53,135 bases of DNA from Lachnospiraceae bacterium. Its GTDB lineage: Bacteria; Bacillota; Clostridia; Lachnospirales; Lachnospiraceae. Under the pieces are notes generated by a model. The model searched no databases and was not told where the DNA came from. It saw only the letters and a program-made list of their open reading frames with translations. A program made the position numbers and the translations under genes. This document shows, in pieces, positions 1-53,135 of the stretch. Every line of letters starts with the position of its first letter. Position 1 is the first letter of the stretch. The stretch lies in assembly GCA_910575605.1 (NCBI GenBank), contig CAJTEW010000024.1, positions 1 to 53,135 of the forward strand, read 5' to 3'.

Positions 1-40
1 CTCCTTGACATGTTCAAAAACTGCATTATAATACAAACAA

Positions 41-105
41 GGACAGAACCCTTAAGATAAGACTCTGTCCACAGTAACTAATGATATATCTTATATCAGT
101 TTTTT
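41..105. other. Gene-free left edge with two short inverted repeats
   Basis: No gene is supported in 1-192. Positions 41-70 form an inverted repeat (GGACAGA ... TCTGTCC). Positions 82-98 form a small AT-only hairpin (TGATATA/TATATCA) followed by a T-run at 100-105, which could be a weak terminator for a rightward gene lying outside the window. Nothing else is recognisable here. Confidence 0.25.
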
Positions 106-192
106 CAGTTTACACAAAACTTGAAACTCTCTCTTATGGTAGTCTTATCACCAGATGGCACAGAAATTCAGTCTATTTTGTTTCCCTGCTGT

Positions 193-432
193 TTATATTC
201 TCTGAGGGTTCGCAAGCTGCTCCACTTCTGCCACACTAAGGGCAGAGTATTCCGCAATCTCCTCGACCGTCAACTTTCCCACTTTCAGCATCCTAAGTGC
301 TATTTCTTTTTTGCATTCACTGATGCCTCGGTTTAAAATGGTTCTTGCTTCTGTTTGAATCAATGGTCCTCTCATCATAGCACCTATGCCTTTCTGCACG
401 TTTTCATATTTTCGTGCGATTTCATTGATCAC
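193..432 (-). pseudogene. C-terminal remnant of an Rpn/PD-(D/E)XK family protein
   Basis: This 79-residue reading frame starts at GTG. Its last 35 residues (IALRMLKVGKLTVEEIAEYS then SVAEVEQLA) look like the amphipathic tail that closes many Rpn-family (recombination-promoting nuclease, transposase_31-like) proteins. The catalytic PD-(D/E)XK core is missing, and full members are about 270-330 residues. The frame stays open upstream of the GTG and overlaps the 3' end of the neighbour at 492-701, so the true start is unclear. It is probably a decayed relative of the complete Rpn gene at 23541-24332. Family assignment rests on the tail motif only. Confidence 0.4.
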
Positions 433-491
433 AATATTTGGAAGCTCTGGGATTGAACTGATTGTATATGGTGCGAAAAAGGAAGAAGGTA

Positions 492-701
492 CTAAAATCC
501 AAACATTTCCCTTATTTCCGCATCGGAAGGTTCGGTTTCTTCGTGTTCATATTTTTCGGCAGTATAGTCTCCAGAACCACCGTTATCAAACTGTTCTAAA
601 AATTTGAGGGTTCCAGTAACACTTAATGCAGTTTTTAAAGCATTTATTCCATTTTTTTGTAATTCTGTGGTATTTGTAACATTTAATCTTGTTGCTATCA
701 T
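492..701 (-). CDS. Small antitoxin-like hypothetical protein
   Basis: A protein of about 69 residues whose core KFLEQFDNGGSGDYTAEKYE, followed by an acidic tail (EPSDAEIREMFGF), resembles a widespread family of small uncharacterised proteins often found beside nucleases or toxins. That resemblance is from memory, not a search. I chose the ATG at 701 because it overlaps, as TAATG, the stop of a 12-codon leader reading frame beginning near 737, which suggests translational coupling. An in-frame ATG at 725 is the alternative but has no ribosome binding site. A promoter sits upstream (792-820). The Rpn remnant lies immediately downstream. No catalytic residues or membrane segments are visible. 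Confidence 0.5.
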   Translation of the reverse strand: MIATRLNVTNTTELQKNGINALKTALSVTGTLKFLEQFDNGGSGDYTAEKYEHEETEPSDAEIREMFGF

Positions 702-791
702 TAATATAACACATCCAACAACCATTCATTAGGATTCATAACCTTCGTATAAGTTGTAATTATTTGGAGTCTCCTTTCTCTCAGTGTATTT

Positions 792-820
792 ATTATAGTC
801 TATTTAAAATAGTTTTACAA
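792..820 (-). promoter_or_regulatory. Sigma-A promoter for the small 492-701 gene
   Basis: On the minus strand, TTGTAA (815-820) and TATAAT (792-797) are separated by 17 bases. The spacer contains a perfect inverted repeat, CTATTT-A-AAATAG (800-812), a plausible operator. A good AAAGGAG sequence lies about 50 bases further downstream. The interval 725-913 holds no other gene. Confidence 0.55.
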
Positions 821-913
821 GCATAGCAACTATTTCTCTTATGTCTGAAGTCAGGGGAAGTTACAGCTTTTCCCTTGAATAAAGATTCTTCATTTTGGAC
901 ACAGTACATTTTG

Positions 914-1624
914 CTATTTGGTATTATGACTTAATATCATCTGCAACCCTCGCAGCAGTTTTTCTGCATTTTCCCGGAACTGTGGCAGGAAGTCCTTTTC
1001 CAGATCATAACAGAGATAGAGAATGCCAAAGACCGGGTTCCATACTTGCCGCATAGCTGCTTCGTCCAATAATCTTTCAGCTTCTCTTATGAGCATTACA
1101 AAATTCTTCTGGAATGTCGCCCATTCAATAAAGAAGTTATCATTAAGCGGAATACCAAAAGAATCAAACCATTCACGTAAGGTCTGTGTTCTGGTATTGT
1201 CTCCGCATCCTGGATTCATATAAAAGTATTCAATCACTGGTGCTTTAGAAGAAGTTTCATATTCCGGAAACGCAATGACACGTCCAATTGGAAACATGGC
1301 ACACATTGCAGGTTTTGCTTTGTGGACGGAGCATCTGTGATTTTTTAGCAGAGGGCACCGTTTGACAGATCCCTTTGGCTTCAGACGAATAAGGGGAAAA
1401 TGCGAATCCGATCCAATATATAACTCACAGTATTGACCGATGAATTCTTTTAAGGACAGCTTCAATCTGTTTGCAATCCGGAAGAGATCCAGCGGTGTCA
1501 GCAGGATATCTTCTCTGTTGATGCAGCATTTTCCGCATTGTGTACAGTGAAAACGAAACGGATCGTCGGCAGTCAGTTTGTTATGTTTAATAGCGTTCAT
1601 GATTTCTTCCATTCTTGTATTCAT
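914..1624 (-). CDS. YkgJ-like cysteine-cluster protein (1 of 2)
   Basis: A 236-residue soluble protein of the YkgJ/CxxCxxCC zinc- or iron-binding family. Near residues 26-34 it carries FHCTQCGKCC, the signature N-terminal cysteine cluster. A second group follows at about residues 89-110 (RCPLLKNHRCSVH ... AMCAMFP), with the typical KPAMCAMFP motif. The family's biochemical function is not established; metal or Fe-S binding is predicted from the cysteines. The start is supported by CAGGAGGATTACAT just before the ATG. It lies directly downstream of a second YkgJ-like gene (1657-2310), with which it shares design but limited sequence, so this looks like an old duplication or a functional pair within the leftward operon. 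Confidence 0.8.
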   Translation of the reverse strand: MNTRMEEIMNAIKHNKLTADDPFRFHCTQCGKCCINREDILLTPLDLFRIANRLKLSLKEFIGQYCELYIGSDSHFPLIRLKPKGSVKRCPLLKNHRCSVHKAKPAMCAMFPIGRVIAFPEYETSSKAPVIEYFYMNPGCGDNTRTQTLREWFDSFGIPLNDNFFIEWATFQKNFVMLIREAERLLDEAAMRQVWNPVFGILYLCYDLEKDFLPQFRENAEKLLRGLQMILSHNTK

Positions 1625-1656
1625 ATGTAATCCTCCTGATTATCGAATCATTGCTT

Positions 1657-2310
1657 CTAAGGAAGCAATCGTTTTTTATTGTTATTTTCGTATTGTTTCT
1701 GGAATGGCTGATCCAGGTCAAAGTCTGTGTATTTATATAACAGGAAACAGAACAGTGCCCTGTGCTTGTATGCCTCTGGTATCTGCCTGAGCAGCCGTGC
1801 GATCTCTAACGCTGCTGAAATGTCCTCATTGACAAATGCCCGGTCTTCCTGTGTAAAATACTGGTTCATCCAGTCCCGCGCTTTGAATTTCCTGCCTGTG
1901 AAATGATGGCTCTTCTCCATACTGAGATAATACTGGAAAGAAGAAGCGCCATCCGGCTCCGCTACCAGTGGATAGATACGGCAGGCACGCGGTTTTGCGG
2001 CCTGGATCATACACTGGTTATTTTTTAGGAAAATGCAGGCATCATCCGAACCAACCGTCTTTAGTGTATAGATAAAGTAACCGCACTCATGAAGCGGGAC
2101 CGGCTCTGCGTACCGCGACAGCATATCGTCTATAGAATCAAAAGTTTTGTCCTGATCCCGCAGGAATTTGGCTATCCGGTAAACATCCAGGCTTTCCAGT
2201 GGAATGCTGTCTTTTACGTGGCGGCAGCATGCGCCGCAATGGTGGCATTCAAAGTGGATCCGCTCATTCCATGCGATAGGAGTGAGGTTTTGCATTAATA
2301 ATTCCTTCAT
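1657..2310 (-). CDS. YkgJ-like cysteine-cluster protein (2 of 2)
   Basis: A 217-residue protein with FECHHCGACCRH at residues 20-31 and a second group, CIFLKNNQCMIQ then KPRACRIYPL (about residues 92-116), which together are the YkgJ signature. The following residues (YYLSMEKSHHFTG) also fit the family. A metal-cluster role is inferred from the cysteines; the reaction is unknown. The ATG follows GAAAGGAAAATACAAA. It is 32 bases upstream of the other YkgJ-like gene in the same orientation, so the two are probably cotranscribed. No membrane segment is seen. Confidence 0.8.
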   Translation of the reverse strand: MKELLMQNLTPIAWNERIHFECHHCGACCRHVKDSIPLESLDVYRIAKFLRDQDKTFDSIDDMLSRYAEPVPLHECGYFIYTLKTVGSDDACIFLKNNQCMIQAAKPRACRIYPLVAEPDGASSFQYYLSMEKSHHFTGRKFKARDWMNQYFTQEDRAFVNEDISAALEIARLLRQIPEAYKHRALFCFLLYKYTDFDLDQPFQKQYENNNKKRLLP

Positions 2311-2384
2311 TTTGTATTTTCCTTTCGTAAATTTTTATATGTAAAATATGAAAGCGAGCCATTCCGGATGGAATGGCCCTGGTT

Positions 2385-2843
2385 CTATTCTTTGGTGTAT
2401 ATTGCTTTTTCATATTCAAGAATCTGCTCCCATGTTAACCATTCTGGTTTTTCCTCTTCTGGAAAACTAAGCCAGATTCTTTTCATGGTCTCTATGTGTT
2501 CCTTTTCATCTTTTGATGGAAGAATGTCAGGATTTCTGTTACCGTATCCAAGGTAGTAGTCGAAATCGCATCGGAATCTGTCCAGCAGTTGATATTGAAA
2601 ACTCTTGTCTTTATCAACCTGCTCTTCCTCTGCTGCTAAAATAAAAAATGGTCTCCGGATTGGAAGATCCGGTTCGCCGTCAAATGCATTGTTCAGTGCA
2701 GAACAGAGCTCCGGCGTATGGCTGCCTAATGTAATATCCTTCCATAAGCGGCCGTACTGGTCTTCGTAGACCGGACGTGACCATGAGTCGATGCCAATAG
2801 GTTTCATTGTTAAAATTTCTTTGTTGTTTTCTGGTGATTTCAT
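2385..2843 (-). CDS. LPD11-domain protein (large polyvalent protein-associated domain 11)
   Basis: A 152-residue acidic soluble protein. The C-terminal half (FQYQLLDRFRCDFDYYLGYG, then HIETMKRIWLSFPEEEKPEW) is the hallmark of LPD11, a domain first described in giant polyvalent proteins of phages and conjugative elements and often found alone in Firmicutes ICEs. Polyvalent proteins are thought to enter the recipient with the DNA, but no activity is known for LPD11. The ATG at 2843 is preferred over an upstream one at 2867 because AAAGGAGAAGCTAT sits directly before it. The neighbours on both sides are element proteins on the same strand. Confidence 0.75.
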   Translation of the reverse strand: MKSPENNKEILTMKPIGIDSWSRPVYEDQYGRLWKDITLGSHTPELCSALNNAFDGEPDLPIRRPFFILAAEEEQVDKDKSFQYQLLDRFRCDFDYYLGYGNRNPDILPSKDEKEHIETMKRIWLSFPEEEKPEWLTWEQILEYEKAIYTKE

Positions 2844-2882
2844 ATAGCTTCTCCTTTCATTGATCAATATTTCCTGATAAGG

Positions 2883-3311
2883 TTATCCCCACGTTTCACC
2901 CAGAATCTCCAGCAGATATTCTTCAAATGGAAAATCTGGAGGCAGGATGTCTCCTATCCTTGACTTTACTTCCTGAATGATCTCCTCAAAATCCGCATAG
3001 GCCGTATGGAATAAGGAAGGGCTTCTGTTCAGGTCGAGGAAATAGAAATAGTCGCCAATTTCCTGTTCGGAAGCTTCCTGATCGCAAATCCGGTAATAAC
3101 GGAGAGCGTCGGCATTCCCATAGAGATTGACCTCATAATGAGTGTTCAAGTAGTCGCCAAAATCAGTAAAAGGAGCTTCCCCTGAAAATCTGTTATATAG
3201 ATCCGGTTCCTTAGTTTTCCAGATTGGAAGCATGTAGGACAGAATTTTAGAAATAGAATTTTCAGAAATTAAAAGTCCATAGCTGTGAAAAACAGATATA
3301 TCCATACTCAT
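2883..3311 (-). CDS. Hypothetical element protein, 142 aa
   Basis: I do not recognise this protein. It is acidic, rich in aromatic residues, predicted soluble, and begins MSMDISVFHSYG. GGAGGGACTGAGC precedes the start. It begins 3 bases after the stop of the 3314-4018 gene and ends 40 bases before the LPD11 gene, so it is cotranscribed and probably translationally coupled with its neighbours. It has no cysteine motif, membrane segment or catalytic signature. Confidence 0.6.
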   Translation of the reverse strand: MSMDISVFHSYGLLISENSISKILSYMLPIWKTKEPDLYNRFSGEAPFTDFGDYLNTHYEVNLYGNADALRYYRICDQEASEQEIGDYFYFLDLNRSPSLFHTAYADFEEIIQEVKSRIGDILPPDFPFEEYLLEILGETWG

Positions 3312-3313
3312 GC

Positions 3314-4018
3314 TCAGTCCCTCCTTTGTAATCGTATGTCTTTGAAAAAATCTACAGCGTCAAAAAACCCCTGCTGGTAAGCAACCCTTCCATATTCGGA
3401 AGCGCTTGCATTGCTGCCCTCCAGCGCATCGTTAATCAGCTCCCATTGTTCGGATGTGAACGTGTCTTTCGCCAATCTGTCAGTTATTGCTTCAGCTTTC
3501 TCTTTTGACCTCTGATATTTCTGGTCTTTTCTCAGGGCTTCTTCCAGGGCCGTATCCAGCCGATTTCGGATAAACTGCTGTAGAACCGTATGCTGGATTT
3601 CTGGCTCCATACCTGCATCTGAGCCTCTATCAAATTCTATATCCGGCTCTTCATCAGATTTTGTATCCGGATTCTGTTCTTCCTGTGTCTGATGGTTATT
3701 GGGAACCTTGCTGTTTACAGTCTGGTTCCTTTCCCGGCAGATATTTTGGAACAGATCGGTGACTAACAAAAAGCCTGCCTGCAGCCCCAGTTCCATGTAT
3801 ACGCTGGCATTTTCATCCACCAGCTCATTTGCTGCGGATAACAGCACCGAAGCTCCGTCTTCATCATATTGCCTGGCAACCTTTTCGTAAGCCAGATCCG
3901 CATCATCCAGACGTGCCTCGTAACTACGGTCATCCCGGTCTGGAACCATACCGTATAACAGATAGTCTGCAACACCTTTTACCGTTGCCCTCTCAAATAT
4001 TTTCTCTGCAAATTTCAT
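3314..4018 (-). CDS. Hypothetical acidic protein with two similar helical halves
   Basis: A protein of about 234 residues. The ATG at 4018 (MKFAEKIFERA) is preferred to an in-frame ATG at 4069 because GGAAAGGAAAGCGAT precedes it. The N-terminal half (ELVDENASVYMELGLQAGFL) and the C-terminal half (NASASEYGRVAYQQGFFDAV) look like two copies of the same helical unit, joined by an acidic low-complexity linker rich in D, E, P and Q (about residues 105-150). The function is unknown. The duplicated layout suggests a scaffold or regulator rather than an enzyme. It is the third gene before ligA's downstream end in the leftward operon. Confidence 0.6.
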   Translation of the reverse strand: MKFAEKIFERATVKGVADYLLYGMVPDRDDRSYEARLDDADLAYEKVARQYDEDGASVLLSAANELVDENASVYMELGLQAGFLLVTDLFQNICRERNQTVNSKVPNNHQTQEEQNPDTKSDEEPDIEFDRGSDAGMEPEIQHTVLQQFIRNRLDTALEEALRKDQKYQRSKEKAEAITDRLAKDTFTSEQWELINDALEGSNASASEYGRVAYQQGFFDAVDFFKDIRLQRRD

Positions 4019-4155
4019 ATCGCTTTCCTTTCCAAAAAGAAAGGTACAGCATAAGCCGTACCTTTCCATTCTCTTATTTGATTATTCTTTTTGTAATCCA
4101 AACAGTAATAAAATCAATCTGTTCAAAACCAGCATTTATTATATGATATGATGTT

Positions 4156-4386
4156 TCAGATTAATTTTTTGCTCATAATTTTACCATTACATAAGAAAAA
4201 GTCAAATGCACAGTTAAATCCGGGCAGAGAAGTGGTTAATTCAAAACCATCGATGTTATCTGAATCCCGTAATATAATTGCCTGTAAGACATCTTCTGGA
4301 GTAATCGGTAAGTTATCTTTGGATTTTTCTACAAGGCTTTCTTCGTCAATGTCGGCCTCTATGATAATTTGTATCCTTTGATCCAT
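4156..4386 (-). CDS. Small hypothetical protein, 76 aa
   Basis: An unrecognised small acidic protein beginning MDQRIQIIIEADIDEE, preceded by a ribosome binding site (TTGGAGATAAAAGATT). Predicted soluble. It sits between ligA (106 bases upstream) and the duplicated-helix protein (137 bases downstream) on the same strand. The region 4019-4155 between the genes shows no clear hairpin. Confidence 0.5.
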   Translation of the reverse strand: MDQRIQIIIEADIDEESLVEKSKDNLPITPEDVLQAIILRDSDNIDGFELTTSLPGFNCAFDFFLCNGKIMSKKLI

Positions 4387-4492
4387 AATCTTTTATCTCC
4401 AACTATTTTTTCCTGCAGATTTTCTTTGTTTCTGATTGCCGGTTGTTGGTCTTTCTTCAGTCCTGTATTTTACATGATCCGTTGATATGTTT

Positions 4493-6541
<2,049 letters not shown>

Positions 6542-6553
6542 TTAAGGGTAATT

Positions 6554-7489
6554 CTAAGAAATGATTCCGGATGAATGCTGGAACAGGCTCTTATAACCTT
6601 TGGAATCCTGTCCGGATCTGCTGTAGTAATAGGCATGGTCGGAAAGATAATCCTCTGGTTCCAAAGCTTCCCGGTTGACCTCCTGTACGATTTGGTCCAA
6701 CTCCTCTTTGGAAGGAGCCTTGGATTCTGGAAGCAGGAGTACTTCATGGGTACTGCTTGGGAGAATATAGAAATCCTCCCCCAGGAAATCAGCAATCTTA
6801 TCCATCAGATTTTTACAGGTCATCAGGACAGCGCCGCCTGTTGAGAACTCATTTGTTAAACAGTACAGGGCGTCCCTCCAGCTATTTTCAGATAATGCAG
6901 CATAATCTTCCTTGTCTAAAAGGCCGCGCTCCAAAAGAAGCTGGTTCAGGCTGCCAAATTTTATCGGCAGCAAACGGTTATAATTTGCCATAGCCTGCTG
7001 ATGCAGTGTCAGGGTATCAACACCCCATCTCCTTATTAAGTCATCATTCACCGGCATATCCATGAACCTGTTGCCTGCGTTTCCCATGAAATAGAAATAA
7101 ACGATAGACAAGTCCTGGAATGGGATATGTGGAACTGTTTCCAAGAATGCGCGGTTTTTCTCTGTGTTGACCAGCTTCATAATGATCCTGCTTTTTGCGG
7201 TGGAAAAATCAAAGAGTTTCTTTTCATCCACCTGTATTGCAGGCAAAGAGCGGTACAACTTGGCAAGCATGTCAATGACTGCATCAAGATCCTTTGTTAT
7301 CTGGTAAAATTCGTAGTATTCTTCCAGATAGATTGTAGGAGATGTATTCGTAACAGGATTGTTGAAGACAATCCCGTACCTAATCTGCCCATTGGATTTC
7401 AATTTCTTTGTGAGGCTGAGACTGGCATTGCCAATGTCCCTGCTCTGTAAGCCCTGTAAAACTTCTCTTCTAAATGTTTTGTATGTCAT
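6554..7489 (-). CDS. DUF5688 family protein
   Basis: A 311-residue soluble protein matching my recollection of DUF5688, a family common in Lachnospiraceae mobile elements: LYRSLPAIQVDEKKLFDF, then a conserved VYFYFMGN stretch, and late SSTHEVLLLPES. The function is unknown. AAGGAGGTCTCAA precedes the ATG. It is the first gene of the leftward operon that contains ligA and the YkgJ pair. It follows a long leader with two hairpin terminators, so its expression probably depends on read-through. Confidence 0.75.
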   Translation of the reverse strand: MTYKTFRREVLQGLQSRDIGNASLSLTKKLKSNGQIRYGIVFNNPVTNTSPTIYLEEYYEFYQITKDLDAVIDMLAKLYRSLPAIQVDEKKLFDFSTAKSRIIMKLVNTEKNRAFLETVPHIPFQDLSIVYFYFMGNAGNRFMDMPVNDDLIRRWGVDTLTLHQQAMANYNRLLPIKFGSLNQLLLERGLLDKEDYAALSENSWRDALYCLTNEFSTGGAVLMTCKNLMDKIADFLGEDFYILPSSTHEVLLLPESKAPSKEELDQIVQEVNREALEPEDYLSDHAYYYSRSGQDSKGYKSLFQHSSGIIS

Positions 7490-7560
7490 TTGAGACCTCC
7501 TTTTCTTGTGGTGTCATCCGGAGGGATTGCTGCTTCTCCTCCTTCCGTCTGCGTTCAGGC

Positions 7561-7597
7561 AAAAAAAGAGAATGTACACCATAAGCGTCCATTCTCT
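7561..7597 (-). terminator. Second terminator of leader L1
   Basis: Minus-strand hairpin with 8-base arms AGAGAATG and CATTCTCT, a 15-base loop, and a run of seven T immediately after. It lies 72 bases before the DUF5688 start. Confidence 0.75.
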
Positions 7598-7650
7598 AAC
7601 ATCCCATAAGATATAAAAAGCGGTCTGCTCTCATCTTATGTCTGACAATA

Positions 7651-7693
7651 AAAAAAGCCAGAAGATGCTGCACTGGGGCAGAATTCTCCTGAC
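7651..7693 (-). terminator. First terminator of leader L1
   Basis: Minus-strand hairpin with a 9-pair outer stem, an internal loop, a 4-pair CTGC/GCAG inner stem, and a TTTTTT tail at 7651-7656. Confidence 0.75.
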
Positions 7694-7760
7694 TTAACAT
7701 ACAAACCTAAACTGCGTGTGAAATCCTTTCCGGAGTGACACAAAAAATAATTACAATATC

Positions 7761-7789
7761 ATTTTACCACTATATCTAGTTTGTGTCAA
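7761..7789 (-). promoter_or_regulatory. Promoter of the leftward ligA/DUF5688 operon
   Basis: Minus-strand TTGACA (7784-7789) and TAAAAT (7761-7766) are separated by 17 bases, a near-consensus sigma-A promoter. It feeds leader L1. An inverted repeat GTATTCC ... GGAATAC (7810-7848) and a small palindrome CCAGAATCTGG (7855-7865) lie just upstream, between this promoter and the rightward GNAT promoter. Either may be an operator. Confidence 0.75.
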
Positions 7790-7888
7790 ATAATAATATA
7801 CAAAATATGGTATTCCTGTGTGAATATAATACGAAATATAGGGAATACTATATACCAGAATCTGGAAATAATAATAGGAAAGATCCGC

Positions 7889-7917
7889 TTGAATAAAGAA
7901 CACAAGTTCTGTATAAT
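7889..7917 (+). promoter_or_regulatory. Promoter of the GNAT gene with a LexA-like palindrome
   Basis: TTGAAT (7889-7894) and TATAAT (7912-7917) are separated by 17 bases. The spacer holds AGAACACAAGTTCT (7898-7911), an inverted repeat of the form GAAC-N4-GTTC, the core of the Gram-positive LexA (DinR) box. It matches the CGAACRNRYGTTYC consensus at 11 of 14 positions, so SOS control is possible but unproven. Confidence 0.6.
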
Positions 7918-7985
7918 GAAATATAATGTCAGAAATGTATTGATAAAAATACGAAGAGATAAAAAGAATGGGGAGGATAAGACAG

Positions 7986-8537
7986 ATGATGAATGTATTT
8001 AGCGTATGCCCTGAATATGAAACAGGGCATTTTAAGATAAGGAAACTGAAAGCAGAGGATGCAGACGAACTGTTTCTTTGCTATTCCGACCCGGAAGCAG
8101 CACGTTTTTTCAATGGGGACTGCTGTGGGGATGATTTCTATTATACAGATAAAGATAAGTTCCGGGAATGTGTGAAGTACTGGCTGAGTCGGTATGAAGC
8201 ACGGGATTTTGTCAGATGGAGTATCCAGGATAAGGATACGAAGTCTCTGATTGGGACTGTTGAGGTATGTCCGTCCTTAAAATATGCAGTTGATGGCAAG
8301 ATGATGGGGATTCTGAGAATAGATTTGAAATCAGAATATGAACAATGGCCCGTATTAAAAGAGCTGATGGATGTGTTAGTCTGCCATATCTATGAAGATT
8401 TTGAGGTTGTCTCTATTATCATGAAGATCCAGAAGGATGCATTCGGGCGGCAAAAGCTTTTGAAAGAATACCAGTTTGTGAATGCAAAGGAGGAATGCAA
8501 TATTTCATTGGAGGATTATTATATTAGGTATCGGTAG
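7986..8537 (+). CDS. GNAT-family N-acetyltransferase
   Basis: A protein of about 183 residues with the layout of RimJ/RimL-like GNAT enzymes: an N-terminal FKIRKLKAEDADELFLCYSD segment, a central IGTVEVCPS strand, and a late helix before NAKEECNISLEDYYI. The acetyl-CoA pyrophosphate loop is poorly conserved, so the activity and substrate are uncertain. GGGGAGG at 7970-7976 favours the ATG at 7986 (or 7989) over the upstream ATG at 7968. It is a single gene with its own promoter, facing away from the ligA operon. Confidence 0.6.
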   Translation: MMNVFSVCPEYETGHFKIRKLKAEDADELFLCYSDPEAARFFNGDCCGDDFYYTDKDKFRECVKYWLSRYEARDFVRWSIQDKDTKSLIGTVEVCPSLKYAVDGKMMGILRIDLKSEYEQWPVLKELMDVLVCHIYEDFEVVSIIMKIQKDAFGRQKLLKEYQFVNAKEECNISLEDYYIRYR

Positions 8538-8617
8538 ATATGATTTTGTTTGCATTATTTCGATTATCTTTTCCAGAGGGTATTATCAAAGTGGTCACAG
8601 AAAATTCACAAAAATCA

Positions 8618-8644
8618 TTAGCACTCTCTGTTGACAAGTGCTAA
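8618..8644 (+). promoter_or_regulatory. CIRCE operator (HrcA site) upstream of hsp20
   Basis: TTAGCACTC-N9-AAGTGCTAA matches the CIRCE heat-shock operator (TTAGCACTC-N9-GAGTGCTAA) with a single mismatch. It overlaps the -35 element of the promoter at 8631-8659. HrcA bound here would repress Hsp20 until heat or misfolding stress releases it. HrcA is not encoded in the window and would be the host protein. Confidence 0.85.
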
Positions 8645-8659
8645 TGCATGTGTTATAGT
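8631..8659 (+). promoter_or_regulatory. Promoter of hsp20
   Basis: TTGACA (8631-8636) and TATAGT (8654-8659) are separated by 17 bases. The -35 hexamer lies inside the CIRCE element. Transcription would start near 8666, leaving an untranslated leader of about 110 bases before the Hsp20 ATG. Confidence 0.8.
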
Positions 8660-8775
8660 ATATATAGAACAAAGGAGAAGGAAAGAAAGGAACCACGTTG
8701 AAGTCCAATTTTCTTCCCAGGCATCCCCGGTTCGAGTTAGCAAGTTGTTTTTAATAAGAAAAGGAGCGATGACTT

Positions 8776-9252
8776 ATGATGACACCCAGTATTTTTGGAG
8801 AAAACTTATTTGATGACTTATTTGATGAATTTTTTGATTTCCCTGTATATGATGATAAGGCAATGCAAAGGGCGCAGAGAAAGTTGTATGGCGGCCACGC
8901 AGTGCATATGATGAAGACGGATGTGCAGGAACATGATGACCATTACGAGGTAGATATTGACCTTCCTGGCTTTAAGAAAGAGGAGCTTTCCCTGGAATTA
9001 AAGAACGGCTATTTGGTAGTGAGTGCAGCGAAGGGACTTGACGAAGATGAGAAAGATAAAAAAACCGGGAAATTTGTACGCCGGGAGCGTTATGCCGGAA
9101 GCATGAGCCGGTCTTTCTATATCGGGGAAGAAGTGAAGCAGGAAGATATTCATGCAAAATATGAGAGCGGAGTATTAAAACTGGCGATTCCAAAGAAAGA
9201 AGAGAAAAAGCCGGAAGTTGAAGAAACAAAATATATTGCCATCGAGGGATAA
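8776..9252 (+). CDS. hsp20: Hsp20/alpha-crystallin family small heat-shock protein
   Basis: A 158-residue ATP-independent holdase chaperone. The N-terminal region is Asp/Phe-rich (FDDLFDEFFDFP). The alpha-crystallin domain spans about residues 46-145, with DLPGFKKEELSLEL, a conserved RRERYAGSMSRSFYI segment (about 103-117) and the A-x-x-x-n-GVLKLAIPK signature (about 128-142). It would bind unfolding proteins in the cytoplasm. AAAAGGAGCG precedes the start; ATG at 8779 is also possible. It is a single-gene unit under CIRCE control with a terminator after it. Its presence on a conjugative element suggests a stress-tolerance cargo or protection of transfer proteins. Confidence 0.92.
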   Translation: MMTPSIFGENLFDDLFDEFFDFPVYDDKAMQRAQRKLYGGHAVHMMKTDVQEHDDHYEVDIDLPGFKKEELSLELKNGYLVVSAAKGLDEDEKDKKTGKFVRRERYAGSMSRSFYIGEEVKQEDIHAKYESGVLKLAIPKKEEKKPEVEETKYIAIEG

Positions 9253-9289
9253 TGGCCCCTCTTTAAAATAGATAAAGGTAACCGTATAC

Positions 9290-9336
9290 AGCCTGGAGTG
9301 CAGTACAGCTGAAACTGTCTGACTCCGGGCTTTTTG
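9290..9336 (+). terminator. Terminator of hsp20
   Basis: Inverted repeat AGCCTGGAGT/ACTCCGGGCT (9290-9299 with 9322-9331) followed by TTTTT. It separates hsp20 from the converging leftward operon. Confidence 0.75.
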
Positions 9337-9382
9337 AATTTATGGAAAGAGCCACCCATGAAAGGCGGCTCAGGTTTTGATC

Positions 9383-9904
9383 TTATGGTTTCCTTTTTAT
9401 GTAGTATCCATTGGAATCGTAAGCTCCAGTAGCCAGCAATTTCCTCCGGAATCCTTCTAATTTCTTTTGGAACCGATTGCCTTTTTCTACAATCGTCTGC
9501 ATGGTAAGTGCATCAATCAAGCCGTCTATATGCCCAGCGATGCGGTAATAACGGCCAGTATTCTCATAGGGCGAGAGGGTAGATAATATTTCTTCCAGTT
9601 TTTGCTGTTTTTCACGTAGCCATTCATTCCAGATGTCCAGCTTTAAATCAGTCATTTTAATCTTATCCGATGGAGCTGGTATATCCAACTCCGTAATAGA
9701 CCAACAGGTCCAGTCGCCGTGTATGACAGCCCTGGCGCTGAACCCTCTCAGGTAGGTGTTTTCCTGCTCTTCCTCTGTCTGGGAAACGTGATCCAGAGTC
9801 ATCCGGTAGCTTTTCTCCATCTTTTCATAGAGTTCTTGATAATCTGTAGAGACGTTCGGATCGTTCAGACTGTCTCCATAGCTGCATAATACATATAATT
9901 TCAT
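9383..9904 (-). CDS. Hypothetical element protein, 173 aa
   Basis: I do not recognise this family. The protein begins MKLYVLCSYGDSL, is soluble and helical, and has a basic C-terminal third (FQKKLEGFRRKLLATGAYDS). AAAAAGGAGTAGAACAC precedes the ATG. It is the last gene of the long leftward operon that starts at ssb. The 104-base gap to the gene upstream (9905-10008) contains small GC-rich inverted repeats (for example ATGC-TTC-GCAT near 9986) that could attenuate or stabilise the message. Confidence 0.55.
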   Translation of the reverse strand: MKLYVLCSYGDSLNDPNVSTDYQELYEKMEKSYRMTLDHVSQTEEEQENTYLRGFSARAVIHGDWTCWSITELDIPAPSDKIKMTDLKLDIWNEWLREKQQKLEEILSTLSPYENTGRYYRIAGHIDGLIDALTMQTIVEKGNRFQKKLEGFRRKLLATGAYDSNGYYIKRKP

Positions 9905-10008
9905 GTGTTCTACTCCTTTTTAATTGGTATCGACACGTGCTGCTTCGCGTCACCTGCCATGTCGTCGGAAAGCATTCCTAAAAATGCTTCGCATTTGCCT
10001 TCCTCCTA

Positions 10009-10599
10009 TCAGTTATTCGGGGAATAGGGATCTTGAAATCTGTGTACCTCAATGCCCGTATCCTCTAAAAGCCCGTCCAGTATTTCTAGCGTGTGTGCGG
10101 GATAGCCCATCTCGGCAAAGCGTTGTAGCAGACTGGACTCTGTAGGAAACATTTCCCCATATTCCAGTTTCTTGCCTACGGGAATATCTGCTGGCGTCAG
10201 ATAGGATTCGTCTTCGATAGACACAGCATAGTGGTCGGGGAAATACTGGCCGGAATGGTCGGTATTGATATAAATATTACACCCCGGTTCTATGCTTTGC
10301 ATGGCAAAATCCACCTGATAGGCTTCGGCAATCGCATGGTACGCATCATAAAGCGGGGACCATGCTGCAGAAGTACCAAGAAGGATATTGTCGTCATTCC
10401 GCTCCATATAGATAACCGTTCCTCTTAAGGAGATTCCATCCGTGGAGATATTTTTTAACCGGAACAGGTTGCCGATCCATGCAAGGTCTTCGTTTCGGCA
10501 GAAAACAATGGATGTTTCCAGGTCTTCCCATAGTGCAGTCAGATATTCCGGATGCGATTCCGAATAGAAATAGACATCATCACAGCAGATATTTGCCAT
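10009..10599 (-). CDS. Hypothetical protein, possibly of YubB/DUF1281 ferredoxin-like type
   Basis: A 196-residue soluble acidic protein. The opening MANICCDDVYFYSE, the mid-protein WSPLYDAYHAIAEAY and the EPGCNIYINTDHSGQYF block resemble the pattern of the YubB/DUF1281 ferredoxin-like family of plasmid proteins, but the match is from memory and distant. The function is unknown. Its ATG overlaps the stop of the 10599-10937 gene (TAATG) and is preceded by GGAGGTGGAT inside that gene, so it is translationally coupled to it. Confidence 0.5.
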   Translation of the reverse strand: MANICCDDVYFYSESHPEYLTALWEDLETSIVFCRNEDLAWIGNLFRLKNISTDGISLRGTVIYMERNDDNILLGTSAAWSPLYDAYHAIAEAYQVDFAMQSIEPGCNIYINTDHSGQYFPDHYAVSIEDESYLTPADIPVGKKLEYGEMFPTESSLLQRFAEMGYPAHTLEILDGLLEDTGIEVHRFQDPYSPNN

Positions 10600-10937
10600 T
10601 ATCCATCCACCTCCAGTTCTCCCGTTATGTTTTGAAAGAGTTTCGCATTTCTTATCAGTTGTTCGATTTCATCAATGACCAGATCCAGTGTTACATTGTA
10701 TGCTGTATTGGAATCTTCCTTTTTATTGTAGATTTCATATGCTTTATCCAGAAGAGTTTTTTCTTTGGCAAGAGTTTCATATGGAAGATTGCACAGGCCG
10801 TCTTCCTCCTGTTTGCGCTCAGTACAACGGGTGATAAAATCAACTTCCCAGTAAAAGCGGAGCTGCCTGCGGTATATTTCTTCTATTTCCTGATCCGACA
10901 GGTGCGCTGTTGTTTTCAGTTCCATATTGGTATTCAT
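10599..10937 (-). CDS. Small hypothetical protein, 112 aa
   Basis: An unrecognised helical, charged protein (EIEEIYRRQLRFYWEVDFIT near residues 17-36). GAAAGGAAAAGAAAT precedes the ATG at 10937. That ATG lies well inside the preceding gene, in another frame, giving a 98-base overlap. Its stop overlaps the next start. Such packing suggests an obligately coupled trio (10840-11496, 10599-10937, 10009-10599). Confidence 0.5.
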   Translation of the reverse strand: MNTNMELKTTAHLSDQEIEEIYRRQLRFYWEVDFITRCTERKQEEDGLCNLPYETLAKEKTLLDKAYEIYNKKEDSNTAYNVTLDLVIDEIEQLIRNAKLFQNITGELEVDG

Positions 10938-11496
10938 ATTTCTTTTCCTTTCGTAATTCTGTGTTTATAGAGTCCTTTGAGTTAGGGTAAAATAAAAATT
11001 TCCCCCAGAGATTTAATTCCTGATTTGTCCAGATTCCGTTCCTTAAAATTTGTCTGGTTAAAGTATTATAGGTAACAGGTTCCGTCTCCGGATTGTCCAG
11101 ATCAAACACCAGGCAGGTTTTCAGGTCAATGTACGGCCATAAGGCACATTCTATTTTCTGCCGCAGTTCCAGAGCCATCTGGTAAAGCTGGTCTGAATTG
11201 TAGGTTCTGGAAATACAGGAACTCATCTGCCTTTCCATGCCGGAATCTGCGATCACCTGGTTGACGACAGCAGCCTGCTCAGTGATAGGGATATCTGGAT
11301 TGAGGATCAGCCGGTCTGTGAGGACTGCTTTCACAAATGCCGTCGCAGTACCGCCAATCTGCCGGAGCAGGGCTTCATATGGCTGCCGATAATAGGTTCT
11401 CAGGACATCCGGGGGTACGGCCTCCCGGTTTTTCTTTAGGGTGGAAAGCAGCTTTTCAAGGCTGCTTCCCAGTTCCTGCATCTTTGTCAAGCGCAC
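10840..11496 (-). CDS. Hypothetical protein, 218 aa, long overlap with next gene
   Basis: A helical protein with GTG start at 11496, overlapping the stop of the preceding gene by 10 bases; an ATG at 11481 is the alternative. The conserved-looking part ends near FLFYPNSKDS (about residue 175). The last 40 or so residues are low-complexity and lie over the start of the following gene in another frame, so a frameshift that lengthened the C-terminus is possible. No family was recognised and no membrane segment is seen. Confidence 0.5.
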   Translation of the reverse strand: MRLTKMQELGSSLEKLLSTLKKNREAVPPDVLRTYYRQPYEALLRQIGGTATAFVKAVLTDRLILNPDIPITEQAAVVNQVIADSGMERQMSSCISRTYNSDQLYQMALELRQKIECALWPYIDLKTCLVFDLDNPETEPVTYNTLTRQILRNGIWTNQELNLWGKFLFYPNSKDSINTELRKEKKYEYQYGTENNSAPVGSGNRRNIPQAAPLLLGS

Positions 11497-11738
11497 ATCA
11501 CCCCACTCTCCGTAGAGACGGTTTCGTATCTGAGATGGTAAATGGTATTACAGGTCTCAAATTTTATGCCGTCTTCCGCCACTTCCATAATCTTTAAAAC
11601 CATAGAAGTTGTAAAGAGCTGGTGACGGGTACGGATCCATGCATGCTCTCCGATACAGAGAGGCAGGGATGGGGTGCCGGCCATGGTGACGATTGCTTTC
11701 TTGACATTCTGTAATGGTTCTTTTCGGTGCCTTTTCAT
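11487..11738 (-). CDS. Small basic hypothetical protein, 83 aa
   Basis: The start chosen is the ATG at 11738 (MKRHRKEPLQNVKKAIV), because AAAGAAAGGAAGATATTTACC precedes it; the frame is open further up to 11792, but without a ribosome site. It has a basic N-terminus followed by a beta-rich body (CIGEHAWIRTRHQLFTTSMV), which could be a small nucleic-acid-binding or SH3-like fold, though this is only an impression. It lies between the methyltransferase gene and a coupled trio of unknown genes. Confidence 0.5.
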   Translation of the reverse strand: MKRHRKEPLQNVKKAIVTMAGTPSLPLCIGEHAWIRTRHQLFTTSMVLKIMEVAEDGIKFETCNTIYHLRYETVSTESGVMCA

Positions 11739-11778
11739 GGTAAATATCTTCCTTTCTTTGGGTGATTGTGTTATATTT

Positions 11779-12834
11779 CTAAGCCACAGCATAGTTTAAG
11801 CGGTAGCATCCCTGGGCTGTCCTGAGATACTGGTCCGGATGCTCGTAGATGGTTGCCCGGATCCGGTCCTCATAGTGTGGGTTCTTCCGTGCTTTGGGAT
11901 GATCCCGCAGCAGGTCATACAGATCCGATAATGCGGCTGTCCCGCCGATACTTTCCATGGTCATCCGGATCAGATGGTGCCAGGTGATGGTCTGAAGGTC
12001 TGTACAGCTTACCGACAGGCAGCCTTCCTGCCTGCAGGAAAAGGGAACCGTCAGGGAATCGGCTTTCTTAAGCATCAGCACATATTCCGTGACGACCGGT
12101 ATGAACGGCTTCTTGTACCTGCGGTTATCGGATACGCAGTTGAACTGGCCTTTTACAAGAAAAGATTCAAATTCGCCCATACGCATCAGGTCGTTCTGCA
12201 TGCTGTAGAAGTGTCCGTCTTTCCGGATGTCCCCCACCAGTACCGCGAGCCTGCCGTCTTTCCGTAATGCAAAGAAGAACTTCCGGATACAGTAATTTAA
12301 CTTTTCCAGGAAATCCTGATAGTTCTCACATCTCGACAGGTCATCCGGGTGGGGCCTGCCCCACATATTTCCGCTGTACTTGATGATGTCATGGTACGGC
12401 GGATGGAAAAAGATCAGGTCGGCCGAGTCCTCCACATCATTTCTTAATGCGTTCCAGTTCCCATAGCCGTAAGCAGGTGCAGGATTCAGGTCGTAAAGTA
12501 ATGACCGTACCTGAAAATGATCTGCCACGGCCTGGGAAGTCCCGGAACCGCTCATCGGATCCATCAGGGTAAACTGGCTGATGTCCTTTCCGTAATAACG
12601 CTTGCAGTCCAGAACATAGCGCAGGATGGAAGCAACCACTTCCGGAGAGCAGTTGCCTCTCCAGTGGCTGTCCCCGCCGTTTCCGCGCTCCGGAAATGCC
12701 ATAAAGGAAGTAAGCTCTTTGCCTACCCGTTTCCGCAGTCCCTCCGTGCCGAGCATTCCAGCGATGGTCTGCCATTCTGTACCAAATTCCTTTTGCAGAA
12801 GCTCTGCTGCACGCTGTATCTGTGAATCATTCAT
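11779..12834 (-). CDS. Orphan DNA methyltransferase (N4/N6 amino type)
   Basis: A 351-residue protein with a Rossmann methyltransferase core: SAM-binding motif I DPMSGSGT at residues 92-99 and a catalytic motif IV of the PPY type (FFHPPY, residues 142-147), with HPPY replacing the usual D/N/SPPY. The C-terminal ~70 residues (ALSDLYDLLRDHPKARKNPH, then RIRATIYEHPDQY) look like a winged helix of the HARE-HTH/restriction-associated type, a likely DNA-binding module. No restriction endonuclease is adjacent, so it is probably a solitary enzyme, perhaps protecting the element from host restriction or regulating transfer. The H in motif IV leaves some doubt about activity. Confidence 0.72.
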   Translation of the reverse strand: MNDSQIQRAAELLQKEFGTEWQTIAGMLGTEGLRKRVGKELTSFMAFPERGNGGDSHWRGNCSPEVVASILRYVLDCKRYYGKDISQFTLMDPMSGSGTSQAVADHFQVRSLLYDLNPAPAYGYGNWNALRNDVEDSADLIFFHPPYHDIIKYSGNMWGRPHPDDLSRCENYQDFLEKLNYCIRKFFFALRKDGRLAVLVGDIRKDGHFYSMQNDLMRMGEFESFLVKGQFNCVSDNRRYKKPFIPVVTEYVLMLKKADSLTVPFSCRQEGCLSVSCTDLQTITWHHLIRMTMESIGGTAALSDLYDLLRDHPKARKNPHYEDRIRATIYEHPDQYLRTAQGCYRLNYAVA

Positions 12835-12846
12835 AGCAATTCTCCC

Positions 12847-13380
12847 CTACATTAATGCAAGTGCCCGCAGCCTCTGTCGCATCCGGCTGAAACGGCTTTC
12901 CACACCATAGACTGAGATCCTGCATTTTTCTGCAATCTCCTGATAGGTATAGCCGTCTGCCTTCAGACGGACGACTTCCTGCTCTTTCGGCGTGATATAG
13001 GCAAGCAGTTTGACTAGTAATTTCTGGTTGTCCAGAGTTTCCGCGGCTCGCTGCATTCGGTTGGGGAGAAGTGTGTCAATGGACAGGCATTCCTCCTCTA
13101 ATGGGTTGGTAACAGCAGAACGCTTTTCACGGTTCCAGTAGGTATATTCGTTGATCAGACAGTCATTCATGTTCCGCCATGCAATGGTACTGAAGGCATA
13201 GTTATCGGTTAACCTGGGGGTTTCCAGATATTCCTGTACGGCTAACAGATAGCCGAAGATGACCACATCATAAAATTCGTCCGCATCCAGTCTCTTCCTG
13301 GAGAGGAAACATTCTACGATCTGATGGTTCTGTTCTGCAAACTGCTGTTGCTTGGGGGTTAATAGATGTATTTTTTTCAT
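12847..13380 (-). CDS. Sigma-70 family RNA polymerase sigma factor (element-borne)
   Basis: A 177-residue protein with a region 2-like segment (DNYAFSTIAWRNMNDCLINE, about residues 59-78) and a region 4 helix-turn-helix (ITPKEQEVVRLKADGYTYQE then IAEKCRISVYGVESRFSRMR, about 129-170). It lacks regions 1 and 3, as in small ECF-like or element-specific sigma factors. It would direct RNA polymerase to specific promoters, possibly on the element itself. It sits between the methyltransferase (12 bases) and the AbrB/SpoVT gene (20 bases) in one operon. A second sigma-like protein is encoded at 25587-26171. Confidence 0.75.
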   Translation of the reverse strand: MKKIHLLTPKQQQFAEQNHQIVECFLSRKRLDADEFYDVVIFGYLLAVQEYLETPRLTDNYAFSTIAWRNMNDCLINEYTYWNREKRSAVTNPLEEECLSIDTLLPNRMQRAAETLDNQKLLVKLLAYITPKEQEVVRLKADGYTYQEIAEKCRISVYGVESRFSRMRQRLRALALM

Positions 13381-13399
13381 AGTATTTTTATCCTTTCTT

Positions 13400-13942
13400 T
13401 CAGTTAGATTTTATTTCTTGTTCAGATTGTCTTTGACCGATAAATTCATGTGTAATTGTGGCTGCCACTAACCGTGCACATCCGATCTCCACCTCGGTAA
13501 GAGGCTTTGGGGAAAGCACTGCTAATGCCAGAGGCTTTTCGGCATGGACAGGGAAAAGCGCAGCAACTGGTGTTCCTGAACTGGAGGTGAGATAGATTTG
13601 CCTGCTCATGTCCGGGAGATACTCTTTTTCAGCCTGGATGCAGGCAGAGAGTTCCTTGGAGACAGGGGTTCTGTCTGGAAGAAAACTTCCTACTGCACGA
13701 ACGACCTGCGTATCAGAACAGAGTGCAACGGTGTGCCGGCTGCTGTTGTACAGAATGGTAAGGAAGGATGCGAGCCTGTGTGTGTCTACAGGCAGCTCTC
13801 CGCATTTCCTGAGATGGATCTCCCGGCCGGAAAGCTCCGCTTCCAAAGCATCCTGATTCACAAGGTTTAAACTCTTTCGCATCTTGGTCGGAATCACGAT
13901 TCTTCCCTGTGCGTCCAGTGTGCAGATATCGGTATATTTCAT
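13400..13942 (-). CDS. AbrB/SpoVT-type transcriptional regulator
   Basis: A 180-residue protein. Residues 1-50 are a swapped-hairpin AbrB domain (CTLDAQGRIVIPTKMRKSLN), followed by a GAF-like sensory domain to the end, the same two-domain design as the sporulation regulator SpoVT. It would bind DNA as a dimer or tetramer and may sense a small ligand. GAAGGTGAACCT precedes the ATG. It lies within the leftward ssb operon, so it could autoregulate or control element timing. A chromosomal SpoVT is about the same length (about 178 residues), but the context here is clearly the element. Confidence 0.75.
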   Translation of the reverse strand: MKYTDICTLDAQGRIVIPTKMRKSLNLVNQDALEAELSGREIHLRKCGELPVDTHRLASFLTILYNSSRHTVALCSDTQVVRAVGSFLPDRTPVSKELSACIQAEKEYLPDMSRQIYLTSSSGTPVAALFPVHAEKPLALAVLSPKPLTEVEIGCARLVAATITHEFIGQRQSEQEIKSN

Positions 13943-14017
13943 AGGTTCACCTTCTTTCTAACAGAAAAGAAGCCGCCATGAGGCCGCTTCCTTTCCGAAA
14001 ATGATAGTACCTGAAAT

Positions 14018-14926
14018 CTAAGCGGCATAAGCATTTCCCTGCGCCTGATTCTGGTATGGGTTATTCTGTATATTATTTTGCATATAGTCCGGAGCCGGGT
14101 TTTGATACTGTCCGTTTGGTGCATAATCCTGAGATTGTCCTTGGTATTGCTCGTTTTGGGGATAATCGGGATTCTGCCCCGGATATTGCCCGTTTTGGGA
14201 ATAATAGGAGTTCTGCTCCGGATATTGCCCATCCTGTGCGTAACCCTGATCTTGACCCTGCGCCTGATTCTGCGCCTGCCAGTCCTGTTGTTGCTTCTCA
14301 TACGCCTGCTTTCCGTTTGCAATCAGTGACGGTGCCATACATGCCTCCCAGTTGGTGATATAGGAATCCGTGCGCTTTAAGAGCGTATAGAGATCCATAT
14401 CCGTCAGCTGGATAAATGCATTCTTCTCCGAGAGAAAGCTTCCGGATTTCATATAGGAACCGCCCTTCTGGTTCTGGACTTTCACGCCCTTCCCGTTTAC
14501 AATCTGAATCCGCCACGGACTCTTCATTGGACGCCCGCTGGAATCGTTCGTATGGCGCGAGATGGAAAACTGCTGCGCCGTAGAATACCCCTGTGCATCG
14601 GGAGCGCCGTAAATCTTGCTCTGGGACCATTCAAATTCCTGAAATCCGGCAGTGATCCGTGTTAGGATAAACTGGATCTGTTCAGGAGCCAGATTAAACT
14701 GTGCGATCACATTCTTATCGCCAGTGCCGTTGGAATAGTCCTGGATCGTGACCTTGATCAGCGAATTTGCCTTATGGTCATTTTCCTTATACTCTCCTTT
14801 GGCATGGAGCTGAGCATAATGGGTCAGCGCCGCGCATTTCAACTGGTCATAGACAGCAATCAGCTTCCGGTCGGTCTGGACTTTGCAGATCTGAGGGGAA
14901 ATTCTCGTTTGGTAATTCTGATTCAT
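14018..14926 (-). CDS. Hypothetical protein with Gln/Tyr/Asn-rich tail
   Basis: A 302-residue protein. Residues 1-205 form a folded, basic domain (IKVTIQDYSNGTGDKNVIAQ; SPWRIQIVNGKGVKVQNQKG). Residues 206-302 are a repetitive low-complexity tail of QGYAQDGQYPEQNSYYSQNG-like units. The tail resembles the disordered tails of SSB proteins or phase-separating domains, so a nucleic-acid-associated role beside the element SSB is plausible, but the family is unrecognised. AGAAGGGACATTGATTT precedes the ATG. The neighbours are the VWA protein and the SpoVT-like regulator. Confidence 0.6.
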   Translation of the reverse strand: MNQNYQTRISPQICKVQTDRKLIAVYDQLKCAALTHYAQLHAKGEYKENDHKANSLIKVTIQDYSNGTGDKNVIAQFNLAPEQIQFILTRITAGFQEFEWSQSKIYGAPDAQGYSTAQQFSISRHTNDSSGRPMKSPWRIQIVNGKGVKVQNQKGGSYMKSGSFLSEKNAFIQLTDMDLYTLLKRTDSYITNWEACMAPSLIANGKQAYEKQQQDWQAQNQAQGQDQGYAQDGQYPEQNSYYSQNGQYPGQNPDYPQNEQYQGQSQDYAPNGQYQNPAPDYMQNNIQNNPYQNQAQGNAYAA

Positions 14927-14982
14927 AAATCAATGTCCCTTCTTTCTGTTAGTTAAAAATGTTTTTTCATGTTTCTTATGGC

Positions 14983-17097
14983 CTATTTCAAATACTGTTT
15001 TACAAGGAGAGCCATGTTCTTCGGCAGTTTTTCGAGCTTTGTGATATCCAGGAAACCATCCTGATAGATCCGCTTGATGTTCTCCTTGTCTGAGCCGATG
15101 GCTGCCGCAAAGAGGATGATCCCTTTCTTTGAATATTCCTTCTTAATCCCGCGTAGGTCTGCCTCTGCTTCCGTACCGTAGTATCCATAATCCGCTGGCT
15201 GCCCATCGGAAATGATGATGAGCAGCTTCTGGGTTTCCGGACGTTTGCTTAAATGCTCTGCAACATAGCGTAAGGCGGCTCCGTCCCGGTTACCGTTTCT
15301 GGCGCTCATGTCCATCAGCCGGTAGCGGTCGGAAGTATCTAAGGAATCAAATTCTGCATAAGAATAAAGCGCTACCCCAGCTTCACAGTCCGGTGTGGTA
15401 TGCCCATAGATAGTGACCGGTATCTGCAGGCTCTGGCAGAAATCGTAAAGTACGATCGCTGTCATCCTTGCGTAAGTGATCCGGTCAGCACAGCTCATAG
15501 AGCCGCTTTCATCGATCAGGAGTCCTACGGCCAGCTTCTGTTCTTCAGAAGGGAGCCTTGTCCGTGTAAAAAATGTGCCGTCCTCATGGTGGAGCGCCCT
15601 TGTGTCCAGGCGTTTTCCAAACTGCAGGTTCTTTAATTTCCCGCCTTCGCTTTCTTCCTTCAGGAGTGGGGCGATGGTTTTCTGCAGTCTTTTGGAAACC
15701 CGGAGAAGCGGCGGAGCAATGGACTGGTAAGATTGAATCAGATAATCCGGTACACTGCACATCCGGTTTACCGTTACATGGATTCCTGCATGTGCATTGC
15801 CGTAATGGATATCATTTGCTGCCTTCTGCAGTTCCTCCGTCATTTCCTGCTGGTATTGTTCCTCTGCTTTTGCCGTTGCCACGCTGTTTAAAATACGGAA
15901 TAAATCACTGGCGGATTTCTCATAACCGGAACCCAGATACTGGTGGTTATAAGTAATGCCGGGATTATTACCGTCTAAGATCGTGGACGTCTTAGCAAGC
16001 TGGATTCGGTTGCCCTCTTCAGCTACGACATCCTTCGCATTTAACATGGCATTCTGGCGTTCCTGCGGAGGCAGTGCGGTAAATGGATTTGCTTTCTGCA
16101 TCTCCTTCCCTTCGTCTGCCTGCTTCGGCAGATTCCCGCCTTTTCCTGAAGGCAGAGGAGTACCGCCGTGAATCTGGCTTCCCAACATTCCTTCTAACAG
16201 CTGCTCTGCCTCATCCTCAGAGGTATTCTGAAGCTTTTCTCTGGTATCTTCAATTAATGGCTTGATATATTCCCATAGGATCCCAAGGATATGGTTGGCC
16301 GCATGTAAACGGTCTTTCATATCATCTGAATACAGCGATTCCTCCACATATGGCACACAATCCTCCAGATAATCCAGATAAGGGCCGGTATAGCCATTCA
16401 GATTATTGATAGTACCCGCCCTGCAATATTGCAGGAGAAGGTTTGCCATAATGGAAAAATCTGAGTATTCCTTGTCTATCTGGCTCTGAAGGGACGGCAT
16501 TAATTCATTCATCCGCATACTGTTCAGTTCAATTCCCTGCTTAAAGGTTCCGGGAAATGCTTCGCACATACGGGCCTCAATATAGATGTCTTCTAAAATA
16601 TTACTGATATGGGAAGCACATCTGGAGAGTGTCAGGCATGCCGCCTTATCTTTTTCCTGCATGGCTTCCAGCATCTCTTCACATCCCGTCTGGTACTGGT
16701 CATCAAAGGAAGGGGGTTCCGGATAAAAGGCGCCGTTATCCATACTGCCCAGATACAACCCCAGGGTTGTGAAATCTGTAAACAGCAGGTGTGCGGTTTC
16801 GTGTCCGTTTAACCCTGCCAGGCTTTCCGAGCGCAGCATCCGGGACGGGAAACTCTGGGTAATGTGGTTGCCGGCATTGATATGGATCTTATAATTGTCC
16901 GTATATGCAACGTCAGCGCCACTGGAGGTATCCCATTCCATAAGAGTCTGTAACCCCTGGCGGTAGCGGCCAGTAGCCGCTTTCGCCATAGAGGACAGGT
17001 ATTTCTGGTAGGCAGAGGACAGGAACAGCTCTTCATCCGTCAGGGTGAGGGTCTGATCCTTGATCATCTGCTGTAGTTTTTTCTGGTTGCTGTTCAA
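14983..17097 (-). CDS. VWA-domain protein with zincin-like HExxH motif
   Basis: A 704-residue protein. An N-terminal region carries HETAH at residues 99-103 (LNGHETAHLLFTDF), a zinc-peptidase-like signature. A helical middle with an acidic, glycine-rich linker (about 290-350) leads to a C-terminal von Willebrand A domain from about 520, with intact MIDAS residues D529-x-S531-x-S533 and D631. The arrangement resembles CobT/NorD-like proteins and DUF2201 putative metallopeptidases that partner with MoxR ATPases; such an ATPase gene lies 346 bases upstream. The pair probably acts as a chaperone or remodelling machine. The start is TTG at 17097, with AAAGGATGAATGAATT upstream. Target unknown. Confidence 0.72.
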   Translation of the reverse strand: MNSNQKKLQQMIKDQTLTLTDEELFLSSAYQKYLSSMAKAATGRYRQGLQTLMEWDTSSGADVAYTDNYKIHINAGNHITQSFPSRMLRSESLAGLNGHETAHLLFTDFTTLGLYLGSMDNGAFYPEPPSFDDQYQTGCEEMLEAMQEKDKAACLTLSRCASHISNILEDIYIEARMCEAFPGTFKQGIELNSMRMNELMPSLQSQIDKEYSDFSIMANLLLQYCRAGTINNLNGYTGPYLDYLEDCVPYVEESLYSDDMKDRLHAANHILGILWEYIKPLIEDTREKLQNTSEDEAEQLLEGMLGSQIHGGTPLPSGKGGNLPKQADEGKEMQKANPFTALPPQERQNAMLNAKDVVAEEGNRIQLAKTSTILDGNNPGITYNHQYLGSGYEKSASDLFRILNSVATAKAEEQYQQEMTEELQKAANDIHYGNAHAGIHVTVNRMCSVPDYLIQSYQSIAPPLLRVSKRLQKTIAPLLKEESEGGKLKNLQFGKRLDTRALHHEDGTFFTRTRLPSEEQKLAVGLLIDESGSMSCADRITYARMTAIVLYDFCQSLQIPVTIYGHTTPDCEAGVALYSYAEFDSLDTSDRYRLMDMSARNGNRDGAALRYVAEHLSKRPETQKLLIIISDGQPADYGYYGTEAEADLRGIKKEYSKKGIILFAAAIGSDKENIKRIYQDGFLDITKLEKLPKNMALLVKQYLK

Positions 17098-17185
17098 AAT
17101 TCATTCATCCTTTCTTTATATAGTTTATATTTCCAATCGCAATGGTCCACAGCCGATTACTATGAAAGGTGCAAAATCACTGCGA

Positions 17186-17431
17186 TTAAAATACTTTTTC
17201 CGTCAGAAGTTCTTCCATGGTACAGCAAAAATACAGCGCCATACGGTAAGTGATATAGGTCGGTGGAAGGACTTTTCCGGATTCGTAATTCATGATGGCT
17301 TTCCTCGGTACATGCAGGATCTTCGCCAGCGTTTTCTGGGAGAGCCTCCACCGTTTGGATTTTCTGAGATAAGAAAGATTGGTGGCTAAAATTCCCCGCA
17401 TCTCTTCCTCTGTGATCTGATAATCCCTCAT
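17186..17431 (-). CDS. XRE-family helix-turn-helix regulator, 81 aa
   Basis: A small one-domain Cro/C1-type DNA-binding protein: helix-turn-helix at about residues 29-55 (LSQKTLAKILHVPRKAIMNY), and the TYITYRMALYFCCTMEELLT end typical of the family. It starts after AAAGGGGGCTTTTT. It lies between the AAA ATPase gene (12 bases upstream) and the VWA gene, inside one operon, so it probably regulates this operon or another element promoter. Confidence 0.75.
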   Translation of the reverse strand: MRDYQITEEEMRGILATNLSYLRKSKRWRLSQKTLAKILHVPRKAIMNYESGKVLPPTYITYRMALYFCCTMEELLTEKVF

Positions 17432-17443
17432 AAAAAGCCCCCT

Positions 17444-19258
17444 TTACGCCGCAAGGATGGAATCCAGACAGCCGTTTTCCACTTCCTGACGGCTCTCCGC
17501 GTCTGCCGAAACAGAGGAGGGGATGGTGTAATGGGCGGCTTCCCGGATATCCCCGCAGACCATGAAGGACTGCACCCAGGAGATCAGCTCCCGGACTCCG
17601 CAGCATCCGTCTGTGATCAGATTCTCCCTGCAGTATTCGGATACGGCTTTCACAATCTTTGCCATGGTGGTTACGGTGTTTTTATCCGTACAGCCGGTAA
17701 TGCCAAGGACTCGTTTGACTAAGGTATCCTCATCCGGTTCGTCCAGATCGATGACCAGGTTCATTCTGGAGATGACAGACTGGTTCATCTGTTTGCAGCC
17801 TGCATAATCATTGTTGGTGGTTACTACGATTGTCGTATCCGGATGGCGGCTTATGACTTCCCCGTTTGGCAGGAACACGCTGTTGCAGCGGTCCAGCAGG
17901 GAATTTAAGCCCACCAGCACGCCGGGATTAGCAATAACCGTAGGCTCCTGTAATTCCACAAGATAGCCGTAACGGATCGCCTCTACTAACGGTGTGTCCA
18001 CATATTTAAACTTCTGGTGGGAATCCTGCTTTGCATAGTGGTCATGCATTTCATCGAAAATGGTATCCACCAGCTTCTGATAAACCGTATCCTCATCCAC
18101 CGATTCATCATAGGTGCCGGTGAGCTTCTGGTAAGCCGTTGCCGGATCCATCATGATGTCCTGGAAGGTGGGATATTCGCTCTGGAGAGCGGAAAGCTTT
18201 CCGTCCACATCGGGCAGGATCTGTCCGAGCAGGTCGAAAATCTCGGTATTTGCAGAACAGGTAATGCAGCGGTAAGGAAGATGGAGGCCGGAAGCAATCG
18301 CTTTGGCGCCTTCGGTCTTTCCTGTCCCCGCAGGTCCTCTTAAGAGGAAGTTCCGCATGGGTGATACAGTATTTGTGGTTAATTTGGCGTGTTCGCAGAT
18401 CCGTTTGATCTCCGGCGGTATGATGTACCAGTCGGGGAGCTGCGGAACGGTGAGTTCTTCCTGGGGAGTCAGTGTCCGGGAATCGGACAGGATGTATTTG
18501 CCTACGAAATCATGTTTGGAGACGCTTGCCATTACTTTTCTGGTAGAAGTACCAGGTTTGATGACCTGAAAGGTTCCAAGAATGACATCCGTTGGGGAAT
18601 AAGTGCCTTTCTGTACGGTAAATGCCTTCAGCTGCGGAACCGACCCGTTGTTTGGCGTGTCGCTCGGAATCCCCCCGGTTGCCAGGGATGTTCCATACCG
18701 GACGCGCCGGTAGAGGTTATCGCACAGGACTGCCGCGGTCTCCACAGTATTGTCCATATCCGGATACCCGTTGTCCCGGTCGTTTTTCAGCTTCTGGTAA
18801 TGTTCATTGAACTCATCATCCGCCAGAGCGGTTGGGAGAAGTGCAAAGATCAGGGCAGCGCCGCTTTTCTCGTCTTCTTTGAGCATGTATTTTTCCGGGC
18901 TGCTTTCCGGATCCGGCGGCATCTGGTAACAGCCTGCCGTAAATTTCCCGTTTGTCCGGTTGTAGACTGCTACATGCAGCTCGCCCGTTTTGCTTGGATA
19001 TTCCGCAATTGTAAAGTTGTTGCCCTGGCTTCCGACTGCACCCAGTTCCTCCGGTGGCTTTGCGCCTGTTGGTGACTCTAATTCCATGTATGCCAGGATT
19101 GCCCGGAGCGTTGCCGCATGGAGCGTGGAACGCTTCTGGGGCTGTGTGCAGTACTTGGAATAGACGTTTTTGCATACCGGGTCATCCGAATAATCCTCAA
19201 AGGGTTCCGGAAGCTTCCTGCGGAAGGACCAGTTGGGTAATAAATTTCCATTTGCCAT
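17444..19258 (-). CDS. MoxR-like AAA ATPase
   Basis: A protein of about 604 residues starting at ATG 19258 (GGGAGAG upstream; TTG at 19264 is in frame). An N-terminal unknown domain of about 280 residues precedes the AAA core: Walker A GPAGTGKT (about residues 308-315), the ITCSANTEIFDLLGQILPDV segment, then VVTTNNDYAGCKQMNQSVIS, the MoxR-like sensor region. It would couple ATP hydrolysis to remodelling of a protein partner, most likely the VWA/zincin protein encoded downstream. Two CDS-free gaps of under 20 bases separate it from its neighbours. It is not a cobalt chelatase: no cobalamin genes are near. Confidence 0.78.
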   Translation of the reverse strand: MANGNLLPNWSFRRKLPEPFEDYSDDPVCKNVYSKYCTQPQKRSTLHAATLRAILAYMELESPTGAKPPEELGAVGSQGNNFTIAEYPSKTGELHVAVYNRTNGKFTAGCYQMPPDPESSPEKYMLKEDEKSGAALIFALLPTALADDEFNEHYQKLKNDRDNGYPDMDNTVETAAVLCDNLYRRVRYGTSLATGGIPSDTPNNGSVPQLKAFTVQKGTYSPTDVILGTFQVIKPGTSTRKVMASVSKHDFVGKYILSDSRTLTPQEELTVPQLPDWYIIPPEIKRICEHAKLTTNTVSPMRNFLLRGPAGTGKTEGAKAIASGLHLPYRCITCSANTEIFDLLGQILPDVDGKLSALQSEYPTFQDIMMDPATAYQKLTGTYDESVDEDTVYQKLVDTIFDEMHDHYAKQDSHQKFKYVDTPLVEAIRYGYLVELQEPTVIANPGVLVGLNSLLDRCNSVFLPNGEVISRHPDTTIVVTTNNDYAGCKQMNQSVISRMNLVIDLDEPDEDTLVKRVLGITGCTDKNTVTTMAKIVKAVSEYCRENLITDGCCGVRELISWVQSFMVCGDIREAAHYTIPSSVSADAESRQEVENGCLDSILAA

Positions 19259-19274
19259 AATCAATCTCTCCCTT

Positions 19275-20102
19275 CTATACCCATGATAATTCCAGTGTGT
19301 TCCCGGTTTCCTTTGCTTTCAGCTCATCGCGGTGAAAGATGTCCGTGAGGGCTGCCCAGTAATCTCTGGGCGGGAAATGCTGGAAGGTATCCTTTATTTC
19401 TGGATTATTATTATTGTCGAAGATAAATATTTCTCCGGCTTCGTTGATAAACAGCTTCTGGTGTCCCCTTGCCTGCAGGTCTCCAATCAGTTCCGTCAGC
19501 AGTGGTTTCCCAATGAGGGAATACCAGGATTCCGGATCTACATGGACGGGAGGTTCTGCCGGGTTTTCCGGGCCATTTGTTTCTGGATGATCCGGATTTT
19601 TCTGTCCCGGAAGGGGCGTGAAATCCGTAATGGTCATCATGAAAAGCTTCAGATGCCCGTACCGGTCCAGGGAAACATCCGCAAAATTATAATCTCCCGT
19701 GTGGAAGGTCCGGATGCGGATAATGTCACAGTTTAGCAGGGACTCCGCCTTGACAGGCCGGGTATACTCCCAGGATGCATCCGAGAAAGCCGCTTTGATC
19801 TTATCCGTGACCTGGTAACTGATCTGACGGATCAGCAACGTCTCCATGTCAAAGAAAGGGGATTCCTCCTTTTGTTTCTTACGCTTATGCGTGTGAGTAT
19901 TTCTTAAGAAAGACGGGGCTGAGATATGCGGTAACATGGGCATCAGGAGGAAGAGAAAGCTTCCTGCAATCCCGGTGATTGCGATGCCGGCAATGACAGA
20001 CCGGTTCCTTTGTTCTGGGGTAAAGAACAGAGCCAGGAATAAAATAATGGCGACTGCTTTTATCATTTTGATACTTTTGTGTTCTGCTTTTCTTGTTTTC
20101 AT
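19275..20102 (-). CDS. Hypothetical membrane-anchored protein, 275 aa
   Basis: Two N-terminal membrane segments are visible (about residues 12-27, MIKAVAIILFLALFF; and about 35-56, SVIAGIAITGIAGSFLFLLM), then a basic stretch (HTHKRKKQKEE) and a soluble domain of about 200 residues with a Pro/Asn-rich linker near 165-185. By the positive-inside rule the soluble domain is cytoplasmic. The family was not recognised. GAAAGGAACTCCAA precedes the ATG. It sits between SSB and the AAA ATPase and may tether that complex to the membrane. Confidence 0.6.
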   Translation of the reverse strand: MKTRKAEHKSIKMIKAVAIILFLALFFTPEQRNRSVIAGIAITGIAGSFLFLLMPMLPHISAPSFLRNTHTHKRKKQKEESPFFDMETLLIRQISYQVTDKIKAAFSDASWEYTRPVKAESLLNCDIIRIRTFHTGDYNFADVSLDRYGHLKLFMMTITDFTPLPGQKNPDHPETNGPENPAEPPVHVDPESWYSLIGKPLLTELIGDLQARGHQKLFINEAGEIFIFDNNNNPEIKDTFQHFPPRDYWAALTDIFHRDELKAKETGNTLELSWV

Positions 20103-20148
20103 TTGGAGTTCCTTTCATATAAATAAATTACGTTTAAAGATGATTTGC

Positions 20149-20192
20149 AAAAAAGGAACTGCTGTGTTCAAACGTAAACACGCAATTCCTTT
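20149..20192 (-). terminator. Terminator after ssb
   Basis: Minus-strand hairpin (AAGGAATTGCGTGTT pairing imperfectly with AACACAGCAGTTCCTT, tip in ACGTTTG), followed by TTTTTTG. It lies between ssb and the rest of the operon, so it may reduce expression of downstream genes relative to ssb. Confidence 0.6.
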
Positions 20193-20253
20193 CCTGAAGT
20201 GATCTGTTGGAGAGGCTGTCGATGGCAGGCTCCGTAGCCGGGTAATTCTGAAG

Positions 20254-21162
20254 TTATGCAGTGAAGGGAAGCTGTGAGGCCATGCCTTCCGGGATATTGG
20301 CAAACCCGTCCCCCGCAAAGCCGCCTGATGACTGGCCGTACTGGGTGTTCCCGCCCTGCCGCTGATACATCTGGTTTCCAACGGAACCGTTCTGTGCAGT
20401 GGTATTTGCCTGATAAGAGCCGCCTTGCGGGGCTCCTCCGTTCGCAGGCTGCGGGCCGCTTCCCATGTTGCTGCCTCCGTTCGGATAGCTGCCGCCTACA
20501 GCACCATTCCCGTTATTTGGGTAGTTTGCATCTGCATTGCCATTCCCTGCATTGGAATAATTACCATTCGCATTGCCATTTCCGCCATTGGGATAGCTGC
20601 CTCCACCGGATAGATTATTGCCGCCCGGATAATTTGCATTTCCGGCAGCATTTCCACCAGCAGGATACGCGCCTCCTTGTGCAGCACCGGCAGGATTCTG
20701 ATAACCGCTGTTTTGCGGGCCTGGATTCTGATAGCCCCCGGATCCCGGCGTTGCTGCGCCTCCATTGTATGGTGGTGCGCCTGCCTGGTTTCCGCCTGTC
20801 TCTCCTTCTGGTTTGTTGGAAAGACAGAACTGCCAGTCCCGTACATTGATCTTAGCTCCTGAACCAGCTTGACCGGATCTCTGTCCCTGGCTGTAAACAA
20901 AGGGATGAAGTTCAAGTTCCCCATAGATATACAAGCAGGTTCCTTTCCTGACTCCCGCCTTCAGAAGCCTTTCTGCCAGATGCTTGTTTAGATAACACTG
21001 ATAGAAAACGGATTCATAGGGATTTTCCGGGTTATTCTGTGCGTTCTGGCTCCTTTGTGAGGTGGCAAGGTCTAAGGAGATGTACTCCGTACCGTTGTTC
21101 CTCCCCTGCTGCATGGCGGGATCCTTGGTGACCCTTCCCATGAGATGAATGATTGCTGACAT
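20254..21162 (-). CDS. ssb: Single-stranded DNA-binding protein (element-borne)
   Basis: A 302-residue SSB. The N-terminal OB fold covers residues 1-115 (IIHLMGRVTKDPAM, TEYISLDLATS, GTCLYIYGELELHPF). It is followed by a very long Gly/Asn/Gln/Pro-rich tail (about residues 125-290) and ends QLPFTA, a variant of the acidic D-D-x-x-F tip. It coats single-stranded DNA during transfer and re-synthesis and recruits partners through the tip. Typical bacterial SSBs are 150-180 residues, so the tail is unusually long. It is the first gene of the long leftward operon, after leader L2. GCAGAAAGGAGAAATTTT precedes the ATG. Confidence 0.88.
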   Translation of the reverse strand: MSAIIHLMGRVTKDPAMQQGRNNGTEYISLDLATSQRSQNAQNNPENPYESVFYQCYLNKHLAERLLKAGVRKGTCLYIYGELELHPFVYSQGQRSGQAGSGAKINVRDWQFCLSNKPEGETGGNQAGAPPYNGGAATPGSGGYQNPGPQNSGYQNPAGAAQGGAYPAGGNAAGNANYPGGNNLSGGGSYPNGGNGNANGNYSNAGNGNADANYPNNGNGAVGGSYPNGGSNMGSGPQPANGGAPQGGSYQANTTAQNGSVGNQMYQRQGGNTQYGQSSGGFAGDGFANIPEGMASQLPFTA

Positions 21163-21211
21163 AAAATTTCTCCTTTCTGCCCTCTTAGGCGTTGAAATAA
21201 TAAAAATAGAT

Positions 21212-21379
21212 AAAAGAATAGGAAATCCATGTCTTAGATTTCCTAAAATAAAAAAAGAGCCATTAAGTGACCGCAGGGTGCGGCTATCCTAATGACTCTT
21301 ATTTCCAAACTTAAACTCGCGTGTGCTCTGGAGGAATGGTCCAGACTCCCAATATGGGATAACACAAAAACTTAAATAC
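21212..21379 (-). ncRNA. Attenuator-like leader RNA L2 with tandem hairpins
   Basis: The minus-strand transcript from the promoter at 21386-21414 begins with a box shared with leader L1: TTTTGTGT (about 21362-21370) and CACACGC with GAGTTTAAGTTTGG (about 21307-21327). Between these, two small hairpins are added (CCCATATTGGG; CTGGA/TCCAG). A strong terminator follows (21251-21298), then a second hairpin GGAAATC/GATTTCC (21221-21243) with a weaker T-rich end. The same order as in L1 argues for a functional regulatory RNA, not chance. Confidence 0.7.
21251..21298 (-). terminator. First terminator of leader L2
   Basis: Minus-strand stem GAGTCATTAGG/CTTAATGGCTC with inner stem GCCGCA/TGCGGT around a CCC loop, followed by seven T. 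It lies about 90 bases before the ssb start. Confidence 0.8.
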
Positions 21380-21385
21380 ATGATT

Positions 21386-21414
21386 ATAATAACACAAGAT
21401 ATAGAACGGGTCAA
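21386..21414 (-). promoter_or_regulatory. Promoter of the leftward ssb operon
   Basis: Minus-strand TTGACC (21409-21414) and TATTAT (21386-21391) are separated by 17 bases; an alternative TATAAT lies three bases further at 21383-21388. It diverges from the rightward CIRCE promoter. Confidence 0.6.
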
Positions 21415-21418
21415 GCAT

Positions 21419-21440
21419 AACAATCTATATATAGATTGTT
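21419..21440. promoter_or_regulatory. Perfect 22-bp palindrome between divergent promoters
   Basis: AACAATCTATA followed by its exact reverse complement. It abuts the -35 element of the leftward ssb promoter and lies 16 bases upstream of the rightward -35 element, an ideal place for a dimeric regulator controlling one or both units. The cognate regulator is unknown. Confidence 0.6.
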
Positions 21441-21456
21441 TGTTGAAAATATATAG

Positions 21457-21485
21457 TTGACAATTTTGATATTATATGTTAATCT
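21457..21485 (+). promoter_or_regulatory. Promoter of the MBL/membrane-protein cassette
   Basis: TTGACA (21457-21462) and TAATCT (21480-21485), with a 17-base spacer, directly upstream of a perfect CIRCE element. Confidence 0.75.
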
Positions 21486-21489
21486 TGTG

Positions 21490-21516
21490 TTAGCACTCAA
21501 GTCAATAGAGTGCTAA
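21490..21516 (+). promoter_or_regulatory. Perfect CIRCE operator upstream of the MBL gene
   Basis: TTAGCACTC-N9-GAGTGCTAA matches the HrcA operator consensus at all 18 positions. It covers the predicted start of transcription and ends 13 bases before the ATG, with AAAGGAGG between. HrcA binding would block initiation until protein-folding stress. CIRCE sites normally control groE and dnaK, so a metallo-hydrolase gene is an unusual target. Confidence 0.92.
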
Positions 21517-21529
21517 CAAAGGAGGAAAT

Positions 21530-22624
21530 ATGGCATACGAAATAGATTTTATAGGTATAGATAAGGAAAGTAAAGATGCTACTGCAATCTGTATGAGATG
21601 GAAGGTTAGTAAAGAAAATTACATAGTAGGTGTGTTTGATGGCGGCTTAACCGATTATGGTGAGGCTATGAAGAAACATATGGATCAGTACTATTTTGAT
21701 GGGATTGAGAGAGGACATATTAATTTTGTTATTTGTTCACATCCCCATCAAGATCATGTTCCAGGATTGAAGACAATCCTCGAAAACTTTGATGTTGACG
21801 CGCTCTATATGAATAGACCTTGGGAACATATTGAAGAACTTTTTGAACGAGTAAAAGATGGTCGTATTACAAAGAAGAGTTTAGAAGAGCGACTTAAAAA
21901 TAGGTATACTTATATTGCAGATTTAGAGTTAGTTGCAAATGAACAGGGCATCCCTATTTATGATGCTTTTGAAGGTGATATAATTGAAGAAAAGCTTACT
22001 ATTTTATCTCCCAACAAAGAGTTTTATTTAGATTTACTTGCTGAATCAGACAAAACTCCAGTAATGGAAAGTGCTGCTCAAGATAGTATATTCCATAGTG
22101 TTAAAATTCTTGCTGAGAAAGTTATCAATTTTATCAAAGAAGCTTGGGATAAGGATTCTCTTCGGGAAAATGTGGTAACTGAGCCTGATAATGAAACAAG
22201 TACAGTAGTTCTTGGTGAGATGGAGGATGAGTCATTTTTGTTGAGTGGAGATGTAGGAATTCGTGGATTGCGTCATGCTATAGACTATGCAGATGATGTA
22301 GATAAAAGTCTTCAGACTAATGTTAAACTTTATGAAATTCCACATCATGGTGGTCGCCATAATGTAAGTCCTTCCATTCTTAATGACCTTCTTGGTGAGA
22401 TTGTAGAAAAAGGGACATCACCTAGTAAAACAGCTATTGTCTGTACAGGAAAAGGTACAAATCATCCCAAGCAAATGGTTGTTAATGCATTTTGGCGTAG
22501 AGGTGTAAAAGTTTATAATGCTTCAGGTTATACTATTCGACATCATTGTGGTGATATGCCTTCAAGGAATTGGTCGAGTTCTGTACCAGTGGAATTTAAT
22601 GAACAAGTAGAAGATTGGAATTGA
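21530..22624 (+). CDS. ComEC/Rec2-type metallo-beta-lactamase-fold protein
   Basis: A 364-residue soluble protein with the di-metal site motifs of the MBL superfamily in ComEC-like form: HPHQDH at residues 71-76, the N-E-T-S-T-V-V-L strand before FLLSGDVG (D241), and PHHGG at 271-275. ComEC-type MBL domains are candidate nucleases or phosphodiesterases; the substrate is unknown. It has no membrane channel domain of its own, but the next gene, 4 bases downstream, encodes a membrane protein. AAAGGAGGAAAT precedes the ATG. The gene is more AT-rich than the element backbone, suggesting separate acquisition. It may be a stress-triggered effector or defence enzyme; that is inference. Confidence 0.8.
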   Translation: MAYEIDFIGIDKESKDATAICMRWKVSKENYIVGVFDGGLTDYGEAMKKHMDQYYFDGIERGHINFVICSHPHQDHVPGLKTILENFDVDALYMNRPWEHIEELFERVKDGRITKKSLEERLKNRYTYIADLELVANEQGIPIYDAFEGDIIEEKLTILSPNKEFYLDLLAESDKTPVMESAAQDSIFHSVKILAEKVINFIKEAWDKDSLRENVVTEPDNETSTVVLGEMEDESFLLSGDVGIRGLRHAIDYADDVDKSLQTNVKLYEIPHHGGRHNVSPSILNDLLGEIVEKGTSPSKTAIVCTGKGTNHPKQMVVNAFWRRGVKVYNASGYTIRHHCGDMPSRNWSSSVPVEFNEQVEDWN

Positions 22625-22628
22625 TATC

Positions 22629-23348
22629 ATGAATAAGGCAAAAAAGAATTTTGATGAGTTTACTTGGCAGACTCGCGTAATGCCGGTACTAGTTGCAAGT
22701 GTTCCGCTTTTTTTTGCAGCAGTAGCCAAGGGTTTTTCTACATTAGCTTGGACAGAGGCAGGACTTATGGTGTGTATTACGGTTGTGGTGCTGTCATTAT
22801 TATATCGACTTACAAGAAATATGGGCAAAAAATGCGAAAGAAAAATAACTGATCGTTTAGGTGCAATGCCATCTGTCATTTTACTTCGATATTCTGATTC
22901 AACTATTGGTATCGTTTCAAAGCAACGGTATCATGAGCGCATTAATAAAGTTTATGGGTTAAATCTACCTTTAAATATATCTGATGAAAGGCCTGAAGAC
23001 GATGCCCAGTATGATGCTGCAATACGAAGTTTGAAAAATCGCGCTAATCAAATGAGAGACACCGAATTCCGTGTATATCAAGAGTTGAAGGAATATCACT
23101 TTTTTCGCAACTTATATGGAATCAAGCCAATTGCCTTTAGTGTGTATTTAGTTTTGGCTATTAGAGAAATTTGTCTGATTCCAAATTTCAATATTAAGAA
23201 CCTTTTCATTAATCCAGTTCCAAATTACGTTTCATTTCTGATATTTATAGTTGGAATTTTATTAACTGCTTTAGTTACTAATAAGGGAGTTGAGGAACGT
23301 TCTTTCTCATATGCCAATGCTTTAATTGAGTCATGCGAAAGGATATAA
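22629..23348 (+). CDS. Four-helix membrane protein paired with the MBL protein
   Basis: A 239-residue protein with two N-terminal membrane helices (about residues 18-37, PVLVASVPLFFAAVA; and 43-62, GLMVCITVVVLSLLY), a charged cytoplasmic domain of about 105 residues (VILLRYSDSTIGIVSKQRYH; ELKEYHFFRNLYGIKP), then two C-terminal helices (about 172-190 and 203-222). The 2+2 arrangement around a soluble domain, with a YxxFRNLYG-like motif, is seen in uncharacterised membrane partners of soluble enzymes. It starts 4 bases after the MBL stop, so the two are translationally linked. It could be a pore-forming effector or an anchor; neither is shown. Confidence 0.7.
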   Translation: MNKAKKNFDEFTWQTRVMPVLVASVPLFFAAVAKGFSTLAWTEAGLMVCITVVVLSLLYRLTRNMGKKCERKITDRLGAMPSVILLRYSDSTIGIVSKQRYHERINKVYGLNLPLNISDERPEDDAQYDAAIRSLKNRANQMRDTEFRVYQELKEYHFFRNLYGIKPIAFSVYLVLAIREICLIPNFNIKNLFINPVPNYVSFLIFIVGILLTALVTNKGVEERSFSYANALIESCERI

Positions 23349-23398
23349 TTTTTAGATATGGCTTGATTGAGCTGATATACTTAGATTATATTGTTTAA

Positions 23399-23430
23399 TA
23401 AAAGTACCTGATTTAATCAGGTACTTTTAT
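23399..23430. terminator. Bidirectional terminator between the MBL cassette and the Rpn gene
   Basis: Perfect inverted repeat AAAAGTACCTGAT/ATCAGGTACTTTT with A-rich and T-rich flanks, able to terminate transcription from both sides. The rest of 23349-23540 holds no gene. Confidence 0.8.
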
Positions 23431-23540
23431 ATGCTTCTTATTTCAAAGTTTAGCTGAGTGAAAACAAATTAAGACATATTCTTGTAACTAAAGGAAATGG
23501 ACTAGTGATGGTATCTTATTCATAATTTGTATAAACATAG

Positions 23541-24332
23541 TTAAACACTACTTGGCTGCAAAATCTTTTTACTTAATTCCAATATAAAATCACGAGTGAG
23601 TGATGGAATTGATTTTGCAACAATGTCAACGGATACACCATTTTCTAAAAGGTTTGAAGCAGTCCGAATTTCAGACTGTCTCAGTTTCTCTGCTGCATAA
23701 TCTTCTACGAGTTTGCACATAATAGACGCCCCCTCTCTGGTTTTTTTGAAATAGTCAACACGGTGGCAAGTTTTCGGAAATTTGGAGTTCTGTCCAACAC
23801 TTTTCTTAAAATACTGCATCAACTCAGCGATATCGCTTTTGTCATCAATAGCTGTATTTACATAAATTTCATGCGTCCCATTCTCAACAACAGTTCCTGT
23901 TTCCTTGATAACACGGTCGATATGGTAAATGGTACGGTTTTCATGAAAAGTATCAAACTTTGATATGAAAATGATATACACATCCGGAAGTTCTTTGTAA
24001 TCAAGTCCCTTTTCTACAAAAATAGTATCTATGTTGGAACGGTTGAAACGAACCCGTCTTTGGTGATCATCGTCATCTTCTTTCTGAACCTCGCAGTTTA
24101 TGATGGAATGGTTCTCATCTTCACAGATTAAATCCAGCACAACGGAGTGTGCGCTAATATTTCTTAAAAAGCGCTGTACTTTAGAGTCGATTACTCTTAA
24201 CTTCGGCTTTTTGAGGATAATTCTTAATATTTCCTCTGCAACTTCCCTGTCCTCAGCCATTTTCTGAAAAAATACATCATCAATCACATTCAGCTTGGAG
24301 ACAAAGGCTTTCTGCTCTTCATATGTCTGCAT
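23541..24332 (-). CDS. Rpn-family PD-(D/E)XK nuclease (putative transposase)
   Basis: A 263-residue protein of the recombination-promoting nuclease/transposase_31-like family. It opens with a typical conserved segment (KLNVIDDVFFQKMAEDREVA). The PD-(D/E)XK core is D67 (VVLDL) and E81-x-Q83 (CEVQ), followed by HQRRVRFNRSNIDT and PDVYIIFISK. The tail (LLENGVSVDIVAKSIPSL) matches the family. Such proteins cut DNA and promote RecA-independent recombination. The ATG at 24332 is preferred over 24347 because GGAAG precedes it. The gene is AT-rich like the adjacent MBL cassette and has its own promoter. Confidence 0.82.
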   Translation of the reverse strand: MQTYEEQKAFVSKLNVIDDVFFQKMAEDREVAEEILRIILKKPKLRVIDSKVQRFLRNISAHSVVLDLICEDENHSIINCEVQKEDDDDHQRRVRFNRSNIDTIFVEKGLDYKELPDVYIIFISKFDTFHENRTIYHIDRVIKETGTVVENGTHEIYVNTAIDDKSDIAELMQYFKKSVGQNSKFPKTCHRVDYFKKTREGASIMCKLVEDYAAEKLRQSEIRTASNLLENGVSVDIVAKSIPSLTRDFILELSKKILQPSSV

Positions 24333-24372
24333 AAAACTTCCTTTCATAAATATTGTAGCTGCTTCTATTTTT

Positions 24373-24400
24373 AGTATACCATGAATTTAGGTATACTCAA
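24373..24400 (-). promoter_or_regulatory. Promoter and palindromic operator of the Rpn gene
   Basis: Minus-strand TTGAGT (24395-24400) and TATACT (24373-24378) with a 16-base spacer. A perfect inverted repeat AGTATACC-N9-GGTATACT (24373-24397) spans the -10 element and most of the spacer, a likely repressor site. Confidence 0.6.
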
Positions 24401-24427
24401 CAGAAATTTTCGGTTGTCTGAAGTATT

Positions 24428-24862
24428 CTAAAGATTTTCTATAACCACAGGCAGTTCCTCATATCCAAGTAAATCCGTAGAAGAATAGTTATTATCACCA
24501 GAATCCAATCCATCAGACTGCCGGAAGTAGAGCCGGTAATGATGTCCGGAAAGCAGGTTAATATTTTTATCTAATGAAAGTCTGTATTCTCTTTGGGCTT
24601 CATCTATAAGTACAATCTGTCTGTCTTTTTTGAAAGACATGGATGTCTGCCTGATACAAGTTCCTGATAATACCTGATAAGCTTCATTGTGGATCAAACG
24701 ATAGAAACTACAGGTACGGATCAGGCTGCAAAGTCCTATGAGAAGGCTCAGCATGATAAAAATATCATCCTTGGAATGGATGCCATAAACACATCCAACC
24801 AATACGAAGAAAAAGCCGACTGCCGCCTGGACAATCAGCTTTGTAAATAATGGTTTTGGAAT
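24428..24862 (-). CDS. Two-helix membrane protein with probable ATT start
   Basis: A protein of about 144 residues with two adjacent membrane helices (LFTKLIVQAAVGFFFVLVGC; IFIMLSLLIGLCSLI) and a C-terminal soluble domain. The frame is open back to 25000, but that part overlaps the coding region of the upstream gene. The only ribosome binding site, AAGGAG at 24867-24872, lies four bases before an ATT codon (24860-24862), with no ATG, GTG or TTG nearby, so non-canonical AUU initiation is the best reading; a sequencing error is the alternative. It is the last gene of its operon. Function unrecognised. Confidence 0.5.
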   Translation of the reverse strand: MPKPLFTKLIVQAAVGFFFVLVGCVYGIHSKDDIFIMLSLLIGLCSLIRTCSFYRLIHNEAYQVLSGTCIRQTSMSFKKDRQIVLIDEAQREYRLSLDKNINLLSGHHYRLYFRQSDGLDSGDNNYSSTDLLGYEELPVVIENL

Positions 24863-24872
24863 AGTTCTCCTT

Positions 24873-25559
24873 TCAAAACTGCTGGAATGAAATCTGTTTG
24901 TTGAGATACAGGTTCCCGACTGCCTGCAGTACCGGGTACTGGATATGGAGAAGCTGTGCTTCATCTGCCAGGGATTTATAGGTCTCATCCGTATCCTCAT
25001 AAAGCAGGTTCCAGACTTCCTTTGGATTTTTGGCGGTTGCCCCCTGTTCTACACAGGCGAGCAGTTCTGCTGTGGTAAGATCCGTTGCTCTGGTAAGTTC
25101 CAGAACAGTCTCTTCCATTGGTTCACATTTTTCATTCTTCAGATAACGCCCGAAATCACTGATCTTTATTTTCCCCTCCAGGTAGAGCTGGATACAGGTG
25201 AAGAGCCGGACAGAAAAACGGTCAGTAACCGGCTGGATATGCAGCTTCCCAAGGAGCCGGTACAGGGCATCTACTCCTGTCAGCCCGTCTCCCTTTACAA
25301 TCAGCCCGCGAAGGAGCAGGCGGTTTAAGTAGTGGGAGAAGGAAAGCCCTTCCGGCCGTCCGGAATCTTCAAGCCGTGACGCATAGGCTCTTTCCAGTTC
25401 GTAGATCTGCAGGATCTGAAAGGCAAGACAGCTCCAGAGTACAAGCTCGTGTTCGGATAATCCGTATTCCCGCCTGTTATTGATCACTACCGGGACCGGG
25501 TGGCCCATCTCATCTCTTTTGATTTTTAATCTTCCGATTGCAGTATATAATGTCAGCAT
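24873..25559 (-). CDS. Hypothetical element protein, 228 aa
   Basis: A soluble, largely helical protein beginning MLTLYTAIGRLKIKRDEMGH, with a possible winged-helix region (FSHYLNRLLLRGLIVKGDGL, about residues 75-95). GAGGAGGTAATTTTT precedes the ATG. It lies between a sigma-like gene (27 bases upstream) and the membrane protein. The winged-helix impression suggests a regulator, but I cannot name a family. Confidence 0.55.
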   Translation of the reverse strand: MLTLYTAIGRLKIKRDEMGHPVPVVINNRREYGLSEHELVLWSCLAFQILQIYELERAYASRLEDSGRPEGLSFSHYLNRLLLRGLIVKGDGLTGVDALYRLLGKLHIQPVTDRFSVRLFTCIQLYLEGKIKISDFGRYLKNEKCEPMEETVLELTRATDLTTAELLACVEQGATAKNPKEVWNLLYEDTDETYKSLADEAQLLHIQYPVLQAVGNLYLNKQISFQQF

Positions 25560-25586
25560 AAAAATTACCTCCTCTTTTCTGATGTG

Positions 25587-26171
25587 CTACGCTAAAAGCG
25601 CATATAATTCCTGATCCTGTCTCAACTGTTTCCTTGCTTTGCTCTGCCATGCCCGGACATGGTTGGACGGAACACCGTAAATTTTTGCTACTTCCGCACT
25701 GGTATATCCACTTTGCTGGAGACGGAGCGAGACAATTCCCTTTTTCAGATGATTACTGCCCGCATATTCCAATCTCTTCAGATAAGAGGCAGATTCCTCC
25801 AAAAGCACAGCCTGTTCTGGGGACAGCGTGTCTGTTTTCTGAAGCATAAATTCCGGTTCATAGATACTGCCATCCTCAGCAGTAAGGAGTGCATCCAGTG
25901 AGCAGAAAGCATTTTTCCGTTTTCCGCAGTCCCTCCAATAATCGTAAATCGCATTCCGGATCGCAGCTCTTGCATAGGGTGGGAATGGCTGTGCGGGACT
26001 GCACTTCATTGCGGCATTGCACAGGGCAAGGTATCCGGTCTGTGTCAGCTCATCAAACTCATCCTGTGACAGATGGGAAAAACTCCGGGTAAGTGAGCGT
26101 ACCATCCGGGGGACGAGGCTTAAATGAGCCGTTACAAGCTGTTTTTGTTTGTAATTCATAACTTCCTTCAT
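25587..26171 (-). CDS. Second sigma-70-like factor (element-borne)
   Basis: A 194-residue protein with sigma region 2 features (LVPRMVRSLTRSFSHL; DEFDELTQTGYLALCNAAMK; FPPYARAAIRNAIYDYWRDC) and a C-terminal helix-turn-helix (SGYTSAEVAKIYGVPSNHVR, about residues 157-176). It would redirect RNA polymerase or act as a sigma-like regulator of element genes. The ATG at 26171 is preferred (GAGGAGGGATTCC upstream) over 26189. The start region overlaps the end of the zinc-finger gene, so the two are coupled. It is more divergent from the sigma factor at 12847 than expected for a simple duplicate. Confidence 0.72.
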   Translation of the reverse strand: MKEVMNYKQKQLVTAHLSLVPRMVRSLTRSFSHLSQDEFDELTQTGYLALCNAAMKCSPAQPFPPYARAAIRNAIYDYWRDCGKRKNAFCSLDALLTAEDGSIYEPEFMLQKTDTLSPEQAVLLEESASYLKRLEYAGSNHLKKGIVSLRLQQSGYTSAEVAKIYGVPSNHVRAWQSKARKQLRQDQELYALLA

Positions 26172-26185
26172 GGAATCCCTCCTCT

Positions 26186-26596
26186 TCATCCGGCCATACT
26201 AAGCGGGATGTGGTTATTCTTAAGGACCTTTGATGCTTCCTGTATCAGCTGGTCGCACATATAATCGCTGAAATTCCCGATATGCGCCTGACGGGTCTGC
26301 AGGCAGAATCTATCAGCAATCCATCGGTAAGCCTCCTGGCGGCTGAAGACCCCCTGTCTCCAGAGCTGGTCAAAAATCCGGTGTGCCTGGATTCGTTTCT
26401 TCCGAAGCCCAGGTCCTGCCAGGGAACCTTTCGGCAGGAGGGTTCCCTGATGGACGCCTACATAGGAATCACAGGCCGGATAATGGCTGCATACATAGAC
26501 CTTTCCGTCAAAGGCATTGCTGCCATACACATAGGAAGCATCTCTCAGGATTGCAGGACTGCCACAGTATGGGCAGCGGATTGTCTGTTTTTTCAT
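26186..26596 (-). CDS. DUF3268 zinc-finger-containing protein
   Basis: A 136-residue protein with an N-terminal zinc ribbon (CPYCGS at residues 9-14, paired with CSHYPACDSYVGVH at about 32-45). The VHQGTLLPKGSLAG and RKKRIQAHRIFDQLW segments and the late HIGNFSDYMCDQLI fit DUF3268. The ribbon resembles topoisomerase-type zinc fingers, so nucleic-acid binding is likely; the function is not established. GAGAGGTGAACATTT precedes the ATG. It is the first gene of the 24428-26596 operon, downstream of a pair of repeated operators. Confidence 0.8.
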   Translation of the reverse strand: MKKQTIRCPYCGSPAILRDASYVYGSNAFDGKVYVCSHYPACDSYVGVHQGTLLPKGSLAGPGLRKKRIQAHRIFDQLWRQGVFSRQEAYRWIADRFCLQTRQAHIGNFSDYMCDQLIQEASKVLKNNHIPLSMAG

Positions 26597-26611
26597 AAAT
26601 GTTCACCTCTC

Positions 26612-26673
26612 TTACGTTTTGTATATGTATAAAATACTTAAAAATAGTGGTCATTACGTTTTGTATACGTATA
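26612..26673 (-). promoter_or_regulatory. Two 20-bp operator-like direct repeats before the DUF3268 gene
   Basis: TTACGTTTTGTATA(T/C)GTATA occurs at 26612-26631 and 26654-26673 (plus-strand reading), exactly 42 bases or about four helical turns apart. The upstream copy contains the palindrome TATACGTATA. They flank the likely promoter region (minus-strand TATAAT at 26673-26678). Helically phased repeats suggest cooperative repressor or activator binding. The remainder of 26674-26876 holds a terminator and no gene. Confidence 0.6.
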
Positions 26674-26787
26674 TTATAAGTAAATAAGCAGGGAATTCCT
26701 ATAAGGCAAGAGCAAAAACAGGTGCCAATTTGGGACTTTTCCCCAATTTCCTCCAGTTAATACGGTAATGCGATAAAGTAAAGAAAT

Positions 26788-26827
26788 AAGCACTGGAAAA
26801 TATGTCTGCGCAAACCTTCCAATGCTT
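26788..26827. terminator. Terminator at the end of the transfer/adhesin operon
   Basis: Inverted repeat AAGCACTGGAA (26788-26798) and TTCCAATGCTT (26817-26827), with one mismatch. On the minus strand it ends in ATTTCTTTA; on the plus strand CTGTTTTTC follows. It lies 50 bases past the last gene (26877-27155). Confidence 0.6.
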
Positions 26828-26876
26828 ACTGTTTTTCAATCTTCTTGTATTCTATTATTTATTTGCCACCCATCGG

Positions 26877-27155
26877 CTATTGAACTTCCGGATAAAAGAC
26901 TGCCTGGATCAAAGGAAACAGGCCGCTGTCCGTAAATCGCGGATAGTTGACTGCAGTAAAGATGAATTTATCACAGAAATACCGGAGCAGGAACAAAATC
27001 ACCAGTATGATGCATACCCGGTAAAAGATACGTGTTTTTTTGCTTCTCTCTTTGGAAGGGAAGAACCTGCAGTATAGGATAAAACACATAGGCAGGAAGA
27101 TAAAACTGGTAAAAAGCTGGTCAATGGATTGTATGATGGTAGTAAGGTTTTTCAT
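26877..27155 (-). CDS. Small two-helix membrane protein, 92 aa
   Basis: It starts after GGAGGGACAACCC. Two membrane helices are visible (about residues 15-32, FTSFIFLPMCFILYC; and 43-60, IFYRVCIILVILFLL), separated by a short basic loop (PSKERSKKTR). The family is unrecognised. It closes the leftward transfer/adhesin operon and is followed by a terminator. A small accessory envelope protein is the simplest reading. Confidence 0.5.
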   Translation of the reverse strand: MKNLTTIIQSIDQLFTSFIFLPMCFILYCRFFPSKERSKKTRIFYRVCIILVILFLLRYFCDKFIFTAVNYPRFTDSGLFPLIQAVFYPEVQ

Positions 27156-27244
27156 GGGTTGTCCCTCCGGTTTTTCTTTTCTCTGTACGTGGCAGACAGA
27201 ATAAGTGCAACTGGTAGTAGAAAAATATATTTATTGCTGCTTCA

Positions 27245-27607
27245 TTACCAGTCATAGCAAGCCTTATTCTGGATGTCCAATAGCGCCATACAGGAACAGT
27301 CCGGAGAGATGATCTTATGTCCTTCCAGGAATTGTGCGTACATATCCAGAAAGACAGAATCTCCTAATACTGCAAGGCATTCCCCGGGTTCAGGACGGCA
27401 GGCGAAAAGTATATCTGCATCCGAAAGGGGAAGAATAAGCGGAACCGCACGGTAATCCGGACAGAACAAGAATCCAGAATGATTGCAGGGATTCTTTACT
27501 TTGCAGTTGGCACATTCTACATAAATACAGCGATGCCAGTTCCCGTCACAGGCATCCAAAAAGTGGCGGATATGTTTGGCGTCCGCAAGGCAGTGTGTTG
27601 TCTCCAT
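27245..27607 (-). CDS. Cysteine-rich hypothetical protein, 120 aa
   Basis: The ATG at 27607 follows CTGGAGATAACT; an ATG at 27628 is in frame but has no ribosome site. Ten or so cysteines are present, including CIYVECANCKVKNPC (about residues 27-41), FLFCPDYR and CSC near the C-terminus, which suggests zinc or Fe-S binding. No export signal is seen. It lies 135 bases downstream of the adhesin gene. Family unrecognised. Confidence 0.5.
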   Translation of the reverse strand: METTHCLADAKHIRHFLDACDGNWHRCIYVECANCKVKNPCNHSGFLFCPDYRAVPLILPLSDADILFACRPEPGECLAVLGDSVFLDMYAQFLEGHKIISPDCSCMALLDIQNKACYDW

Positions 27608-27742
27608 AGTTATCTCCAGATACAACAAGCAGCCAGTAAAAAGCTGCCTGTGTTGAAATAATGCCGGCAGATGTAGCTGTCAGTGTTTCATCCTGCAGTC
27701 TGCTAAATCTGCCAGCAAAAGTGAACGAGTTACCATATATAA

Positions 27743-30700
27743 TTACTTCTGGTGCTTACGTCTCCAGTAGAAAACAAGCCCGCTGATAATGATAAGAAGC
27801 AGGGAGCCTGCAGCAATACAGATATAAAGCAGGATCGGCGCATCATCCCCGGTCTTGACAGGAGAGGAAATGTCCGGTTCCTTTGGTTCGGTTGGCACTT
27901 CCGTAAGCTTCACGGTCTGGCTTTTAGCTTTGATGTCTTCATGGCTGGTTACTTCTACCTCTTTCTCCTTGTCTTCTTCCTTCAATGTAACAAAGAGCTT
28001 TTCAAAGACAACCACATCATGCCCTTTCAGTTCTGTCGCATCAAAGGTAAAGGTAACATCGACGGAGCCGCTGAATTCTTCTGGTTTAAAAGTGGTTTCT
28101 GCAGTAACCGGCTTGCCATCAATCAGGATTTCCTTACCGGTTTCTTTGTCCATTAAGGTTCCCACCAGGCGGTAGGACGGGCCTCCGGCAACCAGATCCT
28201 TATATTTCACCGTATCTATGATCTGTGTCTCCTTTTCTGCCAGGGCTTCCTGATCCCCGTCCCTGCCATCTTTGGCAGTGGTGCCGATTTCCGGGATATA
28301 GATGCTCTGTGGTTCGGACTCAATATCTGCATGGACTGCGACCTCTTTTTCCTGATAGGAAACGGATTCAAATGCAACAACGGTTTTTCCTTTCAGGGCA
28401 CTGGAATCAAAGGTAAAGGAAAGCTCTACGCTTCCTTCTGCTGCTTCCGGTGTAAAGACAAGCTCAGATGTGACCGTTTTTCCGTCAACCAACAGGAATT
28501 CGCCATTTTCCTGATCCATAAGTGTGCCGGTCAGTTTGTATTCCTTCCCCGGAATCAGACGCTGGTAGGTAACGGTATCTACAATCGTTAATTCTTTCTT
28601 AGCAGGCGCCATCTGGCTTCCGGTTTCCGGGCAGTTCGCCTTTGTGCCAATCTTCGGGAAATAGATGCTTTGCGGTTCGGATTCGATGTCGGCATGAACC
28701 GTAAGTTCCTTCTCCTGATAAGAAAGGGATTCAAACACAACAATGGTTTTGCCCTTCAGAGCGTTGGCATCAAACGTGAATGACAACTCCACAGTCCCGT
28801 CTGCTTTTTCCGGTGTAAATATCAGTTCGGAGGTCACCGGCTTTTTATCAACCATCAGGGACTTGCCGCTCTCCTTATCCATGAGTGTTCCGGTTAATTT
28901 ATATTCTTTTCCCGGAATCAGACACTGATAAGAAACGGTATCTGTAATCGTTACTTCCTTTTTAGCAGGTGCCATCTGGGATTCAGTTTCCGGACAAATG
29001 GCTTTTGTGCCGATTTCCGGGAAATAGATGCTCTGAGGAGTGGATTCAATGTCTGCATGGACAGCGATCTCCTTCTCCTGATAGGATACGGATTCAAACG
29101 CGACGATGGTTTTGCCTTTCAGGGCGCTTGCATCGAATGTGAAGGATAATTCCACCGTGCCATCTGCCTCTTCCGGCGTAAAGACAAGCTCGGAGGTCAC
29201 TGGCTTTTCTTCAACCATCAGGGGTTCACCGCTCTCTTTATCCATAAGTGTTCCCGTCAGCTTATATTCCTTTCCCGGAACCAGATGATAGGAAACAGTA
29301 TCTACTATTGTCAGATCTTTCTTGGGGATTGCCATCTGGCTTCCGGTCTCCGGACAGCTTGCCTTTGTGCCGATCTCCGGGAAGAACATCTGCTGGTCTT
29401 TAAACTCCGGATCTGCATGCATTCCAACCTCTTTTTCTTCCTGGGTGACGGATTCATAGATGACTGTGTTTTTCCCTTTCAGGGAGCTTCCATTAAATTC
29501 AAACACAACATCCACCGTGCCTTCGCTGGCTTCCGGGGTAAAGGTTGTCTGTGCAGTGATCGGAGTATCGCCGTCCAAAAGCGGTTCCTCTGTTTCTGTA
29601 TCCATCAGCCTGCCGGTAGCGACATATTCCAGCTTCGGAACCAATCCTTTAAAGAAAATGGTATCGGTAAGCTGTACCTTTTCATCTGCATTGGCGATAT
29701 TCTCCTCGGTATCAGAGTCTTTCGCCTTCGTGCCGATCTCCGGGAATGAAATCTGCTGGTCTGTATCCTTTAAATCTGCATGAACCGCCAGTTTCTGCCC
29801 ATCCTGGTGCAGCTCCTCGAAGATGACCGTAGTCTTGCCTTCCAAAGAAGTTGCATCAAATGTAAAAGTGACTTCCACAGTTCCGGAGGACTTCTTTGCC
29901 GTAAATTCTGTCTCAGCAGTTACAGGCTTTTCATCAATCAGGATTGCTTCTCCAGATTCAGCATCCATCAGCGTACCGATAACCTGATATTTTTGACCCT
30001 TCTTTAACCCAGAATACTCTACGGTATCAATCAGTGTCACTTTCTTCTCCGGTTTGCTCATATGGGTTCCGGTATTCTTATCCAGGGCAGTAGTGCTGAT
30101 CTCAATCTTATCGTCGGTCAATGTTCCTAAATCCACACTGACAGAATCTTTATAAACAGTGACTTCAAACTTTAAGAGATCCATGCTCTTATTCGCCTTA
30201 CAGCGCTGTTCTTCTACGGTATAAGTATCATAGGGCAGTGCGCCTTTAGAATCGTTTGGTTTTGAGGTTCCAAACCAGATTCCGTCTTCCGAGGTTTTCC
30301 CCTGATTGGTATTGTGGGTGTGCTTATTCCATTTGGAAGCGGTGCTGGCGTAACCGTTTTTGTCGGTAACAATCGTGTGGCTTTCCCCGGTTGTAACAGA
30401 GGTAATGGAAAATGGGATGTCGGAAAGCCGTTTCTGTTCGCCATCGGACACTTTTACCAGTTCCAGGTCCCCGCGGATGACCTGGTTTGATATGGAAGCC
30501 TCCTCAGAAGTCAGATCTACAATCTCACCATTTTTTGTGATGTCAAATTCTACAGAGAGTTTTCCTTCATTCAGATATCCTTCCGGAGCTTTGGTTTCAT
30601 CTGCGCAGTAATGCCCGAAGGGAAACGCATCTTTTTTTGTGGAGACAGAGCCGTTGCTATCGGTTGTCAGGCTCATAACTACCTGATTCTTGGTATAGGT

Positions 30701-32113
30701 TTTGCCATCTACCACAACAGGATTCTCATTTAAGGACGTGATGGTAAATACAGCTCCTTCTAAAGTGGCAGCTCCCTGGGGTTCTGCCTTCTTTGTCTCA
30801 AAATCCCGTTTCTGAAGCTTCACGCCGCCCCGGCAGACCTGTTCTTCTACAGAAGAGGCATTATAGCAGGATACGGTCTCCGCTTTGCCGCCTGCTGTGA
30901 TTTTCTGTACAAATATGGTATCGTTGGCAAGATATCCGGCTGGAGCCTTTGTCTCCTGTACCGTTACGGTGCCAAGTGGGAGGCAGGGTGTCTTCCCGTC
31001 TTTCTGGGTATAGAACGCATCTCCGGAAACCAGATAATTGTTGGAAAACTGTGCCTTCCCTTCGGAATCTGTTTTGAAAATCCAGGTACGTGCAGGCTTT
31101 GCACCGCTGGCAGCCGGGTCTTTATCAGATTGTTCGGTATAAAATTTCACTGTGAACTGAGCCTCTGCCAGGGAAGCTTTTCCCGGCGGCTGTGCGGCTT
31201 TCAGTTCCTTGTCCAGTTTTTGGAGAAGCAGGTCCATCGGATCATTCTGGGGTACTTCCGTTACATTCAGGGAAGCCGTCTTTTCCGGCTCTACTGTCAC
31301 ATTGTGGGTATTCACGTCAACAATATAACCCTTAGAAGCAGTAAGTTCTTTGACTGTATAGTTTCCAGATTCCAGCTCACTAGATTTAGCATAGCCGTTT
31401 TCATCCGTAACTAATTTTGCAACCTGCTTTTCGCCCTGATAGATTCCATACTCTGCACCCTTTAAGGAATAATTTCCGTTTCCTTTAGAGACAGCAGCAT
31501 TTGCGGAAGCTTTGTGGAGCTCTATGTAGCCGTAGGGAACCTGATACCAGCTTCCAACCAAAGTCTGGTCGTTATTGCCCGGAATGATGAAAGCCCTGAA
31601 GGTTGCCGGGGGTTCCGGGAGTCCCTTGATGGCATTCGCTATTTCCACAGATTTATCAATATAGTTCTGGGGCGCACCATGGAAGGCTCCGCTGTCTGAA
31701 GCATAGCCTGCATAGATGTAGGCAACGACCAGATGACCGATGACATAAGAATTATCATCGGACCATCCGCCCAGGTACTGGTTTTTGATATGCTTGTTAT
31801 ACCCATATCCGCCGTTCAGATAGTATAATGCTTTCCGGATGGGAGAGTCATTGCCAAGCAGGGTATAAGCATAAGTCCCAGATGAGGGCGTAGGCTGTAA
31901 TGGTTCTACACAATAGGCGGTGTTGCTGCCGTCAAAGGTCATTCTGGAAGTAGAATAGCTTCCGTATTTGATAGAAGCTCCGGCTTGATACTGGATGGTG
32001 CCGTCTGCGGCATGGACAGGGACGCTGTCGGAAAGGCAGGTGCCTGCAGTGACAAGGACTGCAAGCAGAAATGCGGACAGCCGCTTCATATGATGTTTTG
32101 CTTTTTGTAACAT
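27743..32113 (-). CDS. Thioester- and VaFE-repeat surface adhesin
   Basis: A 1456-residue secreted protein. A signal peptide covers about residues 1-36. A thioester-type domain follows (TAYCVEPLQP, candidate thioester Cys68). Then come SpaA/Cna-B-like isopeptide domains (YGIYQGEKQVAKLVTDENGY; YTVKELTASKGYIVD), about residues 200-690. Six VaFE (T-Q ester bond) repeats run from about 695 to 1415. The C-terminus has SPVKTGD, a hydrophobic helix and RRKHQK, a sortase-type signal of the non-LPXTG kind. It would be anchored to the wall, with cross-links giving stiffness, and may bind host or partner cells covalently. No sortase gene is in the window, so a host sortase is needed. AAGGAGGAAACTT precedes the ATG. 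Confidence 0.88.
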   Translation of the reverse strand: MLQKAKHHMKRLSAFLLAVLVTAGTCLSDSVPVHAADGTIQYQAGASIKYGSYSTSRMTFDGSNTAYCVEPLQPTPSSGTYAYTLLGNDSPIRKALYYLNGGYGYNKHIKNQYLGGWSDDNSYVIGHLVVAYIYAGYASDSGAFHGAPQNYIDKSVEIANAIKGLPEPPATFRAFIIPGNNDQTLVGSWYQVPYGYIELHKASANAAVSKGNGNYSLKGAEYGIYQGEKQVAKLVTDENGYAKSSELESGNYTVKELTASKGYIVDVNTHNVTVEPEKTASLNVTEVPQNDPMDLLLQKLDKELKAAQPPGKASLAEAQFTVKFYTEQSDKDPAASGAKPARTWIFKTDSEGKAQFSNNYLVSGDAFYTQKDGKTPCLPLGTVTVQETKAPAGYLANDTIFVQKITAGGKAETVSCYNASSVEEQVCRGGVKLQKRDFETKKAEPQGAATLEGAVFTITSLNENPVVVDGKTYTKNQVVMSLTTDSNGSVSTKKDAFPFGHYCADETKAPEGYLNEGKLSVEFDITKNGEIVDLTSEEASISNQVIRGDLELVKVSDGEQKRLSDIPFSITSVTTGESHTIVTDKNGYASTASKWNKHTHNTNQGKTSEDGIWFGTSKPNDSKGALPYDTYTVEEQRCKANKSMDLLKFEVTVYKDSVSVDLGTLTDDKIEISTTALDKNTGTHMSKPEKKVTLIDTVEYSGLKKGQKYQVIGTLMDAESGEAILIDEKPVTAETEFTAKKSSGTVEVTFTFDATSLEGKTTVIFEELHQDGQKLAVHADLKDTDQQISFPEIGTKAKDSDTEENIANADEKVQLTDTIFFKGLVPKLEYVATGRLMDTETEEPLLDGDTPITAQTTFTPEASEGTVDVVFEFNGSSLKGKNTVIYESVTQEEKEVGMHADPEFKDQQMFFPEIGTKASCPETGSQMAIPKKDLTIVDTVSYHLVPGKEYKLTGTLMDKESGEPLMVEEKPVTSELVFTPEEADGTVELSFTFDASALKGKTIVAFESVSYQEKEIAVHADIESTPQSIYFPEIGTKAICPETESQMAPAKKEVTITDTVSYQCLIPGKEYKLTGTLMDKESGKSLMVDKKPVTSELIFTPEKADGTVELSFTFDANALKGKTIVVFESLSYQEKELTVHADIESEPQSIYFPKIGTKANCPETGSQMAPAKKELTIVDTVTYQRLIPGKEYKLTGTLMDQENGEFLLVDGKTVTSELVFTPEAAEGSVELSFTFDSSALKGKTVVAFESVSYQEKEVAVHADIESEPQSIYIPEIGTTAKDGRDGDQEALAEKETQIIDTVKYKDLVAGGPSYRLVGTLMDKETGKEILIDGKPVTAETTFKPEEFSGSVDVTFTFDATELKGHDVVVFEKLFVTLKEEDKEKEVEVTSHEDIKAKSQTVKLTEVPTEPKEPDISSPVKTGDDAPILLYICIAAGSLLLIIISGLVFYWRRKHQK
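28225..29400 (-). repeat. Near-identical tandem VaFE repeat units (about 360 bp each)
   Basis: VaFE repeats 3-5 of the adhesin recur with periods of 360 and 363 bases (the landmark GCCATCTGG falls at 28608, 28971 and 29331). At protein level each starts IGTKA-x-CPET and contains PGKEYKLTGTLMD and VHADIES. Each has one Cys in a CPET motif not found in repeats 1, 2 and 6. Their similarity points to recent duplication, and the array is likely to vary in copy number. Confidence 0.85.
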
Positions 32114-32189
32114 AAGTTTCCTCCTTGAAAATGAAATTTGCCATTACTACGGAATCCGCTGTCGGCAGATTTCCTCGTAGGACGGCAAA

Positions 32190-32213
32190 GAAAAAAGCAG
32201 CCAGTAGCTGCTT
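32190..32213 (-). terminator. Terminator between virB4 and the adhesin gene
   Basis: Minus-strand hairpin AAGCAGC-tactg-GCTGCTT followed by six T. It lies 160 bases after the virB4 stop and 77 bases before the adhesin start, so the adhesin is either expressed by read-through or has a promoter in 32114-32189, where none is obvious. Confidence 0.75.
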
Positions 32214-32372
32214 GTTGTATGGATTATTCAGTTGTACCGGGCGGATGTTTCTTCATACCGCTTTCTTTATTCTATGGTTCGGACTCTCTGGCGGGCCGCG
32301 GATTTTCCATATCCGTAAGAGCTGTGCTCTAAGAAAGATGCGTTTACGTATACTGGAACATATCTGCACTTA

Positions 32373-35300
32373 TTACACCTCTTTCTGTTTCTGGCGCGCC
32401 AGAATCTCCAGGAGTTCCTGACGGTCGGTGGTGATCAGTTCTTTCTCCAGTGCAGAGGCTTTAAACTCCACCGTAATATTATTGTTGTTTGTTGAAATTA
32501 AGCCATTCCCCCTTTGAAAATGTGTGATGTTCATGACTTCCGTTTCTGAAAGGTGCAGGATATGCTCTACCCTCTGAGCCTCCTCATCTTCCATGTTCAG
32601 GATGATCTTTGTCTTGCAGTTATTGATGATCCCCTTTCCATATTTACCGTCATCTAAAGCGAAGAAATCATTTAAGTCCTGGGTGGCGAAGATCCCGGCT
32701 CCTGAGTAGGCACGGATGATCTTGGCAATCTCCAGCACGAATTCTGCAGCCAGACGGTTGCTGGAAGCACCGATTAACTGCCATACCTCATCCACAAAGA
32801 TTGCCTTTTCCTCCGTCCGGTTTTCCTTCGCCTTATCCCAGACATAATCCAGCGCAACAAACATGCCGACCGTTAAGAGGTCGCTGGAACCGGTCAGCTC
32901 TGAGATATCCAGTACCGTATATTTATTGGTCAAATCTACATTGGTCTGCTGGTTAAAGGAAGAGGCAGAGCCATGCACCAGGCGGTTCAGGATGTGTGCC
33001 AGCCGTTTCGTGTCCCGGCTTTCCATCAGGATATCATAGACATCCTCCAGGATTGGCATAGCTTTGTATTGGTCGGGATGTTCCGGATCGAGCAGGGATT
33101 CATTCTTATGCGTGATCCCTTTCCTGGCATAGGTCTTGATCAGCGCCTCATCTAAAAGCTGTTTCTCCTCGTGGTTCATATCCGGAATCAGCAGGCTGAA
33201 GAAGATATGCAGCTTCTGTATTTTGGAAGCAAGAGCCGAAGCATCCAGGGTCGGACCGTCTAACAGCTCATTAACGGAATTATCGACCTTACGGATCTCC
33301 ATGATGTTGATACAACTCCGGCTGGCCGGGGAAATCTGGATAAATTCTCCGCCTACATTCTTGCAGGCGCGGTAGAACTCATGCCCCTTTAAGGGGGCGA
33401 TGATGAATACCTGGATACTCTTCCTGCGCATCCGAAGCGCCATGGTCTGCATGGTAAAAGTCTTTCCGGCTCCGGAGCATCCCAGGATGCAGATGTTGGA
33501 ATTCTTATACTGTTTGGAGTCGAAGATATCCGCAATGACCAGCGAATTATTATGCTTATTGACTCCGAACAGGATGCCGTTGTCGTCACAGATGCTGTAG
33601 CTGGTAAAGGGATAACAGCTTGCGGCACCGGTAGTCAGCACATTCCGTTTGGACAGCTCATAAAGCTTCTTATCTAAGGAAGCAAGTGGCAGGGATGACC
33701 GGAATCCCTGCTCCTGCAGGAAATAGCAGGAGCGTAAGTCCATGTCCTGGGAAATCAGGAGTTTTTTCATCTCCTGTATCCGCCACTGCAGTTCCTCCAG
33801 ATCTGACGCCGTAATGGTAATAAGGAGGTTCATATAGTAGAAATCCTCATTATTGGCAAGTCCGGCTTTCAAAAAATATCCGGAGCGGATGGCAGAATCC
33901 AGATCGTCAAAATCCGAGTTCGTATCCGAGGCATCCTTGATTTTGGAACGGTTGATACGGATCTGCTGTCCCAGACGCTGCTGGATCTTGTCCTTTGGCT
34001 GCTTATGCAGGTAGAAATCAATGTCAATCCCTTCCCCTGCGTTGATGAGGAGGGAGAGCCAGCCGGGAGTGACCTTATTCTTATAGCCGTCTGACGGGAC
34101 CATGAGATAGGTGTGGTAAAGCCCGTTGATCCGTACATAATTGCTGTGCTTCAAATCCAAAGATTCCGGTGCAGTAAAGGCATTGCAGTGAATGGTATCC
34201 ACATCTTTCCCCTCCGCCATGCGCTGTCCCAGAACTTCGGTGATCCGTTCCGGGAGAGGTTTGTCGGTACACAGCGTCCGGTTCAATAAGGTATAGAGCA
34301 CATCCGTGGTAAACTCATCCTCATTTTCATGCATGACCACATCATTGCCGCACTGATAGAGGAAGGTCTTTGCTGTCTGTGCCGCAGTCTCCAGCGCCGC
34401 CAGGATTTCTTTTTCTTCCGTCTTCCGGTTTACATTGAACGGCTCATATTCAAAAATAAGAAAAAAGCGGCGGGAGACTGCCTCTCTGGAGCTTAAATGC
34501 CGGACGAACTGGATATAATCCCTCTGAAGCTCCCTGCATCTGGGATCGGATTCCCGTTCCAGCTCTTTTGCGGACTGCTCCAGGTGGCGGTTGATATCCG
34601 CTTTCTTGGAGATCATCTTGATCTGGAGCTTTACAGGGCTGATTTTTAAATAAGAGATAAAGCTGTAAATAATACTCTGCTGTTCTCTGGCGCTTCGTAA
34701 CAGGAAGTTGATGGGTTCGATCTCCAGAATCTTGACGTAACGGTGGTCGGTGGTATAGACGATACCGTTTGCAATCTTCTCGACTGGCAGGTAATCCTCC
34801 AGTGTCTGAAATTTGCGTTTCTTCTTTTTTACCGGAGCGGAGGGGCTGTCCGGATGTTTCTTCCGGTAAGCAGCCTCCTTCTTCTCATATTTCTCCAGCC
34901 GTATTGCTTCCTTTTTCTCATATTTGGCTGTACGGACGGCTTCTTTCTTGTCCTCCTTTCTCTGCCGTTCGCGTGCAGCTTTCTCTTTCTTTGCATCTTT
35001 TAACGCCTGAGTCTGCGCTTTCTTTGTCAGCTTCTGCTCTATTTTGAGCACCCGGATATCCTCTTTTGCCTGCTTTTTAATCCCACTGCTGGTGGAAGTA
35101 TCGTAGATCCGGCGTTCCCGTTTTTTCTCCATTTTCCGGTGTGCAGCCTCTCTTTTTCTGGCTTTCCGGACGGAAGATTCTGACGGAGAGGTTTCCTGCT
35201 CTTGACCAGCAGAACCCTGCTTTTTTCCCGTCTTCTGATTTCTTCGCTTCTGGCTCTTAGGCTCCTGGCTCCTTGCATGCTGCCTCCGCTTCCGGTAATC

Positions 35301-35612
35301 CGGCATAACGTCAGAACGGTAGATGATCCTCCGATTTTTCATGAACCGGAGGGCATTCATCAAAAATGCAGTCAGGCTTTCCCCGCCAATCCCAATCAGG
35401 GCAACCATAGCGGCCGGGAGGGAGGTCATGCAGAGGATGACGATGCGCGTTGTCAACGACAGGGGCAGGTGGACAACCGGAATCCCAATCCCGGCTGCAA
35501 GCACAGCCCCTTCGATGGCATTACGGATCTTGAACATCCCGCCCATGAATGTGCCGCGTTCCATAAAATTACGCGGGATTAAAGCCACCTGCTGTTCTTC
35601 TGGGCTATTCAT
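32373..35612 (-). CDS. virB4: PrgI-VirB4 fusion, conjugative transfer ATPase
   Basis: A 1079-residue protein. Residues 1-100 are a PrgI/VirB3-like membrane module (MFKIRNAIEGAVLAAGIGIP, then a second hydrophobic segment). Residues 100-260 are a Lys/Glu/Arg-rich coiled region. The rest is the VirB4/TraE ATPase with Walker A GCSGAGKT (711-718) and Walker B IFVDE (938-942), plus FATQDLNDFF. It powers assembly of the transfer channel at the membrane. The VirB3-VirB4 fusion is known in Gram-positive systems; the long charged insertion is unusual. GAGGAGGTGACGCC precedes the ATG, which overlaps the stop of the gene upstream by 4 bases. Confidence 0.9.
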   Translation of the reverse strand: MNSPEEQQVALIPRNFMERGTFMGGMFKIRNAIEGAVLAAGIGIPVVHLPLSLTTRIVILCMTSLPAAMVALIGIGGESLTAFLMNALRFMKNRRIIYRSDVMPDYRKRRQHARSQEPKSQKRRNQKTGKKQGSAGQEQETSPSESSVRKARKREAAHRKMEKKRERRIYDTSTSSGIKKQAKEDIRVLKIEQKLTKKAQTQALKDAKKEKAARERQRKEDKKEAVRTAKYEKKEAIRLEKYEKKEAAYRKKHPDSPSAPVKKKKRKFQTLEDYLPVEKIANGIVYTTDHRYVKILEIEPINFLLRSAREQQSIIYSFISYLKISPVKLQIKMISKKADINRHLEQSAKELERESDPRCRELQRDYIQFVRHLSSREAVSRRFFLIFEYEPFNVNRKTEEKEILAALETAAQTAKTFLYQCGNDVVMHENEDEFTTDVLYTLLNRTLCTDKPLPERITEVLGQRMAEGKDVDTIHCNAFTAPESLDLKHSNYVRINGLYHTYLMVPSDGYKNKVTPGWLSLLINAGEGIDIDFYLHKQPKDKIQQRLGQQIRINRSKIKDASDTNSDFDDLDSAIRSGYFLKAGLANNEDFYYMNLLITITASDLEELQWRIQEMKKLLISQDMDLRSCYFLQEQGFRSSLPLASLDKKLYELSKRNVLTTGAASCYPFTSYSICDDNGILFGVNKHNNSLVIADIFDSKQYKNSNICILGCSGAGKTFTMQTMALRMRRKSIQVFIIAPLKGHEFYRACKNVGGEFIQISPASRSCINIMEIRKVDNSVNELLDGPTLDASALASKIQKLHIFFSLLIPDMNHEEKQLLDEALIKTYARKGITHKNESLLDPEHPDQYKAMPILEDVYDILMESRDTKRLAHILNRLVHGSASSFNQQTNVDLTNKYTVLDISELTGSSDLLTVGMFVALDYVWDKAKENRTEEKAIFVDEVWQLIGASSNRLAAEFVLEIAKIIRAYSGAGIFATQDLNDFFALDDGKYGKGIINNCKTKIILNMEDEEAQRVEHILHLSETEVMNITHFQRGNGLISTNNNNITVEFKASALEKELITTDRQELLEILARQKQKEV

Positions 35613-36271
35613 GGCGTCACCTCCTCTGTGTTATTTCCTGAATGGTTTATAGTACCATCAGTTTGAACACCGCTTTCGGTGGAATCTGAAACAATATTAC
35701 CATCATTATTTTCCGTATCTGCATAACCGCCTTCCTGCATGGATTCAATCTCTTTCGTTGTTACAGCAGGAAGGGAATTATCGGTCTGACGTGTATAAAT
35801 GCGTGTATATGCGTTTTCTGATGATGAGATCTGTCGTTCTTCTTCTCCAAATGTAAATGTCCCGTCTGCAGTGAGGCAGGTCACAGGAAGCTTGCTGCCA
35901 TCCGATAAGGAGAACTGAAACAGAGTTTCTCCATTAGAGGGATAACTGGTCTCATCTACAAGAAAAGTTACGGATGTTATATTTCTATATCCCGTATCCT
36001 GTAAATAAGAAACCATCTGTGTTTTTAAATCCTCTATCTGAATGAGGGCTAGAAATGTCTCCAGATCCTCAAATCCCAGATACTGCAATCCAGACAGAGA
36101 AGAGTTTTCTTTTATTGGTGATGGTTTCGTTGTTTTTCCTGTAGCTGGAATTTGTTTCTTTCTTGCCGGCTGTTCTGCTGTCTGATTCCGGTGCATGGAC
36201 GGCAGTATCATGCCGACTGATACGAGTGCAGCCATCAAAAAGATGGATAAAATTAATTTTTTTCTGCTCAT
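35609..36271 (-). CDS. Membrane-anchored accessory transfer protein, 220 aa
   Basis: One N-terminal signal anchor (residues 5-23, KLILSIFLMAALVSVGMIL) followed by an extracytoplasmic domain (GFEDLETFLALIQIEDLKTQ; FQFSLSDGSKLPVTCLTADG) and a disordered acidic tail. The family is not confidently recognised. Its position between the cell-wall hydrolase and VirB4, with a 4-base overlap into virB4, indicates an envelope component of the transfer apparatus, perhaps a VirB8-like or lipoprotein-like scaffold, though it lacks a clear VirB8 signature. Confidence 0.6.
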   Translation of the reverse strand: MSRKKLILSIFLMAALVSVGMILPSMHRNQTAEQPARKKQIPATGKTTKPSPIKENSSLSGLQYLGFEDLETFLALIQIEDLKTQMVSYLQDTGYRNITSVTFLVDETSYPSNGETLFQFSLSDGSKLPVTCLTADGTFTFGEEERQISSSENAYTRIYTRQTDNSLPAVTTKEIESMQEGGYADTENNDGNIVSDSTESGVQTDGTINHSGNNTEEVTP

Positions 36272-36283
36272 AGGTTTTCCTTT

Positions 36284-38110
36284 CTATTTCTTGTCAAAAA
36301 TCCAGTACGCATTGGAGGTAGCATGGACTTCCGACATCATGTCAAATTCCCGGTTGATATAGTTCTTGGAAGCGCTGTCGTTCAGGTCATTCACCAAAAC
36401 CTTCCCGTTTGCAGTGACTCCCCGGAGAACAATGAAATGCCCGCCGCTTGTAAATAAGCCTGCCCGCTGTGAGCTGATGACCGGATGTCCTTCCGATAAT
36501 GCCTTCAGGACTGTATTGGCGTCGCTGGTCTGGGTAACGGAACCGCATCCGAAATGAGATGCCGCCGCTGCAAAATAAGACCAGTAGGTTCCCACACCCG
36601 GTTTGTAATAGGAATTCCCGCACCAGGAAACCGCATCTACCGGGGTAATGGTTGTCCCTGTCAGGTAGCTTGCAATCATGGCAAAGCTGGTAGGGCCGCA
36701 TCCGCTGGAAGCAATGGAGCCTCCGCCGTAAGGGATGTTCCCGTAATCTGTCTGCAGGTAATGGGGAATCTGCATCCCGTTTGCCGGATAGGTGCCGCCT
36801 GTGGAAGTCACGATATAATATCGAAGGACGTGATCCACATATTCCTTGTCACCGTATACAGAATAATTCCAGCCAGGACGGGCGCACATCATATCGGAGT
36901 AAGCAATGGCGTTTTCCTTGGTGTAGCCGCCGTCCCGTGCCATCGCCCAGTCAATATAACCAGAACCGTAATTATATCCCTGCAGAGCCAGCTTGATCCG
37001 GTCCAGGTCTGTCGGCCCGGTACATCCGGCTTTTGTGAGTACGTGCTTTAATGCCTGGACCCCGCATTCGATGCTGTATTCCGGATCGGTAATGCTGCCC
37101 GGTGAATGGGAATATTTCTGGTTGTATCCGCTTTCTGATGCCTGCATGACATCCGTTCCCCGTCCACCGGATTCCTGCATCATGACTGCCAGGATCAGCT
37201 CCACGTATTGTCCCATATCGTATTTGGAAGCGATCCGTTCCACTGTAGCCCGGTAAGCCAGCACCTCTTCGGATACATTCGCAGTCGCAACCCCGGAAGC
37301 GGACGAACCAAAAAAGAGTTCCAGGTTCTCCGCATAAGCTTCGGCCAGCTCTTTCTGTTTGTCCGTCAGATGGAAAACGTGGTCTGCAAAATAGGCGTCA
37401 CCGGCATATTTCACAACATAATTATGGCGCGTAAAAGTAACCGTTTTGGTCTGTGGTGAAGTATTTCCCTCACTATCGCTATTGCCGGACTCACCTTCCA
37501 CACCTGTCTCCACCTGGACTTCCATGGTGACGGTCTCCGTTGATACATCATAAGAAAAAAGATCATCCTTATTATCCCGGATGACCTTTTGAAGCTCTTT
37601 TATATTAATTTCCCTGTAACTTTCCCTGCTGGCACAGAACTGCGCAATCAGCAGGTTGGAATTGACTGAGATGGAAGAGGCATAGGGATCCGTAATGGAT
37701 ACGGTATCCCCTTCCGGAACTTTGGACGCTTCCTTCTGGATTTCTGCCAGCACCTCATCATGGCATTCCATTAAGACCTCCACGATTGCCTGGTTTGCTT
37801 TCTGCAGGTTTTCGTTAATCAAGGTGCCGCTGTTTAATACACCGGAGTTCTCCGACAGGTCCCCAAAGGTAAGTCCGGGAAGCATGGTCAGGAATAAGAC
37901 CGGCAGCATCAACGCCGCAGTAATAGCGGCTGCGGATTTTTTGATTCCTTCCTTATGCTCAAGGGCCATGCCGATTGCAGCGCCCGCAGCACCGCCAACT
38001 CCCCCTTTTACAGCTTTTGCAAATGGAGCTGCCCGTTTGGGTTTAAACAGGTTAGAGACAGCCGAGCCTACACCGGCTGCTTCAGATAAGCTGCTTTGCT
38101 GTTCTGCCAA
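36284..38110 (-). CDS. CD1108-type bifunctional cell-wall hydrolase (VirB1-like)
   Basis: A 608-residue protein. Residues 1-60 are cytoplasmic, then a membrane helix (about 61-83). An extracellular stem precedes a lysozyme-like transglycosylase domain (about 285-430) with catalytic Glu313 (VMMQESGG) and ALQGYNYGSGYIDW. The C-terminal domain (about 445-608) is a papain-like C39 peptidase with Cys471 (SSGCGPTS), His558 (GGHFIVLRG) and N574/D575. It opens peptidoglycan for the transfer channel. Many homologues carry NlpC/P60 at the C-terminus instead of C39. The start is TTG, directly after the TAG of the previous gene. Confidence 0.88.
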   Translation of the reverse strand: MAEQQSSLSEAAGVGSAVSNLFKPKRAAPFAKAVKGGVGGAAGAAIGMALEHKEGIKKSAAAITAALMLPVLFLTMLPGLTFGDLSENSGVLNSGTLINENLQKANQAIVEVLMECHDEVLAEIQKEASKVPEGDTVSITDPYASSISVNSNLLIAQFCASRESYREINIKELQKVIRDNKDDLFSYDVSTETVTMEVQVETGVEGESGNSDSEGNTSPQTKTVTFTRHNYVVKYAGDAYFADHVFHLTDKQKELAEAYAENLELFFGSSASGVATANVSEEVLAYRATVERIASKYDMGQYVELILAVMMQESGGRGTDVMQASESGYNQKYSHSPGSITDPEYSIECGVQALKHVLTKAGCTGPTDLDRIKLALQGYNYGSGYIDWAMARDGGYTKENAIAYSDMMCARPGWNYSVYGDKEYVDHVLRYYIVTSTGGTYPANGMQIPHYLQTDYGNIPYGGGSIASSGCGPTSFAMIASYLTGTTITPVDAVSWCGNSYYKPGVGTYWSYFAAAASHFGCGSVTQTSDANTVLKALSEGHPVISSQRAGLFTSGGHFIVLRGVTANGKVLVNDLNDSASKNYINREFDMMSEVHATSNAYWIFDKK

Positions 38111-39037
38111 CTAAATGCGGTCCTTCCTTTGGGGAGCCTGCGGAAGCTTCTGGACAATGGATTCGTGGTAGGCAACTTTTCCATCCTCCGTTTCGTAAGG
38201 CGTCTTATTGACGGTTGGCTGGGCGTACTGCTTGTACCAGGTAGCGCCGTCAACGGACTGCACAGTATCGAATGTCCCCGGTGTGGGAGCCATATACTGG
38301 TCAGCATGGTACAAGGCGAAGTCCCGGCTTCCGGAATCGGCTGTCGTCTCCGTCCCGGTCATGCGCCCGCCGCCGATCTCCATGTTGGTAAATACCGGAA
38401 GCGGCTTGTCCTGTTCTTCCTTCATGCCCATATAGGAAATGAAGGCTTTTTCCGCCTCTTCCCCTTTGATAGAGCCGACCTGGCTGTAATTTCCCTGGGC
38501 GACATTGCTGATGACGTTGTTGGCAAAATCCCCGCCCTTGTTCAAGGAAGAGTGGTACATGGCGCTTCCGATGCTGGAGTGTTCTGTATATCCGGTCACA
38601 TGGTTGACCGCGCTCCGTTCGGTCTGCCTTCCTACGGATCCGGCGAGCCCGCCAGACAGGAAATTTCCCCCTACGGCTGCATCGCCCGGAGAACCGGATT
38701 TCCGGTATCCGCTGCCTCCGCCGCCCTTTAAGTGCATGGCCCCGGCCAGGCTTCGGCCGGCGATCAGAAGCTCCGCCATCATATTTCCGCCTGTATTCCC
38801 CACGTTGACGCCGAGGCTTGCCATGAAAGAGTCAATTTTCTGGCTGACCTTTAGAAAGGCAATGGCGCACAAAAACCAGATGAAGACATTTCCGGTTACG
38901 ACTTCCTTTCCCTGGTCTGCTACCGCCTGCTCGACCTCAGCTTCTGTCAGTTCTGAAGCAAAGACCGGCATGGAAGTAAGAAGTACCATACAGGCGACCA
39001 GCAGAATTATATACAATAGTTGTTTCTTATGTTTCAT
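38111..39037 (-). CDS. Secreted/membrane transfer protein with Gly-rich domain
   Basis: A 308-residue protein with a signal peptide (LLYIILLVACMVLLTSMPVF, cleavage near ASA-like VFAS), a second hydrophobic helix (about residues 50-64, VFIWFLCAIAFLKVS), then a Gly/Ser-rich region (about 100-150) and a C-terminal soluble part. No family is confidently named, but this architecture is standard between the VirB6-like gene and the hydrolase gene in Tn1549/CTn-type elements. AAAGGAGAAG precedes two consecutive ATGs; the second is chosen for spacing. It ends 1 base before the hydrolase TTG. Confidence 0.6.
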   Translation of the reverse strand: MKHKKQLLYIILLVACMVLLTSMPVFASELTEAEVEQAVADQGKEVVTGNVFIWFLCAIAFLKVSQKIDSFMASLGVNVGNTGGNMMAELLIAGRSLAGAMHLKGGGGSGYRKSGSPGDAAVGGNFLSGGLAGSVGRQTERSAVNHVTGYTEHSSIGSAMYHSSLNKGGDFANNVISNVAQGNYSQVGSIKGEEAEKAFISYMGMKEEQDKPLPVFTNMEIGGGRMTGTETTADSGSRDFALYHADQYMAPTPGTFDTVQSVDGATWYKQYAQPTVNKTPYETEDGKVAYHESIVQKLPQAPQRKDRI

Positions 39038-39052
39038 CATCTTCTCCTTTCA

Positions 39053-39763
39053 TCAGATGGACAGCGGGTTCGCAAGGAAGGTGCCGACCATGGAGGTAAA
39101 CAGCCTCAAACACCAGGCATTCATTAATAATAGAAAGAACTGCCCTCCAAGCATCCGGCACCAGCTTTTGAAAATGTTTGCGGTGGACTGGGAAGCTCCA
39201 GTGGCAAAGGCAACCGGCGCTGTAAAGACCAGGACCCCCAGAAGGATGTATCGTTCTGCCGCTTCAAAGAGGAGCTTGATGTAATTCCACGCCAGGATCA
39301 GCACCAGGATCAGGGCAATCAGTGCGACTGCACCATTTGCACAGACTCCTAATATAACGGTAATGACTGAGTTAAAATCTGCAAACTTTAAGGATGGCAG
39401 GTCATCGGTCAGGATCCAGCTGTAAGGCGTCCCGGCGATGTCCAGAAGCAGGTCTACAATGTCTTTTGCGTAAAAGGTCAGGAACAGGAAAAGGAAGGTC
39501 CGCATGGATAGTTTCAGCGGATCCTCCGCCTCCACGCCTGCTCCTGCAAAGTAATTTTTAAAAAGCTGCCAGACCCAGTTTAAAAGGATCAGCCCGATAG
39601 CCAGAGCCAGAAAGATCTGGTACATGCTCTCGGCTGCCGGGAAGTAGCGGAGGAAGGTATCCATGGAACATCCCAGCGCGCCTAATACCGAAGTGGTAAT
39701 GAGGTCCAGGATGTTCATGACCTGTTCTGCGATCCACTCCACGATTCCGTCTAAGATCTTCAT
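39053..39763 (-). CDS. VirB6/TrbL-like polytopic transfer channel protein
   Basis: A 236-residue protein with about five membrane helices (for example IFLALAIGLILLNWVWQLF, ALIALILVLILAWNYIKLLF and ILLGVLVFTAPVAFATGAS) and a C-terminal SWCRMLGGQFFLLLMNAWCL. This pattern is characteristic of the VirB6/TrbL-type inner-membrane channel of Gram-positive conjugation. AAGGGAGGCATCCGC precedes the ATG. It is adjacent to the pilin-like gene and the signal-peptide protein in the transfer operon. Confidence 0.75.
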   Translation of the reverse strand: MKILDGIVEWIAEQVMNILDLITTSVLGALGCSMDTFLRYFPAAESMYQIFLALAIGLILLNWVWQLFKNYFAGAGVEAEDPLKLSMRTFLFLFLTFYAKDIVDLLLDIAGTPYSWILTDDLPSLKFADFNSVITVILGVCANGAVALIALILVLILAWNYIKLLFEAAERYILLGVLVFTAPVAFATGASQSTANIFKSWCRMLGGQFFLLLMNAWCLRLFTSMVGTFLANPLSI

Positions 39764-39784
39764 GCGGATGCCTCCCTTCTTATC

Positions 39785-40204
39785 CTAGCCATTCCACTGG
39801 CCGCCCGCAAAGAACGGGGTGATGTAGGCCATAATGAATCCGAGCCCGTTTAAGATTGCCCAGGTGATGATGATCCGTTTGAGCCATGCACGGGATTCGT
39901 CCACAGTCTTGCCGGATTTGGAAAAGTTCATCATAAGCAAGGCTACGGATGCGGTCACAACAGCGGCGATGGTGGAGATCAGGACGATCTGATTGTAAAC
40001 ATCCTTCATGATCTCTTTTGCCTTGTCCCATACATTTGCCGCCATGACCGGCTGGACGCTGCAGGCTAAGAGCGTAAATAAAAGAGCCGCCGTATAGAGG
40101 TATTTCATGTAGTCGATATGGCGCTTTTTATCATGCGAACGATGAAAGCGCTTCGTAAACGATTTTGGATTCGGCGGTGTTTCCTTGACTTTGTGTTGTC
40201 TCAT
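39785..40204 (-). CDS. VirB2/TrbC-like small membrane protein
   Basis: A 139-residue protein. A basic N-terminus of 32 residues precedes a signal-like helix (YLYTAALLFTLLACSVQPVM, ending AANV) and two more membrane helices (IVLISTIAAVVTASVALLMM; IIITWAILNGLGFIMAYI). The two-helix mature part fits pilin-like VirB2/TrbC proteins. The long basic extension before the signal sequence is odd; an internal ATG at 40108 would remove it but has no ribosome site, while AAGGAGACAACACTGAT precedes 40204. It heads the main transfer gene block. Confidence 0.65.
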   Translation of the reverse strand: MRQHKVKETPPNPKSFTKRFHRSHDKKRHIDYMKYLYTAALLFTLLACSVQPVMAANVWDKAKEIMKDVYNQIVLISTIAAVVTASVALLMMNFSKSGKTVDESRAWLKRIIITWAILNGLGFIMAYITPFFAGGQWNG

Positions 40205-40219
40205 ATCAGTGTTGTCTCC

Positions 40220-40417
40220 TTATTCAGAATCAGGCAGGGAGACGGTGTGTCTGCCCTGCCTATGGTCAATACCTGAAATCAGGCTTTCTGCAATCTGCTG
40301 TTCGATAAGGAACAGAAAGACTGCTTCCTTTATTAAAAGAATGAAATCTTGTTTCAGGATAGTTTCCTGCCTCTGGCCGGATTTTCCGGTGGTGCAGGGA
40401 ATGTATGATTGACGCAT
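40220..40417 (-). CDS. Possible small leader-region protein, 65 aa
   Basis: A short open frame between the second leader terminator and the pilin-like gene, from ATG 40417 (MRQSYIPC), containing ILKQDFILLIKEAVFLFLIE. The only purine-rich stretch (AGAGGA) touches the ATG, so initiation would be poor. It ends 15 bases before the next ATG, inside its ribosome-site region. It could be a genuine small protein, a coupling leader peptide, or chance. Confidence 0.3.
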   Translation of the reverse strand: MRQSYIPCTTGKSGQRQETILKQDFILLIKEAVFLFLIEQQIAESLISGIDHRQGRHTVSLPDSE

Positions 40418-40433
40418 TCCTCTGCATTTGATT

Positions 40434-40465
40434 AAAAAAAGCAGCCCGGTCAATACAGGCTGCTT
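40434..40465 (-). terminator. Second terminator of leader L3
   Basis: Minus-strand AAGCAGCC/GGCTGCTT stem with a 10-12 base loop and seven T at 40434-40440. Confidence 0.85.
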
Positions 40466-40512
40466 CCTACGGTTCCATATGAAGTTGTAAGTCCTTTTTC
40501 ACCCCCTGCAGC

Positions 40513-40563
40513 AAAAAACGCAGCCAATATCCGGGATGAGGCAATGCCCCGGATACTGCTGCG
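40513..40563 (-). terminator. First terminator of leader L3
   Basis: Minus-strand long hairpin with CGCAGC/GCTGCG and TATCCGGG/CCCGGATA arms, an AG/TTG internal mismatch, and TTTTTT at 40513-40518. Confidence 0.85.
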
Positions 40564-40593
40564 CTGTTTCTGCACATAATTTTGACAATATCA

Positions 40594-40621
40594 ATTTTAA
40601 CATATGACTTTTACGGTGTAA
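40594..40621 (-). promoter_or_regulatory. Promoter of the leftward transfer operon
   Basis: Minus-strand TTACAC (40616-40621) and TAAAAT (40594-40599) with a 16-base spacer. Upstream, between this promoter and the divergent XRE gene, inverted repeats CCAAAAGCGTTGG (40675-40687) and CAACGCTTTTGTTGG (about 40750-40764) form a possible operator pair. The interval 40622-40785 has no gene. Confidence 0.55.
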
Positions 40622-40785
40622 ATCGCATAACCGTGCCAGTTTAAGAAATTATTGTGCCAATTTTATAGCACGTTCCAAAAGCGTTGGATTCCATTCTGTT
40701 AGATACTGTTTGTCGATTCCGGGAACAAATATACTGATAGAAATGGTAGCAACGCTTTTGTTGGGAAGAAATGGAGGCCGAATGG

Positions 40786-41106
40786 ATGAAAGGATTAGGA
40801 AAACGGATTCAGAAATGCCGGGAGGAGGCTGGGATGACACAGGAGGCACTGGCAGAGCGTGTAGGGATCAGCTGGAATTATCTTGGGGCGATTGAACGGG
40901 AAGTGAAAACACCGAAGCTTACCACACTTGTCCGGATCATCAATGTCCTGGAAGTATCTGCAGATGATGTGATGCTAGATGTACTTCGTGTTGGGAGGAA
41001 GGCGCAGTGTACAAAGTTAGAGGAGAAACTTCAAAGCCTTCCGGAAAAGAAACAGGAGAAGCTTCTGCGGATCCTGGACTTTCTGATTGAGGAAGAGAGA
41101 AAATAG
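40786..41106 (+). CDS. XRE-family regulator divergent from the transfer operon
   Basis: A 106-residue Cro/C1-type protein. The helix-turn-helix lies at about residues 15-40 (GMTQEALAERVGISWNYLGA), followed by a helical tail (KLEEKLQSLPEKKQEKLLRI) typical of Firmicutes XRE repressors. GGAGG at 40773-40777 selects the ATG at 40786 over the one at 40771. It faces away from the transfer-operon promoter across a 165-base region with inverted repeats, the classic position for a repressor of its neighbour. Confidence 0.8.
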   Translation: MKGLGKRIQKCREEAGMTQEALAERVGISWNYLGAIEREVKTPKLTTLVRIINVLEVSADDVMLDVLRVGRKAQCTKLEEKLQSLPEKKQEKLLRILDFLIEEERK

Positions 41107-41304
41107 CCTGTGCCGGTTATTTTTGCATTCATTTGAATTTGCTATCTAACGTAAAGATCATCCGGGCATTTCTAAACCCGTTATACGCATTATAATACTG
41201 GAAATATCTGGTAATAAAGCAATATATGATGAAAGCCCTGCTTTTCTTTGTTATACTGATTCTGATAGCGTTGGAACTATATCTATTAGAATCAAGGAGG
41301 GAGT

Positions 41305-42009
41305 ATGAGCAGGAACAGGAGAATATTTGGAATCAGAGTTGTGTGTTTTATCGCAGGGATGTGTGTTGGAGGGGTTTTAGCAGGATTTAAGATGCAGGAT
41401 ATTCCGGCTGAAGGACAGGAAACAGGAAAGACATGGGAAAGGCAGGAACAGTCCCCGGCAGACAGTACGCTTGATGCTCCGGCAGAGTGCTATCTGTGTG
41501 GGAACCATAACCGAAGCCTGATGAGCATGTTCCGGGGAAGAGATGACCTGGGAGTGATCTGTGTCAATGACTGGTATGTGATGGATATGCAGATCCGGAA
41601 TCTGGACGGAATGGGCGGAGGCGGTTCTGGCTGGACAGTTGGTGCAGAGGGAGCCTGCAGCTTTCATACGGATCGGAATCCGGAACGGGGAATTTCAGAG
41701 GTTACGGTAGAATATGGCACAAACAGTATCTTTGATGTGAAGAAGGTGCAAAACCACTTGTGCCAGACCTGTCTGGATAAGTTATTGGAGGTCATGGACA
41801 GTTATGGATATGAAGGAGAAGAATCCGGGGCAAGGGATATATGTCTGGTGGATTTTCAGACGCTGGAGCTGTATTCCCTGCAGGAGCATTACATATCCCA
41901 TTATATCCGGGATTATTATGTCCAGGTAGACGGACGGGATGGGGAGAAACTGGAGGTAACAGGCATCTATACGCCGGTACTGGTGAATGGGGAGCGGACA
42001 GCGGAATGA
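41305..42009 (+). CDS. Membrane-anchored zinc-ribbon-like hypothetical protein
   Basis: A 234-residue protein with an N-terminal signal anchor (IFGIRVVCFIAGMCVGGVLA, residues 7-26) and an extracytoplasmic domain containing CYLCGNHN (about residues 62-69) and CQTC (about 154-157), which could form one metal site. It also has a GMGGGGSGWTVGAEGACSFH stretch. The family is unrecognised. CAAGGAGGGAGT precedes the ATG. It starts the rightward cargo block. The gap 41107-41304 shows no gene and no clear terminator. Confidence 0.55.
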   Translation: MSRNRRIFGIRVVCFIAGMCVGGVLAGFKMQDIPAEGQETGKTWERQEQSPADSTLDAPAECYLCGNHNRSLMSMFRGRDDLGVICVNDWYVMDMQIRNLDGMGGGGSGWTVGAEGACSFHTDRNPERGISEVTVEYGTNSIFDVKKVQNHLCQTCLDKLLEVMDSYGYEGEESGARDICLVDFQTLELYSLQEHYISHYIRDYYVQVDGRDGEKLEVTGIYTPVLVNGERTAE

Positions 42010-42072
42010 TTGCGCAGGAAGAAAAAGCAGGATATAATAGAAAGAAAATGCTGATAGGAAAGGATAGATGCA

Positions 42073-42273
42073 GTGGAAAACAATAAGAGAATCTGCCCAG
42101 GCTGCGGAAGAAAGATGAAACAGCAGTTTATTGGTCTGAAGCATTGTAAATGCGGCATGAGCTGGAAAAGAGACATCGGTTATTTTGAACGCACGGAAGA
42201 TATGGTTTTCGCATTGGAAAGGAGAAAATGCGGGAAAAAGTGGAAACAGGTGCCGGTAATCAGATATAAATAG
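42073..42273 (+). CDS. Small zinc-ribbon protein, 66 aa
   Basis: Starts at GTG 42073 with GAAAGGATAGATGCA upstream. CPGCGRKM (residues 8-15) and HCKCGMSW (about 24-31) form a four-cysteine zinc ribbon; the remainder is basic (RRKCGKKWKQVPVI). Such mini-ribbons often bind nucleic acid or act as adaptors. It is too small to name more precisely, and lies in an apparent operon with the hydrolase-rhodanese gene. Confidence 0.5.
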   Translation: MENNKRICPGCGRKMKQQFIGLKHCKCGMSWKRDIGYFERTEDMVFALERRKCGKKWKQVPVIRYK

Positions 42274-42313
42274 ATAGAAAGCCTTGAAACAAGGGGAAGG
42301 GATATTCGAAAAT

Positions 42314-43369
42314 ATGAGACGGAAGAAACGGATTATTATTCCGGCACTATTGTTCTTTTTTATAGCAGTCCTTTGTGCCGGATATGTAAGTGACTATTAT
42401 CATACAGATGAGAATGTACAGGTATATCTGCAGAAGAAAGATTCCGTATCTATCCTGGAGATGCCAGACGGCCTTTACTTAGACGGATCAGGAGATGATA
42501 CGGCAGTGATCTTCTATCCAGGCGCGAAAGTAGAATATACTGCCTATCTTCCTCTTTTGAGTGATCTGGCTGAACGTGGGATTGACTGCTTCCTTATCAA
42601 AATGCCGTGTAATCTTTCATTTTTCGGGCAGAATAAAGCGAAAAAGATTATGGATTCTTATGAGTATGACCACTGGTATCTGTCCGGGCATTCTTTAGGA
42701 GGGGCGATGGCCGCATCCTATGCTTCCGGGCATCTGGAGAGTCTTAATGGTCTGGTGCTTCTGGCAGCCTACCCGACAAAGAGCTTAAAATCAGATTCCT
42801 TTTCCGTCCTGTCAATCTATGGCAGTGAAGACGGAGTTCTGAATATGGAAAAGGTGGAGGAAGGAAAAAGCCAGATGCCTGCAGACTATACGGAAATCTG
42901 CATAGAGGGCGGGAATCATGCACAGTTTGGAAACTACGGAGAACAAAAAGGCGACCATACCGCAGGGATCAGCCGGGAGGAACAACAGAAGCAGACGGTG
43001 GACGCTATTTTAGACCTGATGGAAGCTCATAGGGATCAGAAGCAGGAGGATGCAGCGATGACCTATGAACAGGTGAGTCCACAGGAAGCAAAAGAGAGAA
43101 TGGAGGCGGAAAAGGATGTGATCATTCTGGATGTCCGGACACAGGAGGAATATGATTCCAGACATATCAAAAACTCAGTATGTTTGCCGAATGAGAATAT
43201 CATAAGCGAACCGGACATACTGCCGGATAAAGGCCAGGAGATTCTGGTATACTGCCGGAGTGGGAACCGGAGCAAACAGGCGGCGCAAAAGCTCGCAGAT
43301 ATGGGATACGAAAATGTCCTGGAATTCGGTGGGATTCTGGATTGGCCGTATCCAGAACTGATAGAATAA
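42314..43369 (+). CDS. Alpha/beta hydrolase-rhodanese fusion, membrane anchored
   Basis: A 351-residue protein from ATG 42314. A membrane anchor (IIIPALLFFFIAVLCAGYV, about residues 7-25) leads to an alpha/beta hydrolase domain with nucleophile Ser127 (GHSLGG) and likely acid D173 (SEDG) and H202 (GGNHAQFG). A rhodanese domain follows (about 249-351) with catalytic Cys314 (VYCRSGNRS). The hydrolase is extracytoplasmic by topology. The rhodanese part begins at an in-frame ATG (43058) preceded by AGGAGG with 8-base spacing, so a separate cytoplasmic rhodanese may also be made. A combined physiological role is not established. Confidence 0.78.
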   Translation: MRRKKRIIIPALLFFFIAVLCAGYVSDYYHTDENVQVYLQKKDSVSILEMPDGLYLDGSGDDTAVIFYPGAKVEYTAYLPLLSDLAERGIDCFLIKMPCNLSFFGQNKAKKIMDSYEYDHWYLSGHSLGGAMAASYASGHLESLNGLVLLAAYPTKSLKSDSFSVLSIYGSEDGVLNMEKVEEGKSQMPADYTEICIEGGNHAQFGNYGEQKGDHTAGISREEQQKQTVDAILDLMEAHRDQKQEDAAMTYEQVSPQEAKERMEAEKDVIILDVRTQEEYDSRHIKNSVCLPNENIISEPDILPDKGQEILVYCRSGNRSKQAAQKLADMGYENVLEFGGILDWPYPELIE

Positions 43370-43390
43370 ATCAAATTAAGGGGGACCAAA

Positions 43391-44017
43391 ATGATCAACA
43401 GGGAAGATATGCTGGAACTGACCAGGCGGATGACGCCGGCCCGGACATCCATGACGAGGATAGCCGGGTGTTACATAGACGGGGATGGGGAGTTTGACGG
43501 AAGCTTCAATACCAATTTCTTGAAGCTTTCCGTTTCCGACAGAGCGAAAAATCTCAAACTGGCAAAGACGGTGCCGTTTTCCGATACGAATAAGAATCTG
43601 AAGAAATATGAATTTGCGCCGGAAGCACAAAAACCGGGAAGCATGTGGCAATTACTCATGACCATGAAGGAATGTGGATTGAAGAACGACGCTTTGATGG
43701 ATACATTTTACGATGTAGTTATGGAGCGCTACACTGCAGATTCCGAATATGCCATCCTGGTATTCCATGACCGGTATGATATTCCGGCGAAGGCATCTGA
43801 TAAAGAGCGGTTAGGGGAGTCAGAGGAAGTGTTTGAATATCTGATCTGTGTGGTCTGCCCGCTTTCCGGAGAATACGAGCCGGGAGAACCAGAGTGCGGC
43901 TTCCTGTTTCCTGCATTTATAGACCGGTGCGGGGATCTGAACCATGTAAATGTTTATCAGAAAAATCCGGCCAGGCCGCATATGGAACTCGTAAGGGAGA
44001 TTCTGGGGGCAGAATAA
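43391..44017 (+). CDS. DUF4317 family protein (short form)
   Basis: A 208-residue protein matching DUF4317 by pattern: MTPARTSMTRIAGCYIDGDG near the start, LMDTFYDVVMERYTADSEYA, HDRYDIPAKASDKE, VFEYLICVVCPLSG and CGFLFPAFIDRCGDLNHV. Members I know are nearer 380 residues, so this is about half length with a compact internal region. Function unknown. AAATTAAGGGGGACCAAA precedes the ATG. Part of the rightward cargo block. Confidence 0.7.
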   Translation: MINREDMLELTRRMTPARTSMTRIAGCYIDGDGEFDGSFNTNFLKLSVSDRAKNLKLAKTVPFSDTNKNLKKYEFAPEAQKPGSMWQLLMTMKECGLKNDALMDTFYDVVMERYTADSEYAILVFHDRYDIPAKASDKERLGESEEVFEYLICVVCPLSGEYEPGEPECGFLFPAFIDRCGDLNHVNVYQKNPARPHMELVREILGAE

Positions 44018-44049
44018 TAGAAATGAGCAAAAAGAAAGGTGGAGGCTAA

Positions 44050-44268
44050 ATGGCATATAAGCCGGAATTATGGGCGGAAGCAAAGAAAAAATGTCGGTTG
44101 AATGAAGAGGAAATCCGAATGGCGAAGGAAATGGGACTGAATCCGAAAAGCCTGATCAAAAATATTCCCAGTCCCAGGGAGCAGTGGAAACAACCGGTGA
44201 AGGTCTGGATTCATGAGATGTATGAAGACAGATATGAAAAAAAGAAGAACAAAGCGGCATCGTCTTAG
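44050..44268 (+). CDS. Small conserved hypothetical protein, 72 aa
   Basis: A basic protein with KNIPSPREQWKQPVKVWIHE and MYEDRYEKKKNK, a pattern I associate with a small Firmicutes family of unknown function. GGTGGAGGCTAA precedes the ATG. Its stop codon lies inside the stem-loop of a terminator (44253-44284), so transcription should largely end here, before ku. Confidence 0.6.
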   Translation: MAYKPELWAEAKKKCRLNEEEIRMAKEMGLNPKSLIKNIPSPREQWKQPVKVWIHEMYEDRYEKKKNKAASS

Positions 44269-44284
44269 CGGTGCTGTTTTCTTT
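44253..44284 (+). terminator. Terminator overlapping the end of the 72-aa gene
   Basis: Stem AGCGGCATCG/CGGTGCTGTT (with G-U pairs), six-base loop, then TTTTCTTTT. It separates the DUF4317 group from the Ku/ligase group. No convincing promoter was found in 44285-44394. Confidence 0.55.
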
Positions 44285-44394
44285 TGCATATCCAAATAAT
44301 AAATCGTAAGACATATCTTCTATGCGGGTCTGCTTTAAGGTATAGAAACAATCCAGGCGTAGATAATAATGAAAAAAGAATTTGAGGTGAAGAT

Positions 44395-45195
44395 ATGGCA
44401 GTCGCACATAAGGGAAGTATTTCTATGGGACTGGTGCTGATTCCCATAGGAATGTATAAGGCAACCCAGGATCATGATATCCATTTCAATCAGCTTGATA
44501 AGGAAAGCAAGGCCCGGATCAAGTATAAAAAATACTGCAGCCATTGTGGGAAAGAAGTAACGGCAAATGATATCATAAAAGGATACGAATATGAAAAAGA
44601 CAAATATGTTGTCATGACGGATGAGGAGCTGGAGAAGATCAAGACCAGGAAAGACAAGACCATCCATATCATCCAGTTCGCAAAAATGTCTGAGGTAAAT
44701 ATGATCTATTACGAAAAGGATTATTATGCCGTTCCGGATACAGGTGCAGAGAAGGCATACGAACTCCTCCGCCAGTCACTGCTGTCCCAGAAGAAAGTCG
44801 CTATCGCAAAAACCGTAATGGGAACCAACGAAAAGCTCCTGGTACTATATCCTACAAAGGAAGGCATTATCATAAAGACATTATTTTACCATGATGAGAT
44901 CGCAGCAATGCCGAAAGCGGTTCCTAAGATGAAACTGGATGAGAATGAGCTTAATATGGCTAAAATGCTGATTGAGAATATGACAAGGCCTTTTAAGGCA
45001 GAAGAATTCCGGGATGAATACCAGGCGAGGCTGCGGGAGGCGATCATGAAGAAGATCCAGGGACAGGAAATTGTTGCAGTGGAAAGCAGCGGGCCATCCA
45101 ATGTCATTGACCTGATGGAAGCTTTGCAGAAAAGTTTGGAATTATCGAAAAATCCAGATGAGGACAGCAAAAAGCTGCTTACGGGAACTGCATGA
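44395..45195 (+). CDS. ku: Ku, bacterial non-homologous end-joining protein
   Basis: A 266-residue homodimeric DNA-end binding protein, the usual length for bacterial Ku. The start VAHKGSISMGLVLIPIGMY, the RIKYKKYCSHCGKEVTANDI segment, and VNMIYYEKDYYAVPDTGAEK with LLRQSLLSQKKVAIAKTVM are family hallmarks. It threads onto double-strand ends and recruits the ligase, encoded immediately downstream with a 4-base overlap. TTTGAGGTGAAGAT precedes the ATG. Ku on a conjugative element suggests protection or rejoining of DNA ends during entry or excision. Confidence 0.92.
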   Translation: MAVAHKGSISMGLVLIPIGMYKATQDHDIHFNQLDKESKARIKYKKYCSHCGKEVTANDIIKGYEYEKDKYVVMTDEELEKIKTRKDKTIHIIQFAKMSEVNMIYYEKDYYAVPDTGAEKAYELLRQSLLSQKKVAIAKTVMGTNEKLLVLYPTKEGIIIKTLFYHDEIAAMPKAVPKMKLDENELNMAKMLIENMTRPFKAEEFRDEYQARLREAIMKKIQGQEIVAVESSGPSNVIDLMEALQKSLELSKNPDEDSKKLLTGTA

Positions 45196-46133
45196 TGGGA
45201 ATTTATGAAGCCCGCAACGCAAGCCCTATGTTGATTGCACAGCAGATGGAAGCATTCGATGATCCAGACTGGATATATGAACTGAAAATGGATGGTTTTC
45301 GGTGCCTTGCTTATATTGACCGGAATTCTGTAGACTTTCGGAATAAACGGAATATGCAGATGCTGCCGAAATTTCCGGAGCTTGCAGAGATCTATAAGAA
45401 TGTAAACGGAAGATGTATTTTGGATGGGGAAATCATAGTGCTTGCAGACGGTGTGCCGGATTTTTACCGTCTTCAGAAACGAACCCTGCTGGCTGACCGG
45501 TTTAAGATTGAACTGGAGGCAGGCCGGTTCCCGGCTTCTTTCGTGGCATTTGACTGCATTTATCAGGGGGATCAGGAGCTGGTTTTTCAACCACTTATGG
45601 AAAGAAAACGGAAGCTTTCAGGGATGATTACGGAAAGTGATAGGATTGCAGTCTTCCGTTATATCGAAAAAGAGGGAACGGCGCTTTATCAGGCGGCAGA
45701 GGCGAGGGAACTGGAAGGGGTTGTGGCAAAAAGAAAAGAGAGCCTGTATTTTATGGGGAAGCGGACAAAGGACTGGGTAAAGTTTAAACGCATGGCAGAT
45801 GAAGAATTCATTGTCGCGGGATATATACAAAAGGGGGAACATACCTTTAGCCTGGTACTGGCGAAATACCGGCTTGGCAGGCTGGTTTATAAAGGGCATG
45901 TCACTTCCGGAGTGACAAAGGATGCAGTAATGCATCTGAAGAAAACAGGAAGGAATCCGTTTCAGATGCTGCCGACAGGGAACGAAAGCGCTGTCTGGGT
46001 AAAACCAGATCAGGTCTGTGTGGTGGAATATATGCCAAATACGCTGCATTCCCTTCGGCAACCGGTTTTTAAAGGATTTCGTGATGATATCCTCCCGGAA
46101 GATGTGCAGGTAAGTGATGAGCATATAAAATAA
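45192..46133 (+). CDS. ligD: ATP-dependent DNA ligase (LigD-type ligase domain)
   Basis: A 313-residue stand-alone ligase: nucleotidyltransferase domain with KMDG (residues 32-35, K32 the AMP acceptor), the ILDGEI motif (about 76-81), EGVVAKRKESLY (about 178-189), WVKFKR and a C-terminal OB domain. It lacks the polymerase and phosphoesterase domains of long LigD, so those activities, if present, are encoded elsewhere. With Ku it should form a minimal end-joining system. Its ATG overlaps the ku stop; a second ATG at 45195 is equally possible. The symbol is used for the ligase module only. Confidence 0.9.
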   Translation: MMGIYEARNASPMLIAQQMEAFDDPDWIYELKMDGFRCLAYIDRNSVDFRNKRNMQMLPKFPELAEIYKNVNGRCILDGEIIVLADGVPDFYRLQKRTLLADRFKIELEAGRFPASFVAFDCIYQGDQELVFQPLMERKRKLSGMITESDRIAVFRYIEKEGTALYQAAEARELEGVVAKRKESLYFMGKRTKDWVKFKRMADEEFIVAGYIQKGEHTFSLVLAKYRLGRLVYKGHVTSGVTKDAVMHLKKTGRNPFQMLPTGNESAVWVKPDQVCVVEYMPNTLHSLRQPVFKGFRDDILPEDVQVSDEHIK

Positions 46134-46246
46134 CGCCTGGAAAAAGGCAGGGTCATTCATGCCGTACTTTGAAATACATCATAGAAAAATCCTGATACTT
46201 GTGTTAAGATGGTGACATGAAATCGGAAGTTGTGGAGAACATTTCT

Positions 46247-46690
46247 ATGAAAATATTGGTAGATGCGGATGCCTGCCCGGTTGTTTCCATTGTGGAGCAT
46301 GTGGCAAGTAAATATAGGATACCAGTCATTCTCCTGTGTGATACGAACCATGTACTGCAGTCAGCGTACAGTGAAGTCAAGGTGATTGGAGCCGGTACAG
46401 ATGCAGTGGACTTTGCACTGGTTGGCTTATGCCAGAAGGGAGATCTGGTGGTAACGCAGGATTATGGCGTTGCTGCAATGATTCTGGGGAAGGGAGCTTA
46501 TGGAATCCATCAGAGTGGGAAATGGTATACGGATGAGAACATTGACCGTATGCTGATGGAACGGCATATCAGTAAGAAGGTACGGCGCTCAAAATCAAAG
46601 CATCATCTGAAAGGACCTGCAAAACGGACAGCAGAGGATGATATAAGGTTTGAGGAGGCACTGGAGCGGCTGATTTTGAAAATACTTTGA
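46247..46690 (+). CDS. YaiI/YqxD family (UPF0178) protein
   Basis: A 147-residue protein starting at ATG 46247 (GTGGAGAACATTTCT upstream; the frame opens at 46217). The DADACPV opening, DTNH, GAGTDAVDFALVGLCQKGDL, TQDYGVAAMILGKGA and a basic C-terminal RRSKSKHHLKGPAKRT are family signatures. The fold is PIN/NYN-like, suggesting a nuclease, but no activity is established. It sits between the ligase and the macrodomain genes in the repair-flavoured block. Confidence 0.85.
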   Translation: MKILVDADACPVVSIVEHVASKYRIPVILLCDTNHVLQSAYSEVKVIGAGTDAVDFALVGLCQKGDLVVTQDYGVAAMILGKGAYGIHQSGKWYTDENIDRMLMERHISKKVRRSKSKHHLKGPAKRTAEDDIRFEEALERLILKIL

Positions 46691-46758
46691 CTCAGAAAAG
46701 TTGCAGGGAAGATGAAAAGATACAAGGAATTGATGATTGATTAAGTGGAGTGTGGAAT

Positions 46759-47286
46759 ATGAAGATTCAAACAGTACAGGGTGATATTACAGAGGTTGAA
46801 GATTTAGAGGCTATCGTAAATGCAGCGAACAGAAGTCTGCTTGGAGGTGGAGGCGTTGACGGAGCCATACACCGGGCGGCAGGAAAAGAGCTGCTGGAAG
46901 AATGCAGGACACTGAACGGGTGCAATACCGGAGAAGCAAAGATTACGGGCGCATATAAACTGCCCTGTAAATATGTGATCCATACAGTGGGGCCGGTATG
47001 GCATGGCGGTAAAGACGGCGAGCCAAAGTTGCTGGCAAATGCTTATCGAAATTCTTTGCAGACGGCTGTTGAAAACGGTATCCGGACGATTGCATTTCCG
47101 TCCATATCCACAGGCATTTACAGCTATCCCGTAGACCAGGCGGCAGCGATAGCTGTGAGGACGGTGAAAGAGTTCTGCATCCGGCATCCGGATGATATTG
47201 ATATTGTACGTTTCGTGCTGTTTGATGCGGATACGCACCGTGCCTATGACCACGCAATTTACGAAGCCGAAATAAATCAGGAATAA
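46759..47286 (+). CDS. Macrodomain protein (O-acetyl-ADP-ribose deacetylase-like)
   Basis: A 175-residue single-domain protein of the YmdB/MacroD type: GDITEV (residues 8-13), [20 protein letters not shown] (about 22-41) forming the ADP-ribose pocket with the catalytic-type Asp, [10 protein letters not shown], and [12 protein letters not shown] (about 114-125). It should remove ADP-ribose marks or deacetylate O-acetyl-ADP-ribose. The ATG at 46759 follows AGTGGAGTGTGGAAT; GTG at 46750 is the alternative. Its place beside Ku, ligase and RecD2 suggests DNA-damage signalling or counter-defence. Confidence 0.9.
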
Positions 47287-47330
47287 GGTCTTTTCTATAT
47301 GGATGACAGCCTAAACTAAGGGAGAACAGT

Positions 47331-49952
47331 ATGGAACACCTGCGATGCGTAGTTGAAAGGATTACTTATACGAATACGGAAAATGGTTACACCGTATTAA
47401 AGGTAGCGGCTAAGAACTATAACGACCTGGTCAATGTTGTCGGAATCATGCCGGATACGCATGTTGGCTCTGTTCTATCTCTGGAGGGTTTCTGGAAGAT
47501 GGATGCCAAATACGGCAGGCAGTTTTCCGTAGAGAAGTTTGAAGAGACTCTCCCTGCAACAGTCTATGGAATTGAGAAATACTTAGGTTCCGGCTTAATT
47601 AAAGGTGTCGGGCCGAAGTTTGCAAAGCGGATTGTCCAGAAATTCGGAAAGGATACACTGGATGTGATCGAGGATACGCCGGATGAACTCATTACAGTGG
47701 AAGGGATAGGGAAGATCCGCGTAGAACGGATTAAGAAGAGCTGGCAGGAGCAGAAGGAGATCAAGAATATCATGCTCTTTCTGCAGAGCCATGAAGTGAA
47801 TACCACCCATGCCACAAAGATTTTTAAAACCTACGGAAGTGACAGTATCAGCGTGGTACAAGAGAATCCTTATCGCTTGGCAGACGACATCTGGGGAATC
47901 GGATTTAAGACTGCGGATATGATCGCCGAAAAACTGGGTATTGAAAAGGGACGCTTTATCCGTTTGCGGAGCGGACTGTTCTATACATTAAACAAGCTGG
48001 CAGAAGACGGTCACTGTTATGGGGACAGGGAACAGCTGATTAAAAAGGCGGTGGAACTTTTGGAAGTGGATACCCCGGAGCTGGAGATCACATTGGATGA
48101 AATGCTCCGCACCGAGGATGTGATCAGAGATGAAGAATCAATTTATCTGCCGCCCTTTTTCTTTTCTGAGACCGGGTGCGCCAAAAGGCTGATCAAACTG
48201 TTAATGTCCGAACGCAGGATGAAAATGGATGTGCAGGCAGTTCTGTCGCAGGTTCGCAAGCAATCGGATATTACATACGATGAGATTCAGTTGGAAGCGA
48301 TCTGTACAGCGGTTTCATCGAAAGTGATGGTTCTGACCGGTGGGCCGGGGACCGGAAAAACGACTACAACTATGGGAATTATTTCCGCCTACCGGATGGC
48401 CGGATGCAGGATCATACTGGCGGCGCCTACCGGAAGAGCGGCAAAAAGGATGTCTGAAACTACTGGGATGGAAGCGAAAACGATTCACCGGCTGCTGGAA
48501 TATAAACCTCCGGAAGGATATCAGAAAAATGAAGAAAATCCTTTGGAGGGTGATGTTCTGATACTGGACGAGTGTTCTATGATTGATGTGATGCTTATGT
48601 ACAATCTCCTGAAAGCGCTTCCGGAACATATGACATTGATTATGGTGGGCGATACGGACCAGCTTCCTAGCGTAGGGGCGGGAAATGTCCTGAAAGATAT
48701 CATCGTCTCGAACCGGATCCCGGTTGTGCGGCTGACCAGAATATTCAGACAGGCGCAGGGAAGCAGGATCATCATGAACGCTCATCGGATCAACAAAGGC
48801 AAACCTATTGATATGCGCGGCGGTAAGGAGTCCGATTTCTTTTTTGCCGGAAGAGATACCAACGAAGAAGTGGTGGACACGCTGGTTAAGTTCTGTACGA
48901 AGAATCTGCCCCGCTATTATCATGTGGATGCCTTTCAGGATATCCAGGTGCTTGCACCGATGCAGAGGGGGATCTGCGGGGCGGCAAATTTAAACCAGGT
49001 GCTGCAGGAAACCATGAATCCGTCCAAAATCTTCCTTCGCAGGGGCGGCACACAGTATCGGCTCCATGATAAGGTCATGCAAATCCGTAACAATTACGAT
49101 AAAGAAGTTTTTAACGGCGATATCGGAACTATTTGTAAAGTTGACATGGAGGAACGGGAACTGATAGTAGATTATGAAGGCCGGGAAGTTCTCTATGATG
49201 TCAGCGAGCTGGATGAACTGGTGCTGGCCTATGCGACCACGATCCATAAGGCGCAGGGAAGCGAATATCCGATTGTAGTCATGCCTTTTACCATGAGCCA
49301 TTTTGTGATGCTGCAGAGAAACCTGCTATACACAGGGGTTACTAGGGCAAAGAAGATCCTGGTGCTGATCGGGGAGAAAAAAGCGGTCAGTTATGCCATA
49401 AAGAATGAGACTACCGCCGCAAGAAATACGAAGCTTGCCAAACGTCTGGTGGAGGGCAGCATGGAGTCAAAGACTGTAGAGGTAGATATTTTGAAGCGAC
49501 GGTTAAATGGTGAAAATGAAAGTCAGCTGGAAAAGAAACCAAAGACGATGAGCTATAAGAATCACATGCAGCCGATGAGGATTGAAGAGGAACCAGCTGG
49601 GTATGGGGGCGATTTATTTGAACGGCTGGCATGTTCTAGGTTTCGGAGCAGTTTTTCCTTAAACGCCAACGACAGGGCATATATTGCTGACAAGGGAATG
49701 GATACCATACGTCGCCATGCACATGATTTCGTAGAAAAGCGGCTGGCTCCTTCCGAACCACAGAATGATGGAAAGCAGACGCCGATGAGAGGACATCCGG
49801 TGTTTGTTGCCCAGCATGCGACAGCTACTTGCTGCAGAGGATGCCTGGAGAAATGGCATAATATCCCTAAAGGCAGGGAACTGACCATACAGGAGCAGGA
49901 TTATGTAGTAAATGTTATTTTACAGTGGATAGACGGGCAGAAGGCTCAATAA
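47331..49952 (+). CDS. recD2: RecD2-type DNA helicase fused to a DUF4186 domain
   Basis: An 873-residue protein. Residues 1-330 hold the RecD2 N-terminal OB and helix-hairpin-helix region (LIKGVGPKFAKRIVQKFG; VEGIGKIRVERIKKSW). Superfamily 1 helicase motifs follow: Walker A GGPGTGKTT (337-345), DECS Walker B (413-416), VGDTDQLPSVGAGNVL, and late YATTIHKAQGSEYP. From about 762 to 870 lies DUF4186 (CSRFRSSFSL; DGKQTPMRGHPVFVAQHATA; CCRGCLEKWHNIPKGRELT). RecD2 unwinds DNA 5' to 3' in repair. DUF4186 is normally a separate protein. AAGGGAGAACAGT precedes the ATG. Confidence 0.9.
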   Translation: MEHLRCVVERITYTNTENGYTVLKVAAKNYNDLVNVVGIMPDTHVGSVLSLEGFWKMDAKYGRQFSVEKFEETLPATVYGIEKYLGSGLIKGVGPKFAKRIVQKFGKDTLDVIEDTPDELITVEGIGKIRVERIKKSWQEQKEIKNIMLFLQSHEVNTTHATKIFKTYGSDSISVVQENPYRLADDIWGIGFKTADMIAEKLGIEKGRFIRLRSGLFYTLNKLAEDGHCYGDREQLIKKAVELLEVDTPELEITLDEMLRTEDVIRDEESIYLPPFFFSETGCAKRLIKLLMSERRMKMDVQAVLSQVRKQSDITYDEIQLEAICTAVSSKVMVLTGGPGTGKTTTTMGIISAYRMAGCRIILAAPTGRAAKRMSETTGMEAKTIHRLLEYKPPEGYQKNEENPLEGDVLILDECSMIDVMLMYNLLKALPEHMTLIMVGDTDQLPSVGAGNVLKDIIVSNRIPVVRLTRIFRQAQGSRIIMNAHRINKGKPIDMRGGKESDFFFAGRDTNEEVVDTLVKFCTKNLPRYYHVDAFQDIQVLAPMQRGICGAANLNQVLQETMNPSKIFLRRGGTQYRLHDKVMQIRNNYDKEVFNGDIGTICKVDMEERELIVDYEGREVLYDVSELDELVLAYATTIHKAQGSEYPIVVMPFTMSHFVMLQRNLLYTGVTRAKKILVLIGEKKAVSYAIKNETTAARNTKLAKRLVEGSMESKTVEVDILKRRLNGENESQLEKKPKTMSYKNHMQPMRIEEEPAGYGGDLFERLACSRFRSSFSLNANDRAYIADKGMDTIRRHAHDFVEKRLAPSEPQNDGKQTPMRGHPVFVAQHATATCCRGCLEKWHNIPKGRELTIQEQDYVVNVILQWIDGQKAQ

Positions 49953-50038
49953 AAATATTTGTTGATCTGATGCCCACAGTAAGAGTATAATGTCAATATA
50001 TACTGCATCTATTTTGGCGAGGGGATGCAAAGGGGGAC

Positions 50039-50067
50039 TTGAAATTTCCAAGTCCCCAGTGTATAAT
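50039..50067 (+). promoter_or_regulatory. Promoter of the putative antitoxin RNA
   Basis: TTGAAA (50039-50044) and TATAAT (50062-50067) with a 17-base spacer; the -35 overlaps a hairpin GGGGACTTG/CAAGTCCCC (50033-50057). An alternative upstream promoter is TTGATC (49962-49967)/TATAAT (49986-49991), 18 apart. Confidence 0.65.
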
Positions 50068-50073
50068 CAAGAA

Positions 50074-50180
50074 AAAGAAGGTACTCAGATGCAAGATCTG
50101 ATGCCCTCAGTCAAAATGATAAGTAAAATAGAAATAGCATCCTTGACTTTGGACGGTGTAGGATGCTATTTCTTATTATG
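50074..50180 (+). ncRNA. Putative type I antitoxin RNA
   Basis: A short transcript predicted from the 50039-50067 promoter to the shared terminator. It has no convincing coding potential. It is antisense to the 3' end of the holin-like toxin message, the standard convergent layout of txpA/ratA- and bsrG/SR4-like systems. It contains GATCTGATGCCCTCAGT (50096-50112), a near copy of GATCTGATGCCCACAGT at 49964-49980 next to the other promoter. Confidence 0.6.
50129..50172. terminator. Shared bidirectional terminator of the toxin-antitoxin locus
   Basis: AGAAATAGCATCC and its reverse complement pair across a loop of about 18 bases, flanked by T-rich sequence on both strands. It overlaps the last codons of the toxin gene. 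Confidence 0.8.
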
Positions 50181-50252
50181 TCGGTCTATATAAGTCAAAG
50201 CCGCAAAGATCACCAATAGTAATGTTAAAATTTCCATTGTGTTCATGGGCAT
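50166..50252 (-). CDS. Holin-like type I toxin, 28 aa
   Basis: A 28-codon gene: MPMNTMEILT, a hydrophobic helix (LLLVIFAALTYI), then DRHNKK. This is the pattern of putative holin-like toxins (Hol_Tox type), small membrane proteins that depolarise the cell unless repressed by an antisense RNA. GTAAAGAAGGAGGGTGATGCCC immediately upstream gives an exceptionally strong ribosome site; ATG at 50246 is the alternative start. Its stop falls inside the shared terminator. It may stabilise the element in the population. It is too short for standard gene calling. Confidence 0.8.
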   Translation of the reverse strand: MPMNTMEILTLLLVIFAALTYIDRHNKK

Positions 50253-50322
50253 CACCCTCCTTCTTTACTAGAGGGCAGGAACGAAATGCATCCGTTTTCT
50301 TCTTTTAATGATTATAGGACAT

Positions 50323-50351
50323 AGTATAACATGAGAGTGATCTGCAGGCAA
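50323..50351 (-). promoter_or_regulatory. Promoter of the holin-like toxin gene
   Basis: Minus-strand TTGCCT (50346-50351) and TATACT (50323-50328) with a 17-base spacer, giving a leader of about 64 bases before the toxin ATG. Confidence 0.65.
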
Positions 50352-50388
50352 TAAGGTAAGGGTCTTAGCGAAGAATCTAATATTGAAA

Positions 50389-51321
50389 TTATAGATTCTG
50401 CCGGATAATCCGGGAAATCAGCCCAACTGCTACATTCCGCTCTTCATCAATGTGCGTCACGACAAAGGATACTTCATCCTTCTTTCCTACTGTCCGGCTG
50501 TCATAGCAGGAGTGGGCAATGGCATTGACTCCAATGGAGAGCCGGACAAATACTGTCCCCTTGTGGATATCTTCCACGGTTCCGGCATATTTGCCTTGAA
50601 TCTTGCATTTCTTCATGTTCTCCTTGCTGGTATTGCCTTCCACACTCTTGACATCTGCCTTGACTGTGATCTTATCCAGGCTTTCAGCAGTCACGGACAG
50701 GATACGCACCAGGATATGTTCGCCTACATGGAATCGCTCCCGTGCGTCCCCTAACCAGTCAAAGGACAGATCGCGTGCCAGGATGGAAGTTTCCACACCA
50801 AAAATCTCTGCCCGTACAACCTTTTCTGCAACAGCGACAACCCTTGCCTGCACGATACGGTCTTCATAGATCTTGGGACCTCCGGATGCATCCCGGTCCA
50901 GATAAAAGATCTGGCGTTTCTTCAGCATAGCCTCTTTCCGGCTGGCAACCACACTTCTCGATTGGGCATCCAGTCCCTTCACAATAAAGTCGATCTCACA
51001 GCCGAGCATGTTGTTAAGGACTTTGTTCTGGCGGAGGGAAATGTCTCCGTAATCATGGGATTCATCCTGCACCAGATTAATCATCATCTCCGTGATTGGG
51101 ATGACGGTACGGAAGTCCTTATAATAAACGATGGCAATTAAACTTCCATTCTCCGTCTTTTCAATTCCGCCCAACATCCCGGTTAGGATTTTCTTTGTAC
51201 GGTAGGCATTCTGGATCTCGTGCCAGATGAGGTCTGCCTTCGATTGTGCTGTTTCCAGCACAGCATCAGAATCAAGAGTTAATACAGGTACGTTTGTGAT
51301 TGTGTTCTGTTCGTTTTGCAT
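50389..51321 (-). CDS. S1-repeat RNA-binding-like element protein
   Basis: A 310-residue protein with S1-like OB repeats: GMLGGIEKTENGSLIAIVYY (about 48-67), VQARVVAVAEKVVRAEIFGV (about 157-176) with VGEHILVRILSV, and GKYAGTVEDIHKGTVFVRLS (about 242-261). The C-terminal VGLISRIIRQ closes the fold. S1-repeat proteins of this size lie next to virD4 in many Tn1549-like elements; the role is unknown, perhaps RNA binding during transfer-gene expression. AAAAGGAGACCATTT precedes the ATG. It lies 17 bases after the virD4 stop. Confidence 0.7.
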   Translation of the reverse strand: MQNEQNTITNVPVLTLDSDAVLETAQSKADLIWHEIQNAYRTKKILTGMLGGIEKTENGSLIAIVYYKDFRTVIPITEMMINLVQDESHDYGDISLRQNKVLNNMLGCEIDFIVKGLDAQSRSVVASRKEAMLKKRQIFYLDRDASGGPKIYEDRIVQARVVAVAEKVVRAEIFGVETSILARDLSFDWLGDARERFHVGEHILVRILSVTAESLDKITVKADVKSVEGNTSKENMKKCKIQGKYAGTVEDIHKGTVFVRLSIGVNAIAHSCYDSRTVGKKDEVSFVVTHIDEERNVAVGLISRIIRQNL

Positions 51322-51338
51322 AAATGGTCTCCTTTTCG

Positions 51339-53021
51339 TTATGACATGATTGAATTTTTATCTAATGGAACCATCTCCGGTTCATCCGGACATAAGTTAT
51401 CTGGCGGCCTGTCTGAAGAATCCGGAAATGGTGGTTCCTGATAAATGTGTTTTGTGGTTTCATTAGGTGTTGCCAGTGGCTTACGGGGAGCTGAAGCGGC
51501 ACCGCTTTTCTGCCTGCGCGGTTTCGTAGGAGCTTTGGGGAGGTAGTCATACTCTTCGGTTTTCCCCTCCTCCCGCCATTTCGGGATATGTTCTGCCGCT
51601 TTTTTGGTCACCAGTTTTTTTGCATCCGGGTGCAGTGTGTAATCATATTTCTGAACTTTCAGCACTTTCTGCCCTCTTAAGATAATGAGTGCAGTATCCA
51701 GAGGGAGCCGCAGGATCTCATCCGGTGTCAGGAGCTTCCGCTTGCCGATGGACTGGGTTTTCCGGTATTCCGGAGAATAATCCGACACCCGCCAGGTATT
51801 GAGCTGCTTCGCTTCCGAACTGACACCCACAGTCACGTCTCCAGAGCGCGAACTGATAAATTCAGCCGTTACTTCGTCGGTACATCCAAGAAATAACTGG
51901 CTGTCACAATTCCCTATAATTTCCTGCCATTGGTTGAAAGGATAGCGGTTCTGCATCTGGGGCAGGTTCTGGAAAATGCACGAAATGCTTAGGCCCCTGG
52001 AACGGCAGACAGAAATCTTCTTATTCAACTCCAGGATAGCCCCAGTGTTGGCCAGCTCATCCGCGAGGATATGTACTGGGACTGGCAGATGGCCGTCTAC
52101 TCCGTGTTTATCCGCAAACCGTACCAGCTTGATAAACACAAAGGTCATAAACAGTGATGACAGGAAATCAAAGGTGCTGTCCTGGTCGGAGGTAATGCAG
52201 AAGTAAGCGCATTTCTGCTTCCCCGGCAGTGTCAGGTCAATCTCATCATAGGAAGTGATCTGCCGGATCAGCTTATTCTGGAACACCTGAAGCCTGGCTC
52301 CAAGCCCAATAATTACCCCGGACCGCACCGTATCACTTGCCTGCTTATAGATGCAGTAAGGAACCTTTGCCGGATGGCTGACCGGAAGCAGGTCAAAGAG
52401 GCTGTTCAGTTCCTTTTCAGAGCTGAGCGTCAGCAGTTTGTATACCTGCCCGATGTTCTTGGACTCTGGGGGGAATCCCTGCTCTACATAGAGAACCAGC
52501 GCCTTTAACAGGTTTAATTCCGCGTTATCCCAGAAATGATCCCCTTTTGCGGAACCTGTATTTTGGATGATAACATCCGAAAAAACCTGCGCCATCGTCT
52601 CCTGTCCGTCAATCTCCATCAGGCAGTTCCATGCATCCGAGTTCTCCGGATTCACAAGGTTAAAACACCGTACAGTGTAGCCCTCATTCTCCAGATATCC
52701 AGCCATGCTTTCGTACAATTCACTTTTAGGATCTGTAATAATTAAACTCTCCCCGACTCCGCCGTTTTTCCCGCGTGCGACACACTGGAAGATCATATTG
52801 CGGGCAAATGCCCTGGACTTCATAGAGCCGCTGGCACCATAGACGGCAATGTTGCGGTTCATGCGAGTTTCATAAGGAAGACAGACCGCCTTTCCATTCA
52901 GCTTTCCAAGAATTGTCCCTTTGGTTTTCTTCACATGGTCTGTCAGCTCCAGCACCTTGCACATCTCATCCAGTGTCATAAATCCGGATGTGCCATAGGT
53001 GCCTTTCAGGGAGTAATGGAC
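51339..53021 (-). pseudogene. virD4: VirD4/TraG-type coupling protein, 5' end removed by an IS element
   Basis: The frame encodes the cytoplasmic part of a conjugative coupling ATPase: Walker A-like GASGSMKS (about residues 49-56 from the ATG at 52979), ITDPKSELYESMAGYLENEG, DHFWDNAELNLLKALVLYVE, Walker B-like ILADELANTG, and a Pro/Lys-rich C-terminal tail. It should link the relaxosome to the VirB channel. The reading frame continues above 52979 with HYSLKGTYGTSGF, a segment found before this point in intact homologues, and then breaks at the IS end (53017). The N-terminal membrane anchor is therefore missing, and no ribosome site precedes the ATG at 52979. Confidence 0.8.
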
Positions 53022-53135
53022 CTATGTCAATACTTTGGACAAAAAAAGTCGAAAGATTATGCTGCTTTTTTTAGTTCCTCATCCTCCTTTTGCTGTGGTG
53101 TCAAATAACCAATAGAGCTATGTATCCGCTTACGA
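53017..53135 (-). mobile_element. IS3-family insertion sequence, partial (right part outside window)
   Basis: From TGGACCTATG at 53017 the sequence departs from virD4. It contains the 3' end of an OrfB-type transposase and a terminal segment with AATACTTTGGACA, typical of IS3/IS150-group ends. The other end and any target duplication are beyond the window. Confidence 0.75.
53057..53135 (-). CDS. IS3-family OrfB transposase, C-terminal end (partial)
   Basis: The last 25 codons are visible, reading RKRIHSSIGYLTPQQKEDEE then LKKAA and stop. The RIHSSIGYLTP motif (usual form N-x-x-R-x-H-x-x-L-G-x-x-x-P) is the conserved end of the DDE integrase domain of IS3/IS150-group transposases. The catalytic D-D-E residues lie outside the window. 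Confidence 0.8.
   Translation of the reverse strand, partial: RKRIHSSIGYLTPQQKEDEELKKAA

Follow-up and report, generated by a model that had tools for sequence, protein, structure and literature searches.

Why should a two-gene cassette on a conjugative element carry the operator of the heat-shock repressor HrcA? The question arises from a stretch of 53,135 nucleotides of a Lachnospiraceae bacterium (contig CAJTEW010000024.1, called the window below), in which the genes for an MBL-fold hydrolase and a membrane protein lie behind a perfect CIRCE site (Table 1). Genes for a T4SS coupling protein (51339–52979) and a TraG-like ATPase (32373–35612) mark the window as part of a conjugative element. 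The structural claims made in the original prediction, which was drawn up from the DNA alone, were largely borne out: both genes are AT-rich compared with their flanks (GC 0.33–0.37 at 21–24 kb against 0.47–0.52 at 11–21 kb and 0.49 at 25–26 kb, with 24–25 kb also low at 0.39), a hairpin scan returned a terminator-like structure behind them, the hydrolase contains the motifs HPHQDH, SGDVG and PHHGG, and ORF spacing (4 bp past the MBL gene) and hydropathy (helices at residues 17–35, 44–62, 167–185 and 199–217) placed the expected membrane protein with two plus two helices directly after it. Other genes of the window include one for an Rpn/PDDEXK_2-type nuclease (23541–24347), which lies between the cassette and the ICE gene g24428 and is AT-rich like the cassette, and one for a 1456-aa adhesin-like surface protein with a thioester domain and SpaA-type and T-Q ester bond domains (27743–32113). 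The same contig holds, together with the conjugation genes, adjacent genes for Ku and an ATP-dependent DNA ligase (an NHEJ pair), followed by genes for a macro-domain protein and for a helicase of the RecD2 type that has DUF4186 at its C terminus (44395–49952).

Table 1. Features of the cassette and its control region in the window.
Feature	Coordinates	Strand	Remarks
AT-rich cargo cassette, approximate limits	21440..23440	+	GC 0.33–0.37; between ICE gene g24428 and ssb
Putative sigma-A promoter	21457..21485	+	TTGACA, 17 nt, TAATCT, TG upstream; read from sequence
Perfect CIRCE operator (HrcA site)	21490..21516	+	Overlaps expected transcription start; L007 copy identical
Shine-Dalgarno GGAGG	21521..21525	+	Sequence
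ComEC-type MBL-fold hydrolase	21530..22624	+	364 aa; full-length PADLOC PDC-M48B match
Membrane protein	22629..23348	+	239 aa; two helices, K/R-rich linker of ~100 residues, two helices; putative membrane effector
Terminator-like hairpin behind cassette	23398..23430	+	Hairpin scan

The operator corresponds without mismatch to the CIRCE consensus as given in PMC7464140 (TTAGCACTC-N9-GAGTGCTAA), as had been predicted, and it lies in a genome that encodes HrcA. A chance match was ruled out, 100 shuffles giving an expectation of 0.00. The site is located between the promoter and the Shine-Dalgarno sequence, 13 bp upstream of the start of the MBL gene. The sigma-A promoter proposed for the cassette held up in its -35 element, which is perfect (21457–21462), but not in its -10 element, the best candidate at 17 nt spacing matching at three of six positions; because of this weak -10 a consensus promoter scan did not list the cassette promoter, which is plausible but no strong match to the consensus. 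At the junction of the cassette and the ssb promoter there is also a perfect 20-bp palindrome (ACAATCTATATATAGATTGT, 21420–21439). It was rejected as a second cassette operator, since its core resembles, by eye, the ssb-side stretch of related ICEs and since the genome has a single occurrence of it when up to three mismatches are allowed.

Across the whole genome, six CIRCE sites were found at up to two mismatches and none with a reversed control pattern. The five sites outside the cassette precede hrcA, htpG, groEL and two hsp20-type genes (ORFs read by eye): the ORF 27 nt past the site designated C4 was named by eye as hrcA, groEL begins 391 nt beyond its site and leaves room for groES (by eye), and the second Hsp20-like gene, likewise named by eye, stands behind a site with two mismatches. 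By its sequence, the cassette is a member of a small, otherwise chaperone-type predicted regulon in an HrcA-encoding genome. It resembles the known HrcA-CIRCE heat-shock regulon in its perfect promoter operator and in the placement of the genome's hrcA under CIRCE, and differs from it in that the target is a mobile defence-type pair rather than a chaperone or a chaperone regulator. A second CIRCE in the window (8618–8644, one mismatch) lies upstream of an Hsp20 gene (8776–9252, Pfam HSP20). In viral contigs, CIRCE was seen in 104 stretches (L051–L154), where the longest downstream ORFs read by eye as GroES-, GroEL-, HtpG- and Hsp20-like genes along with unknown genes, and one gene family was repeatedly encountered 29 nt past the site (by eye).

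The hydrolase has the ComEC fold and intact metal-ligand residues, and matched the PADLOC family PDC-M48B over almost its entire length (PDLC04676, residues 2–362 of 364, E = 1.5e-106). Weaker matches were obtained with LmuA of Lamassu (2.3e-13) and the MBL protein of a DRT system (2.8e-13). It differs from the MBL domain of ComEC/Rec2 proteins in having no ComEC channel domain and in its score of 30.1 bits with the ComEC_Rec2 equivalog model (cut-off 190.05), of which the best stretch covered profile positions 555–658 of 663. The gene is very rare in the phylum of the window, with three occurrences in 398 genomes when its own genome and one fragment are counted; among 391 genomes of the class, its own was the single one to contain it.

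The AlphaFold2 model of the membrane protein, obtained for the protein alone as had been suggested, is helical (mean pLDDT 82). Its linker carries R-D and Y-x3-RN motifs. The protein gave no match to PADLOC families at E ≤ 1, and comparison of its profile with that of PDC-M48A gave no sign of kinship (hhalign probability 0.1%). Family searches likewise returned no sequence match to CBASS-type or SLATT membrane effectors, and the scores of its fold comparison with these effectors were at background. In the wider set of relatives, the "2TM Effector" model matched the distant relative L043 (E = 1e-3), and the SLATT model gave 0.17 with L163, which is below the model cut-off. Two partner proteins (L049 2578–3072 and L182 2127–2750) showed weak matches to Csx27, a membrane protein associated with type VI-B CRISPR (7e-4 and 5.5e-4, respectively).

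Whether the two genes belong together was assessed in a survey drawing on 43 viral-contig loci, 43 plasmid records, four P2-like phage records and genome matches; eight of the 43 plasmid records, found with the MBL query, and two of the four phage records were examined. Fifty-one loci were used, corresponding to 41 at 85% identity and to 37 after four truncated ones had been set aside; the pairing count excludes the five weakest of the 43 viral loci (L193–L197), a near copy (L039), a fragment (L050) and a locus from the same element (L007). Pairing was scored when a protein of 140–300 aa with at least two predicted helices was encoded within 250 bp of the MBL gene. Pairing was nearly universal, which favours the prediction: 35 of the 37 untruncated, dereplicated loci had such a partner compared with 7 of 138 control ORFs from the same loci, and the count was 33 of 35 without L227 and L229, both of which had been fetched with the membrane query. 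The exceptions were L188 and L045; one L045-type Acinetobacter plasmid has a gene with a partial match to the window membrane protein on the far side of a 6A-MBL operon, at a distance of about 4.5 kb. The pairs differ in gene order and orientation (same strand in either order, convergent or divergent) and also in the membrane component, of which there are at least four types: the 2+2-helix type of the window, PDC-M48A, a third type distantly related to that of the window (hhalign probability 82%, E = 1e-5), and a fourth in L182 and L185. In an MBL tree comprising 37 rows, of which 35 were labelled, the partner type changed at least 10 times (minimum possible 3); as shuffled labels gave 16.2 changes, partner types are also clustered on the tree. 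The enzyme stays constant while the membrane component is swapped, a pattern that would suit a sensor or trigger whose effectors can be replaced. The two genes form a genuine two-component module that is mobile and recurs on plasmids, in viral contigs and at the P2-phage hotspot, which upholds its proposed mobility.

A putative role of this module in defence is well supported by association, judged from the genes and elements with which its relatives occur. The original prediction of a defence or abortive-infection system stands in so far as the associations are of the defence type; the system is, however, not undescribed, because its MBL protein is the catalogued PDC-M48B and a P2-type phage (L038) encodes both PDC-M48A and PDC-M48B. 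In both P2-like phage records examined the pair adjoins the replication gene gpA, and the cos-proximal gpA–gpQ locus of P2-like phages is described in PMC9122126 as a hotspot of antiviral systems. The stretch holding the P2-phage pair was covered to at least 80% in 44 of 5,426 E. coli genomes, with 21 records at 99% identity or more. Like PADLOC PDC-M48, a candidate phage defence system composed of a small membrane protein (A) and an MBL protein (B), the window combines a full-length PDC-M48B protein with an adjoining small multi-helix membrane protein; unlike it, the window has a longer partner of the 2+2-helix family that does not match PDC-M48A, and a CIRCE site, of which none was seen in the PDC-M48A-type loci scanned.

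Members of the membrane family of the window are also encoded in anti-phage 6A-MBL systems, where they come after the genes for MBL (NCBIfam NF058524) and cap2_3 (NF058523), in Emticicia (L224), Methylocystis (L225) and Nostoc (L226); in Agrobacterium one follows a cap2_3 gene. When the window protein served as tblastn query, H46 (3e-14), H48 (3e-16), H52 (7e-13) and H67 (1e-12) were returned, each adjoined by cap2_3. This partner is not a named part of the NCBIfam system and was observed here. Although the membrane family is common to both, the window MBL scored 20.8 bits with NF058524, far below the cut-off of 220, and no cap2_3 (E1/E2/JAB-type) gene lies beside it, its flanks being ssb and the Rpn-type nuclease. 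On two Staphylococcus plasmids (L221 and L222) the window membrane family is convergent with a different, shorter MBL-like gene, split over two reading frames in L221, which suggests a further MBL-4TM lineage. Another comparison is offered by the HAD-like hydrolase and transmembrane system of P4 satellites, which we take to be Hydrolase-3Tm of DefenseFinder. It likewise joins a hydrolase to a membrane protein in a phage or satellite hotspot, but the enzyme described in PMC9122126 is HAD-like and that of the window has the MBL fold, and the two were not equated on account of this difference in enzyme class.

The CIRCE site itself was expected upstream of the related pairs if it belonged to the module, and this expectation failed: none of 59 relatives' loci, not dereplicated, contained one (12 plasmid, phage and genome loci at up to four mismatches, 38 viral loci at up to three and 9 further plasmid loci at up to five). 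The result is uninformative for L171, L180, L185 and L181, which begin close to the MBL gene; in L221–L226 the membrane relative is accompanied by other MBLs or lies in 6A-MBL operons; and many hosts in the set, to our knowledge, have no HrcA. On this count, the idea that the module had CIRCE ancestrally was rejected. The sole further CIRCE-bearing copy, with an identical site, was in L007, an uncultured Lachnospiraceae MAG that carries the same element (98.1% identity over 13 kb; promoter-CIRCE region 73/73, MBL gene 1094/1095, membrane gene 719/720, AAA gene 1761/1821), so HrcA control appears specific to this lineage.

The gene g24428 was matched in 13 of 299 genomes of the family, its own included, and its region was inspected in eight other genomes, in six of which the arrangement could be read, L219 and the short L220 giving no clear picture. 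In L213, L215 and L216 a distance of 7 to 10 kb, containing regulator and ABC-transporter genes (by eye), separates g24428 from ssb; in L214, L217 and L218 different cargo accompanies g24428, and ssb lies outside the stretch seen (by eye). The leader and promoter side of ssb up to about 21439 resembles that of L213, L215 and L216 (by eye), all of which have no CIRCE promoter. Since these ICE relatives share the ssb side but not the CIRCE promoter, the cassette most likely brought the operator with it, and HrcA control is most likely a local acquisition that reached a cargo site of the conjugative element in this way. By eye, the region beside g24428 in L213–L218 looks like a cargo bay, its contents comprising regulator and ABC-transporter sets, a toxin-antitoxin-like pair (L218) and a ribosomal-protection-like protein (L214).

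We consider it probable that the cassette is a defence-type module of the PDC-M48 kind, made up of an MBL enzyme and a membrane effector, that is carried by the conjugative element and has its dose set by HrcA and GroE. The MBL protein would be the enzyme that senses or triggers, by kinship a nuclease or phosphodiesterase, and the membrane protein would act as the effector, damaging or de-energising the membrane upon triggering and so leading to abortive infection. In this lineage HrcA would repress the cassette promoter while GroE is free; unfolded protein, arising from heat or from a phage drawing on the chaperonin, would titrate GroE, HrcA activity would fall, and the module would be made together with the chaperones. 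Repression while GroE is free and release upon its titration would thus let HrcA control how much of a potentially toxic pair is made, and HrcA may also form part of the trigger. GroE enhances HrcA activity in Campylobacter and, by citation in PMC8533110, in B. subtilis and Chlamydia, and in the titration model set out there this activity is relieved when unfolded protein occupies GroE; on this reasoning, folding stress should lead to production of the pair. Defence toxins have been coupled to chaperones before, in the toxin-antitoxin-chaperone (SecB) systems; these differ in having a dedicated chaperone component, while control here would go via HrcA and GroE of the host. On the Rhodococcus plasmid L227 (1–4702) an MBL-4TM pair stands beside a SecB chaperone/HTH/RelE-ParE cluster and an Abi gene. 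A more far-reaching version, in which GroE, HrcA and CIRCE together detect infection or stress and thereby arm abortive infection by the MBL protein and membrane effector, so that any phage overloading GroE switches the module on, is put forward tentatively; triggering by phage through chaperonin titration would be an attractive mechanism.

It is possible, if doubtful, that CIRCE is instead a borrowed promoter switch, which keeps basal expression low and conveys no infection information, the MBL protein alone sensing phage as it would in the relatives that have no CIRCE. The persistence of the pairs although none of the 59 relatives' loci has the operator, and the arrival of the CIRCE-promoter region with the cassette, agree with such a switch; the operator is nevertheless perfect and well placed, and induction by folding stress is therefore to be expected if HrcA works here as elsewhere. 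Unlikely is a membrane-tethered nuclease, in which the ComEC-like protein, anchored to the envelope by its membrane partner, would cut phage or plasmid DNA as it enters and would not kill the cell: membrane partners without detectable sequence kinship alternate and the window type is also found in 6A-MBL operons, and an effector therefore fits better than an anchor. The chaperone-type nature (by eye) of the other CIRCE targets in this genome would suit a pair of stress or proteostasis genes that help the envelope in heat as legitimate members of the HrcA regulon rather than in defence, but the rarity of the MBL gene in phylum and class, the carriage of the pair on mobile elements and viral contigs and the relatives' lack of CIRCE make this very unlikely. 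An addiction module that stabilises the conjugative element, one gene encoding a toxin and the other restraining it, would be in keeping with two short adjoining genes on mobile elements, yet has little probability given the variable gene order and orientation and the exchange of membrane families, which would not be expected of a toxin and an antitoxin closely fitted to each other.

PDC-M48B was known as a defence candidate; new are its combination with a partner other than PDC-M48A and the predicted regulatory link to HrcA, and in the literature searched we found no published link between a CIRCE/HrcA switch and a mobile defence-type module. If release of HrcA arms the pair, chaperonin overload, a possible consequence of phage assembly, would be a generic infection signal. 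The survey further shows that the membrane proteins partnering MBL enzymes in PDC-M48-type and in 6A-MBL operons come from a common pool, which leads to a testable prediction as to which part of these systems senses and which part kills.
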